From the NCBI GenBank assembly GCA_000620545.1, contig JIBA01000012.1, positions 558,001 to 622,000 of the forward strand: a stretch of DNA of 64,000 nt, in the 5' to 3' direction. The notes below the pieces were generated by a model. The model made no database searches. It had not been told where the DNA came from and saw only the letters and a list, made by a program, of their open reading frames with translations. The DNA is from Intrasporangiaceae bacterium URHB0013. GTDB taxonomy: Bacteria > Actinomycetota > Actinomycetes > Actinomycetales > Dermatophilaceae. Shown here piece after piece: positions 1-64,000 of this stretch. Each line of letters starts with the position of its first letter. Position 1 is the stretch's first letter. A program made the position numbers and the translations under genes.

Positions 1-1257
1 CGGCAGGTCGTGAGTCGTGGCCTCGACCATGCGTCCTCCGAGCCTTGCGCTCAGGCGCGACGGATCACCCTTGGCGTGCCGGGCGTGGATAAAGAGGGCG
101 CCCGCGTTATGCAGCCGAGAAGCCGATGCCGTGACCAGCGTCGTCAGCCAGGCAACGTCGCTAGCTCCACGCAGGAGCGCCTCATAGACAGCCGAAATAG
201 TGTCGGGCTCAGGCCCTGCGGTTCCCGTGATGCCGCTGAGAGCGGCGTAGAGGCGACGAGAGGTCTCAACGTATACCCGGGACGGCGGCATACCGGTGGA
301 CGTCTGCTTCCAGGCGTCGGCGGCGCTCTGAAGCGCCAAGGCCGCCGTGCGTAATTCCTTCCGAGACTCCGAGTGATCGGCGTCTCCGGTCGGGGCACTC
401 AGCACCGCATCCAGGGCCGCGTAGAGGTGAACGCCTTGGCGGTTGATGTCTTGGAGCACGGCAACGCTCGGCACGGCGTCACGTAGTTCGTCTCGGGCGG
501 CGGTGGCCCACTCGTGCAGGGAGCCCTCGAGTTCTGCGCCAGGTGCGTTCGGCGCGTGACCGGGCGCTGCGATCGCTGGGTTCTGGAGGCCGCGGAGTGG
601 GGAAGGGTCGGGCAACATCGACGCTGCTGTGGCTGCGTATCGGGCGATCAGCAGCGGTCGGTCTGCAGCAATTGGGTCGCAGAGGGCGAGCGTTCGCCTG
701 GCGGCTTTCGCGGTGATGGATAGCGTTTGCGTGGCGAGTGAGAGGGCCGACTGAGTCTGCAGCCCGGGCGCGCTCGGGTGGAGCCGGTGGAGGACCAGGA
801 GGTCGTTGAGCGCGCCGAGCGTGCAGGAGAGGCGGGCGATCGGGTGTGTGTCGTCCGTCGAGGCTGGCCGGAGGTCGCGACGGACTGTGGCCTCGCTGCG
901 CGGGATGCGGTAGCCGTTGCTTGTGGGGGCGGCCAGGAGTGCGCCGGCCCAGATTCGGTTCCTCACGACGTTCTCGCTGGTGCCGAGTAGTCGTGCCGCT
1001 TCCTTGATGGAGAAGTCCGGTCGGTCATCCACGGGCTGAAGCGGCTGCGGGTAGTCACGCAGCACCTGATGCAGTTCGGCGGCGTCCTTGTCGTTGGAGA
1101 GCCGGCCGGTGACTGCCCCATCGAGCTCGTGAAGCAGGCGGTAGACGGTCTGGTCGAACGCCTCCCACTGTTGTCGCGAGATCGGGGCGTCGGTCTGCTG
1201 GAGCTCGACGAGGGCGCGTCGGGCCCGGTCGATCAGGTCCGTCGCGGTCGTCGCCAT
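1..1257 (-). CDS. HTH (excisionase/MerR-like) domain protein, partial at the window edge
   Basis: The reading frame is open from an ATG at 1257 to the left edge (at least 419 codons, no stop), so the C-terminus lies outside the window. Residues about 78-120 read as a HTH_17/MerR-type DNA-binding segment (IKEAARLLGTSENVVRNR, then NGYRIPRSEA), which is typical of excisionase-like and plasmid regulatory proteins. The rest is alanine-rich and helical with no domain I recognise. The start is set by a TGATG junction with the upstream gene, so the two are translationally coupled. Given its place in the conjugative element it may be a DNA-binding or maintenance protein; that role is inference. Confidence 0.75.
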   Translation of the reverse strand, partial: MATTATDLIDRARRALVELQQTDAPISRQQWEAFDQTVYRLLHELDGAVTGRLSNDKDAAELHQVLRDYPQPLQPVDDRPDFSIKEAARLLGTSENVVRNRIWAGALLAAPTSNGYRIPRSEATVRRDLRPASTDDTHPIARLSCTLGALNDLLVLHRLHPSAPGLQTQSALSLATQTLSITAKAARRTLALCDPIAADRPLLIARYAATAASMLPDPSPLRGLQNPAIAAPGHAPNAPGAELEGSLHEWATAARDELRDAVPSVAVLQDINRQGVHLYAALDAVLSAPTGDADHSESRKELRTAALALQSAADAWKQTSTGMPPSRVYVETSRRLYAALSGITGTAGPEPDTISAVYEALLRGASDVAWLTTLVTASASRLHNAGALFIHARHAKGDPSRLSARLGGRMVEATTHDLP

Positions 1258-1598
1258 CAGGAGCCAGCCTTCGGCTCGGCCGGCCGACCGATCTCGAGTG
1301 TGTGGGCGTTGGTCGAGAGGTCAGCGATGTGGGCGCGCCAGAAGGGAAGGTCCAGCGGGGCCTCCGCGCCGGACACCTGGTCGAGAGCGTCAAGGGCTGC
1401 GGTGAAGTGCTCGTGAATTGCAGAGACCTGGACGGGCAACGCCACGGGCATCGGGTTGATAGCGGCGGCCAGGAGGCGGACCGTGCCGGCCATGGCTGAC
1501 CAAGGGTCCAGCGGGTTGCCCTCGGCACGCGCCTCGGCTTGGTCTGCAGCGCAATGCAGCTCAGCGGAAGCGCGATCGAGAAGGATGGTCAAGGACAT
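1257..1598 (-). CDS. Hypothetical protein, 113 aa
   Basis: Small acidic, mostly helical protein with no recognised domain, signal peptide or membrane segment. The ATG at 1598 follows a GAAGGG Shine-Dalgarno-like stretch, and the stop overlaps the next ATG (TGATG at 1259-1255). It sits between the primase gene and the HTH gene on the same strand and is probably one transcript with them. The alternative frames here are longer but arginine/proline-rich and look like shadows. Function unknown. Confidence 0.6.
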   Translation of the reverse strand: MSLTILLDRASAELHCAADQAEARAEGNPLDPWSAMAGTVRLLAAAINPMPVALPVQVSAIHEHFTAALDALDQVSGAEAPLDLPFWRAHIADLSTNAHTLEIGRPAEPKAGS

Positions 1599-1619
1599 AG
1601 AAACAGCGGCCCTTCTGGC

Positions 1620-3065
1620 TCAGATGAGCGACGGCGTGGCCGGTGAGCGCCACATGCAGGAATGAGCGGTGGGTTGCTCGCGCATCGCGTGCTCGAGCGC
1701 CTTCACATAGGTGTCGCGGGGGTTCCAGCCGTGCCGGGTCATCTCGACGGCTGAGTCGCGTAGGAGCTCGCGGCGCTCCGTGGACGGCAGCTGAGAGGCC
1801 AGCGCGGTGACGAGCTCGACGGCGTCGCGGATCGGGTCGTCTGCTTTGTAGAGCAGGGCTCGGATGATGTCTCGTCCGGGAACGATCGTGTTGGGGACGT
1901 CGTCGCTGGTCGCTTGCGACGGCGCCGCCAGGAGGTCTCGAAGGCCGTGGGGGCCGTGGGTGGCGAGCCAGTCCGCCGGGTCGATGCTGGGCGGCATACG
2001 CGTGGTCAGGACGGGGGAGCGCTGCTCGAGGCAGGCCTCGGCGACCCAGCGGACGGTGCCCTGCTGTCCCGCTTCGTCGCCGTCGAAGGCGATGCGTGGG
2101 GGCCGCTGCGTCAGCGCCAGCACCGCGCGCACCTGCGCCGGGGAGGCGGATACCCCGTTGCTGGAACAGACAGCGACGCGGTGCGTCGCTCCGGTGGCGG
2201 CAGTCGCGGCCGCGACGGCGAGAGCGTCGATGGGTCCTTCGACAACGAGCACCTCCGCATCGGCGGCGAGCGAGTGGTGAGTCGGGCGGTACAGAACCTG
2301 CGACTTGTCGAAGACCGGCGTACGCGTCGGGTTGCGGTACTTGGGCGCGGCCGGGTGGCCGCTGATGTCGCGGCCGATGAAGCCGTGGATCTGACCGCTG
2401 GCGTTGGTGATCGGGAAGATGAGGCGGTTGCGGTAGGTGTCGATGAGCCGGCCACCTCGCGTCCGCGTGGCCAGGTCCATGCCGATGAGCTCGTCGTCGT
2501 CGACGCCCGCAGATCTGAGGTGCTCGGTGAGAGCGGCCCAGCCATGTGTGGCGTGACCGACGAACCGCCGGCCCGCGAACTCGTGGGTCAGAGGTTCGAG
2601 GTCAAGTCCCCGACGGTGCTGCAGGTAGTGGGCAGCGAAGCCGGTGCCGACGGGGGTGGCGAACTGCTCCCAGGCCAGCTGGTTGATCTCGAAGGCCCGC
2701 CCCGGCGGGATCGCGGCGGCCAGGTCCGGGACAGCGTGAAGCCGCGGCCCAGGTCGGACCGCGGAGAGGGGGCGGTCGCGGTACTGGCCGCCGTCGAGCT
2801 CCGTGACGGCCTCGAGGAAGCCGAGGTTGCGGGTGCGTCGGATGAAGTCGATGACGTCGCCGCTGGCGCCGCACCCGAAACAGTGAAAGCGGCCGGGGAC
2901 GCCGTCCACCGACATCGATGGGGTCTTGTCCTCGTGGAAGGGGCAGCACCCCATGTAGCCGTGCCCGCGCGCCTGCAGCTCGATACCGGCGGCCGCGATC
3001 ACCTCGGGGAGCGGGTGCCGGGCCCGGATCGCCTCGACGTCGACGGACGGGCGTTGCGCGGTCAC
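1620..3065 (-). CDS. DnaG-like primase with CHC2 zinc finger and TOPRIM domain
   Basis: Predicted 481-aa primase that would make RNA primers for replication of the transferred element DNA. The N-terminus has a CHC2 zinc finger: Cys41, His44, Cys62 and Cys65 (CCPFHEDKTPS, then FHCFGCGASGDVIDF), the usual DnaG spacing. A TOPRIM core follows, with the EGPIDA signature and the acidic FDGDEAG motif. The tail lacks an obvious DnaB-binding region and the protein is shorter than chromosomal DnaG (about 600 aa), as is common for element-borne primases. I chose GTG 3065 because it overlaps the upstream stop as GTGA; the same frame extends further 5' but only through arginine-rich sequence antisense to the neighbouring gene. 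Element primases often act in complementary-strand synthesis after conjugation (general knowledge). Confidence 0.88.
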   Translation of the reverse strand: MTAQRPSVDVEAIRARHPLPEVIAAAGIELQARGHGYMGCCPFHEDKTPSMSVDGVPGRFHCFGCGASGDVIDFIRRTRNLGFLEAVTELDGGQYRDRPLSAVRPGPRLHAVPDLAAAIPPGRAFEINQLAWEQFATPVGTGFAAHYLQHRRGLDLEPLTHEFAGRRFVGHATHGWAALTEHLRSAGVDDDELIGMDLATRTRGGRLIDTYRNRLIFPITNASGQIHGFIGRDISGHPAAPKYRNPTRTPVFDKSQVLYRPTHHSLAADAEVLVVEGPIDALAVAAATAATGATHRVAVCSSNGVSASPAQVRAVLALTQRPPRIAFDGDEAGQQGTVRWVAEACLEQRSPVLTTRMPPSIDPADWLATHGPHGLRDLLAAPSQATSDDVPNTIVPGRDIIRALLYKADDPIRDAVELVTALASQLPSTERRELLRDSAVEMTRHGWNPRDTYVKALEHAMREQPTAHSCMWRSPATPSLI

Positions 3066-3727
3066 AGCTGAACCTCGGCCGCCGGAGCGGGAGCGCGTCG
3101 GGCGGACTCGAGCGCGGCGCCGTAGGAGCCGACGAGCTGGGCGAAGGTCTCGATGGGCATGTGGATGTCGGTGTCGGTGGCGTGTGCGAAGGCACGGTCG
3201 ACGGCGGCACGTGGGGCGCTCGTGGACAGGACGGCATACTCCTGCCACGTGGGGTCGTAGGCGTAGAGCAGCCCGTGGGTGGCCTCGTCGCCTTCCAGGC
3301 GCAGCGAGATCCGCTGGTTGCTGCGTGGTCCCCATCGCATGCCGTAGTCGCGGTCGACGCCGCGGATGTTGCGGTGCTGGCTGTCGAACGCCTTGGGACC
3401 GACCCATTCGATGCTGGGCTCTGGGGGAGCGGCGACCGGTCGGGCGCCGTATGCCGCGTCGCGCAGCTCGCAGAGGTCGGTGGTCCCCGCGTCAAGCGCG
3501 GTCGTGATGCGCTCGGCGATGGCGAAGGGGTCATGGCCGAGCTCGGCGGCGAGGAGCTGCGCGGTGGCGTGGGCGTAGGCGTTGCGCTGCCCGAGGCGGT
3601 ACCAGTAGTCGATGGGGTCGTGCTGCTCGACGTTGAGGCTGGCGTTGCGGGCCAGGGCCATGAGCTGGTCGACGACACCGTCTCGTGGGAATGGTGTGGA
3701 TCGTGTGGGGTGCGCGGTGGCTGACAT
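3062..3727 (-). CDS. Hypothetical protein upstream of the primase, 221 aa
   Basis: Soluble protein of 221 aa, not assigned to a family. The N-terminal half is helical (DYWYRLGQRNAYAHATAQLL); the centre has strand-like sequence with aromatic residues (SIEWVGPKAFDSQHRN). No catalytic motif stands out. It is coupled to the primase by a 4-base GTGA overlap. Proteins of this size next to the primase are common in actinobacterial conjugative elements, so a role in replication or maintenance is plausible but unproven. Confidence 0.65.
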   Translation of the reverse strand: MSATAHPTRSTPFPRDGVVDQLMALARNASLNVEQHDPIDYWYRLGQRNAYAHATAQLLAAELGHDPFAIAERITTALDAGTTDLCELRDAAYGARPVAAPPEPSIEWVGPKAFDSQHRNIRGVDRDYGMRWGPRSNQRISLRLEGDEATHGLLYAYDPTWQEYAVLSTSAPRAAVDRAFAHATDTDIHMPIETFAQLVGSYGAALESARRAPAPAAEVQL

Positions 3728-3802
3728 GACGACCCTTCCCGGCGCGGGCGCCTCCCGCGCTTCTGGGGAGAGGACTCTCCGACCGGGACACCATCTGTCG
3801 TG

Positions 3803-4228
3803 TCAGTTAGCCTGCGGCTCAGTCGCTTTCGTCATGGTCCACGAGGCAACCATGTCGTCGCGGTGGCCGGCGACGGAGCACTGCGTTTTGGAGACCTGGT
3901 CGGCGAGGAAGAGCTGTGCGTCGTGCAGCGCGCGGATGAAGTCCATGGCCGCGGTGGGCGAGGCGGTGTCGGCGTAGTCGGCTCGCTCGTGGTCCCGGAG
4001 TGCCGAGAGCATCTCGACGAGGGCGGTGTGATCGGCCCAGCAGGGCGGGACGACGCGGGGCTCGAGGGCGAAGCGGCGGACGAGGTCGTTGACCCACCCG
4101 TCGAGCTCACGCATCCGGTCGCGGGTCTCGTCCTCGGTGAGGGAGGGCCAGTGGACCGGGCCACGGAGCTGGCCGAAGGTCCGCTCGAACGGGTCCTCGC
4201 CGAAGTCGAGGGGCTCGTCCGTGGTCAC
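3803..4228 (-). CDS. DUF4913-like conjugative-element protein
   Basis: 141-aa acidic protein. The central segment (WVNDLVRRFAL, then PPCWADHTALVEMLSALRDHE) matches the pattern I associate with the DUF4913 family, found on actinobacterial plasmids and integrative elements and of unknown biochemical role: a tryptophan-led helix, then C-W-x2-H and a helix ending in an acidic/aromatic stretch. The family call is from memory. It overlaps the upstream HNH gene by 4 bases (ATGA) and lies in the coupling-protein operon. Confidence 0.6.
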   Translation of the reverse strand: MTTDEPLDFGEDPFERTFGQLRGPVHWPSLTEDETRDRMRELDGWVNDLVRRFALEPRVVPPCWADHTALVEMLSALRDHERADYADTASPTAAMDFIRALHDAQLFLADQVSKTQCSVAGHRDDMVASWTMTKATEPQAN

Positions 4229-4635
4229 GATGGCCCTGTGGCAGGACGCTGCTGGCTCGTCTCATGGCGTTGGGCGCGGGCCTTGCGGAGGGCGGCGATG
4301 ATCGCGGCGGTTGCGGTCTGGCGGTCGGTCCGTCGCCAGGTCGGGTGCGAGTCGATGATCGCGTGCAGGGTCTTGTGGTCGCGTCGGCAGAGGGGCAGCA
4401 GGTCGTGGAGCGCCTCGGCGCCGAGTCGGTCGTACGTCGCGTGGTGTAGGTGGCCGGCCTTGAGCGTCCAGCGTCGCCCGCACACGAGGCAGGAGGGTTC
4501 GACGCCGGCGGCGGTCAGCCACGTGGCATACCACTGCTTGCGTCTGTGGCTCCAGGCGCGGGAGTTGAGGTAGGCGTCGTAGGAGGCGCGACGGCTGCGC
4601 AGTGCCGCTCCCTCAGACATGAGCCCGGCTGACAT
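4225..4635 (-). CDS. HNH-type nuclease-like protein
   Basis: About 136 aa. The core reads C-x2-C (CLVCGRRWTLK), then GHLHHATYD, then LLPLCRRDHKTLH, the usual order of a zinc-stabilised HNH/beta-beta-alpha-metal fold with the first His in the HLHH segment. Small HNH proteins in conjugative modules may nick or cleave DNA, but this one could also be a structural zinc protein. I chose ATG 4635 because AGAGGA lies about 6 bases upstream; ATG 4620 is a possible alternative. The start overlaps the end of the coupling-protein gene and the end overlaps the DUF4913-like gene. Confidence 0.7.
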   Translation of the reverse strand: MSAGLMSEGAALRSRRASYDAYLNSRAWSHRRKQWYATWLTAAGVEPSCLVCGRRWTLKAGHLHHATYDRLGAEALHDLLPLCRRDHKTLHAIIDSHPTWRRTDRQTATAAIIAALRKARAQRHETSQQRPATGPS

Positions 4636-6427
4636 GGCGGATCCTCTGCTCCAGCTCAAGTCGGGCTGCGGTGAGGTCCTTCGCGTCTCTCCGCTTGGTC
4701 CAGGGGCTCATGGTGAGCGCGATCGGTGGTGCGGAGCGCAGGAGGAGGACGGCGGATCCGAACGGCAGGGTGCGCAGCTCGGCCTGGGTCAGGATAGGCA
4801 CGTCGCTCGTCGAGGTGGATGTCGAATGGCGGCCGTCGTGCCCGGTGCTGCGGCTCGTGACCTGCTTGGGGCGTGTGCCGATGAGCTTGGACAGGTCGTC
4901 GAGGTCGCGGGCGTTGGAGCCACCGCCGAGGATCAGCTTGACGATGGCGGCGTCCCAGATGGCGGCTGCTGCGTGTTCGCCCCAGACGGCGCGGGCTTGA
5001 GCCAGGGACTGCAGGACGACGGTCGTGGCGATGCCGGATCCGCCGCCGTCGGACATGAGCGAGGCGAGCGAGGGCAGCGGGTAGTTGGCGGCTTCGTCGA
5101 GGATCATCGACAGGGGCGGGTCGAGCCGGGACGCGGGGGAGCCGGCGGCCTTGCGGCGGGCGACCTCGAGGACGTCCTCGAGGAAGGCGCCGACGAGCCC
5201 GGCCGTGGCGGCCGCGCCGGTGGAGGTGCCGAGGAGGTACACGGTGCCGTTGTTGGCGAGGATCTCCGCCGGGTCGAGCTGCTCGCCCTCAGCCGGGGAG
5301 ACGGCGTCGAGGACTCGCGGGTCGGCGATGGCTGCGAAGGCGATCGAGACCATCGCCCAGACGGAGTCTCGCTGTCGCGGGTCGGCGCTGATGATGGAGT
5401 CGAGGCCTTGGTGCCACGCCTGCGCTGCGGCGGGGTTGGTGCCGAGGATCATGACTGCTTCGCGCGCATGGACTGCGGAGAGGGACCACCGGTAGAGGTC
5501 GCCGGCGTTGCAGCCGCCGAGGGCCGCGGCGTGCAGGAGCGCGCGGACGGCCTGCTCGGCCGATGACTGCCAGAAGTTGGCGTCGGTGGTGCCGGACGCG
5601 GCGCCCTTGGTAAGGGCCTTTGCGCGGACCATCGCCACGTGCGGGTCCTCGCAGCCGCGGATGGGGGACCAGCGTGCGGTGGACGGTATGCCGGGGGCGA
5701 GGCCTTGCGGGTCGAAGACGGCTACCGGGCCGACGCTCTTCCGCGCCAGAAGGGTGGCCGTCAGGTTGTCCGGGCGGGTGCTGGTGGTCACTACCGCTCC
5801 CGGCGCCTCGAGGATGGCCGGGATGACGAGATGAAGTCCCTTGCCCGAGCGCGGGGGACCAAGGACGACGGTGGAGTCCTCGACCGTGACGAAGCATTGG
5901 ACGCCGCCGCTGTAGCCGACAGCGTGCGCCACCGACTCCACTGAACCGCCGGGGGAGGAGGGCCGCAGGACTGCGACACGGTTCCTGACCCGGGCCGCTC
6001 CTGCCGCAGCCCTGACCTCGGAACGTGACGCGATGCCCACGCGCGCGGCCCAGCTGTTGTCCGGTGACGAGTTGGTGCGGTGTCGCCGCTCGAGCACCGC
6101 TGCACCGGCAATCGTGAGGATTTGCAGCAGGAGCAGCCCCCAGTACGCGAACGCCGACCCAACGTCGACACCCCAGGCCGCAACGGGATCAGACGGATGC
6201 AGCAGCAGCTGCGCCACTCTGAGTGCCGAGAGCGACGGCGCGGGGCTGCCACGGAGCCAAGCTCCCGTGACGGCGGCAAACCAGAGCAGCAGACACCCCG
6301 CGAAGGCGCCAGCGAGACCCCACAACATTGCACGGTCGCTCTGGGGGTGCGGCCGCCCTTCCCGATTCATGCACCGAGGACCATCGCGCCGGGGCACGAT
6401 CACGACGGAATATGTCGGGGGTGACAC
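4613..6427 (-). CDS. TraG/VirD4-like type IV coupling protein
   Basis: Inner-membrane ATPase that would bring the relaxase-DNA complex to the mating pore. Two N-terminal membrane segments (about residues 35-56 and 93-111) precede the motor domain. Walker A is GPPRSGKG at about 190-197 and Walker B is MILDEAAN at about 441-448; the stretch between them, including FDPQG, is characteristic of TraG/TraD proteins. Length (604 aa from GTG 6427) fits the actinobacterial type. The start is uncertain: ATG 6370 is also in frame and neither has a strong ribosome site. It heads the minus-strand block that continues to the primase. The cargo island begins just upstream of it, separating it from the VirB4 block. 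Confidence 0.9.
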   Translation of the reverse strand: MSPPTYSVVIVPRRDGPRCMNREGRPHPQSDRAMLWGLAGAFAGCLLLWFAAVTGAWLRGSPAPSLSALRVAQLLLHPSDPVAAWGVDVGSAFAYWGLLLLQILTIAGAAVLERRHRTNSSPDNSWAARVGIASRSEVRAAAGAARVRNRVAVLRPSSPGGSVESVAHAVGYSGGVQCFVTVEDSTVVLGPPRSGKGLHLVIPAILEAPGAVVTTSTRPDNLTATLLARKSVGPVAVFDPQGLAPGIPSTARWSPIRGCEDPHVAMVRAKALTKGAASGTTDANFWQSSAEQAVRALLHAAALGGCNAGDLYRWSLSAVHAREAVMILGTNPAAAQAWHQGLDSIISADPRQRDSVWAMVSIAFAAIADPRVLDAVSPAEGEQLDPAEILANNGTVYLLGTSTGAAATAGLVGAFLEDVLEVARRKAAGSPASRLDPPLSMILDEAANYPLPSLASLMSDGGGSGIATTVVLQSLAQARAVWGEHAAAAIWDAAIVKLILGGGSNARDLDDLSKLIGTRPKQVTSRSTGHDGRHSTSTSTSDVPILTQAELRTLPFGSAVLLLRSAPPIALTMSPWTKRRDAKDLTAARLELEQRIRHVSRAHV

Positions 6428-6585
6428 GCGCGCGGCAGTGTTCGGAACGGTCGATTGAACGCGCTAGCCAGTGGACCGCCGGTGACGGTGCTGATCAGGG
6501 CGCTTGCCGGATATCCGTTATGCAAGCCGTGGATACCGCAGCGGCGCCGCCAGTGCTCGGCCGTGCAGGCGCCGGCCCACCGGCC

Positions 6586-7827
6586 TCAGGGCCTTCGTTG
6601 CAGCACTCGGCAGCTGCGCAGCAGTCTCTCAAGGTCGTCAAATGTCACGGGACGCAGATGGGCCATCTCGTTCCGAACGCGCGCCAGCTCGTTGGCGCAG
6701 CCGGTCAGCAGCGGATCCGCGCCCCCCAGCCGGACCCTCGCTATGTGAGCGAGCTGGCCCACTTCAAGAACGTCTCCCACCCCCGGTTGTTCGTCGAGCA
6801 TCTCAACCGCGGCCCGCCAGCGAGGGCCAAGGCGCTGCACCAGAGCCCCATGGAGTTCTGCGCGGCGCAAGTCGATCCAAGGCAGCAGCACCCGGGCTTG
6901 GGCCCGCCAAAGCAACTGCTCCCAGTCCGGCTCCGTCAACAGACATCCGGCGGCCACGCAAATATCCCCGTGCCAGACGTCTATGTGGCCTGCGTCCCAC
7001 GACCCGGCGAGGTGTGCGGGGGGAGAGACACCAACCCGGGCAGACTTCAGCTCTTCAACACCGAAAATGCCGGACGACCACCATTCCTTGACGTGTCGCT
7101 GCAGTTCAGCGTCTTCCCCATTCCACGTTCGTACCAGGTGCTCAGCGAGCTCGAGGTCCCACCGCGCCACCTCGACAATGACTTCAGCGCGCACTTCCGC
7201 AGGCAGTGAGTGGTGGGAAGCCGGACTGACCCGGGCGACGTGCGCCCCCGAGTCCCACCTGGTGACCCGGTTCCACCACCAGTGGGAGGCGAGCCAGACG
7301 TCCGCCGTCGCTCCTCCCTCCAGGGCTGCGACAGCCTCACGCCCCGCGATGAATGCGAACGTGACGCGGTCAGAGGGAGCGAGGGGGCGGGAAACCTCGA
7401 CGAGCCGACGCACCAAGTCCGGCAGTGCGCCGACTTGATCCGGGGCGAGGTCGGAGACGGAGACGACGATCACCCGCCCATGGACGTCGGGGTGGCGGAT
7501 GAGGTCCTGCAGCGGCAGAGACAGTGCGGTGCTGAAGCAAAGCTGCTGACCCAGCGCCGGTAGGAGGGGCTGCTGGCAGTCCGGGAAAACGCGCTCGCAT
7601 ATGAGGTCGCGCTGGATCATCGCGGTGGTAAGCACGCCCGCCAGCTCGTTCACCGTGTCCGGTGAGACCAGCATCCTTCGCGGGAGGACAGCAACTGTGT
7701 GCAAACCCCGCGCGGCGTCGGCCGTGATGGCGTCGACGAAGGAAGAAGGCCCCGGGAGCCCCCACACCGCCTCAGACAGCACCGGGTCAGTCCTGAGGTC
7801 GGAGTGTCTCGACGATGGCCCGGTCAA
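6586..7827 (-). CDS. HEPN-like partner of the STAND NTPase (possible ribonuclease effector)
   Basis: 413 aa. The C-terminus carries RNEMAH at residues 385-390 in a helix (LARVRNEMAHLRPVTFDDL), matching the RNxxAH form of the HEPN R-x4-6-H motif used by many RNA-cutting toxins. The N-terminal two thirds alternate helices with hydrophobic strands (GRVIVVSVSDL, VTFAFIAGREAV) like a degenerate P-loop or Rossmann fold, but I see no Walker A. The start overlaps the end of the STAND gene by 41 bases, so the two are almost certainly co-translated. Inference: a toxin or effector controlled by the STAND protein. HEPN-like domains can also be non-catalytic, so nuclease activity is unproven. Confidence 0.68.
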   Translation of the reverse strand: MTGPSSRHSDLRTDPVLSEAVWGLPGPSSFVDAITADAARGLHTVAVLPRRMLVSPDTVNELAGVLTTAMIQRDLICERVFPDCQQPLLPALGQQLCFSTALSLPLQDLIRHPDVHGRVIVVSVSDLAPDQVGALPDLVRRLVEVSRPLAPSDRVTFAFIAGREAVAALEGGATADVWLASHWWWNRVTRWDSGAHVARVSPASHHSLPAEVRAEVIVEVARWDLELAEHLVRTWNGEDAELQRHVKEWWSSGIFGVEELKSARVGVSPPAHLAGSWDAGHIDVWHGDICVAAGCLLTEPDWEQLLWRAQARVLLPWIDLRRAELHGALVQRLGPRWRAAVEMLDEQPGVGDVLEVGQLAHIARVRLGGADPLLTGCANELARVRNEMAHLRPVTFDDLERLLRSCRVLQRRP

Positions 7828-10800
7828 GGACCCAGCCTTGTTCCGTCTCCTGCGCCGCGTCGAGAAGTTCGAACCGTCCCACCACCTCGGCAGCGTCGCC
7901 AGGCAATAAGTCCATCAGGTCCGCGATCGTGAGCGGCACTCCTTCGAACAAGCCGTCGTCCCCGAGCTGCGACCACGAGGCCCACTGTTCAGCAGCGGCG
8001 ACGTCGATCCCGGCGGCCCGGATCAAGTCGCGTCCGGTCGTTTGCCTCAGCGACGCGACGATGTCGTCGAGGACCTGCTTGTCGGCCGCCCCCTGGTGCG
8101 ACCTCCGCATCGCCTCTTCCACAAGCGTCGGCCAGCCGGAAGTGACCCGGTGGAGCCGCCGTCGGAGCTCGCGAGTGTCGAAGGGCGATTCGTGCCAGGC
8201 CCCGAGCCCCTCGATCGTCCAGCGGTGCAGCGTCAGGACGGGGACTCTCGACACCAGCGAGTCAATCGTGTCCGCCGCGTCTGATCCCATCACAACCGTG
8301 ACGGAGAGACCGGGGCGGCGGGACTCCTCTTGTAGGCGCAGCACCGACTCCGCGTCCAGGGTGCCGTCGAGGGCGTCGATCACAACGTGACGGCGGACCT
8401 CGCTGCGAGAGATGCGCAAATCGCGCGAGGCGGTATACCTGTCGAATTTCCATCCTTGGTCGACGCTGACCTGTTGGAAAACGTTCGAGACCCGGCGGAT
8501 GCCATTGGCCTCGCTGCCGAAGACCACCGCCAGTCCTCCACCGCCGGTGACCAAGTCTGACGTCGCTCGAACGATCTCTGCGTCGGTGATGGGTGAGCGG
8601 GGTTGCCACGGCTCACCGTGCCCGCGCAACGGCCGTCGGTGCACGACGGGGTTGTATCGATAGGGCAGCTCAAGCGTGCTGTCGGCCTCCTCGAGTTCGC
8701 GCTCAAGGCTGGCGCGGTCTCCCAATAGGCTTATCACGCTTGGAGAGCGGAGCAGGTAGCCACCGGCGTGCCGCACCAAGACGCCTAGTCCTGTCAACTC
8801 GACAAGATAACGCTCGAAGTCCTGACTCGACATCTGTGAGCGGCTGAAGCCGTTGGCCCAGTAAAGTGCGCACTCCTCGTGGAGATCTGTCGCTTGAAAG
8901 GGCTCCCCAGGGCCGGCGTCGAGCGAAAGGAAAGCCACGACGAGGGCAATGACCCTGTACCTGGGGTCGAGGTTGATCGTCCACCTAAAGCGCTGGGCGA
9001 TCAGCTCCCGAACCTCTTGGCTGGTGGTGACGTCGACAACGTCTTGAGCACTGATCTTGACGCGGTTCCCCTGCGGAGAAATGGATCTGCGCTGCACGTG
9101 CTTGACGAGCGCCTCGCAAACGATCTGCACAAGGCTGGCCTGATAGTTGGTCGCCAGCAGGAGACGCCAAATCGCCTCCTCAGACTCGAACTCGTACCCG
9201 AGGGCGAGCATTGGATCGCGAACTAGCTCGCGGGCGTCGGACGGTTGAAGCGGCCCGACTAAGATGTCCGCGCCGCCGTGCGCCACGGGGGTGTTCTCTA
9301 GGTCGTGGAAGCGTTGGACCTGGTGAAGGCCCGCGAAGACAGGCTTGAAGCGCCGGTCCGTACTCTCCATGAGGCCCTTGAGCTCCTGCAATACGGGGAA
9401 GGCTCCCGTGCCATCGCTGGCCCGAGCGCCCGCGTCTGCGGTGAGGAAGTTGTCAGCCTCGTCGAGGAGGAGGAGCAACCGGTTCGACGGGTCGGCGGCC
9501 AGCCACGTCCGCACAATGTCGGCGATCCGTTTGGCGCTCCAGTGCTGGCGCTCGCTCCGCGGGATGACCTGCTCGTCCTGCAGGTGCTCGGCGATGACCG
9601 ACCAGGTGTCCGCGGGTTCCCGCATCGTCCCGATGCCATTTGCTTGTAGGTCGAGGTAGAGCACGACCATGCCCGTGCGCGGTGCGAGCTCCTTGGCCGG
9701 CGCGACAGGGCTGGGGTCTGTGAAGGTTCGCTGCACCTTGCGAAGCAGCGCTGACTTGCCAAGCTGGCGGCCGCCGTATACGAACATGGATCCGGTCGGG
9801 TCGACGATCTGGCTCTGCTCGTGCTCACGGCCCACGAAGACCTCGTCCGGCACCGCTCCACCGGCGAACGGCGTGTAGGGGTTCAGGGTCGTGAAGGGCA
9901 AAGTGACCCGCTGCGTCAGCTTCCACCCGGGCTCTGCCTGGGCGGACAGCCAGCCAGCGACCGCCTCGTCCACCACTAGGGGCGACAGCCCGGTACCCCG
10001 GCCCCTCCCGCTCAGACGTCGCAGGTCCGACCGCTGTGCTGGGGTGAGCACCCCGAAGTACAGGATGATGTTCGCCGACATCCGCTTCTGGGCAGGGATG
10101 AGCTCTAGCAGACGCTGGGGCGTCGAGCTGTCCCACACGAGCGTGACCTGGTAGATCCCGTTGGCTTGGGTGCCGAGCGAAGGTATGTAGGAGCGCCCGA
10201 GAGGGGTGGCGTTTACAGTGACCGTCGCGTAGCCGGCACGTTTGGCTACGCCTGACTCCCGGAACCAATTGTCGGACCTAGGGATAAGGCCGATCAGGCG
10301 CAGCACTTGGGCAAGATTCACGGCGAAGCTGGCCCCACGCTTCTCCTTCTCCAGGTTGCGCCACGCCGTGGCCCCCTCGCGGAGAATGCGGTTGTCGGGA
10401 AGGTCTTGCGGCCCGACCCGCTTACGCGCGAAGCTGCGCACGGCTTGCAGTCGTCCGGGTCCCGGGTTCCGTATGGCGACATCCACAACCGCAGGGAAGA
10501 ACGTGCAGAAGTCGTCCCCAGGTGGCGGCTCGATTCTCGGCAGTTCCTGCCCCACCTCGAGCATGGCTAGGAACTCGGCGGCTAGTGCCTCGTCACCTAC
10601 CTCGAGCAGCCCATCGATCCGCGCGCGGTCCTCGACCTGCCTCACCGTGGACGCGCGCTCGCGCAGCCCCTGACGTGCGGCCCCCAGCGCGTTGTTCGCC
10701 TGGGTCTCCAGAAGACCGAGTGCCTGCAGCGTCAGGTCGAAGCGGCCGGAATCGTCGCCGGGCTCAACGAGCGCTGGATCCGCAAGGATCTGGCGTGCAT

Positions 10801-13552
10801 CCTCCTCGTGAAAAAGGCTGCGAAGCCGTGCAGCCAGCCGCTCCACCTCGGCCCGCGCCGAGGCGACCCGGGCCTTGGCGTTCGCCGTGCCGACCTGGAC
10901 GCGCTCCTCGAAGCCTGCACGTGTCCCATCACTAACGGTCGCCAAGAGTTCTACGACCGCCGCAAAATTCCCCGCCTCAATGTGGCCGCGGACCGCCTCG
11001 TCCGCGTCCCGTCCGGCGATGAGCACACCGAGCTCGGCCGCTGTCGGCGATCGGTGTGGCCGGCCCTTGCGGTCCCGGGGCAGCTCGTACAGCGGCAGCA
11101 GGCAGCGCTGCAGCAGCTCATCGACCTCGCCGCTGGGCAATACGCCGTCCTGGGGAGTACTGAGCCAGCTAACGAGCCTTGACATGGCCGCATGTCCGAC
11201 GGTTGCCGGCTCGGTCGCGCCGGTAACCGCAGCAGCCAAGGAGGCAGAGAAGTCGTGAAGGACATCAGCGCCTCCACGGAGGGATGCCGCATGGGTCCGC
11301 CGCTGGAGCTCCAGCATTTCGGCCATGAGTGCCCGAACGTCGAGTATCGCGTTCTCGATGGCATCCCGTGCAGGCCCCACGATCTCCTTCCGCAGCTGCT
11401 GCCTTGAGCTGACCGAGCGGTCCGCGCTCGACAGAAGCGCTCGGCGGTGGTCCCCGTCGCCCCAGGCGCGGTAGTTGACCTCCACCAGACCCCATCGGGC
11501 GTCCGACGTCGCTTTGCTCCCTCCCTGCGCCAGCTCTTCGAGCAGCGACAGGATGTCGCCCAAGGGCTGCCCCTCGCCCACCAGGTGATGAATCACTTTG
11601 GATGCACGTTGGAAATTCGTCCGGCTGCCCGCCAGACGCGACCGCAGCCGCGCCGCGTCTTGGGCCCGCGCCACCCACGAGGCGGGTAGCTCACTCAACT
11701 CAAGAATGCCTACTGAGGAGTCATGGCGATAACCCGTCATTAGAACCGCATCGGCCGCCTCGCGGACCAACTTCCCTTCCGCCGTCTCGACCATGCCCGC
11801 CCGAACAAGCAGATCGTCGACGGGCCCGAGCGGCAGGTATCCCAGCGCCAGCCCGGCGCGCATGAGCGCACTCAGGAAGACTTGGGCCTCGTCAGCAGTC
11901 AGCTCTTTATCTTCTTCGCCAGTCACCAGGAGGTCGGGAAGCTGAAGGGCGAGCGACTCGGAATCTAGGTTGAACGCTGCCACCAGAAAGCGCAGGAGAC
12001 CAAGTCTGCACTCTGTCGTGTGCGCACTATTTGCCACCTGGTAGGCGAGCGCCTCCTGTCCTCGGCTAATGAGGTACGCCAGAAGCGGTGGCGAGCCAGT
12101 CTCCCATGGGTTCGCAGGCACGCTAACTTGCCGCCAAGGTGGCGCTGCCGCAGGCGCGGACTCCTGCTCCTCCTGAACCAAGTTCGGCTCCGCAGCCGAA
12201 GCCGGCCCCGCTACCGACTCGCGCTTTGCCGCAAGCACTGACTCCGGCTCCGCCACTGGTTCTGCAGCCGTCACCGGCTGGTGCTCGTCCGCCACCAACT
12301 CCCGCTCTGCAACCGCAGCCGGCTCCGGCTCTACAACCGGAGCCGGCTGCGGCTCTGCGGCCGCCACTGGCTCGTGCTCGATAGCCGGCTTCGGCTCCGG
12401 CTCTGCAGCCGCCGGCTCCTGCTCGACCACCAACTCCGGCTCTGCAGCCGCCACCGGCTCGTGCTCGATAGCCGGCTTCGGCTCCGGCTCTGCAGCCGCC
12501 GGCTCCTGCTCGACCACCAACTCCGGCTCTGCAGCCGCCACCGGCTCGTGCTCGATAGCCGGCTTCGGCTCCGGCTCTGCGGCCGCCATCGGCTCCTGCT
12601 CGACCACCAACACCGACTCCGGCTCGTGCTCCGGCTCTTGGTGGGCCGCCACCATCAACTCACGCTTTGGCTCCTGCTCGGAAATCGCGACCGGCTCGTG
12701 CTCCGCCGGCGCCACCAACTCCGGCCTCGAAACGATGTCGATCGAAGACGCAGCCCCAAGCTGCTGCGCGATGGCCGCGTCCAAGGCTTCCAAGTCCGCG
12801 AATCCGTGTTGCCTGAGGATGTCAAGAGCCCAGCGCCTGCCGACGCCGCTCTCCACGTCCACTGCCGCCCGGCGCAACTCGATTAGTTTCTGAACCTCAT
12901 CTTGCTGGCGCAGCTCCTCGGTCACCTTCGTCAGCCATTCTTGAAGGCGTCCCAGATCTGCGACATCGTCCGGCGACTGCTTGAGTGCGGCCCAAGTCCG
13001 TGCGCACCAATCCGCAACGACCGTCCAGTCGAAATTGGAATGCCGGCCAGCCGCGACGTCCTCGACCGCTATGCGCAGCGGCCCTTCCAGTGCCCTCGCT
13101 TCGCTTAGGAGAGAAGTGACCTCGTGGAAGGCGCCCGCCAACTCCTCGCGACTTTGTGGCCTGCGGTCCTCCCCCTCGACGGCTGGGCTGCTCTCCTGAT
13201 CAACCCCTGAAGGTGATGCGGGCCGCTCCAGCCGGAACTCCCGTAGCACGAGGTCAGCGAGGTGCTCGGGCAGCTCCCTGATCACCAAACCGAGGAAGGC
13301 GACGACGGCTTCGTCCTCCTCCTGTTCTGGCCAGCGCGTGTAAGCGTTCCACAGGCTCGCAATAGCGGCGGGTCTACGCGCCAGCTGCGTCTGGAGCGAC
13401 TGAGACGCTCTGCGGCCACCGGACATGAGGGTCGCGACGGGGAGTTTGCATTCTCGCGCCACGACCTCGCTTAAGCCAGGGAGCTTCTGCACTAGAAGCA
13501 GGATGTCATCCACGGGAAGCTCGAGCAGAGGATGCTTGTGGGTGGTGGTCAT
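7787..13552 (-). CDS. Giant STAND-like NTPase with EP-rich repeat linker
   Basis: 1921 aa. Residues 1-290 are helical and without known domain; about 290-480 is an EP/A-rich low-complexity linker built from a 29-aa repeat; about 480-1200 is again helical. The NTPase domain opens with FVGREHEQ, then Walker A GGRQLGKS at 1260-1267 and Walker B LLLLLDEADNF near 1363, the signature of AAA/STAND ATPases, and runs to a winged-helix-like region near 1600. A second, P-loop-like but degenerate domain follows (about 1660-1860; VVFGSEANG, then HVVIDALDG). STAND proteins commonly sense invaders or damage and switch on an effector, which fits the overlapping HEPN-like gene. It is transcribed divergently from the DEAH-helicase operon. 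The name of the family is not known to me. Confidence 0.75.
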   Translation of the reverse strand: MTTTHKHPLLELPVDDILLLVQKLPGLSEVVARECKLPVATLMSGGRRASQSLQTQLARRPAAIASLWNAYTRWPEQEEDEAVVAFLGLVIRELPEHLADLVLREFRLERPASPSGVDQESSPAVEGEDRRPQSREELAGAFHEVTSLLSEARALEGPLRIAVEDVAAGRHSNFDWTVVADWCARTWAALKQSPDDVADLGRLQEWLTKVTEELRQQDEVQKLIELRRAAVDVESGVGRRWALDILRQHGFADLEALDAAIAQQLGAASSIDIVSRPELVAPAEHEPVAISEQEPKRELMVAAHQEPEHEPESVLVVEQEPMAAAEPEPKPAIEHEPVAAAEPELVVEQEPAAAEPEPKPAIEHEPVAAAEPELVVEQEPAAAEPEPKPAIEHEPVAAAEPQPAPVVEPEPAAVAERELVADEHQPVTAAEPVAEPESVLAAKRESVAGPASAAEPNLVQEEQESAPAAAPPWRQVSVPANPWETGSPPLLAYLISRGQEALAYQVANSAHTTECRLGLLRFLVAAFNLDSESLALQLPDLLVTGEEDKELTADEAQVFLSALMRAGLALGYLPLGPVDDLLVRAGMVETAEGKLVREAADAVLMTGYRHDSSVGILELSELPASWVARAQDAARLRSRLAGSRTNFQRASKVIHHLVGEGQPLGDILSLLEELAQGGSKATSDARWGLVEVNYRAWGDGDHRRALLSSADRSVSSRQQLRKEIVGPARDAIENAILDVRALMAEMLELQRRTHAASLRGGADVLHDFSASLAAAVTGATEPATVGHAAMSRLVSWLSTPQDGVLPSGEVDELLQRCLLPLYELPRDRKGRPHRSPTAAELGVLIAGRDADEAVRGHIEAGNFAAVVELLATVSDGTRAGFEERVQVGTANAKARVASARAEVERLAARLRSLFHEEDARQILADPALVEPGDDSGRFDLTLQALGLLETQANNALGAARQGLRERASTVRQVEDRARIDGLLEVGDEALAAEFLAMLEVGQELPRIEPPPGDDFCTFFPAVVDVAIRNPGPGRLQAVRSFARKRVGPQDLPDNRILREGATAWRNLEKEKRGASFAVNLAQVLRLIGLIPRSDNWFRESGVAKRAGYATVTVNATPLGRSYIPSLGTQANGIYQVTLVWDSSTPQRLLELIPAQKRMSANIILYFGVLTPAQRSDLRRLSGRGRGTGLSPLVVDEAVAGWLSAQAEPGWKLTQRVTLPFTTLNPYTPFAGGAVPDEVFVGREHEQSQIVDPTGSMFVYGGRQLGKSALLRKVQRTFTDPSPVAPAKELAPRTGMVVLYLDLQANGIGTMREPADTWSVIAEHLQDEQVIPRSERQHWSAKRIADIVRTWLAADPSNRLLLLLDEADNFLTADAGARASDGTGAFPVLQELKGLMESTDRRFKPVFAGLHQVQRFHDLENTPVAHGGADILVGPLQPSDARELVRDPMLALGYEFESEEAIWRLLLATNYQASLVQIVCEALVKHVQRRSISPQGNRVKISAQDVVDVTTSQEVRELIAQRFRWTINLDPRYRVIALVVAFLSLDAGPGEPFQATDLHEECALYWANGFSRSQMSSQDFERYLVELTGLGVLVRHAGGYLLRSPSVISLLGDRASLERELEEADSTLELPYRYNPVVHRRPLRGHGEPWQPRSPITDAEIVRATSDLVTGGGGLAVVFGSEANGIRRVSNVFQQVSVDQGWKFDRYTASRDLRISRSEVRRHVVIDALDGTLDAESVLRLQEESRRPGLSVTVVMGSDAADTIDSLVSRVPVLTLHRWTIEGLGAWHESPFDTRELRRRLHRVTSGWPTLVEEAMRRSHQGAADKQVLDDIVASLRQTTGRDLIRAAGIDVAAAEQWASWSQLGDDGLFEGVPLTIADLMDLLPGDAAEVVGRFELLDAAQETEQGWVLDRAIVETLRPQD
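12369..12629. repeat. 87-bp in-frame tandem repeat, about three copies
   Basis: Units begin at 12369, 12456 and 12543, exactly 87 bases apart. The first two are nearly identical; the third degenerates after about 50 bases. It encodes the 29-aa acidic Pro/Glu/Ala repeat of the STAND protein linker. Less regular copies of the same codon pattern continue toward 12180 and 12720. Confidence 0.85.
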
Positions 13553-14156
13553 GTAGAGCTCCCCTGCGCCAGATTGCTCCCCGCGTCAGCACCTCGAAAT
13601 CGGAGGTTCGGCGCTGCCGTGTTTCGCAGACGACCAGGCAGCGCTGGAGGAGAGAACGAGATTGCACGTTACTGCAGTGGCCACACTGCCATATGGACAG
13701 CTGTCTGGGCTTCCTTTGACATGCGTAACGCACGCGCCGCAGCGTCTCCACTGACGGGGCGCCCCTCACATCGCTGTGATGTCACGACGAGGCAGCTAGT
13801 ACCGGCGCGGCCATTCGCACATTGAACTGCCGCATGTTTAGCGCAGAGGCAGTGAGCTTCTTCGATGCTTGCGGAGACGAAGTGTTGGCAGCGTAGTAGG
13901 CGATCTCGAACTGCAGGGCGGAACGACGTGCACTTCTGCGAAACAAGGCGGCTCCGGAGTCAGCAGCGGTCCCAGGCCTTCCTCGCCCGACGCCGTACCA
14001 CTCTGCCGCTAGGTTTGAACAGTCCCGTCTCATCAAGGGGACGATCTTGCGGCGCAACCCGAGTTCCAGAAACTGGCCCCGCCGGCCGCCAACTGCTGGC
14101 AGTCTTGGCCAAGAAGGAGCCCCTCGGGGTTAGGGATCGAACGCACGGAGGGGCAT
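13553..14156. promoter_or_regulatory. Divergent intergenic region between the STAND and helicase operons
   Basis: About 600 bases without a convincing gene; short frames on both strands have no recognisable product or ribosome site. Both flanking operons start outward from here, so their promoters must lie inside. A TTGACA occurs at 13716-13721 but no well-placed -10 box is visible. A GGAGGGG at 14147-14153 sits directly before the first plus-strand gene. Confidence 0.5.
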
Positions 14157-14567
14157 GTGGCCTGCGGTAACAATCACGTCAGCCGTGACTACCTCTCGTC
14201 GCAACCCTCGTCCCCGAGGACCGCTGCGTCTGCGCTTTCGAGATCCCAGCTCGACGCCGTCGTGGCCGCGCAACGACTCCCAAGCGTCAGCATCGATGGC
14301 GGGAAACAACGTCAGGCGTTCGTATCCCGCTTGGCAAAGGACGGGACGATCGACTACTTCGTCGGTGAGGACGGAGAGCAGGGTCACCATCCAGAACTGC
14401 ACGTCCATGTGATTCACGAGCTCAATGGCAACGTGAAGATGCACGTCACGGACCGTCGGAACGGGCAGACGAAGCATTCCCACCAGATCGAGTTGAAGTC
14501 TCCTGATGGCAACCAAGTCCGCGCGGCAGAGCGAGCCTTGGCCGACGTTCTTCGTTCACTGCGATAA
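14157..14567 (+). CDS. Small first protein of the DEAH-helicase operon, 136 aa
   Basis: Soluble protein, function unknown. The C-terminal half is His-rich and strand-like (HHPELHVHVIHELNG, then MHVTDRRNGQTKHSH), ending in a helix (AAERALADVLRSL). The alternating H-x-H pattern could bind metal or nucleic acid; no family assigned. GTG 14157 follows GGAGGGG with short spacing, so the true start may lie further in. It ends 6 bases before the next gene. An antisense frame (14130-14516) is considered a shadow. Confidence 0.5.
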   Translation: MACGNNHVSRDYLSSQPSSPRTAASALSRSQLDAVVAAQRLPSVSIDGGKQRQAFVSRLAKDGTIDYFVGEDGEQGHHPELHVHVIHELNGNVKMHVTDRRNGQTKHSHQIELKSPDGNQVRAAERALADVLRSLR

Positions 14568-14573
14568 CGCTCT

Positions 14574-16043
14574 ATGAGCGAAGTCCTGCCCCAATCCAGC
14601 GCGCTCGAGCAACTCGTGTTCGTATACGCGACCGAGTGGAAGCAACCTGTTCGCGACCTTCTCCTTGCGCCCGAAGGATTCGGAACTGCGCACACCGTTT
14701 CAGACGCAGTCCACCTGCTCCCATCGGATTGGCGTGGATCCCTTCTGCCGCTCTGTCTTGTTGACGAGGGAAGTATCGCTGTCGTTGCGATCGACGCGGC
14801 CATCCCTGGGACTCGCGAGGGACACGTCTATCGGCTTCACCTTTCGACGGTGCCGGCAGAGCATCAACTCCAGTTGCTCGACATCGATCCACTCCTCTAC
14901 GTCGCCTCGATCGAAGAAGAGCTCGTAGCTAGGAAGGCTGGGCTTCGGCGAGTACTTGATCAGATCGGTCCCGCGTACGAGCGCAGCCACCTTGACAAGG
15001 AGAAGCGCCCGCGGGATTTCGTCGTAAGGCCCGTGCGGGTCGCATGCCAGAACGTCATCGTCGCGTTGGGAGCGATAGCTCATGACTCCAGCTTCGACGG
15101 GCTCTCCGTACCAGCTTGGCAAACCTGCGAGGTCCCGCACGTCGCAACCCATGAGGCCAATCGAGCCCTTGCTGCCCTTACGCTCTGTGACGCGTTCCAG
15201 AGCGGAGGAACGATGGAGATTCGTTTCGACCGCAAGTCGCGGATCGTCCATAAAGGCAACCCACTTGATCTCCCCGGTCACCCGGAGATGGCAGTGCCGG
15301 CAAGCCTGAGGCGATTCGGCCGAACGGTTGGCGTCTCACTAGGCGACGAGGATCACGCAGCCATCAGTCCTCGGGAAGCCCGCGACCTCTTCTTGGCGAT
15401 CACGCCGATGCCCCCTGCCTTGAGAACCCGCGTCAACGACGCTGTCGAGAATCGCGGCATCGCTCCGGAACGGATCTGCTTCCTACTCCTCTCCCAGGTC
15501 TGGCGCGAGATCGAGATGGACTACCTGCTCGCAACCACGGGCCGAGCAGCATCAATCCTGAGCGGTGGAGCGGACTGGACCGACCGCTTCGCACGGCAAG
15601 CTGAGTCCGAGATCTGTCGGGGCGCTGTGACCACGGGCATGCTGTTTCGCAGGCTGAACGCCACTTACGGAGCGCCCGGAGGAGGTGAAGTCGTGCGAGT
15701 AGTCGAAGATCGGACCAAGGGCATCCAGTGGGAGGTCCGACCAAACGTTGCCGCGGTGACGCTCACGGGCCTCGACCCTTCCGAGCCCGTCCCGTGGACC
15801 TTTGCAACATCGGCCGTCGACACTCTCACAGTCTTTCCCAGGACTGCGATCAGCGCAGACGTGCTGGGCGAGATTGCCGACGCCGATGTTCCTGGAGACA
15901 AGGCAATCCTCGTCCCCGCAGATGCTCCAACGCCCTCCGCGATGCCCTCGCCCGTTCGGGTACTTAGGTGCCCCGATCGTCTCGCTGACATCGACAAGGC
16001 CATCGAGGACCGACTCCTCAAGTCGAGGATCTCTCGAGGATGA
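14574..16043 (+). CDS. Second protein of the DEAH-helicase operon, 489 aa, unknown family
   Basis: Soluble, no membrane segment. The first 100 residues (LLPSDWRGSLLPLCLVD, then IAVVAIDAAIPGTREGHVYR) faintly recall the SMI1/KNR4 (SUKH) fold, with a short acidic segment inside a small beta-rich domain; this is only a suggestion. The rest is mixed helix/strand with no nuclease, helicase or kinase motif that I can see. It ends with the ATGA overlap into the next gene. Always-adjacent genes of this kind usually act in one complex with the large helicase (inference). Confidence 0.7.
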   Translation: MSEVLPQSSALEQLVFVYATEWKQPVRDLLLAPEGFGTAHTVSDAVHLLPSDWRGSLLPLCLVDEGSIAVVAIDAAIPGTREGHVYRLHLSTVPAEHQLQLLDIDPLLYVASIEEELVARKAGLRRVLDQIGPAYERSHLDKEKRPRDFVVRPVRVACQNVIVALGAIAHDSSFDGLSVPAWQTCEVPHVATHEANRALAALTLCDAFQSGGTMEIRFDRKSRIVHKGNPLDLPGHPEMAVPASLRRFGRTVGVSLGDEDHAAISPREARDLFLAITPMPPALRTRVNDAVENRGIAPERICFLLLSQVWREIEMDYLLATTGRAASILSGGADWTDRFARQAESEICRGAVTTGMLFRRLNATYGAPGGGEVVRVVEDRTKGIQWEVRPNVAAVTLTGLDPSEPVPWTFATSAVDTLTVFPRTAISADVLGEIADADVPGDKAILVPADAPTPSAMPSPVRVLRCPDRLADIDKAIEDRLLKSRISRG

Positions 16044-17218
16044 GTACCGAGCGCGCCTGGGTCATCGGTTTGCCCGCTGACCGCTCAACCATGGGTCTGG
16101 TTGACGACGTCCGCTCTGCGGCTGGCCGGGCGAGCAAGGCTGAGCCAGGCGACCGTCTCGACGTCGCGCGATTCGAGGCACTTGCTTCCCGCCTCGAACA
16201 GGCGGCGCTGAGTCGGGACGGGGCGACGCGCGTCCCGGTCGCCCTTCCGCAACGCGGGCCGACAATGCTGTTCGGTCAAGATGCCAGCGACTGGTCACCC
16301 GGGCTACCCAAGGAGATCATCACCGCCGCAAACGGACTCGCACGGTCCGGGCTCATGCCAGTTCTTGTGGTTGCTCCGCACGGTCCGGGGGACACGAAGA
16401 CCCCATTCCTCGGGGCCGCCGAAGCCCCGGCTGACTCGTGGGAGGCGGACGAGGGCGTCTTCGGGGCTCGCGCGGTGGAAGAGCGATTCCGTGCACAGAT
16501 AAAGGAAGCGCTGAACCCCAGCGCCCAACGACGAGTGCCAATCTCGCCGAGCGGCATCAACAACGCCATCGTGACCGAGATCCTGCGCGAGTTCGTTGCC
16601 TCCGAGCCAGGCATGTCCCAAGTCGAAGCGCCTGTGGAGTATCGCGACGGTTCGAAGGCAGCCCACCCGTTCCCGCTGCGTGCGCTGCCGATGCTCGCCG
16701 AGCTTCCGCCGGCTTCTCTGGAGTTGCGGTTTGCCCTCTTGTCGATCAGACATACCGAGATGGATGCCGTCGTGCACGGCGCTTGGCTCCGCAACGCCGA
16801 GATCTCGCGACCTCGGCCCGCCGCCATGACTGATGATCTCGCGTACGACATCAGCCTGCGGCAGCTCGAGGAGCTTTGCCGGAACGAGGACCACGTGCGT
16901 CTGCACGTGTACCAAACGGGCCTTGAGACCGCCGTCGTGGGCTTCTACCGTGCGCTGACAAACCACTTGATGAGGTTTCCGGGCTCAGTGTCAGTGCAAC
17001 CGATGTACCACGTAGCGCCCCCCAAGCCGAAGAAGCACCCAACCGAGCGGGACGGAAGGGTCGGCGCCGGACAGAAATCTAGACGCGGCAACCACAACGC
17101 CCGCAATCGTGACGACGCGGGGAGTGGTGCAGACCGCGTCATCAACCCAGACAAGCGCCAAGGCCAGGTCGTCGCGCAGAGCAGTACCTTCCGAAAGGGG
17201 ACCCCGTGGACGGCGTAA
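16040..17218 (+). CDS. Third protein of the DEAH-helicase operon, 392 aa, unknown family
   Basis: Alpha/beta protein with a conspicuous hydrophobic strand (LMPVLVVAPHGPGD) and a basic, Gly/Arg/Asn-rich tail (about residues 335-380; KSRRGNHNARNRDD) that looks like an unstructured RNA- or DNA-binding tail. No known catalytic motif found. It is coupled at both ends: its ATG overlaps the previous stop as ATGA, and its 3' end overlaps the helicase start by 13 bases. Function probably shared with the helicase. Confidence 0.7.
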   Translation: MSTERAWVIGLPADRSTMGLVDDVRSAAGRASKAEPGDRLDVARFEALASRLEQAALSRDGATRVPVALPQRGPTMLFGQDASDWSPGLPKEIITAANGLARSGLMPVLVVAPHGPGDTKTPFLGAAEAPADSWEADEGVFGARAVEERFRAQIKEALNPSAQRRVPISPSGINNAIVTEILREFVASEPGMSQVEAPVEYRDGSKAAHPFPLRALPMLAELPPASLELRFALLSIRHTEMDAVVHGAWLRNAEISRPRPAAMTDDLAYDISLRQLEELCRNEDHVRLHVYQTGLETAVVGFYRALTNHLMRFPGSVSVQPMYHVAPPKPKKHPTERDGRVGAGQKSRRGNHNARNRDDAGSGADRVINPDKRQGQVVAQSSTFRKGTPWTA

Positions 17219-20200
17219 GCGGCACTGGAACGCCGAAGCGCGGTATGTCGGCGTCGCACATGCGAGCCTTCACGTGCAAGGACTGTCAGCGTGAAGTCGA
17301 CGGCATGCAGGTCGAGCTCGCAGCTTCGGAGAGCCACGGGGCCAGCAAGGCCGAACTCAAGAAGCTGAGGGCCAAACTGGACTGCCGACTAGAGAAGGCG
17401 ACATACAACGAGAACTGGGCGCGGAACCTAGTCGAGCGGGGTGGGTCGCGGTCAGACCGCTGCAAAGAGCATCGTGCGAAGCATCGCGTCAACATCCAAG
17501 GCTTGGCCGTTGCCTACATTGACTTAAAGACCGTGGGCGAGGTATCCGACCGGGAGAACCCAACCGGACCCCTCGGGGGCCTCGGGCCGCTTCCCACCGC
17601 GCACGAAGAGGTTCCGGGAACAAGTTACGACCTCGAAGAGGTCCGAGTCGGCATGACCGATGACCACGTCGTGGAGATGGTGGGGAAACTCAGGCAGAAG
17701 CAGGTCCTCATTCTGAAGGCAGGTACCGGGACCGGGAAGTCCACCTTTGCGCCCTACAGACTCATGGATCCCCCGCCCGCAACGGTGTCCGACGTCCCGC
17801 CCGGAGCACCATTCGCGAAACTGACCGATCTAGGTCCCATCATCGTCACGGAACCTCGCGTGCAGGCCGCCGTTGGAGTTGCGTCCTTCGTCGGAGGCGT
17901 GATGTCCGGCGCAGGCGGCGTTGGCCCTGGCTACCCCGTGGGCTACCAAGTGTCTGGGGATCGAAATCACGACGAAGCGTGCGAGCTGATTTACGTCACC
18001 GACGGAACGATGATCAACTGGCTCCGCGAAGGCCGTTTGAGCCGAATCGGGACAGTGATCGTGGACGAAGCTCACGAGCGCAGCACCAACATCGACTTCA
18101 TCATGGGCTACTTGAAGCGCGAGCTGCCTCGATACCCGCATCTCCGGGTGATCGTCACATCGGCAACGTTCAACACGGACTTCTACCTTGAGTACTTCGG
18201 TGGTCCGGCGAACGTCCACGTGATGGACGTTCCACCGGAAAAGACCTTCGGTTACGGAATGCCGTTCTTCCCCAACCTCGATGCCCCAGAGGTCGGCGAA
18301 GAGGAAGTGCTTGATCGCTGGACCGACCCTGCTCTGCCACTGGTCGCCCAGACGCCGCGAGACGAAACAGATTTCGTCAAGACCCACTGGAAGTCGCAGT
18401 TTGCGGAGCCATTGCAGTACCCAGACGATGTAGCCGACAAGTCCGACGACGGCTTCATCGAGGACGTCTGGGAGACGACGCGGCTGATCTCCGACCTACG
18501 CTTCGATAGAAAGATCCCAGTCGAGGAGTGGCAGGAGCGGATGCCGGGCGAGATGGCCAAGTTCGTCATTAAGCTCGCCCGCGGGCTGGACGACGCCGAA
18601 ATCTTTGGTGACATCCTTGGATTCCTCCCGACGAAACGGACCATAGAGCCTGTTTGCGAGGAGATCGAGCGAGCGCTGGGCCGAGCTTACAAAGATCAGG
18701 TCTTCCCGTTGATCTCCAGTCTGCCCAAGGATCGACAGAAGCGAGCCCTGGCAAAGCGGAGGATGGGGGACCCACGCAAGATCGTCATCTCAACGAACCT
18801 TGCCGAGACGTCGCTGACTGTTGAAGGCGTCCGGTTCGTTGTCGACAGCGGCATCATCGCCCAATCCGAGTGGGACCCAGAGCTCGCCAAGGGCAGCATC
18901 CCGACCAAGCCACACAGCCAGGCGGGAATCAAGCAAAGGTGGGGCCGAGTAGGGCGTAAGGCACCGGGTTGGGTGTTCCCGTTGTACACGAAGGCACAGT
19001 TCCTCGACCTTGCCGAAGACACTCCGCCCGGCTCGACTCGCGACAACCTCGAAGCCCTCGTCATGACAGCCAAGATGGGCGGTATCGACAACGTACTCAG
19101 CTTCGACTGGCCGGCCGCGTTCCAGCCAACCACTGTGGAGCTTGATGAGAAGGCCAAGCAAGCGCGCGAAGTATTCGTGAGGGAACTCCACCGCGCAGAC
19201 CACGCCCTTCGCACTGGCGGCGCCGTCGACGATGACGGCCATCCCACATCCTTCGGCAAGGAACTCGTCCGGTTCCAAGGCCTCGGGTCAACAGCGAGTG
19301 CATTGGCGATTATGTATGCTGATCGACTGGCGTGCGTGCCCGAGGTTGCAACTGTCATTGCACTACTGGAAGACACACGACTCATTGGCCAGCGGGGCCT
19401 CCTTCTGGACGACTACGACTGGCCGGACGATTGGCGCCTAGAGGCAGCCGAACGCCATCGTGGACTTGCCACGCTGTGCGAAGACGAAGCGGAACTCGTC
19501 CTCCTAATCAGTGCGGCGTGGGAGTGGTCCGACCCAAACCAAGCACCTTGGGTGGACTCCGTAGCTCGGCAGGACTGGGCACGTCAATGGTGGGTCAATC
19601 ACGCCGTTCTACTGGAAGCAGCCCAAAAGCGTCACGATGTGCTCGCCGCACTTTCACCCGCCATGAAGGAAGAGGTGAAGCGCTTCGTCGAACCGGCACT
19701 CATCAACCGCACGCGCGGAGTCATAACCCGAGCCATGGCTGCGAACATTTTCGTCCGCTGCGCTGAAGACGGCTACGCAGCTGCGGGAGCGCTGCCATCC
19801 AAACCAAACCCACCGTTCGTCGACGGGAATGGATCAGCTGAGCCCACCCTGCCCCTTGGTGACGCCTCGGATACATCAATCCAACCAACACCCCCGTCCC
19901 GGCCCTTCACGCTCGAGGAGGACTCACTGCTGAAGCCGGGATCGGAACAGGTTGTGGCACTGAGGCGCCGTGGGTCAAAGCTCGACAACCGGCTCTCATC
20001 GCTTGTGGTTGCACAGGAGTGGGCGATGCCCAAGCCCCGGACGAAGCAGCCATCGAGCATCGTTGACGCAATGCAGATGCTCGTGGCTGCATCAAAGTTC
20101 GCGCCCGCCGATGCTGCCAAGAGTGAAGCCCTGCAGTACATCGAAGCTTGGCCGGTCGGCCAACGAGTCCAACTCGAACTAGAAACTGTCGACGGGACCA

Positions 20201-23200
20201 CTACCGCCAGGACGCTCTCGGCTCCGTTGAGGCCCTTCCCCAGACCGAAGTCCCGAGAGGAGCGAGGGGACGACACACGTCGCGGTCGAAGTGGCCGCCA
20301 GCAGCCCCGGCGCCCAGTTGAGGATGAGGACTCCGGCTCCCGAGAAGACATCGCGACCGAGTTACGCCTCGACCAACGCCGCGGGTACGACGACGAAGGC
20401 AGCGAGCGAGCCAGGCTACTCCAGGCCGACCAGGACAGTGGATTGCTGCAAGCTTGCGGTCAGTGCTTCCCCTGCCGGGACGACCGACCCGAGGACTGCG
20501 AGCGAAATGGAAGTCCGAGCGAGCCAGGAAAGAGAGAGGACCTTCTCGCGCAGTGGCGACACCAGGCAACCCACGGCACAGATGTCTCGACACCCCGGGT
20601 TGAGATTGATACGACTTCGATCCACTCCGGTGGTTGGTTCGAAGTAACCGGGTACGCCCGGGATGAGAACGGGTTTCTGGTGAAGCTCCGATCCGACTGG
20701 CGACGAGGCGAGGCGAGCAATGCCGGCCAGCACCCGGACCTGAAGGCAGGCGACCCCATAGACGTCCGGGTTGGCCAGTTGCTTAGGCACCACGGCGGCT
20801 CGCTCCGCGCATTCGACCGAGTCGATGGCAAGGGGCGATTCATCCTCGCCGAGGCCCGCAGCCGATACGCCAACGAACAGGTTCGTCGGCGCGAAATCGC
20901 CGTCAGTCTCGATCGAGGCCAGACCGGCCTCTTGGAGAGACTTGCACGCGAGTCAATCGTCAAAGCGACAGTCGTCCCCGCACGTGCCGAGGGGACGTTG
21001 ACCATCACCCTTCTGGAGCTACTGCATCAACACTGGTCCAAGGCACAGGACGGCCGCGGAGCAAGCAACGAGATCCTTCAGCAGCGGGGGCGCAACCACC
21101 GCCGAGAGAGAGTCCACACCGCTGTCGTCGACTCCGCCGCGAACGTCAACGGTTACGTGACTGCCCGTCTACTTCACCAAGACAGCAAGCTCGGAGTCGT
21201 CCACAGATTCGACTTCAGCGTGAAGCCTCGTGTTCAGGAGCGCCCAGCCGGAGGCGACCCTGTTGAGGCCGAGGCGCCCAACTACGAACCCCAACTCGCA
21301 ACCGGTGACGCGATCATGGTGAAGCTGCAAAGCGACCGCGCGAGCCTCGACGTCACTGGCCTTAGCGTCGAAGCCCTCCGAAGCATCGAAGCACAGCAAG
21401 CAGGACAGATCACGATCAACGGGCTTCCTGACGAGAGTAAGAGGTCTGCGAGCAATGCTAAGCGGGCACGCAGCGGCGAGGCCTCGCCTACACCCTCCGA
21501 CGGCGACGCCGTGGCGACCCAGGACCCGGACAGTGAGGACTCGGCCACCGACCAGGGCGAACTCGCACCCTCGGGCACCGAGGTGCTGGCCAAGACCGAG
21601 AAACCCCTCTCACGTTCGGCCGCGGCCGCCCTTGTAGGTCTCAGCGACGAGCCCGACTGGCCAAATGAGGTCTGGTCATTTTGGGCCCGCACCCACCACC
21701 TGCGCGTCGACGACCGAACCCCATTCATTCCAGGCATGCTCAAAGAGCCGTTCGAGGTGCCCGCAACGGTACACATCGAAGAGTCCACTCCCGCAGAACA
21801 GCGAAAGGTTCAGCTCGCTGCATTTGCCGCCGCGCACCCCATTAACAGCGTGGTCGAGTGCGTGGTGAGATCCCTCAGCAACAGCGGCGTCATCGTGGAT
21901 CTCGAAGGCGGCGTCGAAGGATTCATTCCGCTGGCCGAACTGTCTTGGGCCAACCGAGTCAGACACGCCGATCAAATCGTCACGCCCGGCCGCGCACTAT
22001 TCGGCGTCGTGCTGGACATCCCCGATCCTCCAGCCCGACCTCGGGTGTCGGCCAAGGCGCTCATTCGAGACCCCTTCGAGGCCTTCAAGAGCCTCTACCA
22101 GCCAGGGGCACGGGTGACTGGAACGGTAGACGGGGCGATCGATAGCGCTGTCTTCGTCGACCTTGGGAACGACTTGGACGGGTCGATCCACGTCTCGGAA
22201 CTTGACTACGCACCGGTGGACACAGCCGTCCACTTTGCCGAAGTTGGCGCAACCATTGAGGTGGAAGTCCTCGGCTTCGATGAACGCACGCGCAAGGTGA
22301 ATCTCTCCCGCAAGCGAACGCTTCCTCACCCATACGAGGACTACAAGCTCCATCACAATCTCGGCGAGACGGTAACAGCCCTTGTGCGTCGAGTCTCTGC
22401 GACACACGTGAATGTGAAGGTCGGAGCGCTCGATGGTGTGGTCCACGTCAGCAATCTTCGGTGGGAGCGAGTTGATGACGCCACCATGCTCTACGCGCCG
22501 GGTTCGACGTTCGACGCTCGACTCATCAAGTTCAACGATGCAAAGCGGCAACTAGAACTATCGGTGAAGGCTCTTCTTCCCGAGCCCTATCAGGACTTCA
22601 AACGCCAGCACCGCGTTGGAGACTCCGCTGACTTCACAGTGACGCGTGTGTCTAAGACGCATGTCAACGTCCGCCACGTGAGCGGTGCTCCCGGAGTCCT
22701 GCATGTGAGCCAGCTTGAGCATTCGCGCGTCGACGACGCATCATCGAAGTTTCGAGCCGGCGACAGCCTCAGAGCCAAGATCCTGAAGTTCGACGACGAA
22801 CGCCGACAGGCAGAGCTCTCGATAAAGGCCCTGCTCCCTGAGCCGTATCCGGCATTCAAGGCAAGCACGCCGATCGGATCCGCGATCTCCGCGGAGGTGA
22901 CGGGATTCAACGACTATTTCGCGTACGTGAGACTCCCGGGCGGCGTCGATGGCAGCATCCACGTTGCGCAGATCTCAGCAGCACGCGTGGGAAAACCGTC
23001 AGACGCTCTCACGCGAGGACAACGCGTCACAGCTGTCGTAGTCGGCTTCGACGATCAGCGCAAGAAGGTAGAACTTTCGCTCCGGCAAGCACCATCCGCA
23101 TCCGCTTGGCCGCCCAGCGGCTCTCCGACCGCAGCCGCAACCCCTACCCGGGCGTCAGTAACACCAGGGGCGGCGACACCTTCGGTTGCGCCGCCCCGCG

Positions 23201-23385
23201 TGACAAGGCCGGCACCAAGATCCCTCACGGTGGAGGCTGAGACAGTCGCGGAGGCCATCACCAAAGCATGTCGCCAACTCAACGTTTCGACGTCTGAAGT
23301 GACACATCAGGTCCTTGACCCGGGAGCGCCCAAACGATTCCTGCGTGCAGGTCGGCCGGCGCGAGTGTGCGTAACGACGAGGTAG
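17206..23385 (+). CDS. Giant DEAH/HrpA-type helicase with five S1 domains and a Jag_N-like C-terminus
   Basis: 2059 aa. Order: zinc-ribbon-like N-terminus (CKDC near residue 27, RCKEH near 85); DEAH helicase with Walker A GTGTGKST at 173-180, DEAH at 287-290, VTSATFN, STNLAETSLTVEG and motif VI QRWGRVGRK at 577-585; a helical HA2-like part; two OB-like stretches (about 1130-1400); five S1 RNA-binding domains (about 1546, 1635, 1720, 1805, 1891 to 1962); and a Jag_N-like domain at about 2007-2055 (EAETVAEAITKACRQLNV). HrpA homologues are about 1300 aa and remodel RNA or ribonucleoprotein; five S1 repeats plus Jag_N strengthen an RNA target. GTG 17206 was chosen because AAAGGGG lies just upstream; ATG 17245 is an alternative. 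The product ends a four-gene coupled operon. Confidence 0.88.
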   Translation: MDGVSGTGTPKRGMSASHMRAFTCKDCQREVDGMQVELAASESHGASKAELKKLRAKLDCRLEKATYNENWARNLVERGGSRSDRCKEHRAKHRVNIQGLAVAYIDLKTVGEVSDRENPTGPLGGLGPLPTAHEEVPGTSYDLEEVRVGMTDDHVVEMVGKLRQKQVLILKAGTGTGKSTFAPYRLMDPPPATVSDVPPGAPFAKLTDLGPIIVTEPRVQAAVGVASFVGGVMSGAGGVGPGYPVGYQVSGDRNHDEACELIYVTDGTMINWLREGRLSRIGTVIVDEAHERSTNIDFIMGYLKRELPRYPHLRVIVTSATFNTDFYLEYFGGPANVHVMDVPPEKTFGYGMPFFPNLDAPEVGEEEVLDRWTDPALPLVAQTPRDETDFVKTHWKSQFAEPLQYPDDVADKSDDGFIEDVWETTRLISDLRFDRKIPVEEWQERMPGEMAKFVIKLARGLDDAEIFGDILGFLPTKRTIEPVCEEIERALGRAYKDQVFPLISSLPKDRQKRALAKRRMGDPRKIVISTNLAETSLTVEGVRFVVDSGIIAQSEWDPELAKGSIPTKPHSQAGIKQRWGRVGRKAPGWVFPLYTKAQFLDLAEDTPPGSTRDNLEALVMTAKMGGIDNVLSFDWPAAFQPTTVELDEKAKQAREVFVRELHRADHALRTGGAVDDDGHPTSFGKELVRFQGLGSTASALAIMYADRLACVPEVATVIALLEDTRLIGQRGLLLDDYDWPDDWRLEAAERHRGLATLCEDEAELVLLISAAWEWSDPNQAPWVDSVARQDWARQWWVNHAVLLEAAQKRHDVLAALSPAMKEEVKRFVEPALINRTRGVITRAMAANIFVRCAEDGYAAAGALPSKPNPPFVDGNGSAEPTLPLGDASDTSIQPTPPSRPFTLEEDSLLKPGSEQVVALRRRGSKLDNRLSSLVVAQEWAMPKPRTKQPSSIVDAMQMLVAASKFAPADAAKSEALQYIEAWPVGQRVQLELETVDGTTTARTLSAPLRPFPRPKSREERGDDTRRGRSGRQQPRRPVEDEDSGSREDIATELRLDQRRGYDDEGSERARLLQADQDSGLLQACGQCFPCRDDRPEDCERNGSPSEPGKREDLLAQWRHQATHGTDVSTPRVEIDTTSIHSGGWFEVTGYARDENGFLVKLRSDWRRGEASNAGQHPDLKAGDPIDVRVGQLLRHHGGSLRAFDRVDGKGRFILAEARSRYANEQVRRREIAVSLDRGQTGLLERLARESIVKATVVPARAEGTLTITLLELLHQHWSKAQDGRGASNEILQQRGRNHRRERVHTAVVDSAANVNGYVTARLLHQDSKLGVVHRFDFSVKPRVQERPAGGDPVEAEAPNYEPQLATGDAIMVKLQSDRASLDVTGLSVEALRSIEAQQAGQITINGLPDESKRSASNAKRARSGEASPTPSDGDAVATQDPDSEDSATDQGELAPSGTEVLAKTEKPLSRSAAAALVGLSDEPDWPNEVWSFWARTHHLRVDDRTPFIPGMLKEPFEVPATVHIEESTPAEQRKVQLAAFAAAHPINSVVECVVRSLSNSGVIVDLEGGVEGFIPLAELSWANRVRHADQIVTPGRALFGVVLDIPDPPARPRVSAKALIRDPFEAFKSLYQPGARVTGTVDGAIDSAVFVDLGNDLDGSIHVSELDYAPVDTAVHFAEVGATIEVEVLGFDERTRKVNLSRKRTLPHPYEDYKLHHNLGETVTALVRRVSATHVNVKVGALDGVVHVSNLRWERVDDATMLYAPGSTFDARLIKFNDAKRQLELSVKALLPEPYQDFKRQHRVGDSADFTVTRVSKTHVNVRHVSGAPGVLHVSQLEHSRVDDASSKFRAGDSLRAKILKFDDERRQAELSIKALLPEPYPAFKASTPIGSAISAEVTGFNDYFAYVRLPGGVDGSIHVAQISAARVGKPSDALTRGQRVTAVVVGFDDQRKKVELSLRQAPSASAWPPSGSPTAAATPTRASVTPGAATPSVAPPRVTRPAPRSLTVEAETVAEAITKACRQLNVSTSEVTHQVLDPGAPKRFLRAGRPARVCVTTR

Positions 23386-24041
23386 GCACCCCTGCCGGGG
23401 GAGGCCCGGACACCTCCTTCTCGTCCCAAGGGGGTAAGAGGCTCCGACGCCCACGTTTGAGACCGTCGGCTGACGCCGAGAAATCCGAAGTGCGCTGCAC
23501 GTCATCGCCCAGCACCCCACTCGTCGATGACCTGCGGCAGGTCCACTCCGTGCCCCAGTCACTGACCACGAGTCTCAGCGTCGCTGAGCCAGTTGCAGCA
23601 TCCATTCGCATGTTCCACGACGGTGACGCCAAGAAGGGCGCCTGGGTGGGAGGCGACTCCCGAGCCGGGTGAGCGGCGATCTATCAAGTGTCCCCACACA
23701 CCACCGCACGCGAGAGATCTTGAACCAGGCCTCGGAGTCCATCGCCAGCGCACACAGTACCGAGTCGCGCATCACCCACAGCCCCCGCAGGGCAGCCGGC
23801 GGTGGGTCGTCTACGACGGAGCCCGGCGGCGTATGTCCCACACGGCCATGTTGCGGCGGACGGATGCTCACTGGCGGCTGGCGGCTGGCGGCTGGCGGCT
23901 GGCGGCTGGCGCGCCAGTACGTCATCGTGAACATGCCCGGGGGCGCAAATCCGCGCATGTTGCCGGTCGGTGCATCGTTCCAAACGGTGTGCCCAACTTG
24001 GAAGGAGTAGCTCCCACGAGCCTGCTTCCGTTCGCTGTCCC
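23386..24041. other. Convergent intergenic stretch with no supported gene
   Basis: About 650 bases between the end of the helicase gene and the end of the ligase gene. Several open frames exist on both strands but start without ribosome sites and are rich in Arg/Pro/Ala. One minus-strand frame at about 23575-24000 has a stretch with non-random composition (WVMRDSVLCALAMDSEAWFK) and could be the relic of a gene. The segment also holds a 7-bp tandem repeat. Confidence 0.5.
23872..23913. repeat. Heptamer microsatellite, unit TGGCGGC
   Basis: Five perfect copies of TGGCGGC (23872-23906) followed by a sixth with two changes at its end (23907-23913). It lies outside any supported gene. Seven-base units would shift the frame of anything translated through them. 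Confidence 0.9.
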
Positions 24042-24995
24042 CTAGTTCGTCCTCTCCGGGTCGACGTCCGGTCTCGCCCGGTGCAGCCGCACAGCGTGTC
24101 GCAGCACGCCGGCGGCGGCCGAGGCATCCGCCTCGACCTCGACGATGAACGGCGCGACTACCGTCACGCGAGTCGGGGTAGCCGAGCCCCAGGCGAAGGT
24201 GCGCTCGAACGCCTCGCCAGTCGGGCGCAACAACGGCGCGAGGGACTTGGCCGCCGCTTTCGGGAGCGAGGTCGTCGACCCTGCGGTGACCGGCCTGCCC
24301 TCGTCGTCGACGTCTCCCGGAAACGCGAGAACTAACGCCGCGGGAGCGGCGTCGTCGCCGGTGAACCCGATCGCCAGCATGTCCAGCGTCTGCTTCGCCT
24401 TCACCTTCCACCACACCCGCTGACCCGGCTCGGTCGGGTAGCTGCCGCCGGCGTCCTTGATCACCAAACCTTCGATGCCGCCGGCCGTGAGTGTCTGGAA
24501 CCATTCTCGGGCGAGAGCGACGTCATCGGTCTGCTGGCAGAGCACGATGGGGGAAGCGATCCCCGCCAGGGCCTGCTCGAGCACCGCTCGACGATCCCGC
24601 AAGGGTCGACCGCGCAGGTCCTCGGCGCCGGCCGCGAGCACGTCGAAGACGACGAGCTGGGCGGGGCGTCGGGCGGCGACCGTGCGAATTCGTCGACCGG
24701 CAGTCATGCGGGCCTGCAACCCCTCGAAGTCCAGCCGACCGGCGCCCGGATCCCAGGCGATGACCTCACCGTCCAGCACCAGGTCGTCGGGTAGTCGGGC
24801 GGTCAGGACAGGCGTGAGGTCCGGAAACAGGGGAGTGAGGTTGGTGCCGTTGCGGGAGTAGATGCGGCCGGCACCGACCAGCGCCCGGTATCCGTCCCAC
24901 TTGGGCTCCCACACCAGATCCTTGACTCCAGACGGGGTGAGCTCATCCACGGGCCGCGCCAAGGCGACCGGGGCATGCAACGACACCACAGGCAT
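24042..24995 (-). CDS. ATP-dependent DNA ligase
   Basis: 317 aa. The adenylation motif EPKWDGYRAL near residue 30 holds the nucleotide-accepting Lys (K-x-D-G), followed by SRNG (motif Ia), a DGEVIAWD segment (motif III), EGLVIKD (motif IV) and WWKVKAKQ (motif V). It resembles the LigC/LigD-type ligases of actinobacteria, without polymerase or nuclease domains. It would seal nicks in double-stranded DNA, for example after conjugative entry. ATG 24995 was chosen because sequence further upstream in frame is Arg/Ser-rich and antisense to VirB4; GTG 25004 is an alternative. It lies 79 bases beyond the VirB4 stop, on the same strand. Confidence 0.88.
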   Translation of the reverse strand: MPVVSLHAPVALARPVDELTPSGVKDLVWEPKWDGYRALVGAGRIYSRNGTNLTPLFPDLTPVLTARLPDDLVLDGEVIAWDPGAGRLDFEGLQARMTAGRRIRTVAARRPAQLVVFDVLAAGAEDLRGRPLRDRRAVLEQALAGIASPIVLCQQTDDVALAREWFQTLTAGGIEGLVIKDAGGSYPTEPGQRVWWKVKAKQTLDMLAIGFTGDDAAPAALVLAFPGDVDDEGRPVTAGSTTSLPKAAAKSLAPLLRPTGEAFERTFAWGSATPTRVTVVAPFIVEVEADASAAAGVLRHAVRLHRARPDVDPERTN

Positions 24996-25074
24996 GCCGC
25001 CCACACTGCACCACCGCACAGCCGTATCGGGCGCCAAGACGCGGTCCGATCGGCGGCTGACGCAGCGCACCAGA

Positions 25075-26529
25075 TCACCGTGACACGTGCATGCGGGTGT
25101 TGGTGTCGAAGAGCGACAGCTCGCCGTCCGTGGCGACATGCCTGACGACGAAGGCTCGCTGCCCGACTCGCCAGAGTCCCTCGCCGCGTTGAAGGTCTGG
25201 GAGCTGTGCCCGCTCGGCGCTCGAGAGACCCAGTTCGACTGCTGTTTGTGGCGCCTCACTGACCTCCTGCTGGTACACGATCTTCGTCGAACAGTCACCG
25301 AGCAGACCTCGGGCCAGCGCCCGCGACTCCGAGCCCGCATCACCGACGGCGTCCAGGTCCGAGAGCCGGTGCACGATGAGGAGATTGGCGATGCCGAGGC
25401 CGCGGGAGAGCTTCCACTGCGACTGCATGCGCGCAAGGAGGGCCGGCTGTCGCATCAGGCGCCAGGCCTCGTCATAGATGACCCAGCGCTGACCTCCGTC
25501 GGGTGCCGAGAGAGCGGCCTCCATCCAGGCCGAGGCACACGTCATCACCATGGCAATGAGCTCGTCCGAGCCCTGGATCTGGGAGAGGTCAAGCGTCACC
25601 ATCGGCAGTGACGGGTCGAACGTGATGGTCGATGGCCCATCGAAAAGGCCGCTGAGGTCGCCGGCCACGAGCCGGCGTAGTGCGTGGGCGAGGTCGCGGC
25701 CATCGCGCGCCAGGTCCGTGGCGCAGGCACCGGGCAGAGACGTACGTGGCTCGAGCAGCAGGTCCACCACGAGCGGCAGTGTGGGCTCGGACGCTTCAGC
25801 TGCCGCGTCGGCCAGAGCGACGTCGAGAGCGGTGTGCTCCACCGAGTGGAGTGCCCGCCCGAGCGAGGACTGGGCCAGGGAACCGACGAGAGCACGGCGA
25901 CGGTTGGTGACCAGGGAGCGCCACTGCGCGTCGGACAACGCAGCACCGCGCGGTCCGGGGTCCAAGGGGTTGAGGCGGTTCGTGGAGCCGCCACCGACCT
26001 GGATGGCGACGCCACCGACTGCTTTGGCCACGACGGACCACTCGCCCTTGGGGTCGCCTGGCACGTAGACACGGCGCCCGAAGGCGATCGAACGCGTCGC
26101 GAGCGATTTTGCGAGACAGGACTTTCCCTTGCCGACCACACCGGCGAGGAGGCAGTTGGGGTTCGTGATCACCCCGTCGCGGTAGAGCACCCAGGGGTCG
26201 AAGCAGAAGCCGCCGCCGGACCAGGCGTCCTGGCCGACGTAGACGCCCTCGCTGCCCAGCCCACCCTCGGCCAGGAAGGGATAGGCACCAGCGACCACAT
26301 CAGACGTGGCTCGGTGCCCGGGTAGCCGAAACCGCCGGTAGGAGCGGCCGGCCTCCGGCCCGAGCACTCCTTCGGCCGGCAGGAACACCTTCGGCGCAAA
26401 GTCGCCGTCGTTCGACGCTGACGCGACCACCGCGGCACGCAACCCGGGTGGCTTCGCATGCCGACCGCCACGTCGGCGCTTGGTGCCGTGCGGCACATAG
26501 AAGGACGGCGACTGCTGGGTGGCACGCAT
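25075..26529 (-). CDS. VirB4/TraC-like conjugation ATPase
   Basis: 484 aa. Walker A GVVGKGKS at 130-137 and Walker B VIYDEAW at 350-356, together with LLIVHRLSDLDA, are typical of VirB4-type motors that drive assembly and substrate passage through type IV secretion channels. The N-terminal VirB4 domain is short; in this group that part appears to be carried by the preceding SCO6880-family protein. ATG 26529 overlaps the previous stop as TGATG, so the longer frame reaching 27015 is rejected. One of the central genes of the mating-pore operon. Confidence 0.9.
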   Translation of the reverse strand: MRATQQSPSFYVPHGTKRRRGGRHAKPPGLRAAVVASASNDGDFAPKVFLPAEGVLGPEAGRSYRRFRLPGHRATSDVVAGAYPFLAEGGLGSEGVYVGQDAWSGGGFCFDPWVLYRDGVITNPNCLLAGVVGKGKSCLAKSLATRSIAFGRRVYVPGDPKGEWSVVAKAVGGVAIQVGGGSTNRLNPLDPGPRGAALSDAQWRSLVTNRRRALVGSLAQSSLGRALHSVEHTALDVALADAAAEASEPTLPLVVDLLLEPRTSLPGACATDLARDGRDLAHALRRLVAGDLSGLFDGPSTITFDPSLPMVTLDLSQIQGSDELIAMVMTCASAWMEAALSAPDGGQRWVIYDEAWRLMRQPALLARMQSQWKLSRGLGIANLLIVHRLSDLDAVGDAGSESRALARGLLGDCSTKIVYQQEVSEAPQTAVELGLSSAERAQLPDLQRGEGLWRVGQRAFVVRHVATDGELSLFDTNTRMHVSR

Positions 26530-27974
26530 CAGCTGACCTTTCGTGCCAGGGGCAGCGATGCCGAGACAAACGCCCGGGCCTGCTGCCCGTACAGGCGCCG
26601 CGTCTCGCAGCCGCACTGGATCGCGGCGCGGGAGATCTCGGCGACCGCGGCTTCGAGCTCGTCGAGAGACGGGGCGGTGACGGAGATGAGCCCGGTGAAT
26701 TTCACGTCCGCGTGGCCGCTGATCAGGGCTCGCTCGCGCTCGATGACGTCGTCGCGTTCTGCGGCATCGGACAGGTCGGCGATGGCGCCGATCTTCGCCT
26801 TCTGCGCCGCCTCCGTCGCGTACTCGACCTTGGCCTTGCGGATGTCGCGCATCGCCGCGTCGGCAGGGATCGGCTGAATGGTCAAGGAGATCGTCTTGCG
26901 GATACCGGGTTGGAAGACGAGTGAGTGCAGAAAGTACGGAGGCGCTGCCACCCGCGGCCACTCGTTGATCCACAGCACCGCGGAGTATGCCGTGTCGTGG
27001 CGTACGTGGTCCCACTCCTCGTCCATCGCAACTGGGCCGGCGCCGGCGAGGGTCTGGTGGACGTCGTCCCGTCCCTCGAAGCCGGGCTCGAAGGACTCAC
27101 GCAGCGTGGCCGCGAGCTCGCTCTCGTTAAACCAGGTCTCTAGCGAGAGGTCTGAAGCACGGAGACCTGCCTCGAGCGATGTCATTTCTTGGCGTAGGAA
27201 GGCAGCCGCACCCTTCAGGCCGCGTCCTGCCTGCTTGATGTGAGCTCGGGCGCCGCGAAGGTCGAGCGAGAGCGCGATCAGAGTCCGGTGGGTGGAGGCG
27301 GCCGGCGCCGCTGTGCGCATCAGTGACTCGTACTGCTTGACAGCCCACTGGCCCGGCTGCTTCACCCCGTTGAGCTCCCACCAGCCGGTGATGCCCCGGC
27401 CGGCGTCGGGTAGCGACACCTCGAGAACCTGCAGCCGGCACCCGGTCCCGGACGCGGCGAGGCTGGCGAGGGCACGTCCCCATCCGTGGACGCGTCGCGC
27501 CTGCTCGTCGCTCGAGAGGAGGACGTATGCCGGGTGGCGCACGAGCGCGACCGCAGTGAGCGTCTGCGCGTGCGGGTCGTGCAGCATGGCGGTGCCGGTG
27601 TCCTCGTCGACGAGGAAACGCAGGGCGGCAGCGTCCCCGGGCAGCGCCAGCGTGCCGCCCGGCCGCGGCGCCGAAGGGCGGGCCCGGTACTTCGTCTGGC
27701 GGAGCATCTTGCGGACGGCGAAGTGCCCGGCGGTGGGCATCGACTCGACCGCTGGGCGCCCGTGCCAGCGCACGAAGGCGAGCGCGATGAGGCTTCCCCA
27801 CAGCGGCGCGGTGAGGCCTGCACCGGTCGAGCTCCCCAGGAAGATCGATGGGACGAAGACGAGGACGGCGATGCAAAGACACAGGACGCGGGACGCCGAG
27901 AGCCCTAGGAGCAGGCCTCGGCGAGGGAGCCGTCCGAAGCGGACCGTCATCGGGTTGGTGGTGGCGTCGGTCAT
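26529..27974 (-). CDS. SCO6880-family conjugation protein
   Basis: 481 aa with two N-terminal membrane segments (about residues 22-42 and 50-68) and a large soluble domain rich in aromatic and charged residues (GWWELNGVKQPGQWAVKQYE). It matches my memory of the SCO6880 family encoded next to VirB4 on actinobacterial conjugative elements, where it is thought to combine a PrgI-like anchor with the VirB4 N-terminal part. The ATG at 27974 and the TGATG coupling with VirB4 support the ends. No Walker motif is present, as expected. Confidence 0.78.
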   Translation of the reverse strand: MTDATTNPMTVRFGRLPRRGLLLGLSASRVLCLCIAVLVFVPSIFLGSSTGAGLTAPLWGSLIALAFVRWHGRPAVESMPTAGHFAVRKMLRQTKYRARPSAPRPGGTLALPGDAAALRFLVDEDTGTAMLHDPHAQTLTAVALVRHPAYVLLSSDEQARRVHGWGRALASLAASGTGCRLQVLEVSLPDAGRGITGWWELNGVKQPGQWAVKQYESLMRTAAPAASTHRTLIALSLDLRGARAHIKQAGRGLKGAAAFLRQEMTSLEAGLRASDLSLETWFNESELAATLRESFEPGFEGRDDVHQTLAGAGPVAMDEEWDHVRHDTAYSAVLWINEWPRVAAPPYFLHSLVFQPGIRKTISLTIQPIPADAAMRDIRKAKVEYATEAAQKAKIGAIADLSDAAERDDVIERERALISGHADVKFTGLISVTAPSLDELEAAVAEISRAAIQCGCETRRLYGQQARAFVSASLPLARKVS

Positions 27975-27977
27975 CGG

Positions 27978-29318
27978 TCAGCTCCTTGAGCTGTAGGAGG
28001 GTGGCTGCTTCATCGGGGACTCCTGGATGGGAGCGCTCGCGCCGGCGGATGCGCCCGACGAGGTCCCGGGCGGGTTCGTCGCAACATCACCGGCCTTCAT
28101 CACCATCGACTTACCGGCTAGGGCAAGCGAGCCGACGGCGGCAGCTGGAGCAGCCACCGAGGCGGCGGCTGCGGCGCCGCCTCCGCTGGCTGCTCCAGCC
28201 GGCCCAGCGACGCCCCCGGGAAGGCCCGCGCCTGTACCCGATGAGGGCGGGCCCGGCGGCGTGGAGTGGGCGGGACGTGGGGGAGGGGGCGGCATGCTGC
28301 CGCCGCTTCTGCCGCCTCTGCTGGCGCCTGACGAGCCCATGGACGCCAGCGCCCGACCCTGGGCCTGGATGGCGCTCACCTTCTGTGGCGCGCTGACGAG
28401 TGTCTGCGCGCCGACGGACGCTTGGCGCGCCGTCGCATGGGCAGAGTGGAGCGTGTCGCCGGCGAAGTGGAACATGCGAATCGCGACCCAAGGCGCCAAG
28501 CCGCCGAGGAGGAGGATGAGTGAGCCGCCGGCGAGCTGGGTGACTGTCTGCCCGAGGCCGGCACCGGACTGCCCGGCGCCGTTGAGGACGGCGACGCCGA
28601 TGGTGAGCATGATGACGAGCAGCAGCTTGGAGACGATCATGGCTGCCACGAGTTCGATCCACCGGCGGACCCACGCACGGGTGTAGTCGGCGGTGGCGCC
28701 CGCGAAGGCCAGTGGCGCCAGCACAGCAGCCACGATGAGCATGAGCTTGCGAATCATCATGGCCGCCCAGACCACGACGGCCGCGACGATGATGACTATG
28801 GCCAGCAGGATGACGACGGCAGGGTTCTGCATCTGAGCCAGGCCGACGAAGGAGAGCTTGCTGCCGAGGGCTCCGATCTGGGTGTCCATCGTGAAGCGAA
28901 CGACCCCGTCACTGAGGGCATCCACGGCACTGAGAAGCACGCGGGTCGTGGCGAGCGCCAGGGCCGATCCGACGAAGCTGATGAGCAGCCCGCTGGCGGC
29001 GCGCCCCAGCGCGACAGGATTCCCGCGGATTACCCCTGCGGTGATCTGGATGAGGAAGAGACCGAGGCACAGGGTGGCTGCGATGGAGCCGGTGATGGTC
29101 ATCTCCCGCAAGAGCGCCGGCGACCGGAGATCCAATGTCGTCGCGGAGCCGATCTGCTGCCAGAGCCACGTGGTGGCGTTCTGCGCCGCGAGGCCGAAGT
29201 AGCCTGCGATGCTGGAGAACGCCCCGTCTACGACGTTCGACGCCGCGCCGGCAGCGCCGGCAGCCGCTTGGGCTACGAGGCACATCGGGTTGGTGGCCAT
29301 GATTCCGTCGCAGCTCAT
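27978..29318 (-). CDS. VirB6/TrbL-like polytopic membrane channel protein
   Basis: 446 aa. About six hydrophobic segments (for example around LCLGLFLIQITAGVI, ILLAIVIIVAAVVVW and LLLVIMLTIGVAVL) lie in the first 320 residues, followed by a Gly/Pro/Ala/Ser-rich cytoplasmic or surface tail (about 330-446). This is the plan of VirB6/TrbL inner-membrane channel subunits of type IV secretion systems. ATG 29318 overlaps the preceding stop as ATGA; the longer frame from 29369 is rejected. Confidence 0.82.
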   Translation of the reverse strand: MSCDGIMATNPMCLVAQAAAGAAGAASNVVDGAFSSIAGYFGLAAQNATTWLWQQIGSATTLDLRSPALLREMTITGSIAATLCLGLFLIQITAGVIRGNPVALGRAASGLLISFVGSALALATTRVLLSAVDALSDGVVRFTMDTQIGALGSKLSFVGLAQMQNPAVVILLAIVIIVAAVVVWAAMMIRKLMLIVAAVLAPLAFAGATADYTRAWVRRWIELVAAMIVSKLLLVIMLTIGVAVLNGAGQSGAGLGQTVTQLAGGSLILLLGGLAPWVAIRMFHFAGDTLHSAHATARQASVGAQTLVSAPQKVSAIQAQGRALASMGSSGASRGGRSGGSMPPPPPRPAHSTPPGPPSSGTGAGLPGGVAGPAGAASGGGAAAAASVAAPAAAVGSLALAGKSMVMKAGDVATNPPGTSSGASAGASAPIQESPMKQPPSYSSRS

Positions 29319-30112
29319 GCCGCACCCACCGGCAGAGAGGAGTAGGTCACTGCTGTGACGAAGCCCCATGAGGGACGACTGGGAGGGCCCTCGAGATTGA
29401 GCGTCATGTCGACGGACGAGGTGGCGCTGGCTGGCCGGCCGGCCTTGAGGTAGTGCAGCGTCACAGTTGCGGAGACCTCTCTGCCTGTGACGCCAGGGTC
29501 ACTGATGCGGCCGCTGGACACGGCGGTGCTCCAGGCCATCGGCTCTTCCACACGGTCGATGCGGACGGTTGTGTAGCCGTGCTGGACTCCGAGCGCGAGC
29601 CACTCCTTTGCCCCCGACACGGCCGGCGCCTGTCCGGCCGCCTCGGTGACGGAGTAGACCGCCAGGCGGCCGCGCAGATCCTTGGGGACCAAGCCCACGA
29701 CGAGTGGCTCGGTCGTCTGCGCGGACTCGGCCTGCACCCAGGAGAGGTGTTCAATGCGTGGCCTGCGGTAGTCCTGGGTGAGGAGCCGACGGACGAACTC
29801 AGCGGCATAGAGGTCCGGCTGCTGGGTGGCATCCCCGGTGATCCGTGACTCTCGCGTCGGCGTTGCGACCCAGCTCACCGCGCGCAGCCGCTCGATGTCC
29901 GCGGCAACCGGATCCGCTTCTGGCGCCGGCGCCGCGGTGTGTGCTGCCGGTGCAGACGTTGGGGTCACCGACGGCTGAGCTGTCGAGGACGCGTGCTCCG
30001 TCTCGATCGGGGGTCGCTGACGGCCGGAGAGCACCACACCGACGACCGTGGCCGTGAGCAGTGCAGCGATGACCGATCCGATTACGAACGGGCCGAGGGC
30101 TCTCCACCTCAT
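29315..30112 (-). CDS. One-TM conjugal assembly protein (VirB8/TcpC-like position)
   Basis: 265 aa. One membrane segment at about residues 7-29, a Thr/Ala/Pro-rich linker (40-70), then a predominantly beta extracytoplasmic domain ending at the gene stop. This layout and the place between DUF6112-like and VirB6-like genes are those of VirB8/TcpC-type assembly factors. I see no sequence signature that proves it. ATGA overlap with the channel gene. Confidence 0.65.
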   Translation of the reverse strand: MRWRALGPFVIGSVIAALLTATVVGVVLSGRQRPPIETEHASSTAQPSVTPTSAPAAHTAAPAPEADPVAADIERLRAVSWVATPTRESRITGDATQQPDLYAAEFVRRLLTQDYRRPRIEHLSWVQAESAQTTEPLVVGLVPKDLRGRLAVYSVTEAAGQAPAVSGAKEWLALGVQHGYTTVRIDRVEEPMAWSTAVSSGRISDPGVTGREVSATVTLHYLKAGRPASATSSVDMTLNLEGPPSRPSWGFVTAVTYSSLPVGAA

Positions 30113-30113
30113 G

Positions 30114-30407
30114 TCACTGGACCGCGGAGCCGGCAGCGCTGAAGAAAGTGACGAGGGTGTTCGCGGCTCCGATCAGCATGGCGGCTCCCGCCGATACGAG
30201 GACGCCGGTCTTGCCGCGGCCGGCGATGTGTGGGTTGGAGGAGTGAGAGCCGATCGCCCAGGCGATCGCCGAGATGGCGATGCCGGCGACGGCGGCGATG
30301 AGCCCGAAGGTCAGGAGGGCGCCAACGATCTTCTCGATCGCGGCGATGCCCGGCAGGCCGTTCTGGTTCGGCGTGACGTCGACTGAGGGAATCATCCAGG
30401 TCTTCAT
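30114..30407 (-). CDS. DUF6112-like small membrane protein
   Basis: 97 aa with two hydrophobic segments (about residues 24-48 and 66-88) around a short polar loop (SHSSNPHIAGRGKTG). The pattern matches the DUF6112 family as I remember it: small proteins at this place in actinobacterial conjugation clusters, possibly the VirB2-like pilin. ATG 30407 is preferred over the in-frame 30557 because the upstream extension is not hydrophobic and looks antisense. It sits one base from the next gene. Confidence 0.7.
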   Translation of the reverse strand: MKTWMIPSVDVTPNQNGLPGIAAIEKIVGALLTFGLIAAVAGIAISAIAWAIGSHSSNPHIAGRGKTGVLVSAGAAMLIGAANTLVTFFSAAGSAVQ

Positions 30408-30516
30408 CGGTATGCCTTTCGCAGCTTGCGAGGACTGGTTCCACGCATGGCTGCGATAGAGAACCGATTGGGGCACTATGCGTCGAAGGCCACTCACGGG
30501 AGTGACGCAGTCGCCG

Positions 30517-31596
30517 TCAGGCGATGTGACGCAGGCCCGAAAATCCTTTGGAGACAAAGGATTTGTAAGAGACGACGCGCACCACGTCTCCGGTGCGGGG
30601 AGCGTTCACAACCAGGCCGTGCCCGATGTACATGCCGACGTGGCCGGGCGAGGCGAGCGTCCCTTCGGAGCCCGGAATCATGACGAGATCCCCAGGCACG
30701 AGGGCCGTCGGCGTCGTCGCTGACCCGTCCAGAAGCTGTTGGGTGACGACGCGGCCGATTGAGACGCCTGCGCGGCGCCACGCCTGTTGGGTCAGTCCGG
30801 AGCAGTCGAACGAGCTGGGTCCGTTGCCGCCCCACTGGTACGGCTTCCCGAGCTGCGCCAGGGCGAAGGCCACAGCCGTCCGCCCTGCTGGGCTGGTCGT
30901 TGCGGGAAGCGTGAAGGCGCTCGGTAGTCCATGAGCGCCCGATGCCGCGGGGGCCAGTGCGTCTGCGGGTGCGCCGCCACAGTCGAGGGCAGCGCTGCCG
31001 CCTTCGACGATGCTGAGGATCGCCGATGCTCGACCGGCCTGTCGGAGGTAGTTCTCGCCCACCACGCGCGAGCCGCCGTTGGCTGCACCGGGCAGCCCGG
31101 TGAACGCTGAGCGCTGGACCGTCTGGGCGGCATACCAAGGCGTCATAGACTGCCAGCCGTCCACCTGGAGGAGGGCATCCACGAAGAGCTGGGTCGACTC
31201 GGTCGCATCCATGCGCTTGGACGCGCTGCCCCAGCCCGGCCGCTGTTGGAACAGGCCCAGCGAGTCATGATCGTGCCCGACGCCCTGACTGGGGAAGGCT
31301 GCACCTGCCGGGTCGTTGGGGTTCGACAGGACACGAAGGTCGGACTCCGTCAGCGCCGCCATGAGCGCGATGTAGGCGCCGGCCCTGCCGGCGCGCTGCT
31401 CTGTGGTGGCGACGATGATGCGGGCGTTCTGCGCTTGAGCCGCCGATAGGCCTTGCACAGGCCCGGTCGAGACGCACGCTAGGGGCCGTGACGGCAGCGC
31501 CCCACTCTGACCAGCGGCAACAGTCACGAGGCCGAGTCCGCCGAGTGCCACCAGTCCACCCACGGACAGGCCGGCAACGACATGGCTGAGCGACAT
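30517..31596 (-). CDS. Secreted NlpC/P60 peptidoglycan hydrolase of the conjugation system
   Basis: 359 aa with an N-terminal hydrophobic signal/anchor (about 6-30). The middle (DSLGLFQQRPGWGS near residue 111-124) is seen in lysozyme-like domains of actinobacterial conjugation hydrolases. The C-terminal NlpC/P60 domain has the catalytic Cys265 (SSFDCSGLTQ) and His319 (SPGHVGMYIG). It would locally open the cell wall for the mating channel, a VirB1-type function. ATG 31596 was chosen for its signal-like start; the frame further upstream is antisense to a divergent gene. Confidence 0.87.
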   Translation of the reverse strand: MSLSHVVAGLSVGGLVALGGLGLVTVAAGQSGALPSRPLACVSTGPVQGLSAAQAQNARIIVATTEQRAGRAGAYIALMAALTESDLRVLSNPNDPAGAAFPSQGVGHDHDSLGLFQQRPGWGSASKRMDATESTQLFVDALLQVDGWQSMTPWYAAQTVQRSAFTGLPGAANGGSRVVGENYLRQAGRASAILSIVEGGSAALDCGGAPADALAPAASGAHGLPSAFTLPATTSPAGRTAVAFALAQLGKPYQWGGNGPSSFDCSGLTQQAWRRAGVSIGRVVTQQLLDGSATTPTALVPGDLVMIPGSEGTLASPGHVGMYIGHGLVVNAPRTGDVVRVVSYKSFVSKGFSGLRHIA

Positions 31597-31690
31597 GGTG
31601 CGCGAACCGTGCGTTCGGGGCACTACTGGGCGCTCGTCTACCGATGGTGCCCCTGCGCGCGGACTTCTCCTCGCCGAGGAGGTATCCCGC

Positions 31691-32167
31691 ATGCTGCGCT
31701 TGAAGAATGCCCGTCGGGAACGCGACGTGGGCGAGATCCACGAGGACGCGAGACGTCTCGCGTTGGAGGCCGCGGGCCTGCTTCCATCGCCCGTCGTCGA
31801 CGTCATGGGACGGGGCATCGTCCTCGAGACGGGTGAACGCGCCTGGCGCGAAGTGGGCGTCGAGCTGCGGCATCACATCTCAGGAGAGTGGTGTGCAGCC
31901 ATGCCCGCGGTCGCTCTCGTGACCGACCGGCGTGTGCTGCTCAGGACGTCAGCCGGGAACTGCATCTCACTGTGGTGGGGCACCCTCGTGCGGTTCGAAC
32001 CATCGCTGTCGAGGGGCTATGTCGTCTTCGACTACGGCGACGGTGTGCCCCGGCTGCTGTCAGGGGGACAGGTACCCGTGGTGGCGGTGGCTGGAGTCAT
32101 GGCGCTCTACGGCGTTGCCGGGCTGACCGAACACCCGGCTCTGGAGCCGCTGCGAGCCAGCTCGTGA
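31691..32167 (+). CDS. Hypothetical protein divergent from the NlpC/P60 gene, 158 aa
   Basis: Soluble protein with a helical N-terminus (KNARRERDVGEIHEDARRLA) and a beta-rich remainder (LVTDRRVLLRTS, then GYVVFDYGDGVPR) that resembles a PH-like or small barrel fold. No family assigned. ATG 31691 follows GAGGAGGT by about 8 bases, a strong ribosome site. It starts back to back with the mating-pore operon, and its end overlaps the end of the next minus-strand gene by about 60 bases. Confidence 0.65.
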   Translation: MLRLKNARRERDVGEIHEDARRLALEAAGLLPSPVVDVMGRGIVLETGERAWREVGVELRHHISGEWCAAMPAVALVTDRRVLLRTSAGNCISLWWGTLVRFEPSLSRGYVVFDYGDGVPRLLSGGQVPVVAVAGVMALYGVAGLTEHPALEPLRASS

Positions 32168-32535
32168 CTGCGCAGGGTCTGCAGCTGACGACGCGCGTAC
32201 TGGCGCTGCCCGCTGGTGAGGTCGGCCGTCGCGGCATACAACCGAAGGAGGCCCGGCCAGCCCGAGGGGGATCCGGCCAGCAGGCGGTGGACAGCGCGTC
32301 GCTGGGCCGCCGTGAAGCCGAGCTGCTCGAGCATCCTCTTGGTGCACGCCCGCGAGTTTCCGCCGGCGCGTTTCGTCGTGATCGTCGTGAGTGGGTCTGT
32401 GGCACCTCGTCGCCGGGCCTCCTCGATCCGCGAGATGAAGAGATCGAAGACGGGGCTGAGCTTGACGTCGTCAAGCTCTTCCTGCGTGACGTGGAGCTGC
32501 GCGGCCGTCCAGTCGATGAAGGTGGAGCGCGGCAT
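32107..32535 (-). CDS. Hypothetical small protein, 142 aa
   Basis: Soluble, basic, helical protein; the central part (MLEQLGFTAAQRRAVHRLL) looks like a small helical DNA-binding or regulatory domain but no family is assigned. The last part is Arg/Gln/Leu-rich. ATG 32535 lies just after the preceding gene stop (2-base gap). It probably belongs to the small accessory block next to the regulator. Confidence 0.55.
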   Translation of the reverse strand: MPRSTFIDWTAAQLHVTQEELDDVKLSPVFDLFISRIEEARRRGATDPLTTITTKRAGGNSRACTKRMLEQLGFTAAQRRAVHRLLAGSPSGWPGLLRLYAATADLTSGQRQYARRQLQTLRSHELARSGSRAGCSVSPATP

Positions 32536-32537
32536 GG

Positions 32538-32948
32538 TCAAGCCACCTCGCTTCGGTCGAGGTCGGCGAAGACGACCGGCTCGCCGGGACGCACGTGGGT
32601 CATCCCGTGAAGGGCATCGGACTGCGCGGCTCGCGCAGAGCCGAAGGCGCCCTTGGTCGCGACACCGCGGAGCATGATGAAGAGCTGTTGCGGCGCCATC
32701 GCCCGGGCCTGCGACTCGTGTGTCCTCAGCCAGTCCATGGCTGCAATGAGCTCGTCGGTGGCGTGGTCTGCCGTCACGGGCACCGGCGCGCTCGACCCCA
32801 TCGGCACGACCAGGCACAAGCCCTTGGTGCACACGGTCTCCCGGACCGTGATCCAGAGCTCGTCTCGCTCGGACGAGGGTTGACTCAGCGTCCCGCAACG
32901 CGCCAGAGCGTCCGCGAGTGTCTTTGCTTTCAGATCCTGACCGGTCAT
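32538..32948 (-). CDS. Hypothetical protein, 136 aa
   Basis: Soluble protein with no recognised domain. ATG 32948 follows GAGGAG by about 6 bases, which sets the start. It carries short hydrophobic strands (GLCLVVPMGSS) and a helix (ELIAAMDWLRTHESQ). It is transcribed away from the HTH regulator, so the 400-base region between them probably contains both promoters. Confidence 0.6.
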   Translation of the reverse strand: MTGQDLKAKTLADALARCGTLSQPSSERDELWITVRETVCTKGLCLVVPMGSSAPVPVTADHATDELIAAMDWLRTHESQARAMAPQQLFIMLRGVATKGAFGSARAAQSDALHGMTHVRPGEPVVFADLDRSEVA

Positions 32949-33165
32949 CGCCTGCTCCTCGGTGAGATCGGCGAAGCCATGGCGGCTCCGCGCCCAATAA
33001 CATTTGTCCCGCTTTGCGGCAGGGCTCGCCGCTTGGAAGTGCCTCGGCTGTGGACATCCGAAGGTCCTGACGGGGTTGTCCACAGCGGCGCGGTCCGCGT
33101 CTTGCGCTCCCGCCGAATGTGCGGAGGACTCTGGTATGCGCACGCGGCTGCGCATGTCTGGTCCC

Positions 33166-33325
33166 GGGACGTCGCCCTCGCGCCGAGGTCAGCCGTCTTG
33201 GGGAACCTCTGCCGGTCCGGCTGGGGATGCGTCTTCATGCCGTTCACTCGACCAGCCGGCGCAGGGACGCCAACACCATGCGGTTGGGACGTCTGCGGAC
33301 GTCCTCACCACGGCGGGGACGTCCC
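33166..33325. promoter_or_regulatory. GACGTC box array upstream of the HTH regulator (candidate operators)
   Basis: Four GACGTC palindromes occur at 33168-33173, 33288-33293, 33298-33303 and 33318-33323. Three are spaced 10 and 20 bases apart, on one helix face, and the fourth is 120 bases upstream. Two lie in a larger inverted repeat (GGACGT, 6 bases, ACGTCC; 33287-33304) and one in the 10-base palindrome GGGACGTCCC (33316-33325). They sit just before AGGAGGAG and the ATG of the HTH gene. The wider 32949-33345 gap holds no convincing gene. Confidence 0.65.
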
Positions 33326-33345
33326 GAATCGTCCTAGGAGGAGTC

Positions 33346-34083
33346 ATGTCGAATGAGCGACTACGGGCCGCAATCGCGGGAGCCGGCCTCACGACGCAGT
33401 CATTCAGCGAGATGGTCGCCGTCGATCCCAAGACGGTCGAGCGCTGGATCGCGGCAGACCGATTGCCACATCGCTCCCACCGGATTCGCGCTTCCGAGAT
33501 CCTGCGCAAGAGCGATGGCTTCCTCTGGCCCGCAACCCATTCCGACCGGGCAAGCACCTCCTCGACGCAGGCGGAGCTCGTTCACATCTACCCCAGCCGA
33601 AGTGCCATCGAGCCCCCGACATGGCTTGAGCTTGTCGCGCAGGCCAAGGAGCGCATCGACGTCCTTGCCTACGCTGCAAGCTTCCTGCACGACAGCATCC
33701 CGGAGTTCATGAACAGGCTGGCCGAGAGGTCGCAACAAGGGGTGCAGGTGAGGCTGCTCTTCGGCGACCCCGACGGCCAAGCCGTCGACCTGCGCGGCCG
33801 GGAGGAGGGCATCGGTGAGCTCATGGCGGCGCGCTGCAAGCTCACCTGGGTCTATGTGACGCCCCTGCTCGCCGCCCACCCGATCGAAGCGCGACGGCAC
33901 GACACCACCCTCTACGCCTCACTGTTCAGGTTCGACGACACCCTCCTGGCCAATGGGCATGCCTACGGAAGCAGCGCCTCGCAGTCTCCTGTCCTCCACC
34001 TCTGTCGGATCCCAGGCGGTCGGCTGTTCACGCACTACCTCGATTCGTTCGAGCGAGTCTGGGCATCATCAGCACAGTCGTGA
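33346..34083 (+). CDS. HTH regulator with C-terminal PLD-like/DUF5919-like domain
   Basis: 245 aa. The N-terminus is a HTH (SFSEMVAVDPKTVERWIAAD) of the XRE or related kind. The larger C-terminal part (LVAQAKERIDVLAYAASFLHD, then GVQVRLLFGDPDG) has the beta-alpha pattern of a phospholipase-D-like or DUF5919 domain found in actinobacterial regulators (from memory). ATG 33346 follows AGGAGGAG. It heads a plus-strand pair with the NUDIX gene, downstream of a GACGTC array that it may bind itself (inference). Confidence 0.78.
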   Translation: MSNERLRAAIAGAGLTTQSFSEMVAVDPKTVERWIAADRLPHRSHRIRASEILRKSDGFLWPATHSDRASTSSTQAELVHIYPSRSAIEPPTWLELVAQAKERIDVLAYAASFLHDSIPEFMNRLAERSQQGVQVRLLFGDPDGQAVDLRGREEGIGELMAARCKLTWVYVTPLLAAHPIEARRHDTTLYASLFRFDDTLLANGHAYGSSASQSPVLHLCRIPGGRLFTHYLDSFERVWASSAQS

Positions 34084-34113
34084 TCATCCGCCGCGCAGAT
34101 AGGCTCGATCGGC

Positions 34114-34584
34114 ATGGGACGCATTGATTACATCGACGACCCAGAGGCACCCGCCATCAACAGCGTCGTGCCCTCGGTCGTGGCGATCGTCCAGCGGGAG
34201 GACGGCCGGGTCCTCATGATCCACAAGACCGACAACGACAAGTGGGCGTTGCCAGGTGGCGGACACGAGCCCGGTGAGTCTATTTCCGAGACGGTCGAGC
34301 GAGAGGTCAAGGAAGAGACCGGCTACGACGTCAAAGTTGAAGCCATCACCGGTATCTATACCAACCCCCGGCATGTGATGGCCTATGACGATGGCGAGGT
34401 CAGGCAACAGTTCTCGATCGCGTTCAAGGCCCGGCTGATCGGAGGCGATCGACGGACCAGCAGCGAGAGCAGCGAGGTCGAGTGGTTGACGGGCGCCGAG
34501 ATCGACGCGCTTCCGATCCACCCTTCCATGCGCTTACGCCTCAAGCATGCCCTCAGTGACAGACAGCGGCCATTCATCGGGTAG
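34114..34584 (+). CDS. NUDIX hydrolase
   Basis: 156 aa. The Nudix box is complete at residues 49-71 (G-x5-E-x7-RE-V-x-EE-x-G). These enzymes hydrolyse nucleoside diphosphates linked to other groups; the substrate is unknown here. On the Streptomyces element pSAM2 a protein with a NUDIX motif (Pif) provides immunity against redundant transfer, so a similar role is conceivable. It starts 30 bases after the HTH gene, probably the same transcript, and its 3' end overlaps the end of the HD gene by 51 bases, convergently. Confidence 0.85.
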   Translation: MGRIDYIDDPEAPAINSVVPSVVAIVQREDGRVLMIHKTDNDKWALPGGGHEPGESISETVEREVKEETGYDVKVEAITGIYTNPRHVMAYDDGEVRQQFSIAFKARLIGGDRRTSSESSEVEWLTGAEIDALPIHPSMRLRLKHALSDRQRPFIG

Positions 34585-35118
34585 GTGCAGTCGACGGCGA
34601 GCTCTGGCCGCTCCCACGAGCAGGGCGGGCCGCGAAACAGCAACAGCGCGATGCACAGGGTCGTCCGCGGGATAGCGCTCGAGCACCTCACAAAGCCTTG
34701 CCCACGGGGAGGTCAACGAACCATCCGGACCGATCACGAGGTCGAGGAGGTTGAGCTCCTCCAGGTCTGTTGGAGTTGGGGTGGGCAGCGCCGCCAGTGC
34801 TCCACTGAATCCGCGCTCTTCGGCCTCATAGGCCGCGCCGGTGTGGTGCGCGACCAGCCCGACGACGTTGGCGTGCACCGAGAGCCCCTGCAGGAAACGG
34901 GCCCCGTCCAGCGGATGGAATCCCGTATGCGCGAGCTCAGGTGCGTAGCCCACGTCATGGAGCCAGGCCGCCGTGGCTACGTCGCTCGAAACCCGGCCCT
35001 CGGTCGCGAGAGCGTCCGCCAGGCGCCCCACTGCCTGGACGTGGGCCCAGCGGGAGCCCATGTCGGCCAGATGATGGGCCGCCAGTTCGCTTGCTTCGTG
35101 GCTCTGCATCACCAACAT
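34534..35118 (-). CDS. HD-domain metal-dependent phosphohydrolase
   Basis: About 194 aa. His-rich metal-binding pattern of the HD superfamily: H in HVQAVGRLADAL, the HD pair in AAWLHDVGYAPEL, and further His residues in FHPLDGARFL and VGLVAHHTG. HD enzymes cleave phosphate esters or nucleotides; substrate not predictable. ATG 35118 or ATG 35109 may start it. The HTH, NUDIX and HD trio is often found together on actinobacterial elements. Confidence 0.8.
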   Translation of the reverse strand: MLVMQSHEASELAAHHLADMGSRWAHVQAVGRLADALATEGRVSSDVATAAWLHDVGYAPELAHTGFHPLDGARFLQGLSVHANVVGLVAHHTGAAYEAEERGFSGALAALPTPTPTDLEELNLLDLVIGPDGSLTSPWARLCEVLERYPADDPVHRAVAVSRPALLVGAARARRRLHLPDEWPLSVTEGMLEA

Positions 35119-35190
35119 CCTGCCTGACCCTTGGTCTCCTGGATCCACGGCGGCGCGGACGCTGCAGAGGATGGCTACCCCGGGGCTACT

Positions 35191-35520
35191 TCACGACCTT
35201 GGTTGGACGTTAGTTTCAGCATCGATATGAGCGCTGCTTGGAGGCGAGGCGGTGGGTCTGTTCGTCGTGTCGTCAGTGCGACGCAGCTCCCGGCGTAAAG
35301 TTGTCTCCTCGACGCCCAACAGCAGAGCGGCCCGAGCGACCCCGGAAGTGCGCACCAGACTTCTCTGAGCTTCGAGCAGCTTGGCGTCTGCGGTCGCGAG
35401 ACGACTCCGGACCGCGTCGCAGCCTTTGGCCGCAGCCTCGACCTTTCGCAGCGCGTCCGCTTCGGCGCGCTGCGCTTCCAGCAAGCGCTGCCTGGCTCCG
35501 TGGTCCACGGGGTGTCGCAT
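35191..35520 (-). CDS. Coiled-coil protein with C-terminal HTH-like segment, 109 aa
   Basis: Residues 5-60 form an Ala/Glu/Arg-rich coiled coil (RQRLLEAQRAEADALRKVE), followed by a helix-turn-helix-like part (RAALLLGVEETTLRRELRR) and a polar tail. Probably a DNA-binding accessory of the relaxosome or a plasmid regulator; inferred. AGGA lies about 7 bases before the ATG at 35520. Confidence 0.6.
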   Translation of the reverse strand: MRHPVDHGARQRLLEAQRAEADALRKVEAAAKGCDAVRSRLATADAKLLEAQRSLVRTSGVARAALLLGVEETTLRRELRRTDDTTNRPTASPPSSAHIDAETNVQPRS

Positions 35521-35571
35521 GAGCAGTCCTTCCTCTCCCGGGGCTCCTGCTCTGATCACGCGTCGACGGGG

Positions 35572-35817
35572 TCACCGTCGGGGAGGGCGAGTCGGCGTGA
35601 GCAGGTGGCCTGGCAGCCACTGCTGCACGACCGCGGCGTCGGCTTCGATGACGTAGGTGACAAGGGCCCACCACCCGTCGTCACGACGGGACCACTCGAC
35701 GACGAGCCCTGGGTGGGGTCCTCGCGCCGATGCGGGACCCGTCACCCAGCAGTGCTGGCGGGCGGGCGGCGGCAGTGGGATGGGGTGCTCGTGCCCTCGT
35801 CCCGATCCACCGGCCAT
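35572..35817 (-). CDS. Hypothetical protein, 81 aa
   Basis: Small soluble protein with a compact, beta-rich core (PGLVVEWSRRDDGWWALVTYVIE). No family recognised. ATG 35817 is chosen over the in-frame 35835. It starts at the left side of the relaxase upstream region and is probably in one transcript with the coiled-coil gene. Confidence 0.55.
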   Translation of the reverse strand: MAGGSGRGHEHPIPLPPPARQHCWVTGPASARGPHPGLVVEWSRRDDGWWALVTYVIEADAAVVQQWLPGHLLTPTRPPRR

Positions 35818-35893
35818 GGCTCTAGTGTCGCGCACCTTCGAACAGGGGTTCGACAGGTTGACGGTCCGCCGTAGCGCACAGGACCTATGAAGA

Positions 35894-35929
35894 AGCCGGC
35901 GCCCGTACAGGGGAGAACGGGCGCCGGCT
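35894..35929. other. 13-bp perfect inverted repeat; candidate oriT hairpin
   Basis: Arms AGCCGGCGCCCGT (35894-35906) and its exact complement (35917-35929) flank a 10-base loop. No T-run follows, and both neighbouring genes point away from it (minus gene from 35817, relaxase from 36201), so it is not an obvious terminator. Conserved hairpins near the nick site are usual at oriT upstream of relaxases, which makes this the best oriT candidate in the window. The surrounding 35836-36200 holds no convincing gene. Confidence 0.5.
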
Positions 35930-36200
35930 CAACCAGCATATGGGCGGCGGCGCCACTGCATGATCGGCGCTCCATAGGGCCATTGCGGCAACTCCATGGA
36001 CGCCCGTCCTCATCACGAGTTCCACGACACCCACGACGTCCTGCCAAGCCCTCTCCTTCCCACCGACGACCGCCCGCACGACACCGCCCTGTGGACTCAC
36101 GGGCGCCAACGCCTCAATCGGCACGATTCTTCGCTCCACACGTCTGGCACCAAGGTGGCCGCGAGCTCCGCGGGTGCCCCCGGCGCGGAGTTGGTTCTGG

Positions 36201-39173
36201 GTGACGATGTCGATCCGCCGGATGACGCTGGGCTCCGGTTACCGGTACCTGATGGCGTCGGTCGCGCGCGGCGACGCCGCGGGACCGGCCGCGTCGCCGC
36301 TTGCGTTCTACTACACCGAGCCCGGTACGCCACCCGGCCGCTTCCTTGGGGCCGGCCTGGCCGGCCTCGACCGTGGGCGGGGTGTCGAGCGGGGGGCGAC
36401 GGTGAGTGAGGAGCACCTATGGCGGATGCTCGGTATGCTGCAGGACCCGGTCACCGGGGACCCGCTGGGCCGGGCCCCGGGGGCCGAGCGGACCGTGTAC
36501 GTCGACGGGTTGGGGCGGACGAGGAAGGCGCCGAAAACGGTTGCCGGGTTCGACCTGACGTTCAGCGCTCCGAAGTCGGTGTCGGTGGCGTGGGGCCTTG
36601 CGGACGAGCCGACCCGGCGGCGCATCCATGCAGCACACGTTGCGGCGTTGGAGTTCGTCATCGGGTACGCCGAACAGAACGTCTTCGCCACCCGCACCGG
36701 GCGTGGGGGAGTGGTCTCGGAGGACGTGCGGGGCGTCGTCGCGGCGGCGTTCGACCATTGGGACTCCCGGTCCGGCGACCCGCAGCTGCACACCCACGTC
36801 GTCGTGCTCAACCGGGTACAGGCCGCCCCTGACGGGCAGTGGCGCACCCTCGACAGCAAGGCGCTCTTCCGGGCCGCGGTCGGCCTGTCGGAGTTGTACA
36901 ACGGCGTCCTCGCCGACCTCGTGACCGCGGATCTGGGCTACGGCTGGGCGCCAGAACAGCGCCGGCACTCCCGGGTGGAGAAGTGGGAGGTCGCCGGCGT
37001 TGGAGAGGCGCTACGGGCGGAGTTCTCCCAGCGCAGCACGGAGATCGACGCCGCCAAGGACGTCCTGCTGGCCGACTTCGTCGCCGGACACGGGCGGCAG
37101 CCAACTCCGCGGGAGGTGCTGCAGCTGCGTCAGCGAGCGACGCTCGAGACGCGCCCGGTCAAGGAGCTGCGGTCCCTCGGCGACCTTGTTGCCGGGTGGC
37201 GGACGCGGGCCGAACGCTTTGTGGTGGACGCGCCGCAGGCGTGGGTTGCCACCCTCGCTGAACGCAACGATCTGCCGCTGCTACTGGCCGGCGACCTGGC
37301 CGAGGCGATGCTCGAGGACGCGGCGCGGGTCTCGCTCGAGGTTGTTTCCGGGAAGCGATCGACCTTCACGCGTGCCAACGTCTTCGCCGAGGTGCTGCGG
37401 CAGATCCACGGGGTCCGGTTCGCCTCACCGGGCGACCGGGTCGCCGTCGCGGAGCGGGTTACGACGCTCGGACTCCAGCGCGCGATCGCCCTGACGCCCC
37501 CCGAGGTTGGCTACGTTCCCGAGGAGTTGCGACGTCCGGATGGCACGTCCCGCTTCCGGCCTCGCGACTCCAATCTGTACACGACCCAGGCGTTGCTGGA
37601 TGCCGAGGAACGGCTGCTGGCCGCGGGCCGCGCTGCCCATGGCCCGGCCGTCGAGGAGGCGAAGGCCGCCGCCGTGTGTGCCAAAGACCTGCCCGGTCGT
37701 GACCATCCGTTGTCGGTCGAGCAGGCCGCTGCCGTATGCCGGATCGCGACGTCCCGTCGTGCGCTCGATCTGCTCGTCGGCCCGGCCGGTGCCGGAAAGT
37801 CGACGGCCATGGCGGGGGTCCGTGCCGTCTGGGAGTCGCAGTTCGGGCGAGGTTCTGTTGTCGGTCTAGCCCCGTCCGCAGCGGCGGCGGAGGTGCTGTC
37901 CGAGGCGGTCGGCGTGCCGACCGAGAACACCGCCAAGTGGCTCGCTGAAGCCGCCCGGCAGCCAGATCGCGTGCGCGAGTTGGAGGGGTTCATGGCTGCT
38001 CTCGACCGTGCCAGTCCGTCGCTGCAAACGCGCGCCCTGATGCGTCGTGCGCGTGAACTGTCCGCCGAGATCGACCGGTGGCGCCTGCGCCCAGGGCAGC
38101 TAGTGATCGTGGACGAAGCCTCCATGGCCGGCACATTCGAGCTCGACTCGCTGACGGCAGACGCCCACACCGCCGGCGCGAAAGTGCTCCTCGTCGGCGA
38201 CTGGGCTCAGCTGTCGCCAGTCGCCGCGGGCGGGGCGTTCAAGCTGCTCGCGACCGACCGCCCGGACGCGCCCGCGCTCCATGACGTCCGCCGGTTCGTT
38301 CACGAATGGGAGCGCGAGGCTTCGCTCAAGCTGCGGGTCGGGGCCAAGGTAGCTGTTGCGCAGTACGCGCGACACGGTCGGCTGCACGGTGGCGACAGGG
38401 AGTCGATGCTCGACGAGCTGTTCGCGAACTGGGCCGACGAGACATCACGCGGGAAGAGGTCCTTGATGGTCGCGGTGGACACTACGACTGTGTCGGAGCT
38501 GAACCGTCGGGCGCGTGCATACAGGGTCGCCGAGGGTGCGGTTGCGGAAGGCGGTGTCACGGTGGCTGACGGATCGACCATCGGGGTCGGAGACATCGTG
38601 GTGACGCGCCAGAACCAGCGCGAACTGGCGTCGTCGACGGGATGGGTGAAGAACGGAGACCAGTGGACTGTCGCCTCCATAACTGCCAACGGAGGTCTGC
38701 TCGTCCGGCGGGAGTCCGGTGTGGGGCTGGCAAGACTTGACCGGGAGTACGTCCGCGACCATGTCGAGCTTGCCTACGCCACCACTGCGCACCGCGCCCA
38801 GGGCAGGACGGTAGACACGACCCACGCGTTCGTCACCGCGACGACCATGCGCGAACCGCTCTACGTCATGGCCACCCGAGGACGGGAGAGCAACCGCCTG
38901 TACGTCGACACCATGTACGACCCCGACTCTGCGACAGCTCACGAACGCCCCACGGTGACGGAGCCGACGGCCGTAGTGGAGCAGGTCTTGGCCCGATCCG
39001 GCTCCGATACGAGTGCCACAGAGGCGCGAGCCCGCGAGAAGAAGAACCTGAACAGCCCGGCAAGGGCTCACGCCGAGGGCGCCGTCCTCATAGCTGCAGC
39101 GCGACGGGCGCGCTCTCAATCCCCAGAACGGCCACCCCATCGTCAAGGTGCCGAGCGGAGCCCCAGTCGGTGA
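36201..39173 (+). CDS. MobF-family relaxase-helicase (TraA-like), probably 3'-truncated
   Basis: 990 aa from GTG 36201 (GGAG about 10 bases upstream; ATG 36207 possible). N-terminal relaxase domain: catalytic Tyr candidates 14 and 16 (GSGYRYLMASVARGD), a YYTEPGTPPGRFLGAG stretch, and the metal-binding HTH at 197-199 (DPQLHTHVVV). The C-terminal RecD-like helicase has Walker A GPAGAGKS at 527-534, the VIVDEASMAG motif and TTAHRAQGRTVDT. It would nick oriT and unwind the transferred strand. Related actinobacterial proteins continue well past the point where this one ends; from about residue 945 the sequence becomes low-complexity and polar, suggesting loss of the original 3' end near the IS remnant. 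Function may therefore be reduced. Confidence 0.87.
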   Translation: MTMSIRRMTLGSGYRYLMASVARGDAAGPAASPLAFYYTEPGTPPGRFLGAGLAGLDRGRGVERGATVSEEHLWRMLGMLQDPVTGDPLGRAPGAERTVYVDGLGRTRKAPKTVAGFDLTFSAPKSVSVAWGLADEPTRRRIHAAHVAALEFVIGYAEQNVFATRTGRGGVVSEDVRGVVAAAFDHWDSRSGDPQLHTHVVVLNRVQAAPDGQWRTLDSKALFRAAVGLSELYNGVLADLVTADLGYGWAPEQRRHSRVEKWEVAGVGEALRAEFSQRSTEIDAAKDVLLADFVAGHGRQPTPREVLQLRQRATLETRPVKELRSLGDLVAGWRTRAERFVVDAPQAWVATLAERNDLPLLLAGDLAEAMLEDAARVSLEVVSGKRSTFTRANVFAEVLRQIHGVRFASPGDRVAVAERVTTLGLQRAIALTPPEVGYVPEELRRPDGTSRFRPRDSNLYTTQALLDAEERLLAAGRAAHGPAVEEAKAAAVCAKDLPGRDHPLSVEQAAAVCRIATSRRALDLLVGPAGAGKSTAMAGVRAVWESQFGRGSVVGLAPSAAAAEVLSEAVGVPTENTAKWLAEAARQPDRVRELEGFMAALDRASPSLQTRALMRRARELSAEIDRWRLRPGQLVIVDEASMAGTFELDSLTADAHTAGAKVLLVGDWAQLSPVAAGGAFKLLATDRPDAPALHDVRRFVHEWEREASLKLRVGAKVAVAQYARHGRLHGGDRESMLDELFANWADETSRGKRSLMVAVDTTTVSELNRRARAYRVAEGAVAEGGVTVADGSTIGVGDIVVTRQNQRELASSTGWVKNGDQWTVASITANGGLLVRRESGVGLARLDREYVRDHVELAYATTAHRAQGRTVDTTHAFVTATTMREPLYVMATRGRESNRLYVDTMYDPDSATAHERPTVTEPTAVVEQVLARSGSDTSATEARAREKKNLNSPARAHAEGAVLIAAARRARSQSPERPPHRQGAERSPSR

Positions 39174-39337
39174 CTTCGCCTTCAGCGGGTCCGTGCTTCA
39201 CGTGCCAACAGGCGGCGCACTTCGTCCCGAACTCCAGGCGCTTGCAATCATCTCGGCCGATCCTGCTTCTCCTCCATCGGTCGGCACCACTCATCGCTGA
39301 CCTTGGGCACGTCTGCTGCTGGGAGACTGTCCGACTC

Positions 39338-40239
39338 ACGGTGTAACTGGCCTGACGCGCTGACGTGGTCAGCGGGAAGGGTCGCCCGATGAGCGACACA
39401 CTGGTGGGTGTGAGCCCACTGCGGAAGGCAGGCAAGAAGACGCTCACCCCTGATGAGGTGGCGCGTGCGGCGGTGCGTGAGCTGGTCAAGGCCGCTCGCG
39501 CCAGGGGTGATGACCTGACCGGCCCGGACGGGCTGCTCAAGGCGATCACCAAACAGGTCCTCGAGGCCGCCCTCGAGGAGGAGATGACCGAGCACGTCGG
39601 CTACGACAAGCACGCCGCCGAGGGTCGGAACGGGGCCAACTCCCGGAACGGGACCCGGGCCAAGACGGTCCTGACCGACAACGCCGGCCCTGCCGACATC
39701 GAGGTCCCGCGGGACCGGGACGGCAGCTTCGAGCCGGTGATCCTCAAGAAGCGGCAGCGGCGCCTGAGCGATGTGGATGCGGTCGTTCGAAGAAGTACTG
39801 GGAGACGACCGCACGCGATCTGCGCCCGATCTATCAAGCACCGAGTGCCGAAGCGGCGTGGGCGGCGTTTGAGGAGTTCGAGGAGAAATGGGGCAGGGCC
39901 TACCCGGCCATCCCGCGGCTGTGGCGGGCCGCGTGGGAACAGTTCATCCCGTTCTTGGCCTACGACCTGGAGATCCGCAAGGTGCTCTGCTCGACGAACG
40001 CGATCGAGTCCCTCAACGCGCGCTACCGGCGGGCCGTCAACGCCAAGGGCCACTTCCCGACCCAGCAGGCCGCACTCAAGACGCTGTACCTCGTCACGCG
40101 GAGCCTGGACCCCAAAGGGCTCGGGCAGGCACGATGGGTGACCCGGTGGAAGCCGGCCCTGAACGCGTTCGCGATCACCTCCGCTGACCGGATGCCGGCC
40201 GCGGAGAACCTCTAACCATGAAAACGCCAGTTACACCGT
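39338..40239. mobile_element. IS256-family element, internally deleted
   Basis: Imperfect ends are defined by the 14-base inverted repeats 39338-39351 and 40226-40239 (ACGGTGTAACTGGC and its complement). It is about 900 bases, against roughly 1300-1450 for complete IS256 elements. No clear target duplication is visible outside the repeats. The transposase inside is a pseudogene. It lies between the relaxase and the methyltransferase operon. Confidence 0.8.
39365..40215 (+). pseudogene. IS256-family transposase remnant lacking the catalytic core
   Basis: The start (ATG 39365) encodes the conserved N-terminal part (KAITKQVLEAALEEEMTEHV, then IEVPRDRDGSFEPVILKK) as far as about residue 135. At about 39780 the sequence jumps, in another frame, to the C-terminal part (ARDLRPIYQAPSAEAAW, later LCSTNAIESLNARYRR) up to the stop at 40215. 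The intervening region with the first two DDE acidic residues is missing, so this copy cannot transpose by itself. Confidence 0.82.
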
Positions 40240-40502
40240 TCGTCTGACGGACCCGCTGCTGGCACCTCTGCTGTATTGCTGGCTTCAGTCGCCTCGCTTC
40301 GGCGGCAGCGGCACCTTGTCCCGGACTCCAGCGGTGAGCTTACGGCGTGGTGTGTCGGAGACCGCACCCTGCGCTGGAACGATCGACAACCACGGCAGTT
40401 CGCTGAGAGCCGAGGAGAAGGCCTGCGGCGCGCCTAGGTCGGGTCCGGTTGTCTCGGTGCGCCACCAGCTTGGTTTCGACGGTGTGCGGTAGGTTCCGCG
40501 GT

Positions 40503-41696
40503 ATGACTGGAGGGGATACAGGCGGAGCCGCGCAGGAGGCTGGGACCTGCATCGAGTTGTTCTCGGGTGGCGGTGGGCTCGCGATGGCGCTACATGCGGC
40601 ACGCTTTCGACACCTGCTGCTCAACGAGTCCAACCATCGGGCATGCGCCACCCTTCGCGCCAACTCGGCTGTCGACTATGTGGCAGATGAGGCGCAACCG
40701 GTTACGCTCACGGATCCTTGGCCTCTCGTAGAGGGAGGGATAGAGCAAGTCGACTTCACGCCTTTTGTTGGCGAGGTTGATCTTGTCGCCGGTGGCGTTC
40801 CATGCCAGCCGTTCAGCCTTGGCGGAGCGCACAGGGGTCACCTGGATGAGCGAAACCTGTGGCCAGAATTCAATCGCTGCGTCCGGCAGACGCGACCTCT
40901 CGCAATTATTGCTGAAAACGTGCGGGGACTCCTACGCCCATCTTTTGAGCCCTACTTTGACTACATTAGACGCGAGCTGGCCGCCCCTTTCGAGCAGCGC
41001 GTCGACGGGGAATCTTGGCAAGATCACGATCGACGTCTACTGAAAGCTCTGAAGTCGGACGGCGATCCGACTGAGCGGTACGACGTGGCGTTCAAACTTG
41101 TGAATGCGGCCGACTATGGCGTCCCGCAGAACAGATGGCGCGTCGTTCTCGTGGGCTTTCGAAAAGATTTAAATGTCGAGTGGAACTTTCCAAAGCAGAC
41201 GCACAGCTCTGGGGCGCTTGTGCGATCGCAGATCTCTGGCGCATACCAGAGTCGCCACCCGAGTGCGGCCTTGGAAGAGCACCCGGGGGTGACGCCACCG
41301 GAGGATGGTTTGAAGCCTTGGCTGACGTTGCGAGACGCAATTCACGACCTTCCTGAGCCAGAACTCCGAAAAGAGACGCCTGGGTATATTCATCACGTGG
41401 GTTGGCCCGGCGCTCGTGAATACCCGGGCCACAGGCCAAACGATCTAGATCGACCGGCGAAGACGGTGAAGGCCGGCGTTCACGGCGTCCCCGGAGGAGA
41501 ATCCGTCTTGCGCAGGGACGACGGAAGTCTCCGCTATCTCACTGTCCGGGAAGTTGCCAGGATTATGACCTTTCCCGATGATTGGCGACTGGAAGGGCCG
41601 CGCGGCGAGCAAATGCGTCAACTTGGCAATGCGGTGCCTGTTGAACTTGGACGAATCATGGGCACAAGTATCGCAAATGCGCTGGCTTCCAGATGA
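40503..41696 (+). CDS. dcm: DNA (cytosine-5-)-methyltransferase
   Basis: 397 aa. Motif I (LFSGGGGLAMALHAARF), motif IV with catalytic Cys101 (GGVPCQPFSLGGAHRG), motif VI (ENVRGLL), motif VIII (QNRWRVVLVG) and motif X (QLGNAVPVELGRIMG) are all present. It would methylate cytosine in a specific site, which cannot be read from sequence, and protect host DNA from the nucleases downstream. It is the first gene of a seven-gene coupled operon and overlaps the Vsr-like gene as ATGA. The first 30 codons of the longer frame from 40449 are not preferred. Confidence 0.93.
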   Translation: MTGGDTGGAAQEAGTCIELFSGGGGLAMALHAARFRHLLLNESNHRACATLRANSAVDYVADEAQPVTLTDPWPLVEGGIEQVDFTPFVGEVDLVAGGVPCQPFSLGGAHRGHLDERNLWPEFNRCVRQTRPLAIIAENVRGLLRPSFEPYFDYIRRELAAPFEQRVDGESWQDHDRRLLKALKSDGDPTERYDVAFKLVNAADYGVPQNRWRVVLVGFRKDLNVEWNFPKQTHSSGALVRSQISGAYQSRHPSAALEEHPGVTPPEDGLKPWLTLRDAIHDLPEPELRKETPGYIHHVGWPGAREYPGHRPNDLDRPAKTVKAGVHGVPGGESVLRRDDGSLRYLTVREVARIMTFPDDWRLEGPRGEQMRQLGNAVPVELGRIMGTSIANALASR

Positions 41697-42151
41697 CACC
41701 CTCCGATGGTGGAAGGAAGGCCCGTGATCCGGCGGTCACACAGCGCATAATGCGCGCTGTCCGTTCGAAAGACACGAAGCCCGAGATGATCCTTCGCCGA
41801 GCCATCCATGCCCAAGGGGTTCGCTATAGGGTTCACCCTCGGGATGTTCTCGGTAGCCCCGACATTGCAGTTCGGAGCCGCAAGGTCGCGGTCTTCGTCG
41901 ACGGGGACATGTGGCATGGGAACCCAAAGGAGTGGGAGCGCCGCGGGCACCCCTCAATGGCTGAGATGTTTCCCACTCGGACCGAGTGGTGGGTGGCGAA
42001 GATCGAGCGCAATGTACAGCGCGACCGCGAGGTGACCCGTGGTCTAGAGGTCGCTGGCTGGCGAGTATTGCGGCTCTGGGCCAGCGATGTGCTCGCCGAC
42101 CCAGTTGGAACGGCGAATCTAGTCGTAAGGGCCTTGAAGGGCACATCATGA
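41693..42151 (+). CDS. vsr: Vsr-family endonuclease-like protein without cysteines
   Basis: 152 aa. The N-terminus (VRSKDTKPEMILRRAIHAQG, RYRVHPRDVLGSPDI) and the core VAVFVDGDMWHG are those of very-short-patch-repair endonucleases, which nick at T:G mismatches after 5-methylcytosine deamination. E. coli Vsr holds a structural zinc by three Cys and one His; this protein has no cysteine at all, and the usual C-x-W-H-x-C loop reads D-M-W-H-G-N. It may be a divergent enzyme of the restriction system and not a repair enzyme. Overlaps its neighbours at both ends (ATGA). Confidence 0.85.
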   Translation: MTPSDGGRKARDPAVTQRIMRAVRSKDTKPEMILRRAIHAQGVRYRVHPRDVLGSPDIAVRSRKVAVFVDGDMWHGNPKEWERRGHPSMAEMFPTRTEWWVAKIERNVQRDREVTRGLEVAGWRVLRLWASDVLADPVGTANLVVRALKGTS

Positions 42152-42507
42152 CACTCGCGAGGCGCTTACCGCGTGTTGTGGCGGCCTATGCTCCCGCACC
42201 CGGGCTCACACGCGCGGACAGAACTGAAGAACAGGATCGAGCCGCAGGAGGAAGGGCGGTGCGGGTAGTGCCGCGCGCTGACGGCACGCAAGCCTTGGCC
42301 AGCGTCGCTCTGCGCTGCTATCCGAAGAGTCGTCGGGTTTACGCCTACCTCAGATGGACATCAGGATCGTCCAAAACCGCAGAACGCTACATCGGGGACG
42401 TGACAGACTGCCCAAACCGGGCGACAGCCCTCGCGGAAGCTTGGCGGCGAGCCAAGGCAAACTCAGCTGATGTGCCGACAGGGGCACGCTGGATCGTGAA
42501 AGGTTAA
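42148..42507 (+). CDS. Small unknown protein between Vsr and GHKL genes, 119 aa
   Basis: The C-terminal half has a compact strand-rich segment (ALRCYPKSRRVYAYLRW) and a helix (RATALAEAWRRAKA). Basic overall and likely to bind nucleic acid or the ATPase; no family known to me. It is coupled to both neighbours: ATGA with the Vsr-like gene, and a 2-base gap to the GHKL gene. Confidence 0.62.
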   Translation: MTLARRLPRVVAAYAPAPGLTRADRTEEQDRAAGGRAVRVVPRADGTQALASVALRCYPKSRRVYAYLRWTSGSSKTAERYIGDVTDCPNRATALAEAWRRAKANSADVPTGARWIVKG

Positions 42508-42509
42508 GC

Positions 42510-44846
42510 GTGGACGTTACACCGTCTCCGCGCATCCTTCGGATGCTCGGTGAAATCGAGTTTGACGAGTGGCAGTGCATTGCCGAGCTTGTCGACAATG
42601 CATTCGACGACTTTTCGGAAATTTCCGCTGTAGGGCAGCCCTGGCCAGGAGGCTACAAGGTCAGCGTCTCCCTACCGAGCCCAGCCGCTCCACTAACCGG
42701 GGCAGAAGTTGTAGTCAAGGATACTGGGCGCGGCATGACGCGCGAGACTCTAGAACAAGCGGTCAAAGCTGGATGGTCCAGCAACGACCGATTCGACAAG
42801 TTGGGCCTTTTCGGTATGGGCTTCAACGTGGCAACTGCGCGACTGGGCCGCCGCACTCGTGTGCTCACGACCAGAGAAGGGGATCCCGAGTGGATTGGGG
42901 TCGAGATCGATCTCGAGAAGCTGGGCGACGATTTCGAAGCGCCGGACATCACCGCAGCAAAAGATGATCCCAGCGAACATGGTACGTGGATCATCGTCGA
43001 TCGGCTTCACCGTGACCGGGCAGAGTGGCTACAACGTAACGGCGAAAACCTTCGCACCACCCTTGGGCGAGTCTATGGGTGGTTGCTCGACAATCGACCC
43101 TTTGAACTTTGGGTCCAAGGGGTCAAGGTAAAGCCACGTCGAGCCTGCCGCTGGGGCGATGATCGATTCGTGGTCTTCGGGAGCGGGTCGAACGCTGAGC
43201 AAATCCCGGCTTATATTGAGATTGACGAAAAGTTTGAGCCTGCCGACGCGTGTGAACTGTGCGGAAATTGGCAGAATCCTGGAAAGTCCGTGTGCGATGA
43301 GTGCGGGAGCGAGCGACTTCGTCAACGCGAACGGCATCTGCACGGCTGGCTCGGGGTCCAAAGACACCTCGATAAGCGCGAGTTTGGAATCGACTTCCTA
43401 AGGAACGGCCGAAAAATCCTCCAGTATGACAAGAGTTTGTTCAACTGGAGGAATCCGAATGATCCCACTGGGTCGTCGGAGCCCGAATATCCAGTAGAAC
43501 TTGCGAACCAGGGTGGACGACTCATAGGCGAGATTCATCTCGACTACGTTCCGGTGCATTACGACAAGACGGCATTCGAATACAGCGATCGATCTTGGCG
43601 CGCGGCGGTCGACTATCTGCGCGGCGAGGCGCCCTTGCAACCACAAAAGGCTAAGGCCGCGGGTTATCCAGAGAATGATTCCCCTCTGGGGAGACTCTTT
43701 AAGGGATACCGCCGTAACGACGCAGGTTTGCGCTACCTTATCCCCGGTGATGGGTCTCGACCGCTGCACGAAGACACCCGCGCCTGGGCGCGCAAGTTCT
43801 GGGCGGGCGACCCTGATTATCAGTCAGACCAGAAGTGGTATGAGCAGGTGCTCATGCATGAGCAGCGCGTTCTTCAGTCGAAGCTGGACAAGGCCACTGG
43901 CGGGGCCGCGTCCGACCCCGACGAAGACGCGGTTCTAAAGGCGTTGGGCGGCGGGTCCTCCCAGGCGCCGTCGACCCCAGCGCCGGCGGGGACCGGGGAC
44001 TCGTCCGCCAGCTCTCCTGAGTCGACCAAGCCCGAGACTGTCCAGGAAAGGGTGACCCGATACTTGGCGACTGGCAATGAGTATTCCGACTTGAGCAGGG
44101 ATTACGGGCTGCCTGACACCGGGACAATAAAGGTCGATACGTACACATTGTCGGAGCAGGTGATTGACTCCGAAGGGCAACCCACGCCTGTCTGGCTTGT
44201 TCAGGGCGCAGGTGGAACTGCGACCGCCTTTATCAGCTCGGTGCATGAAGCCTTTGCCAAAATGGGTATGGATTACTCGGAATTGCTAATCGCCGAGATC
44301 GCCGCAGCGCTGAAGGTAAAGTCCGACAGCCATCAAACCTTCTCGCAAATCGCAGCTCGCCTGCGGGCGATGTGTTTGCCTGACACGGCGGTCGATGCCG
44401 GGGTCGTTCGTGCGCAAGCCAGCGAATTGCTGTCCGACATCCGCAGTCGTATGGCAGAAAGGGTTGCGCAGGACCCTCAACGTGCGCTCAGCGTGATGGA
44501 CCCCGATGAGCAGACTCAGACGGAAACCGCTCTTATCGCTGATGGCGCCGATACGATGACAGCGAGTCTAGGAGCTGACGGCAATTTCGTGATCTACGCC
44601 CCGCCTCTGTACCTCGTGAAACTTCTCGAGAGTTGGCCGGAAGCCTTCTTGGATGGCCTGGTATTCGCGCCCCCCTACGCTTCACTCACCTCCGCGTCCT
44701 CAAGAAGACTCAGCATCGCTCGAGTGGTTGGTTACCTAAACGATCTCGCGACTCTTCTGACGTTTCAATCGCCCAATATCACGCAGTTGCGCCGAACGCG
44801 CCTCTCGGTGGAGTTGTTGGCTCGAGAACTGGCGCCGGAAAGTTGA
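42510..44846 (+). CDS. GHKL (MutL/MORC-like) ATPase with zinc ribbon
   Basis: 778 aa. N-terminal ATPase: motif I E26-N30 (AELVDNAFDDF), G1 DTGRGMTRE (about 73-81) and G2 GLFGMGFN (about 97-104), as in MutL, MORC and Hsp90-type GHKL ATPases. A four-Cys zinc ribbon follows (CELCGNWQ, then CDECGSERL, about 247-265) and then unassigned helical sequence with a polar Ser/Pro/Ala linker near 490-520. MutL homologues in predicted restriction systems were described by Iyer, Abhiman and Aravind (2008), often with Vsr, cytosine methylase and SF2 helicase genes, as here. GTG 42510 starts it; a TGATG overlap couples it to the helicase gene. Confidence 0.85.
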   Translation: MDVTPSPRILRMLGEIEFDEWQCIAELVDNAFDDFSEISAVGQPWPGGYKVSVSLPSPAAPLTGAEVVVKDTGRGMTRETLEQAVKAGWSSNDRFDKLGLFGMGFNVATARLGRRTRVLTTREGDPEWIGVEIDLEKLGDDFEAPDITAAKDDPSEHGTWIIVDRLHRDRAEWLQRNGENLRTTLGRVYGWLLDNRPFELWVQGVKVKPRRACRWGDDRFVVFGSGSNAEQIPAYIEIDEKFEPADACELCGNWQNPGKSVCDECGSERLRQRERHLHGWLGVQRHLDKREFGIDFLRNGRKILQYDKSLFNWRNPNDPTGSSEPEYPVELANQGGRLIGEIHLDYVPVHYDKTAFEYSDRSWRAAVDYLRGEAPLQPQKAKAAGYPENDSPLGRLFKGYRRNDAGLRYLIPGDGSRPLHEDTRAWARKFWAGDPDYQSDQKWYEQVLMHEQRVLQSKLDKATGGAASDPDEDAVLKALGGGSSQAPSTPAPAGTGDSSASSPESTKPETVQERVTRYLATGNEYSDLSRDYGLPDTGTIKVDTYTLSEQVIDSEGQPTPVWLVQGAGGTATAFISSVHEAFAKMGMDYSELLIAEIAAALKVKSDSHQTFSQIAARLRAMCLPDTAVDAGVVRAQASELLSDIRSRMAERVAQDPQRALSVMDPDEQTQTETALIADGADTMTASLGADGNFVIYAPPLYLVKLLESWPEAFLDGLVFAPPYASLTSASSRRLSIARVVGYLNDLATLLTFQSPNITQLRRTRLSVELLARELAPES

Positions 44847-46522
44847 TGGACGGCTTTCTGTCGCCAGTGGCGCTTTTGCGTGGCGGTCCGGCCGGCCTCA
44901 ACCTTGCCGCTGAGCGCGCCCTTTGGCACCTCGGATTCAAGGATGTTCGAATCATTGATGGCTCAGGTGACGAGGGTGCGGACATCCTGGCTGTTCGGGA
45001 CCGCGAGCAGTGGGTCTTTCAGTGCAAGTTTTCGAGTCGAGGCCCGGTTGATCGGACAGGGGTCGATGACGCAGAGCGCGCCAGGTCTCGCTATGCGGCC
45101 GACCATGCCGTCGTTGTTACTAACACAGGACTGAATGCCACCGCGCAGAGTCGCCGCAGGGCCCTCGCAAATGTCGGGATAAATATCGACGCATGGACCG
45201 GGCCCACTTTAGAAGCCATTTTTGAGAGCATGCCGGATCGAGTCCCCAGCGAGTACCAGCTACGGGACTATCAAGCCGAGGCGGCTGACGCTTTGTGCGA
45301 TGACCTCGCCTCTGCGGGACGCGCACTGTTGGTGCTGGCGACTGGGCTGGGCAAAACTGTGGTGGGCGGCGAGGTGATCCGTCGCCACTTGGAAACCTCG
45401 CCTGAATCGTCCGTCCTGGTGGTCGCTCACATGAAGGAGCTCGTGGAGCAGCTGGAGAAGGCGCTATGGCGCCATCTCGACAAAAGAGTGCCCACCCAGG
45501 TCCTGACAGGGGATCGCAAACCCGAATCGTTCGAGGGCGTCACTGTTGCGACCATCGACTCTGTGCTTGGTCTGGTGCGCGGAGGGTGGCGGCCGAGTCT
45601 GATTATGGTGGACGAGACTCATCATGTCGGCCAAACAGGCATGTTCGCCGAGCTTCTCGACATCTGCTCGGAGTCTAAGCAGTTTGGTGTGACCGCGACG
45701 CCGTGGCGAGGCGATAAATTTGATATCACCGCGAGATTTGGCCGCCCCTCTTATCAGTTGGGCATCGCTGAGGGAATGGCGAGCGGGTACCTGACCGCTG
45801 TTGATTATCGCATGTTTGTCGACAATATCGATTGGGACTTTGTTCGGCATGCGAGTGAGCACGGATATTCGATAAAGGAACTCAACAAGTCTCTATTCCT
45901 GCCGCAGCGGGATGAAGAGATTGTCGATGCCTTCCGCGCAGCCTGGCGGGAGATCCTAGATCCTCGAGCGATCGTCTTCTGTCAGACGATTGAACATGCC
46001 GAGCGGATGGCCACACTGCTTGCAGGAGCGGACAGTAGCTGGCGTCGAGCCGCGTTCTTGCATAGTGGCCTTGGGCGACAACAGAGGCAGGTCCTGTTGA
46101 ACGGGTTTCGTCTGGGGCGAGTCCCCATCATTACATGTGTCGACGTCTTCAATGAGGGCGTCGATGTTCCGGATGTGAACCTAATCGCCTTCCTTCGGGT
46201 GACGCACAGCCGCCGGATCTTCGTCCAGCAACTTGGGCGGGGTCTGCGACTCCGGGAGGGAAAGGAAAGTCTCAAGGTTCTCGACTTCGTAACTGATGTG
46301 CGTCGAGTTGCGGCTGGCCTAGACCTAAGGCGATCGCTGGCGGCTATAAGGGGCGGAGAGAGTGAAGAGTTGACCGAAGCAGTCCCCGCGGGGTCTCACA
46401 TCGAGTTCAGCGACGAGACGGCGGGCTCTCTTCTCGACTATTGGATACAGGACGCGGCCGACCTGGAGACGGCGGCTGACGAGGTGCGCCTGCAGTTTCC
46501 AACGGCGATCGGACTGGACTAG
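44846..46522 (+). CDS. Mrr-type nuclease fused to SF2 helicase
   Basis: 558 aa. The N-terminus is an Mrr-like PD-(D/E)xK nuclease: Asp46 (GDEGADILAV) and Gln59-x-Lys61 (FQCKF), with Glu23 upstream. The helicase has Walker A ATGLGKT near 166-172, a DETHH box near 255, VTATPWRGD, and motif VI QQLGRGLRL. It would translocate on DNA and cut it, the likely restriction subunit of the operon. ATG 44846 is set by TGATG overlap with the GHKL gene; the longer frame beginning 44633 is antisense-like overlap. Confidence 0.88.
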   Translation: MDGFLSPVALLRGGPAGLNLAAERALWHLGFKDVRIIDGSGDEGADILAVRDREQWVFQCKFSSRGPVDRTGVDDAERARSRYAADHAVVVTNTGLNATAQSRRRALANVGINIDAWTGPTLEAIFESMPDRVPSEYQLRDYQAEAADALCDDLASAGRALLVLATGLGKTVVGGEVIRRHLETSPESSVLVVAHMKELVEQLEKALWRHLDKRVPTQVLTGDRKPESFEGVTVATIDSVLGLVRGGWRPSLIMVDETHHVGQTGMFAELLDICSESKQFGVTATPWRGDKFDITARFGRPSYQLGIAEGMASGYLTAVDYRMFVDNIDWDFVRHASEHGYSIKELNKSLFLPQRDEEIVDAFRAAWREILDPRAIVFCQTIEHAERMATLLAGADSSWRRAAFLHSGLGRQQRQVLLNGFRLGRVPIITCVDVFNEGVDVPDVNLIAFLRVTHSRRIFVQQLGRGLRLREGKESLKVLDFVTDVRRVAAGLDLRRSLAAIRGGESEELTEAVPAGSHIEFSDETAGSLLDYWIQDAADLETAADEVRLQFPTAIGLD

Positions 46523-46524
46523 TA

Positions 46525-47097
46525 ATGATTCCGAAAGAAGTGGAGCGCCAAGTGGTCGCAAGGCTCTATAGCGACGCCAAGGAGCTGGATTGGGGATCTG
46601 TCACCCCGCAGGGTCGCACTGCGCAGTACTCGCTGTGGGTGAATGACCCTGAGGTTGGCGGCCGTCTTCGCGAGTTCGTGTCGGATTCCCAGGCGAGGCT
46701 CTGGATAAAGGATGGACCAATGAAGGAGTGGTCCCGAGCGCTCAGCGGCATTGGAAAGTACGCTGAATTTGTCGAGGAGTCGGAAGATGTGCCCGCTACT
46801 TTGGTTCGCAAGACTCTCGGGCCGGATTGGGAGGTCGTGAGTTCCTCAATCGCGGTGAAGCCGATGCGTGTGGCCGCACGATGCGGCGAAGAGGAGGCTG
46901 TCCTCACATGGGGCAAGGCGCGCGACTTCAAACATTTGGTATGGGCAGCCCTCACCGCGAGCGTGGAAGGCGATGCGCGTGATTGGACCTTGTGCGTTGT
47001 CGAAACCTTTACGAACCCGACTCCCACAAACCAAAAGCATGCCCACGAGCGGATGGCTCGGCGCTGTGGTCTTGCCGTTCGGCATGTTTCCATGTGA
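46525..47097 (+). CDS. Unknown operon protein, 190 aa
   Basis: Soluble protein, no family recognised. The sequence alternates helix and strand with conserved-looking aromatic residues (GPDWEVVSSSIAVKPMRV, then HLVWAALTASVEGDARDW). ATG 46525 is 2 bases after the previous stop. It is the sixth gene of the methyltransferase operon; its absence of a motif makes target recognition or adaptor function the most open guess. Confidence 0.68.
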   Translation: MIPKEVERQVVARLYSDAKELDWGSVTPQGRTAQYSLWVNDPEVGGRLREFVSDSQARLWIKDGPMKEWSRALSGIGKYAEFVEESEDVPATLVRKTLGPDWEVVSSSIAVKPMRVAARCGEEEAVLTWGKARDFKHLVWAALTASVEGDARDWTLCVVETFTNPTPTNQKHAHERMARRCGLAVRHVSM

Positions 47098-47109
47098 CAG
47101 GTGGGCGTG

Positions 47110-48516
47110 GTGAATTTGTCGTTCAGCGGTCGGGGTCCGATGAGTGAGTTTTGGGATGTGCGCACTGAACCGTCGGGTGGCGGGAAAAGTCCGGGTGCCT
47201 GGTTGGACGATGCGTGGGCCTCTCTCACGGATCGTTCTCGAGACATCCTCACTCGGCGGATGGCTGGTGAGACTCTGGACAGTATTGGATTGCGATACGG
47301 GTGTACGCGTGAGCATATCCGCCAGCTGCAGTCCAAGGCGACGAAGAGCTTAGTTGCCGCTCAAGAACTATCCTTCGCAAACTTGGGCCATATCCTCAAA
47401 GAGGCGTGTGATTCGGGTTCGCCTTTACAAGACTCCGAGGTCGTCGATGCCTCTGGTCTCGAGGACTCTGTGGCCCGGGAAGTGATTCTTCGGGCGTTGG
47501 GGATTCATCGCGTCATCGTTGATGCAGCGACCGCCCCTCCGTTGTGGTCACTTGACAGGAAGTGCTTGCAGGACAAGTTGCACCGGCTTGGAGCTGTGGT
47601 TCCGTGCTCGGAGGACGAATTCGAAGCGGCTGCTGCCGATCTCGCATTGGCGGGTGGGTTGGCCTGGAGTGTGATCTCATCAGCGCAGAACCTCGGTATA
47701 GTGAAGACTGAATTCGGCTGGGTGAGGTTGCGGAAGCGAGCTCGTGATACGGCCTTCCTGTGGCTCAGGTCCGAGGGCTCCCCACGGTCAATGTCTGAGC
47801 TGGCTGCTACTGCAGGTGCGGACAACGAGCACGCGTTCTCTGAGTTATTGCGGAGGGATGCGTCTTTCGCTCAGGTTCGCCCCGAGGGAACGTGGGCGTT
47901 GACCGATTGGAAGGTTCCTGGAACGGACAAGCGTTATGGAAACGCCTTGGACGTCGTCGTTGAGGTGCTTCACGATCTAGGTCCTCTGCCGGTGGAGCGA
48001 CTGCGCGTTGAAGCGAGGGCTCGCTATCCGGTCACGGTTTGGCGGATCGACCAGTGCCTGTCGAGCAACGTCGTTGGACTCAACTCAGAGGGTCTATTTG
48101 ACTTGGTCGAGCGAGGTGCGGTGCCTGTCGAAGATACTGAGCCCCGGATGCCAAAGAATATCCAAGTGCAAGGAAGCGTGGTTGGTTATAGTCGTACGGT
48201 CGACCGTGATGTCCTCCGAGGGAGCGGACTGCCCGTCAACAAGTGGTTGACATGGTATTTGGACCTACGGACGGCGCCAGCGACCAGGTACTTCCGGCTG
48301 CCTGGAGCCTTTGGGGACCTGACGGTGCGTAGGGCTACAAGCAACGCACAATTGTCCAGCCTGCGGGCTGTGTCAGTGGCCATGGGTTTAGTTGACGGGT
48401 GCCAGATCGTCCTCCTGCTCAAGACAGATACGGATACTGCGGATGTGGTCCATAGATGTCCCCAAGGAGATTGCCCTGCGGGCGGCACCGCGAGTCATCG
48501 CCTCTCAGAGTTGTGA
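47110..48516 (+). CDS. Sigma-70 region-4-like HTH protein of the restriction operon
   Basis: 468 aa. The N-terminus (about 25-75) reads as a sigma-70 region 4 HTH (ASLTDRSRDILTRRMAGETLD, then YGCTREHIRQLQSKATKSL), the part that reads -35 boxes in housekeeping sigma factors. No region 2 is visible. The rest is a series of helical winged-helix-like repeats of unknown type (for example RRDASFAQVRPEGTWALTDW). It may be a sequence-reading subunit or a regulator. GTG 47110 follows AGGTGG; 47101 and 47140 are alternative starts. Confidence 0.7.
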   Translation: MNLSFSGRGPMSEFWDVRTEPSGGGKSPGAWLDDAWASLTDRSRDILTRRMAGETLDSIGLRYGCTREHIRQLQSKATKSLVAAQELSFANLGHILKEACDSGSPLQDSEVVDASGLEDSVAREVILRALGIHRVIVDAATAPPLWSLDRKCLQDKLHRLGAVVPCSEDEFEAAAADLALAGGLAWSVISSAQNLGIVKTEFGWVRLRKRARDTAFLWLRSEGSPRSMSELAATAGADNEHAFSELLRRDASFAQVRPEGTWALTDWKVPGTDKRYGNALDVVVEVLHDLGPLPVERLRVEARARYPVTVWRIDQCLSSNVVGLNSEGLFDLVERGAVPVEDTEPRMPKNIQVQGSVVGYSRTVDRDVLRGSGLPVNKWLTWYLDLRTAPATRYFRLPGAFGDLTVRRATSNAQLSSLRAVSVAMGLVDGCQIVLLLKTDTDTADVVHRCPQGDCPAGGTASHRLSEL

Positions 48517-48638
48517 GGCAACAGTTCAGGGGTAGGTCGACGTTGGCGTGTTGTGGCCGGTGAGCCCGGAAGGTCATGAGGGCGCGTCGAGAGAGCGATC
48601 GGCCGCCGAGGACGGCGCGTCGGCGCCGCCCGCAGGGC

Positions 48639-48657
48639 GGGCCGGCGTAGCCGGCCC
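48639..48657. terminator. GC-rich hairpin after the restriction operon
   Basis: GGGCCGGC (48639-48646) pairs with GCCGGCCC (48650-48657) around a three-base loop; a smaller CGCCC/GGGCG stem precedes it. No U-run follows (CTTG only), so termination is likely weak or Rho-assisted. It lies about 120 bases after the last stop of the operon. Confidence 0.5.
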
Positions 48658-48666
48658 TTGATCCAT

Positions 48667-48718
48667 TAGAGGCCTATTCGGCAATCGGTCAGTAGAGGCC
48701 TGTTCGGCAATCGGTCAG
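48667..48718. repeat. Two 26-bp direct repeats
   Basis: Adjacent copies at 48667-48692 and 48693-48718 (TAGAGGCCTATTCGGCAATC and so on) differ by one base. They come immediately after the hairpin. Possibly the edge of a mobile element or a binding site; nothing more can be said. Confidence 0.85.
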
Positions 48719-48757
48719 GCACCTATGCGACCCATGGGGTTCGCGCATCGGGCCGAG

Positions 48758-49168
48758 CTAGACCGCCGGGCTGTTGTAACTAGGACCCAGGCTGGCGGAA
48801 GGAGGACCAAGTGTTGGAGAGTTACCGTCTCGCACGAACTCGGTCACGACCGCATACGCGTGAGCACGTACCTGGGCTGCGGTACGAACGGGGTGAAGGT
48901 GAGGCGGTAGGAGGCCCCACCGGGCGGGGGTCGGCAGGGCGACGTCATCTAGCCGGCCCTCACGGTCCAGGAGCCAAAAGCGGCTGCGACCAGCCCTGAC
49001 GGACAGACCAAGGAGGCCAACGCTTCCCGTGCACTCGTACGTCAGGAAGAAGGATGAATGCTGTTCGTCGGTCCGAAAGTCGATCAAGCTGAGCTCTGAT
49101 CCGAGGGTCAAAGGTTTCGGCGCGTTCGTCGGTCGAGTGGTGACCGAACTTTCATCGGCATACATCAT
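48758..49168 (-). CDS. Hypothetical protein, 136 aa
   Basis: Soluble, beta-rich protein (SELSLIDFRTDEQHSSFFLT, then GLLGLSVRAGRSRFWLLD) without a family I recognise. Its ATG at 49168 overlaps the stop of the upstream gene (ATGA), and it forms a two-gene unit with it. The opposite-strand frame in the region has no such properties. Confidence 0.5.
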   Translation of the reverse strand: MMYADESSVTTRPTNAPKPLTLGSELSLIDFRTDEQHSSFFLTYECTGSVGLLGLSVRAGRSRFWLLDREGRLDDVALPTPARWGLLPPHLHPVRTAAQVRAHAYAVVTEFVRDGNSPTLGPPSASLGPSYNSPAV

Positions 49169-49410
49169 TCGTGGTAGTTGCGGCCGTCTTGGTCCATGAG
49201 CCATCGCTTAAACGCGTCCGTGACTCGATCCAGCACGACGCTGCTGTACCTAGGGTCGATCCACCCTTCCGGTTCGTCCTCCGGAACGTCCGAGATGCCA
49301 ACTTCGACGGTGATCTCAGGCACGCGGATGCGCAATGTCCGGACAGTGCCGGTGAGGTCTCCGCCAACCGTGACGGCGCGGTGGTCGGACTCGGCGAACG
49401 AGATACGCAT
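49165..49410 (-). CDS. Hypothetical small protein, 81 aa
   Basis: Acidic beta-rich protein (LRIRVPEITVEVGISDVPE) ending in a helix (RVTDAFKRWLMDQDG). Function unknown. First gene of a two-gene unit with ATGA coupling. An opposite-strand frame (49171-49575) is considered a shadow. Confidence 0.5.
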   Translation of the reverse strand: MRISFAESDHRAVTVGGDLTGTVRTLRIRVPEITVEVGISDVPEDEPEGWIDPRYSSVVLDRVTDAFKRWLMDQDGRNYHE

Positions 49411-49718
49411 GTTCAGAGGGTACGGGTATCAACGATTCTCTGGCGCTTTCCAAGAAGACAGCCGCTCTGTGAGCCCGCAACGCCCGTAGGACCCGGGACA
49501 GTCATGTGGCGCGACGCGTGCACAGCCCCACCACCTGCCCACCACTGTCGGTGGTCCATGCCAGAATGTCGGTAGGTCAAGAGCAGCGGCCGTCACACCT
49601 TGGAGTGGCCGCTCGGCAACCGGTCCGCACCGGTGCTGTCCAAGGAAGACCTGGCCTCTCTGGGTTCCCGAGAGGCAATGCGGGCCTCGGTCAGGGGCTC
49701 TGAACCGAGGAGAACGAC
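49411..49718. other. Intergenic stretch without supported gene
   Basis: Short frames on both strands, none with a ribosome site or recognisable product. The last bases include CGAGGAG, the ribosome site for the next plus-strand gene. Nothing else stands out. Confidence 0.45.
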
Positions 49719-50369
49719 ATGTCTCGTCCGATTGCCGTTGAAGTCCCCACCCAGCCGACTGGGCCTGAGCACGCGCGGAGCGTCGCCGCCGCAATCCAGG
49801 CATCCGCAGGCACGCCGGGTCATGTGGCAGGCGATGCCACTCGACAGACCGGGCGTTCAGCTGAAGGCGCGAGTACGCCTTCACACAGGTCGCCGGTCAC
49901 GTTCACTAAGTGGGAATGGCTCCCTGACTACCCCTTGGCCACATGGAACCCCTACGCGTTGCATCCCGACGTGTTGGCCCCGGCGCAGCCGGCGATAGGG
50001 CACCGATTGGTGGTCCTCGTCGACGATGCGCGCACCTTCCGGGACGGCCGAAATCATGAGCATGCGCAGACGTCTGCGGAGGCCATCCGGCTTGTTTCGT
50101 CTTTGGTGAACCGACACATCGACGAGCTATGGCTGGACTACGACTTGCTTGACGGAGACACAGTTGGCGCCTTCGTCGAGTACTTGGTCCGTCGGGCCGA
50201 CAGCAACGCGCACGTGAACGTGGGCCACATCATCGTGCATACAGCACGGGTCGATATGACTCCGTGGATCGTGGCCGTCCTGGGCAAGAGGGGCCGGTAC
50301 CGTGTCTCAAGAAGTTACGCGGCGGGGATGTGGAGCCGACGTCCCTCGCAAGCTTCTACTGGCGCTTGA
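49719..50369 (+). CDS. Cyclic-phosphate-processing receiver-like (cPPR) protein
   Basis: 216 aa. After a Pro/Thr/Ser-rich leader of about 60 residues, the C-terminal part has the order LVVLVDDARTFRDG, then AEAIRLVSSL, LWLDYDLLDGDTVGAFVEYLV and GHIIVHTARVDM, which matches my memory of the receiver-like cPPR domain predicted to process nucleotides with cyclic phosphates. The acidic D-D pair and the LDYDL motif are intact. CGAGGAG precedes the ATG. Substrate and role are unknown. Confidence 0.65.
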   Translation: MSRPIAVEVPTQPTGPEHARSVAAAIQASAGTPGHVAGDATRQTGRSAEGASTPSHRSPVTFTKWEWLPDYPLATWNPYALHPDVLAPAQPAIGHRLVVLVDDARTFRDGRNHEHAQTSAEAIRLVSSLVNRHIDELWLDYDLLDGDTVGAFVEYLVRRADSNAHVNVGHIIVHTARVDMTPWIVAVLGKRGRYRVSRSYAAGMWSRRPSQASTGA

Positions 50370-50380
50370 GGGGCGAGTCA

Positions 50381-50551
50381 ATGCACCTTGTGGGCGTCGT
50401 AATGGGCTGGGATGACTACTACGCGCTGTGCGAGCACTGCCTGTTCCGCGCCGGTCCGTTTGAGGACGTGATGGACGCGGAGTTGGAGGTCCTTTGGCAC
50501 GAGCACATAACCACCCCGTCGCAGGATCAGTCGAGGAGGCGACCCTTCTGA
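50381..50551 (+). CDS. Possible small protein, 56 aa
   Basis: Starts 11 bases after the cPPR gene stop, with GAGGGG about 9 bases upstream of its ATG. It has a CEHC pair (YALCEHCLFRAGPFEDV) that may bind metal. Short, so support is modest; the same frame extends further upstream without better evidence. Confidence 0.4.
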   Translation: MHLVGVVMGWDDYYALCEHCLFRAGPFEDVMDAELEVLWHEHITTPSQDQSRRRPF

Positions 50552-50688
50552 TGAAGTTTGCCCTCACGCTGGCTGGCTGCCATTCGGTCAGAAGTCGGGG
50601 TCGACGACCGCCGAAGGGAAGATTCCTACACTGCGCCCCATGTCTGATCCGCCCACCTTTCTCAATTGTGAAGATTTAGGTGGCCGCG

Positions 50689-50931
50689 ATGCCCTACCCA
50701 GCACGCCCGGTGCTCGACGTGCTCCCGCAATTCGTCGGGACCGCCGGTACACGCCAAACCCCGGAGCAGCGTGCGCAGCTGCTCGAGTTCGTCTCTCGCG
50801 AGTACGCAGGCGGGCGGTCGCTACGCCAACTCGCTGAGCTCACCGGCCGCAGCCAGTCAGCGATCCGCCGGGCGCTGCGACAGGGAGGTGTGTCGACCCG
50901 TGGTCCTGGTGCCCCACCGACCGACGGCTAG
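50689..50931 (+). CDS. Small HTH protein, 80 aa
   Basis: Residues 30-70 form a resolvase/Hin-like HTH (GGRSLRQLAELTGRSQSAIR), after which the sequence is Gly/Pro-rich. Such small proteins are common in actinobacterial genomes, probably as transcriptional regulators. ATG 50689 follows AGGTGG; GTG 50680 is in the same frame. Confidence 0.65.
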   Translation: MPYPARPVLDVLPQFVGTAGTRQTPEQRAQLLEFVSREYAGGRSLRQLAELTGRSQSAIRRALRQGGVSTRGPGAPPTDG

Positions 50932-51291
50932 AAGGCGCGCGTGGACTGTCGGTGGCGGCCGCTAGCGTGGCTTCGCGATGGAGGCTCCACCAACGACCCG
51001 GTGGGGCCTCCACCTGTGTCGCCCGACCCCGGCTCTTCGGGACATGGCCGGTGACAGGCCCGGTTTCCACGCGGGGCTGCGCAGTTACCGGCACTTGGCC
51101 GGACTCTCAGGTCGACGCGCGAGGCGCCGTACTCGACGGGCTCGCGGGTCTGGGATCCCAGCCAGGCGAGTACCAATGTGAGCAGTGCGGTACCTGGCAC
51201 GTTGGGCATCTCCCCGCCGCGGTGCGGCGAGGTGAGCTCACAGCGACGGAGCACTACCAAGTGACCCGCGGCCCGGCGCACCTCGAAGCTG

Positions 51292-51819
51292 ATGGGGCGA
51301 CAGGCAGTCCAGCAGCGCTTCGACCTGATCGACCAAAACGGCGACGAGGTCGGCCTGATGAGAGCGCCGACGCGGCCGGGCCTGCCGCTTTCCTCGTCGA
51401 GGCTTCGAGAAATACGAGACGCGATCGCACCGTGGGCACACAGCGTGAGTTTCCGCCAAGCCGGACGCCCGTTCCTCCCACGAAGCGAGGGCTACAACCG
51501 TTGGGACGACCCGTCCTTGCACGCCAAGCTGCCAGAGCTGAGCCGGAGGAGTGGCTTTGTCATGCTCCATCGACGGGGCGGCGGACGCGTAGAGCGTCTT
51601 GCAGACGGAGGAGTCATGTGCAAGCGCTGCCTTCACGTCTTCGCCACGCTGGTCGAAGGCAACCAGGACTGGTCGTCGATCAGCCCCTGTCTTGAAGAGG
51701 AAGCAGAGCGCGATAGTCGCGAACTTCACGCCGCACGGGGATCTGCTCGCGCAAGCGAGACCCGCAATTATCTCCAAGGCCGGCTGAAGCAGAACGGCGC
51801 AGAGTCCGCGGTTGAGTGA
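51292..51819 (+). CDS. Hypothetical protein, 175 aa
   Basis: A long frame with plausible composition: a helix pair, a C-x2-C segment (VMCKRCLHVFATLVE) and an acidic tail. No family. A frame in register 50952-51695 overlaps it, with a zinc-like CEQCGTWHVGHLP stretch near 51176-51215 that resembles small zinc proteins of actinobacteria; one of the two may be a frameshifted part of the other. The start lacks a clear ribosome site. Confidence 0.4.
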   Translation: MGRQAVQQRFDLIDQNGDEVGLMRAPTRPGLPLSSSRLREIRDAIAPWAHSVSFRQAGRPFLPRSEGYNRWDDPSLHAKLPELSRRSGFVMLHRRGGGRVERLADGGVMCKRCLHVFATLVEGNQDWSSISPCLEEEAERDSRELHAARGSARASETRNYLQGRLKQNGAESAVE

Positions 51820-51965
51820 TACCCGCTTGGGCTAGACGCGCTTGGCGCCAAATCGCTCCCGGTCATGCGGTCCCGTGAGTTGCCTATTTGCGCCCGCGAG
51901 AGCCGTCGGTGACCTACTGTTCCGAACCGAGTGCTGAGCCGCGCCACAATTCAGAGGGAGCCAAG

Positions 51966-52568
51966 ATGCTTGACTACTACGGCTACAAGCTGATGACGTT
52001 CACGTGCCCCTGTGGTTGGAAGGGACTCGGCTCGGAATTGCTGCAGGGCGAAATGTTCAGGGAACTGGCAGAGTTCGACTGTCCGCGGTGCCGGAGCAAG
52101 GTCGGAACGGTCTCGTTCCCGACCTCCGAAGAGGTCCGTGATGCGGCAGGGTCGGGCAATGCCGAGGCAATTGCGCATCTAGCCGAGCTAGAGGAGCGCG
52201 AGCAGTGGTGGCCGCGGGTGCAGGAGAGTCGCGCCTGTGTTCTCACCGAGCACGCTGCCCTACGCCAGGGAGAGGTGCGGGCGATCCTCAAGTTGGAGAA
52301 GCTCGATGAAGACCATTGGCTGGTCCTCTATGCCAACGGGATCGAGCTTCACCGGGAAGTCGCTGCCTTTGAGGACGCCGAGCCAGCCGGGCGGCTCCTC
52401 GCTCAGCTTCGGGATCGGTTCGGTCCGAGACTGCGGTCCTTCGACTACGGCCCAGCGCTCGACTACCTCGCCGGCGACAGGCTGGCCGCCGTCGGCGAAC
52501 TCAAAGACCTCGTCGCCGAGCTGCCGGAGCAAGACGGCCGCCCAAACACTGGTTCCCTACGCCGGTGA
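51966..52568 (+). CDS. Zinc-ribbon protein, 200 aa
   Basis: The N-terminus has a CPCGW segment at about 15-18 and CPRC at about 41-44, forming a four-Cys ribbon. The rest is a helical/strand domain (ILKLEKLDEDHWLVLYANG). GGGAG about 9 bases upstream supports the ATG. It is followed 31 bases later by a second zinc protein; the two may form a unit. Function unknown. Confidence 0.62.
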   Translation: MLDYYGYKLMTFTCPCGWKGLGSELLQGEMFRELAEFDCPRCRSKVGTVSFPTSEEVRDAAGSGNAEAIAHLAELEEREQWWPRVQESRACVLTEHAALRQGEVRAILKLEKLDEDHWLVLYANGIELHREVAAFEDAEPAGRLLAQLRDRFGPRLRSFDYGPALDYLAGDRLAAVGELKDLVAELPEQDGRPNTGSLRR

Positions 52569-52599
52569 GCCGGAAACCGCCTCGGTCCCCGACACCCCA

Positions 52600-53124
52600 A
52601 TGCAAGGCTTTGAGATGATGATCCGACCGGGTGACGAGGATGCCGGCGAGGTTACGCCGTACGACGTTCCGCGCGGCACCTGCCCGGTGTGCGGAGGGAG
52701 CGAAGTTCGGCACCTGGTGATCGGTCTTCCCGCAGACCCGGAACCGATGACCGGTACGCCGCCGTGGATTGAGTGGGTCGGCTGCCTTCACCCCGGATAC
52801 GACCGCAACTGTGACCGGTGCGGTGCCCAATGGGAGTCGGAGGAACTGATGAACATCGATAGCGTGTGGCCACGAATCGTCCAGCACGCGGGGCAAACCT
52901 TCAAGACGTCTACCGGCCTGGAATTCACCTACCGGGTGCCAGGTCAGTTCTTGAGAGTGACTCGTGACGGGCGTGAGATTAACCGTTCACTCTCCCGGAC
53001 CAACTTCGCGAGGGCGCTCGAGGCCATGCCGGTTGATCGTCCTGGGGACATCTCGGATTGCCAAGGCCCCGCGTACACCTGGGCGATCCTCATGGACCCC
53101 CGCGTGCGCCGGCACGACTGGTAG
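52600..53124 (+). CDS. Zinc-ribbon protein, 174 aa
   Basis: A C-x2-C (CPVCGG, near 28-31) and a second CDRCG (near 67-70) make a zinc ribbon around a 35-residue insert; the C-terminal half is strand-rich (FTYRVPGQFLRVTRDGREI). No family is known to me. ATG 52600 is chosen because the upstream part of the longer frame overlaps the preceding gene in another register. Confidence 0.55.
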   Translation: MQGFEMMIRPGDEDAGEVTPYDVPRGTCPVCGGSEVRHLVIGLPADPEPMTGTPPWIEWVGCLHPGYDRNCDRCGAQWESEELMNIDSVWPRIVQHAGQTFKTSTGLEFTYRVPGQFLRVTRDGREINRSLSRTNFARALEAMPVDRPGDISDCQGPAYTWAILMDPRVRRHDW

Positions 53125-53190
53125 GCGCCCGTGAGCGGCGTCAACGGCCGCTGCTGCGACTACAGCACAGGCCAACGCGGGAACGGTAGC

Positions 53191-53217
53191 GAGCCCGACA
53201 ACCAGAGGGTCGGGCTC
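53191..53217. terminator. Bidirectional terminator-like hairpin
   Basis: GAGCCCGAC (53191-53199) and its exact complement (53209-53217) around a 9-base loop, between two convergent genes (plus ending 53124, minus ending 53266). Neither side has a long T-run. Confidence 0.7.
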
Positions 53218-53265
53218 ACTATTGTCCCTGGCTCGCTGGTTGTGAGCTCGCCACCAGCGTGCGAA

Positions 53266-53505
53266 CTAGCGGTAACGCTTCTCGATCCGGGTGCCGACCA
53301 CGACATCGCGCGTGATCACGGTTGGCTTGCGCCCAATGAGCCGGCCAAGCAGAGATGGCTCGCGGACCTCTTCCCGCTGCTCGATCACGGGCACCTCGTT
53401 GATGATGCCTTCAGGCATCGGGTGGTAGGGCGCTCCGCCAGAGGGCGGTGCACTACGGGCGCCGCCGGCACCGGGGTAGCGGCGGCCATAGGTGTCGCTA
53501 GTCAT
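53266..53505 (-). CDS. Hypothetical small protein, 79 aa
   Basis: Gly/Pro-rich N-terminus, then a conserved-looking region (PVIEQREEVREPSLLGRLIG) and a basic tail. No membrane segment. AGGAGA lies about 8 bases before the ATG. It is the second gene after a small membrane protein on the same strand. Confidence 0.55.
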   Translation of the reverse strand: MTSDTYGRRYPGAGGARSAPPSGGAPYHPMPEGIINEVPVIEQREEVREPSLLGRLIGRKPTVITRDVVVGTRIEKRYR

Positions 53506-53539
53506 TGTCTCGCTCTCCTTCTGGTGTGGTCGGTAGGCG

Positions 53540-53833
53540 TCAGGCCATGAGGTTGAGGCTGCTGATGAGTTGGTCAAGGCTGATCTGGCGGCTGCGATAT
53601 GCCCAGTAGCCGGCTTCGACAGCCGCGGGGTCTAGGCCGAGACCGGTTGCGCGCTGACGCAGCTCGGCCAGGTCACACTCCTGCTCGAGGGCCTCGCGCA
53701 CTGCTTGGCGGTCTCGGCGGGAGATCTCACGGGCGGCCTCGGCACGCGCGGCCTCGATGGCCACGTAGCCGCCACCAATGCCGCCGCCGACGAGCGCTCC
53801 GGCCAAGGCGAACAGTCCGATTACGGGGAGCAT
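53540..53833 (-). CDS. Small membrane protein, 97 aa
   Basis: One N-terminal Gly/Ala/Ile-rich hydrophobic segment (about residues 4-26) and a soluble helical part (RRDRQAVREALEQECD). AAAGGA upstream supports ATG 53833. Probably membrane-anchored, role unknown. Confidence 0.65.
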   Translation of the reverse strand: MLPVIGLFALAGALVGGGIGGGYVAIEAARAEAAREISRRDRQAVREALEQECDLAELRQRATGLGLDPAAVEAGYWAYRSRQISLDQLISSLNLMA

Positions 53834-53969
53834 CTGTAGGGTCCTTTCAGGTGAGTCGAACGGGATAACTACAGCGTGAGGGCATGGCCAGCGCCCGCTG
53901 GGCGGAATGACGCGAGGGTCTCGAGCCGTAATAACGCGAGGGTGACGAGCGATGAGACGCGAGTCCGCT

Positions 53970-54950
53970 TTAAGTACTCATGGGGCTATCAAGCGGCACT
54001 TGGATCGGGCTCGGCTCCGCGTTTGTTTGCCCGGCCGCCATGGCCTGATGCTCCAGAGCGGCGGCCCGCCGTTCGAGGTTCGTCAGCGTGTAACTCTCCA
54101 GCGGTCTGGACACCTCGAACGCAGGTGGCTCCCCGGCCCTCATGTTGGCAATCGAAACGATTGTGAAGCCCAGCAAGCCGGTCAATTCGAGGGCCTCCTC
54201 TACGTCAGGGTCACGAAATAGTTCGTGAGCCGCGACGATCAACCGCCGGACGGTGTACGCCTCCCGAACCGTCAGTGTCTCGATGCAGCGCAACTGTTCG
54301 CTAGCCAACACAAAGGGCTCGGGCGCGATGGCCGCGTAGAGGTCCCCGTACTTCGCCGTGAGGACCAACTCCGGCGTGAGTGGGACGCCCGCCATGTCGG
54401 CCAAGCGCAGGCCGAGGGCCAGGTATGCGCGCTCCTTGACCAGCTCGGGTGGGTTGCCTGCATGCTGCACGTCGCGCACCGCTGCCTTGTACATCGCCCG
54501 CATCGAGGGGTACTCGCGTGCGAGATCCGCGGCCAAGTGAGCCACGTCTCCAAGCACGTCCGGATCGGACAGGGAGGTCGCCCGCAGCCGAGTGGCCGCG
54601 TGCTGCCAGATACGGGACGCGCTGGGGAATCTTCGGCCGATGCTCCAGCGGGCAGCGTCGCGCAGCACCGGCTCGCTGAGCGGAAGCCCGTAGGCGAACA
54701 GCGCGTTTGCCCCAAACTGCCAGTCACGGCCGCGGCCGGAATGTTCGGCCAGCACCGTGGCCACGCAGACGTCAGTCTCGTCCGGCGGCTCGACCCGGGT
54801 GCCGGCGGACGGATGGCGGCTGTAGTCGGGGCGTCGCAGAAGCCCACACCGTCGCCACCGTTCGAGCTGGAACTGGGTGACGTCAAATCCCGCTGCTGCG
54901 ACCTGGGCCACGAGTTCTGCGTCAGAACGCGACAGAGGTGAGCGGACCAT
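53970..54950 (-). CDS. MerR-like HTH protein, 326 aa
   Basis: The N-terminus (FDVTQFQLERWRRCGLLRRP) is a MerR-type DNA-recognition segment, followed by an all-helical body without a clear ligand site. ATG 54950 is used because AAGGG lies upstream and the longer frame to 55184 is antisense to a divergent gene. Its position facing the next plus-strand gene suggests shared promoters in 54951-55124. Confidence 0.6.
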   Translation of the reverse strand: MVRSPLSRSDAELVAQVAAAGFDVTQFQLERWRRCGLLRRPDYSRHPSAGTRVEPPDETDVCVATVLAEHSGRGRDWQFGANALFAYGLPLSEPVLRDAARWSIGRRFPSASRIWQHAATRLRATSLSDPDVLGDVAHLAADLAREYPSMRAMYKAAVRDVQHAGNPPELVKERAYLALGLRLADMAGVPLTPELVLTAKYGDLYAAIAPEPFVLASEQLRCIETLTVREAYTVRRLIVAAHELFRDPDVEEALELTGLLGFTIVSIANMRAGEPPAFEVSRPLESYTLTNLERRAAALEHQAMAAGQTNAEPSPIQVPLDSPMST

Positions 54951-55124
54951 CCCACCCTTCCCCAAGTCGCCGTGCTCGATGATGCCAGAGTGACGCATAG
55001 CCAAGAGGACGCTCGACTCCTCCGACCACAACGATGCTCCGCCGAGGCGGAGCATGCCCTGTGGCCATTGAGCCAGGCTAAGGAGCAGCGCCCCTCGACC
55101 GATCATGCACGCCGCCCGGACGCG

Positions 55125-56081
55125 ATGCATCTGGAATGTCAGAGCCTGCTGACCGAGTGCGCCGACTGGTTGATCAACGTCCAAGCGGGACTGCGACTGG
55201 CCACCATGGCCAAGTGGTTGTTACCGCATCCCGAACCGCTACGCCCTCCCCTTGAGGTGACTGGCATCGATCCCTCAACTGCACTGGTGTTCATCACCGG
55301 CGCCCGTCGGGGCGTGCACGACGCCCTGGACACCGACGACCCGGCGATCTACGTGGCCGTGGTCGCCCAAGACTTCTCCACCCAGTGGCGAGAGCTGGCC
55401 GGGATGTACGTCGGCCTGTGCCCCTGCCCACCTCAACGACGAGGCAGGGTGCCGGCCCAAGACCTGCTGGAGCGCCTTGCGTGCGTACCGATCGATGAGG
55501 ACGAATTGCCCGCAGGCGCCCGACCCCGGGAGCCGTGGCCGCACTGGTTCGATGAGCGGCTGATCTGTGTCGCAGCGCTGTCCGAACCAAGGAATGAGTG
55601 GCACCGCTGCGCTGTGACTGACCTTGCCACGGACCGGGCAGCCTTGATCGGCTACGGCGGACAGTTGGCGGGGCTTCCGCCACTGATGCTTGCTCAACCG
55701 GCTGCGGTAGCGGGGAAGTTGGCCGACCTGCTCCCCGAGACGGTACTTGTCCGGTACGGGGACGCCGACGAGTTGGTCCGGCTCGCAGGCGGGCACGGCG
55801 GCAACCTTCCCCCGCTGCCGGCTCCGTTAGCGGTCACGCGTCGGAGTCGCGCGGTGCCCGTTGGCTGGTGCTTGATTTCCCCGAGGGCGCCCGCCGCGCC
55901 CGACGGACCGGTCGCTGCTGGGGCCTTGGGGTCTGCCGTCGGCTCGCTGACTCCGTCAGCGGTGACTTGGTTGGCAGACCATGCTGATGTGGAGGCGGCT
56001 TACATCACGTTCCTGCCGGTCATGGCTGGCGGGCTCGCCATCGATGCGGCTGTACTGGTCGGGACTGATCTGAGCGCGTAG
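55125..56081 (+). CDS. Hypothetical protein, 318 aa
   Basis: Mixed alpha/beta protein without a recognised motif; two hydrophobic strand-like segments near the C-terminus (AAYITFLPVMAGG). ATG 55125 is preferred, but the frame continues back to 54972. It is divergent from the MerR-like gene and may be controlled by it. No substrate can be inferred. Confidence 0.55.
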   Translation: MHLECQSLLTECADWLINVQAGLRLATMAKWLLPHPEPLRPPLEVTGIDPSTALVFITGARRGVHDALDTDDPAIYVAVVAQDFSTQWRELAGMYVGLCPCPPQRRGRVPAQDLLERLACVPIDEDELPAGARPREPWPHWFDERLICVAALSEPRNEWHRCAVTDLATDRAALIGYGGQLAGLPPLMLAQPAAVAGKLADLLPETVLVRYGDADELVRLAGGHGGNLPPLPAPLAVTRRSRAVPVGWCLISPRAPAAPDGPVAAGALGSAVGSLTPSAVTWLADHADVEAAYITFLPVMAGGLAIDAAVLVGTDLSA

Positions 56082-56259
56082 CCCGAAAGCCTGAGTAGGC
56101 AGATGTTGCCTCTGTAGGGCGCCCTCAAAGCACTTGGGAGATCGCGAGCGTCCTGTCGGATGGTGAGCGGCCGCACTCGCGACTCGGAGTTGTTGGGAGC
56201 GCCTCAGCACCGAAGAAGTCCGCCTTGAACTGCAGTGTTCAAAGGCGCGAGAGATGGCC

Positions 56260-56993
56260 TCATGCCAGCCGCTCTCGCAGTTCCTCAGGCGTGAGCCAAG
56301 GCCGGGCTCGATGAATCATCCGATGGCAGTTACTGCAGAGCAGAGCGAGGTCGGCGAGTTTGGTGATCGTGGGCCCGGAGGCATGCAACGGCAGGACGTG
56401 ATGGACCTCGATGTATCCGTCGCCCACTTGGCCGTACGTCGTGCCGAAGTGAAATTCGCAAACCTCACATGCGACGGGTAGGCCGGCTGCCTTGACGGCA
56501 GCGAGTTTGTGCTTGCGAATGGTCCGGTTCCGCTCACGACGGTAGTGACGAACAAGGAGCGGCGATCCCTCTTCGGCCTCATAGTCGGCCTCCGGTGTGT
56601 CGACGTCTGACTCCCAATCCGTGTCGATGGCGTTCGCGGATCCGATCGGCGGTTTTTCCCGCGACTCGACCCCCGCGCGCAGCCGCGCCGCGAGCGCGTT
56701 CATCTCTTCCGGCCTCTCCAAGAAGGCGCCGAGCACTTCCCGAGTCGTGCGCCCACCCTTGGTGGGCTTGCCGGTATAGGTCGGGAGGAGCGTGGACAAG
56801 TCGTACATCTTCCGCTGGACGCTATCCGGGCTTCGGAAGTCGTCATCTCGCGCAGCCTGCGGCACGAACTCCGCGCGGTTGAGCAGGGCCGACACTTCAG
56901 CGGCCTCCTTCGATCGCGCCCGGTAAGCGATCAGTCGTTCGCCTTGAGTTCGGCGCAGACGATGACGATCTCTTCGCGTGTCCAGTCCGCCAC
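56260..56993 (-). pseudogene. Frameshifted HNH endonuclease (McrA-like)
   Basis: GTG 56993 opens a frame reading VADWTREEIVIVCAELKAND, the conserved start of a known actinobacterial HNH family, but a TGA at 56933-56931 ends it. In the next register the family continues (RARSKEAAEVSALLN), through RSPDSVQRKMYDLSTLLP and GKPTKGGRTTREVLGAFL, to the HNH core CEVCEFHFG, YIEVHHVLPLHASG and LCSNCHRMIHR. One insertion or deletion near 56930 would restore it. McrA-like enzymes restrict modified DNA. Sequencing error, decay or recoding are possible; an alternative start inside the second register is less likely. Confidence 0.78.
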
Positions 56994-57003
56994 GAGGGTT
57001 CAC

Positions 57004-57383
57004 CCTAGATCACCGCGCTTGCTCCACCGTTACCCAATGCGCTCCCGGCCGGGCCGATGGACACAAAGCATGTCGCCCCTGCACTCGCCGTTCGAGGGGC
57101 GTGACCGTCGCTGCGGCGAAGCCTGCACTAGGACCAGCGTGCGATGGGTGCGTGGAAGCGACGGGCGCTCGCAATTACGGGAAGGGGCCGGGGGGATCTA
57201 GCGGTGCTCGGACGAACACGCTGGGCATGCTGCCGGGGGAGACAGCCTGACGATACGTAGCCGGGCGGTCTTTTGAAGCGCCGAAGGGGGTGACGGACAA
57301 ACCAACTCCTCGGCTGCCGAGCAGAAGCGCGATCTCGCCGTCCGGCATCGTATTCATTCGTGACCACCGGCCCGATTCACGTC
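57004..57383. other. Intergenic stretch with no supported gene
   Basis: About 380 bases between the HNH pseudogene and the AddA-like gene. A minus frame at 57175-57357 (MNTMPDGEIALLLGSRGVGL) has the look of a genuine protein start but is only 60 aa and has no ribosome site; it may be a gene fragment. No terminator or repeat stands out. Confidence 0.45.
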
Positions 57384-60300
57384 TCACTCGGGGAGCGCTC
57401 GCTGGACGGGTCCCTCCTGCTTGGCGAAGACCAGGACTGCGGCTGAAGTGCGGGACATGGTGGCCGTCGTGACCATCTGCCTGTAGGCGCGGAGCTGAGG
57501 TGCGTAGAAGGTCACTCGTGACGGCAGTGCGGCGTCGGGGACGTCGTCGGTCTTGTAGTCGACGATGACCAGGGAGCCGTCGTCCTCCCGGTAGACGAGG
57601 TCGATGAAGCCCTCGAGGACGGTGCCGTCCTCCTGCACCACACCAACGTAGGGCTCACGCCAGTGGTCACGCGCCGCAGCCCTCCGGACCACGTCGGACT
57701 CCAGCGCCGAGCGGACGAGCGCCGTCACGAGATCCGAGAACTCGACGACGCCCTCCGCCACGCACTGCGCGGCGACTGCCTCGTCGAGTCCCTGGCCCGT
57801 CGACAGGTCGATGCTCTGGAGCGCGCCGTGGACCGCGCGGCCGATCGCTGAGCCATAGCGGCCCTTGGCCCAAGGGGGTTGCTCGACATCCCTGGCGCCC
57901 TTGGCCACGCCTGCGGGGACCGCACTGCCGGCCTCGCTGGCCTCAACAGGCCCGTCCACCCCGGCGACGGCCGGCGCAAGGGCGTCGGGGTCCGTACCCT
58001 CCAGACCGGAGGCGCTCGACGCGGGCTTGCGCCGACTGGCGTCAGCGGAGGCACGCACCCCATCCACCCAGCGCTCCCAGTCCGGCGGAGGGGTGACCAC
58101 GGCCGCGCCCGCCCCGTCCAGCTGCCGGTCGCCGGGCGGGAGCTCGACCGCGCCCGCCACCTGCGCGGCGCCTGCTTCCGCGAGGTACTTCGCGTTCGTC
58201 TCGGTCTTCCCGCACCGGTGCAGTGACACGACGAGGTGGTCGCGTGCGCGGGTCGCCCCGACATAGAGCAGCCGCATCCGCTCGTAGTCGCTCATCTGCT
58301 CGTCGAGCGGAACCTGCTCCTGGAAGTCCTCGGTCTCGACGTCCTTTCCGAGCCGGACGGCATACCCGTGCTCCTTCCACAGCAGGCGAACGCCGCCGCT
58401 GTTGCCGGGCCGGGACGTCATGCCCGAGAGGACGACCATGGGGAACTCCAGACCCTTGGAAGCGTGGATCGTCATGATCCGCACCGAGTCCACGTCGGAC
58501 TCCGGAAGGACGGACTCGGCCACCCGGGACCCCTCAGCCGACTGCGCGGCCGCCCAGGCGAGGTAGGCCCTCAGACCGCCGTGCTCGGCCTCCGACCAGG
58601 CCCGGGCCTGGTCGATGACGAAGCGCAGGCGCCGCCACGAGTCGCGGGCCCGTGGCCCGAACGCCGCGGCCTCGAACATCCGCCGGTCGACGGCGACGCG
58701 TCCGAGCACCTCGGACGGCGTCAACCAGCGGGACTCGTAGTGCAACCGCCGCAGGTACAACAGGGCCCGCCCGACCGGGTGGGATTCGGCGTCCTCCCGT
58801 GGGGGAGCCACGACGCTGAAGGCGCCACCCGACCGCTTCCAGGTCCACAGGTCGTCGTCGCCGCACCCGAAGATGGGCGATCGCAGCGCCGTGACCAGCG
58901 CGAACGAGTCCGAGGGATCTGCAACCGCGCGCGCCACGGCGAAGAGGTCGCGCACCTCCTGCGCCTGGTAGACGAGGGAGCTCGACTCGGTTCGGTACAT
59001 GACCTTGGCATCGTCGAGCGCCGCTTCCAGGAACGGCAGCGAGGTCCGTGACGGAACGAGGATCGTGATGTCGCCCGGGTGCAGCGGCCGCCACTCGGTG
59101 CGCGGTGTGCCGTCGGCCTCCTTCTCGTCGAGCGGGACCTCGGTGGTCCAGCCCTCCTCGAGCGCGGTCACGACGGCTTGTGCGACGTCGTGGGCCTCGA
59201 TCTCGCGCAGCTCGCTGGCGTACATCCGCCCGGGGTGCTCGCCGGCGCCGAGCACCGTCACGGCGGCGCCGACCGTTGGGCCTGCGCGGTGGTGGTCGAG
59301 CGGCTCGTACGGCGGCTGCTTCGCGTCGTCGGCCTGGATCAGCTCGCCGAAGACCGCGTTGACCCAGTCGAGGATCGGTGCGCCGGTGCGGAAGTTCGTC
59401 GTGAGGGAGACGTGCCCACCGAGGACCTGCTGGGCCTGGAGGTACATCCCGATGTCGGCCCGCCGGAAGCGGTAGATCGACTGCTTGGGGTCGCCGACCA
59501 CGAAGAGCGCCCCAGGCGGCACCGGCACGTCCTCCCAGCGCTCCTGGCCTGCCGCGGCGCCACCGGCGATGCGGACCGCGATCTCGATCTGGATGGGGTC
59601 GGTGTCCTGGAACTCGTCGAGGAGCAGGCGCTGGTAGCGCTCCTGCAGGATGGCCCGGACGTCGGGGTTGTCGCGCAGCAGGTCGCGGGCCAGCACGAGC
59701 AGGTCGTGGAACTCGAGGCGCCCCTCCCCCTGACGTGCGCGGGCGGAGTCGAGCACGCGTTCGCCACACCAGTGGACGATCGAGCGCAGCGTCGTCTCGG
59801 TGACCCGGTCGACCAGGTGCTTGACCTCCCGCTGCCACTCCTTGCAGCTGCCCCGGAACTCGTCGAGGCGGTTGCCCCAGTTGCCCTTCTGGCCGTAGGC
59901 GAAGCTGAGCTTGGCGGCGCCCCTGAGGGCGGACAGCAGCGAGGGGGCGTCGTCGGCGATCGCTTCCAGGGCACCGGCCCACTCGGCGAGCTCGTCGAGC
60001 CGGCTGAGGAACTTGTCGCCGTCCTTCGTGCAGTGGTCCCGGAAGTCGACGAGCCGGCGTGCCTCTGCGAGGATCGGGGCGACATCGGGCAGCTGTGGCG
60101 GCTCCGGCGCGCCGGCGCCGAGGACGTGCGAGGCGATGAGGTCCCAGTCGGAGTTGAGCTTTGCGATGACGGCTCGGACGTGCTCGAGGGTGATCCCCGT
60201 CGCCCACGCCATCTCCAGCGTCACGGCCATGTCGGGGTCATCGAGCAGCTCGCTGCGCAGCTGCCCCCATCGGCTCTCGAAGGCGACCGACGAGGCGACC

Positions 60301-60701
60301 TCGTCGAGCACTTCGAGCAGTGGTGGGATGCCGGCCTCGATGGGGTGCTCGGTGAGGATTCGCTGCGCGAAGGAGTGCAGCGTGCCGATCGCCGCCAGGT
60401 CGAGCCCGTCGAGGGCGGCCTCGGCGCGCTCATGCGTCAGGTCGGTCGTCGTGTGGCGCGCCGCTGCCTCCAGGCGGCCCCTGAGCCGGTCGCGCAGCTC
60501 GGCCGCAGCGCGCTCGGTGAAGGTGACCGCCGCCATCTGGTCGATGGGGATCCCGTCCTTGACGACGAGCTCCTGCACCCGGCTGACCAGGGCGCTGGTC
60601 TTGCCCGAGCCCGCTCCCGCGTCGACGAAGAGGGTGTCCTGCGTGTCGTGGCGGATCCGCAGCCGAGCGGCTTCGTCGACCAGCTTGTCGGTGCGCCTCA
60701 T
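57384..60701 (-). CDS. addA: AddA/RecB-like UvrD helicase with C-terminal nuclease
   Basis: 1105 aa. Walker A AGAGSGKT at 28-35; DEFQDTDP in the middle; the SIYRFRRAD and MTIHASKGLEFPM helicase motifs; and a C-terminal PD-(D/E)xK nuclease (GFIDLVYRED, then VIVDYKTDD). It would unwind and trim DNA ends at double-strand breaks and load recombinase or degrade invading DNA. GGAGGGG precedes ATG 60701, which overlaps the upstream stop as ATGA. The frame reaching further 5' is antisense. Likely a resident DNA-repair pair; mycobacterial AdnAB is the related alternative. Confidence 0.9.
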   Translation of the reverse strand: MRRTDKLVDEAARLRIRHDTQDTLFVDAGAGSGKTSALVSRVQELVVKDGIPIDQMAAVTFTERAAAELRDRLRGRLEAAARHTTTDLTHERAEAALDGLDLAAIGTLHSFAQRILTEHPIEAGIPPLLEVLDEVASSVAFESRWGQLRSELLDDPDMAVTLEMAWATGITLEHVRAVIAKLNSDWDLIASHVLGAGAPEPPQLPDVAPILAEARRLVDFRDHCTKDGDKFLSRLDELAEWAGALEAIADDAPSLLSALRGAAKLSFAYGQKGNWGNRLDEFRGSCKEWQREVKHLVDRVTETTLRSIVHWCGERVLDSARARQGEGRLEFHDLLVLARDLLRDNPDVRAILQERYQRLLLDEFQDTDPIQIEIAVRIAGGAAAGQERWEDVPVPPGALFVVGDPKQSIYRFRRADIGMYLQAQQVLGGHVSLTTNFRTGAPILDWVNAVFGELIQADDAKQPPYEPLDHHRAGPTVGAAVTVLGAGEHPGRMYASELREIEAHDVAQAVVTALEEGWTTEVPLDEKEADGTPRTEWRPLHPGDITILVPSRTSLPFLEAALDDAKVMYRTESSSLVYQAQEVRDLFAVARAVADPSDSFALVTALRSPIFGCGDDDLWTWKRSGGAFSVVAPPREDAESHPVGRALLYLRRLHYESRWLTPSEVLGRVAVDRRMFEAAAFGPRARDSWRRLRFVIDQARAWSEAEHGGLRAYLAWAAAQSAEGSRVAESVLPESDVDSVRIMTIHASKGLEFPMVVLSGMTSRPGNSGGVRLLWKEHGYAVRLGKDVETEDFQEQVPLDEQMSDYERMRLLYVGATRARDHLVVSLHRCGKTETNAKYLAEAGAAQVAGAVELPPGDRQLDGAGAAVVTPPPDWERWVDGVRASADASRRKPASSASGLEGTDPDALAPAVAGVDGPVEASEAGSAVPAGVAKGARDVEQPPWAKGRYGSAIGRAVHGALQSIDLSTGQGLDEAVAAQCVAEGVVEFSDLVTALVRSALESDVVRRAAARDHWREPYVGVVQEDGTVLEGFIDLVYREDDGSLVIVDYKTDDVPDAALPSRVTFYAPQLRAYRQMVTTATMSRTSAAVLVFAKQEGPVQRALPE

Positions 60702-63700
60702 GCCCCATCCCCTCCATCGTCGGCGCCGGCGCCACGCCCGGTCTCGGCAGCCGCGACGGCGTCGGGCTCGACAAGACCCGTGTACGCCACGAGCTCGGAA
60801 GCGAGCCGCTTGGCCTCCCACCGCTCCCGGACGGCGCCGTGTCCCAGCCCGTCGGGGTTGCAGTACGGGCACTGCACCCACTTGAAGTCGGCGTCCTTGG
60901 GGGCGCGGGCCGGGAAGGCGCCTGCCGCCATCGACGACACGAGAAGCCGCACGGTGTCGGCATACGTCTGCTGCACCTCGGCGGTGAGGGGGACCTCGAT
61001 GCGGCTCCTATCCTTGCGGACGAACCAGTACATCGCGCGGACGGGCGTCTGATCGTCACCTCGGGCAGCCCGCGCCGCCATCGCGTAGACGGGCAGCTGG
61101 AGCTTCTCGCCGTGGGCGACGGGGTCGCCCTCGGAGATGCCCTTGAACTTGCTGCGCCCGCCGGTCTTGATGTCGGTGACAAGCAGGGTGCCGTCGCGCG
61201 ACTGGTCGACCTTGTCCGCCGAGCCCCGGAACCTCACCTGCCTACCGTCGCCGACCACGAGGGTGACCGGCTCCGCGCCCCGCAGGCCGAAGGGCAGCTC
61301 GCTGGCCACGACCTTCGCATCGTGCTCGGCTCGCCAGCGGTTGTCCTCGTCGATCATCCAGTCGAGGATGGTGAGGATCTGGGCCCGCATGCGCGGCCAC
61401 ATCCGCGGGTGGCCGGTGCGGCCCTCGGCCTCGTACCTGGAGGCCTTGGCCTCGGCGATCTCCCGGAGGCGCGTGCGTTGGGCACCGGACCACGGCTGGC
61501 CGTAGTCGGGCAGCTCGTCGTGCGCGTCGGCCTCGGTGATGAGCGCGTCGAAGCTCTCGTGGACGAGGTTGCCGACATCGAGGGGGCTGATCTCGACGAG
61601 CTCCTCGGGGCGCTCGACGGGCTCCACGCCGAGCATTCGCTGCACGAAGTACTGGTGCGGGCAGGCGGCGTAGTGCTCGAGCGCCGTCGGGGAGACCGCC
61701 CGCTCGCCGGCAGCCAGATCCGGCAGTTCCTCCTGCCGGGCGAGGTTGCCGTCGAAGCGGGTGAACTCGTCCGAGTCTCTTGCCTGGCGCATCGCGATGG
61801 CACCGTCGATGACGGGGTCGCCGAGGTCATGCCCAGCCACCGCAGCGCGGATGCGCCACTCCTGCTCGGTGCTCGGCACCTCGGTCGTGAGGACCGACCC
61901 GGCATACGACGGCGACGTGCGCAACCAGTCGCCGGTGTGGAGCGTGCCCTGCTCCCACTCCGTTGCTGCCAGCTCGGGCTTGCCGCTCAGGTGCCGCAGC
62001 GTGGGCAGGAGCCAACGGCTCGGCAGGCGGTGCGTATGCCGTCGCAGGTCTCCGCGCGGGAACGTGACCGTCACGTCTGCGGCGGAGTCGAAGGCAGCGA
62101 GCAGACAGCGGTGCCGGCGGTCGAAGGTCGAGCGCGTCGAGGGCAGCTGGCCAGCGGTCCGCTCACGGACCCGCTCGGGCAGGAGCGAGTCGTCGTGCAG
62201 GCGACCGGGGTAGAGGTCCTCCGACAGCCCGACGACGAAGAGTGCATCGAGGTCGAGCCCGCGGGCGTGGGTGATGGGCGCGACGAGCACGCCTTCCCCG
62301 AAGCGGCCGACGCGGGGGAGGGCGGCCTCGAGCTCGACCCCGAGTACCTCCTCGAGGCCCTGGAGTGAGGCGGGGAGCCCCTGTGCGTCGAGGGCGGCGA
62401 GGCCGGTGAGCGTCCGCTCGATCACGCCGACGGCGTACTGCTCCTCAAGCGGCAGCCTCGCGTGGCTGTCACCGGGCACCAGCGCGTGGAACAGGTCGAG
62501 CGCCCATCCGCCGAGGTCAGCCCACAGGGTCATCGTCGCTGCCATCGCGAAGCGGCTCCGCAGCTCGACGATGAAGTCCCGCAGCTGGACGGCGGTCTCG
62601 CGGTTGCGCTCTGCTCGGGCCCTCGTCGACTCGTACTCCGCCTCGCCCAGGTCGAGCTCTAGCCGTCGCACATAGGCGTCCAGCCGCGTCTGCCAGTCGC
62701 CGTCACCGACCACGCCGGCCTCGCGGGACACACGCTCCCAGCGGGTCACGCTGATCCGCTCGCCGCGGAAGGTCGTGGCGCTCACCTCTCCGGCCGTTCG
62801 CATGACATCGGCCCGGCGGAGCCCCGTGCGAGCCGTCTCGAGTAGCCCAAGGACGAGGCGGGACACGGCCCGCTCGTTGACCGGACGGACACCGGCGCCG
62901 TTGACCGTGATGGCCGCCGCGCCCAGGTGCTCGTGCAGCAGACGCGCGTAGGGCACCTTCGCGGCGTACAGCACGGCGACGCGGTGGGCCGGGGTCGTGC
63001 GAAGGACCTGCACGACGTCGCGCACCACACACCGCACCTCGTCGTCGGAGTCGGAGGCGGTGAGCACCCGGTGGGCAACGGGCTCGGCGCGACCGGGGGC
63101 CGGAAGGTCCACGCCCAGTGTGATCAGGGTTGCCGCAATCGACTTGTCGGCCGACGGAACTTCGGTGACCCCCGCGATCACATGCAGACCCTCACGCTCG
63201 GAGAGCGCCCGCGCGAACGCGACCTCGGCTCGGGCGAGGTCCTGCGGCAGGTAGAGCAGGACGACCCCGAGATGACGCGTGTCGGCTGCCCCGCGACGGA
63301 CCAGGTCGGCGGCCGTCGCAAGCACGTCGGTGGTGTCGTACCACTGCTCATCCAGGCGTGCGGTCGTGTCGCGATGGACGCGAACGAGGTCCCTCACGAG
63401 CGGTTCGGTCCCAGCCAGGGTGCGGAGCACCTGCGCCTCGACGTCTCGGAGGGCGTGATGGGCTCGGGCGATGGCACGCGCCGTCGAGGGGTGCCCGGCA
63501 ACGCGCTCGAAGACGCCTGGCTCGGCATCGAGGCACGCCCGGATCGCGGCGGTCGTGATCGGGCGGGTGGCCGGCCGTCGGCCCTCCGCCGTGAGGCTTG
63601 GCGCGGCAAGCTGCTCGGCGAGCCGGGGAAGCGTGCTGAACCAGATGCCCGTGACGCCGTTGTGCTCGGACCTGAGGCCGCGGGCCAGGTGACGGCGGGC

Positions 63701-63838
63701 GACGATGCCGGCGACGTTGCTCGGAACCAGCACCGTGACGGGCGCCATCGCGTCATCCCGCTTCGCCTCGGCAACGACGGCCCGCAGCGCGTCCAAGGCC
63801 GCGGCACCATATGCCGTCACCGTCAGCTGCACCGCCAC
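60698..63838 (-). CDS. addB: AddB-like PD-(D/E)xK nuclease subunit
   Basis: 1046 aa. The N-terminal motor is degenerate: where Walker A would stand it reads LVPSNVAGIVARRHL. The C-terminal nuclease has a Cys (YAACPHQYFVQRML), RGSADKVDQ, TDIKTGGRSKFK and a C-x2-C (VQCPYCNPDG), suggesting an iron-sulphur cluster like that of AddB. Partner of the overlapping AddA-like protein. GTG 63838 follows GGGAGG. The 160 bases beyond it hold no gene. Confidence 0.85.
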   Translation of the reverse strand: MAVQLTVTAYGAAALDALRAVVAEAKRDDAMAPVTVLVPSNVAGIVARRHLARGLRSEHNGVTGIWFSTLPRLAEQLAAPSLTAEGRRPATRPITTAAIRACLDAEPGVFERVAGHPSTARAIARAHHALRDVEAQVLRTLAGTEPLVRDLVRVHRDTTARLDEQWYDTTDVLATAADLVRRGAADTRHLGVVLLYLPQDLARAEVAFARALSEREGLHVIAGVTEVPSADKSIAATLITLGVDLPAPGRAEPVAHRVLTASDSDDEVRCVVRDVVQVLRTTPAHRVAVLYAAKVPYARLLHEHLGAAAITVNGAGVRPVNERAVSRLVLGLLETARTGLRRADVMRTAGEVSATTFRGERISVTRWERVSREAGVVGDGDWQTRLDAYVRRLELDLGEAEYESTRARAERNRETAVQLRDFIVELRSRFAMAATMTLWADLGGWALDLFHALVPGDSHARLPLEEQYAVGVIERTLTGLAALDAQGLPASLQGLEEVLGVELEAALPRVGRFGEGVLVAPITHARGLDLDALFVVGLSEDLYPGRLHDDSLLPERVRERTAGQLPSTRSTFDRRHRCLLAAFDSAADVTVTFPRGDLRRHTHRLPSRWLLPTLRHLSGKPELAATEWEQGTLHTGDWLRTSPSYAGSVLTTEVPSTEQEWRIRAAVAGHDLGDPVIDGAIAMRQARDSDEFTRFDGNLARQEELPDLAAGERAVSPTALEHYAACPHQYFVQRMLGVEPVERPEELVEISPLDVGNLVHESFDALITEADAHDELPDYGQPWSGAQRTRLREIAEAKASRYEAEGRTGHPRMWPRMRAQILTILDWMIDEDNRWRAEHDAKVVASELPFGLRGAEPVTLVVGDGRQVRFRGSADKVDQSRDGTLLVTDIKTGGRSKFKGISEGDPVAHGEKLQLPVYAMAARAARGDDQTPVRAMYWFVRKDRSRIEVPLTAEVQQTYADTVRLLVSSMAAGAFPARAPKDADFKWVQCPYCNPDGLGHGAVRERWEAKRLASELVAYTGLVEPDAVAAAETGRGAGADDGGDGA

Positions 63839-64000
63839 GAGGACCTCCCTGTCTCCGCGGCGAGACTAGCCGCTCCTGCCGACAACGATCCGGTCCAGCG
63901 ACCGCCCGGGCTGGGAGTTGTGAGGCCGCTCCGTTCGCTGCGGTCCAGCTGAACCTCGACCCGCGCAGCGCAGGAAGTGGTCGGTTCGAGCGCCAGACAC

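What the first reader, a model, noticed from the sequence alone, without database searches (positions are those of the whole stretch)
14157..23385. Four-gene operon with a DEAH helicase, five S1 domains and a Jag_N-like end
The 2059-aa protein combines a zinc-ribbon-like N-terminus, a complete DEAH helicase, five S1 domains and a Jag_N-like end. I know of no described system with this architecture; HrpA alone is about 1300 aa. The three upstream genes have no recognised function and are coupled to it. This suggests an RNA-targeting machine, possibly a defence that recognises phage or structured RNA.
Basis: partly seen in the sequence, partly recalled or inferred. Interest (0 to 1): 0.85.

Follow-up and report, generated by a model that had tools for sequence, protein, structure and literature searches.

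The report
Helicase operon with swappable nuclease toxins
A rare mobile four-gene bacterial operon pairs a giant RNA helicase and two partner proteins with a small tagged gene whose business end is swapped between different DNA- or RNA-cutting domains in different bacteria, which looks like an undescribed cell-defence or competition system.

The parts
14157..14567 (+). g1: tagged effector gene, 136 aa. Residues 1-17 are the constant tag (GTG start, then ACGNNHVSRDYLSSQP); the C-terminal part is the HxH/TDR type
   Evidence: seven-member alignment A8 with C3, N5, N6, R10, H82, H84, T98, R100 invariant
14574..16043 (+). g2: 489-aa core protein; SUKH-like residues about 7-121, GNAT-like residues about 116-278
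   Evidence: alignment; (SMI1_KNR4 in a relative, E=1.2e-5); model pLDDT 84.7
16040..17218 (+). g3: 392-aa core protein; residues about 134-392 resemble SAVED/CARF nucleotide receptors
   Evidence: alignment; model pLDDT 76.2, pTM 0.55
17206..23385 (+). DEAH/RHA-type RNA helicase, 2059 aa
17275..17484 (+). N-terminal putative zinc-binding motif C24-x2-C27...C86-x2-H89 of the helicase
   Evidence: motif by eye and regex; weak zf_Tbcl in a relative
17692..18174 (+). DEAD/DEAH motor domain 1 (residues 163-323)
18598..18960 (+). Helicase_C domain (residues 465-585)
21844..23085 (+). five S1 RNA-binding domains (residues 1547-1960)
23230..23376 (+). Jag_N-like C-terminal domain (residues 2009-2057)

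Best explanation
A mobile conflict system, most likely abortive anti-phage defence. The core has three parts: a DEAH/RHA RNA helicase with a putative zinc motif and an exchangeable RNA-binding tail (S1, KH or Jag_N); g3, a SAVED/CARF-like receptor; and g2, a SUKH-like plus GNAT-like adaptor. The core holds one small effector protein, recognised by its constant N-terminal tag (M-[AG]-C-(G)-N...). When the helicase meets an abnormal RNA or stalled-translation state, and/or g3 binds a nucleotide signal, the effector is released or activated and degrades nucleic acid (EndoU, NUC or PD-(D/E)XK-like domains in relatives; an uncharacterised HxH domain here), arresting the infected cell. Shown by computation: gene order, domains, tag constancy, domain swapping, location on a mobile element. 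Inferred: tag recognition by g2, receptor function of g3, trigger, toxicity of the window's own effector, defence role.
For: Fixed g2-g3-helicase order in 15 of 15 loci reaching g2 with r=0.958-0.973 over 91 pairs. Tagged gene beside g2 in 14 of 15; within 741,600 strand-bases of these loci the 12 ORFs of at least 60 aa starting [MV][AG]C(G)N all lie beside the core; the tag DNA pattern hits 1 of 396 phylum genomes, our own, with a reversed-pattern control of 0, and once in the whole own genome. Effector swapping: EndoU E=2.3e-12, Endonuclea_NS_2 E=1.9e-10, D...ExK motif in four others, NOV_C E=0.0066 in one of them, below cut-off. SUKH domain in g2; SAVED/CARF-like g3. Sporadic: g2 absent from the 8 other same-genus genomes listed. 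On a conjugative plasmid and inside a conjugative element here.
Confidence: 0.5

Rival explanations
1. A plasmid/ICE-borne competition or addiction module: the tagged nuclease kills cells that lose the element or competing elements, and the core acts as antitoxin and regulator, without a phage trigger.
For: Found on a MOBP conjugative plasmid, on a second plasmid, and between coupling-protein and TrwC relaxase genes in the window; integrase and ArdC beside L018; SUKH immunity-type domain in g2.
Against: A core of about 9 kb with a large RNA helicase and a SAVED-like receptor is far more than an addiction module needs (inference). Flanks of the other loci were scanned only in part, so the share of loci on mobile elements is unknown.
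Confidence: 0.2
2. An RNA or ribosome quality-control complex (HrpA-like ribosome rescue) acquired horizontally, with the small gene as an ordinary nuclease partner rather than a toxin.
For: DEAH/RHA motors closest to solved splicing DEAH helicases and HrpA; S1, KH and Jag_N tails. HrpA is said to rescue stalled ribosomes in E. coli (a review, PMC13159725, passage seen).
Against: 24-31% identity to E. coli HrpA/HrpB over the motor region; scores far below HrpA/HrpB equivalog cut-offs (167 vs 722.75; 150 vs 1053); the genome keeps its own HrpA; sporadic distribution; effector domain replaced by unrelated nuclease folds.
Confidence: 0.1
3. A secreted polymorphic toxin system in which the tag is a trafficking signal and the core makes or loads the toxin.
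For: EndoU toxins and SUKH immunity proteins belong to polymorphic toxin systems (PMC3482391, passages).
Against: Pfam recognised no trafficking domain in the tagged proteins scanned; signal peptides were not tested; the core consists of modules that look intracellular.
Confidence: 0.08
4. Self-protection or regulation for a small-molecule cassette: three loci carry an NAD-synthase-like and TauD-family gene pair beside the operon, two of them with a P450.
For: c7 and c6 in L007, L020 and L025 (P450 by Pfam in L007 and L020), c7 53-66% identical; c7 covered at 80% or more in 1 of 72,556 plasmids, the one with the core.
Against: Not seen in the flanks held of the other loci, this window included (clustering and gene list).
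Confidence: 0.05

Closest known systems
HrpA/HrpB and eukaryotic DEAH/RHA helicases (Prp22/DHX8, Prp43)
   Same: DEAH motor motifs and Helicase_C; S1 domain known in DHX8 (recalled)
   Different: Separate clade 24-31% identical to E. coli HrpA/HrpB over the motor region, N-terminal cysteine motif, variable S1/KH/Jag_N tail, constant g2-g3 neighbours
Polymorphic toxin systems (PMC3482391)
   Same: Constant N-terminus with exchangeable C-terminal nuclease domains (EndoU, NUC, PD-(D/E)XK-like); SUKH immunity-type domain nearby
   Different: The constant part is a short tag, not a known trafficking domain; a conserved helicase/receptor core accompanies it; no separate immunity gene identified (flanks only partly scanned)
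CBASS Cap4/Cap5 and type III CRISPR CARF effectors
   Same: g3 fold resembles SAVED/CARF receptors
   Different: No recognised nuclease fused to the receptor, no cyclase recognised among the operon proteins, and an RNA helicase instead
TERNS3 conflict systems with multi-S1 effector modules (PMC8195603)
   Same: Multiple S1 domains in a conflict context (passage)
   Different: Those are OST-HTH plus S1 modules in MoxR-vWA systems; neither was recognised in this operon

Membership tests
HrpA/HrpB equivalog | Full-length score above NCBIfam cut-off | tested here: not met
   HrpA 167 vs 722.75 bits; HrpB 150 vs 1053
DEAH/RHA helicase superfamily | Motifs I, II (DEAH), III (SAT) and VI (QRxGRxGR) | tested here: met
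   all 15 helicases examined (L017 is cut by the end of the stretch held and not included)
Polymorphic toxin system | Constant N-terminus with variable C-terminal toxin domains | tested here: met
   (toxicity itself not tested)
Polymorphic toxin system | N-terminal secretion/trafficking domain | tested here: inconclusive
   Pfam found none in the tagged proteins scanned; no signal-peptide predictor available
Polymorphic toxin system | Cognate immunity gene | tested here: inconclusive
   SUKH domain lies inside core g2; neighbours not searched systematically for immunity genes
SUKH (SMI1/KNR4) | Profile score above gathering cut-off | tested here: met
SAVED/CARF receptor | SAVED/CARF fold | tested here: inconclusive
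CBASS | CD-NTase cyclase in the operon | tested here: inconclusive
   PADLOC and Pfam name none in the four operon proteins; flanks only partly scanned
GNAT acetyltransferase (g2 middle part) | Glycine-containing acetyl-CoA P-loop (recalled motif Q/RxxGxG/A) | tested here: inconclusive
PD-(D/E)XK nuclease (L008, L022, L025, L026 effectors) | D...[DE]xK core | tested here: met
   by motif only; profile support weak (NOV_C E=0.0066 in one, below cut-off)

The most novel reading that the evidence does not exclude
A new class of immune system: an RNA helicase watches RNA or stalled translation, signals through a SAVED-like receptor, and releases whichever nuclease carries a short N-terminal M-[AG]-C-N tag read by a SUKH/GNAT-like adaptor, so that the effector can be exchanged in evolution while the sensor stays the same.
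Probability: 0.35. Interest if true: 0.92.

Novelty: new variant of a known kind. Interest (0 to 1): 0.8.

Why it matters
If right, it joins three immune ideas that I have not seen described together (a DEAH RNA helicase as sensor, a SAVED-like receptor, and exchangeable tagged nucleases) and shows a short N-terminal tag used as a plug for effectors. It would give a simple test bed for how a bacterial RNA helicase turns recognition of RNA or stalled translation into cell arrest, and a handle (the tag) for finding further effectors by sequence.

Tried and rejected
Housekeeping HrpA paralogue: rejected by clade position, cut-offs and a separate HrpA in the genome. Phage or viral origin: g3 has no relatives in 50,697 phage records; a distant member's helicase finds 3 phage records, annotated HrpA or HrpB; g2 and g3 alignments find none in viral contigs (these scans depend on one or two short peptide patterns); the one viral contig with the tag DNA pattern (L031) is an out-of-frame chance match inside a phage gene. 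Plasmid records L009 and L010 showed only S1 similarity and are not members. The g3 profile hit to a 'Titin' construct (E=0.0011, 40 positions) and the g2 hit to L7Ae (E=0.054) were set aside as chance. g2 and g3 are not related to each other by profile. No orphan window-type effector in 68 relatives (only our own). The partial hit L028 (E=6e-4, 1 of 392 genomes) was not pursued. A looser M[AG]C scan (ORFs of at least 90 aa within 3 kb of the core) also gave four other ORFs (L011, L022, L023, L024), taken as chance. L029 and L030 were not counted: L030 has the same coordinates as L021, and L029 was not checked against L020. In some searches only 5 candidates per genome were scored, so low counts there are lower bounds, and the genome samples overlap. 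Two papers that might describe parts of this (Campbell 2025 on HrpA, PMC11890964; Burroughs 2015 on nucleotide-centred conflict systems, title recalled) are not in the library; they were not read.

Full report
OBSERVATION. The four ORFs are at the stated coordinates on the + strand, with intergenic spacings of +6, -4 and -13 bases, so they are probably one transcription unit. Pfam gives the 2059-aa product DEAD, Helicase_C, five S1 stretches and Jag_N, each above its curated cut-off. Motifs I, II, III and VI of DEAH helicases are intact. The N-terminal cysteine motif is seen in the relatives, but a zinc fold is only weakly supported. The other three proteins matched nothing credible in four libraries. 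The same genome has a separate HrpA and a separate S1 protein.

RELATIVES. A scan of one genome for each of 84,980 species with a g3 alignment gave 13 loci (two short peptide patterns were used, so this is a lower bound). With the window and two plasmids that makes 16 loci: Nostocoides, Rhodococcus, Sinomonas, an Actinomycetes MAG, an Acidimicrobiales MAG, a Patulibacter MAG, two Nocardia, two Streptomyces, a Geodermatophilaceae bacterium, Lentzea, a Coriobacteriales MAG, Paenarthrobacter (plasmid pB), a Chloroflexota genome (Viridilinea), and the window. All 16 have g3 followed by the helicase, and all 15 whose contig reaches g2 have g2-g3-helicase in that order (in L017 only the first 197 aa of the helicase are held). 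Divergence of g2, g3 and the helicase motor region is congruent (r=0.958, 0.968, 0.973 over 91 pairs of 14 loci). Because the species scan was seeded with g3, I also searched plasmids with helicase sequence from three loci: only the Paenarthrobacter and Streptomyces records gave clade-type matches, and both have g2 and g3; the other rows listed (40 of 119, 15 of 52 and 15 of 53 records were shown) are lower-coverage HrpA-, HrpB- or S1-type matches.

DISTRIBUTION. The system is rare and sporadic. g2: 2 of 197 relatives including our own genome, with none in the 8 other same-genus genomes listed, and 2 of 72,556 plasmids (the same two with a g3 query). g3: 1 of 396 phylum genomes, our own; 1 of 392 in a genus that I take to be Streptomyces, a weak partial hit (E=6e-4, not pursued); 2 of 148 in a genus that I take to be Nocardia; 1 of 396 in the order, our own; none in 50,697 phage records; no relatives of g2 or g3 in viral contigs. 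The genome samples overlap, and only five candidates per genome were scored. A Rhodococcus copy is closer to the window's than a Sinomonas copy is (g2 82 against 71%, g3 70 against 65%, helicase 85 against 82%), although Sinomonas is the closer relative by taxonomy (recalled), which suggests horizontal transfer.

THE HELICASE. In a tree of the motor region the relatives form two groups: the window's (AGTGTGKST) and a second with L008, L024, L025 and L026; they are 24-31% identical to E. coli HrpA and HrpB, which are themselves 31% identical to each other. Closest solved relatives are splicing-type DEAH proteins (160 bits) and HrpA (138 bits at best). The tail is exchangeable: S1 counts are 5 (window, L011, L015, L016, L018), 4 (L007), 2 (L020, L021, L023), 1-2 (L008, L025), 1 (L024, L026) and 0 (L019, L022) with a locally built S1 model. 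KH domains appear in L019 (E=1.6e-6), L024 (E=7e-15) and, below cut-off, L022 (E=0.0017). Jag_N is found by Pfam in the window, L007 and L018 and by similarity to the window's end in L011 and L016. So an RNA-binding tail is conserved as a function, not as a domain, and the Jag_N end is a lineage feature rather than the heart of the matter.

THE TAGGED EFFECTOR GENE. g1 is the most informative part. In this window it begins (GTG start) ACGNNHVSRDYLSSQP. Genes with the same kind of start lie beside g2 in 14 of 15 loci that reach that far, codirectional in ten and divergent in four (L020, L021, L022, L023; coordinates). The exceptions are L024, which has none, and L019, whose contig begins in g3 and is not counted. 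The second helicase group has the form MGCNN or MGCQN. Across 741,600 strand-bases of these loci, ORFs of at least 60 aa beginning [MV][AG]C(G)N occur 12 times, all 12 beside the core (L008 MGCQN and L023 VACIK fall outside this strict form). A looser scan gave four further ORFs that I take as chance. The tag DNA pattern hits our genome once and 1 of 396 phylum genomes, our own, with 0 for the reversed control. Codons in the tag vary synonymously, so it is the peptide that is conserved.

DOMAIN SWAPPING. What follows the tag changes. L020 has EndoU_bacteria (E=2.3e-12); L023 has Endonuclea_NS_2 (E=1.9e-10). L022, L008, L025 and L026 share a D-x(n)-ExK motif typical of PD-(D/E)XK nucleases (L025's VEVKA was read), with only weak profile support in L022 (NOV_C, E=0.0066, below cut-off). 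L021 is cut by its contig end after 60 aa and resembles L020 by eye. Seven loci, the window among them, share a small domain with invariant H82, H84, T98 and R100 that matches nothing credible; calling it a toxin or nuclease is inference from its position. By count: HxH type 7, PD-(D/E)XK-like 4, EndoU 1 plus one partial, NS_2 1. Set against the helicase tree, the effector type has changed several times while the core stayed (inference).

CONTEXT. The window lies in a conjugative element: T4SS coupling protein, TrwC relaxase, DnaG-like primase, and a C5-methylase/Vsr/HATPase/Mrr-ResIII cluster of restriction type. L007 is typed as a MOBP conjugative plasmid. Of the other loci I scanned only some flanking genes: L018 has an integrase and ArdC; L017 a DnaG-like primase and IS110; L015 a transposase-type integrase core; L022 a C5-methylase; L026 an NYN-domain protein; L023 a DUF429-RelA_SpoT protein; L019 a vWA/PP2C/kinase-like trio (the kinase match is below cut-off). 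L020 and L021 have an Hsp70 homologue one gene downstream of the helicase (Pfam for L020; 78% identical in L021). An NAD-synthase-like and TauD-family pair lies beside the operon in L007, L020 and L025, with a P450 in L007 and L020 (TauD above cut-off in L020, just below it in L025, by homology in L007).

MECHANISM. Best-supported reading: the core senses and restrains, the tagged protein executes. The helicase tail and motors point to RNA, mRNA or ribosomes; HrpA is reported to rescue stalled ribosomes (PMC13159725, passage; the primary paper was not held). g3 would add a nucleotide signal or stabilise the complex; no cyclase was recognised among the four operon genes, so the ligand is unknown. 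Effectors of RNase and probable DNase type in the same slot argue that the helicase does not present a substrate to a fixed nuclease but controls a toxin. Anti-phage defence is the likeliest purpose, with element-encoded competition as the main rival.

NOVELTY. No PADLOC model matches any of the four proteins at E<=1. Paper searches combining HrpA, S1, SUKH, EndoU, SAVED, DEAH and defence terms showed no description in what was listed (20 of 39; 54: 4 of 4; 55, 59 and 123: none found; 90: 12 of 251; 147: 10 of 542; listings only, plus passages of PMC8195603, PMC3482391 and PMC7159879). Most subscription papers are not held, so 'undescribed' is limited to that. I file it as a new variant of a known kind because receptors, SUKH domains and exchangeable nuclease toxins are known immune parts; the assembly and the tag are new as far as I could see.

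Noticed in passing
window 7787-13552 (-) with 6586-7827 (-): 1921-aa protein divergent from the operon, with long Glu/Pro/Ala repeats and a sub-threshold AAA_16/AAA_22 ATPase stretch (residues about 1239-1410), beside a 413-aa unknown; no PADLOC match for the 1921-aa protein.
   Followed up: partly
window 40449-46519 (+): C5-cytosine methylase, Vsr, HATPase and Mrr_cat-ResIII helicase genes in a row, with two further genes (46525-48516; the second has a Sigma70_r4 match), on the same element.
   Followed up: partly
window 1623-6427 (-), 36174-39170 (+): DnaG-like primase, T4SS coupling protein and TrwC relaxase mark a conjugative element.
   Followed up: partly
L007 7247-10465, L020 1188-4395, L025 16365-18750: A rare NAD-synthase-like and TauD-family gene pair (with a P450 in L007 and L020) lies beside the operon in three genera; unexplained.
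   Followed up: partly
L020 15198-17875 and L021 7918-10460: Hsp70 homologue plus a preceding protein (weak GrpE match in L021) downstream of the helicase in both Nocardia loci.
   Followed up: no
L019 6687-10070: vWA, PP2C and weak kinase-like genes directly downstream of the helicase, like a TerY-type triad (name recalled).
   Followed up: no
L023 5165-6922 (-): DUF429-RelA_SpoT fusion next to the NS_2 effector gene.
   Followed up: no
L022 10911-16817: The end of this helicase reads as Arg-rich, non-protein-like sequence, so its C-terminus may be a frame error or decay.
   Followed up: no
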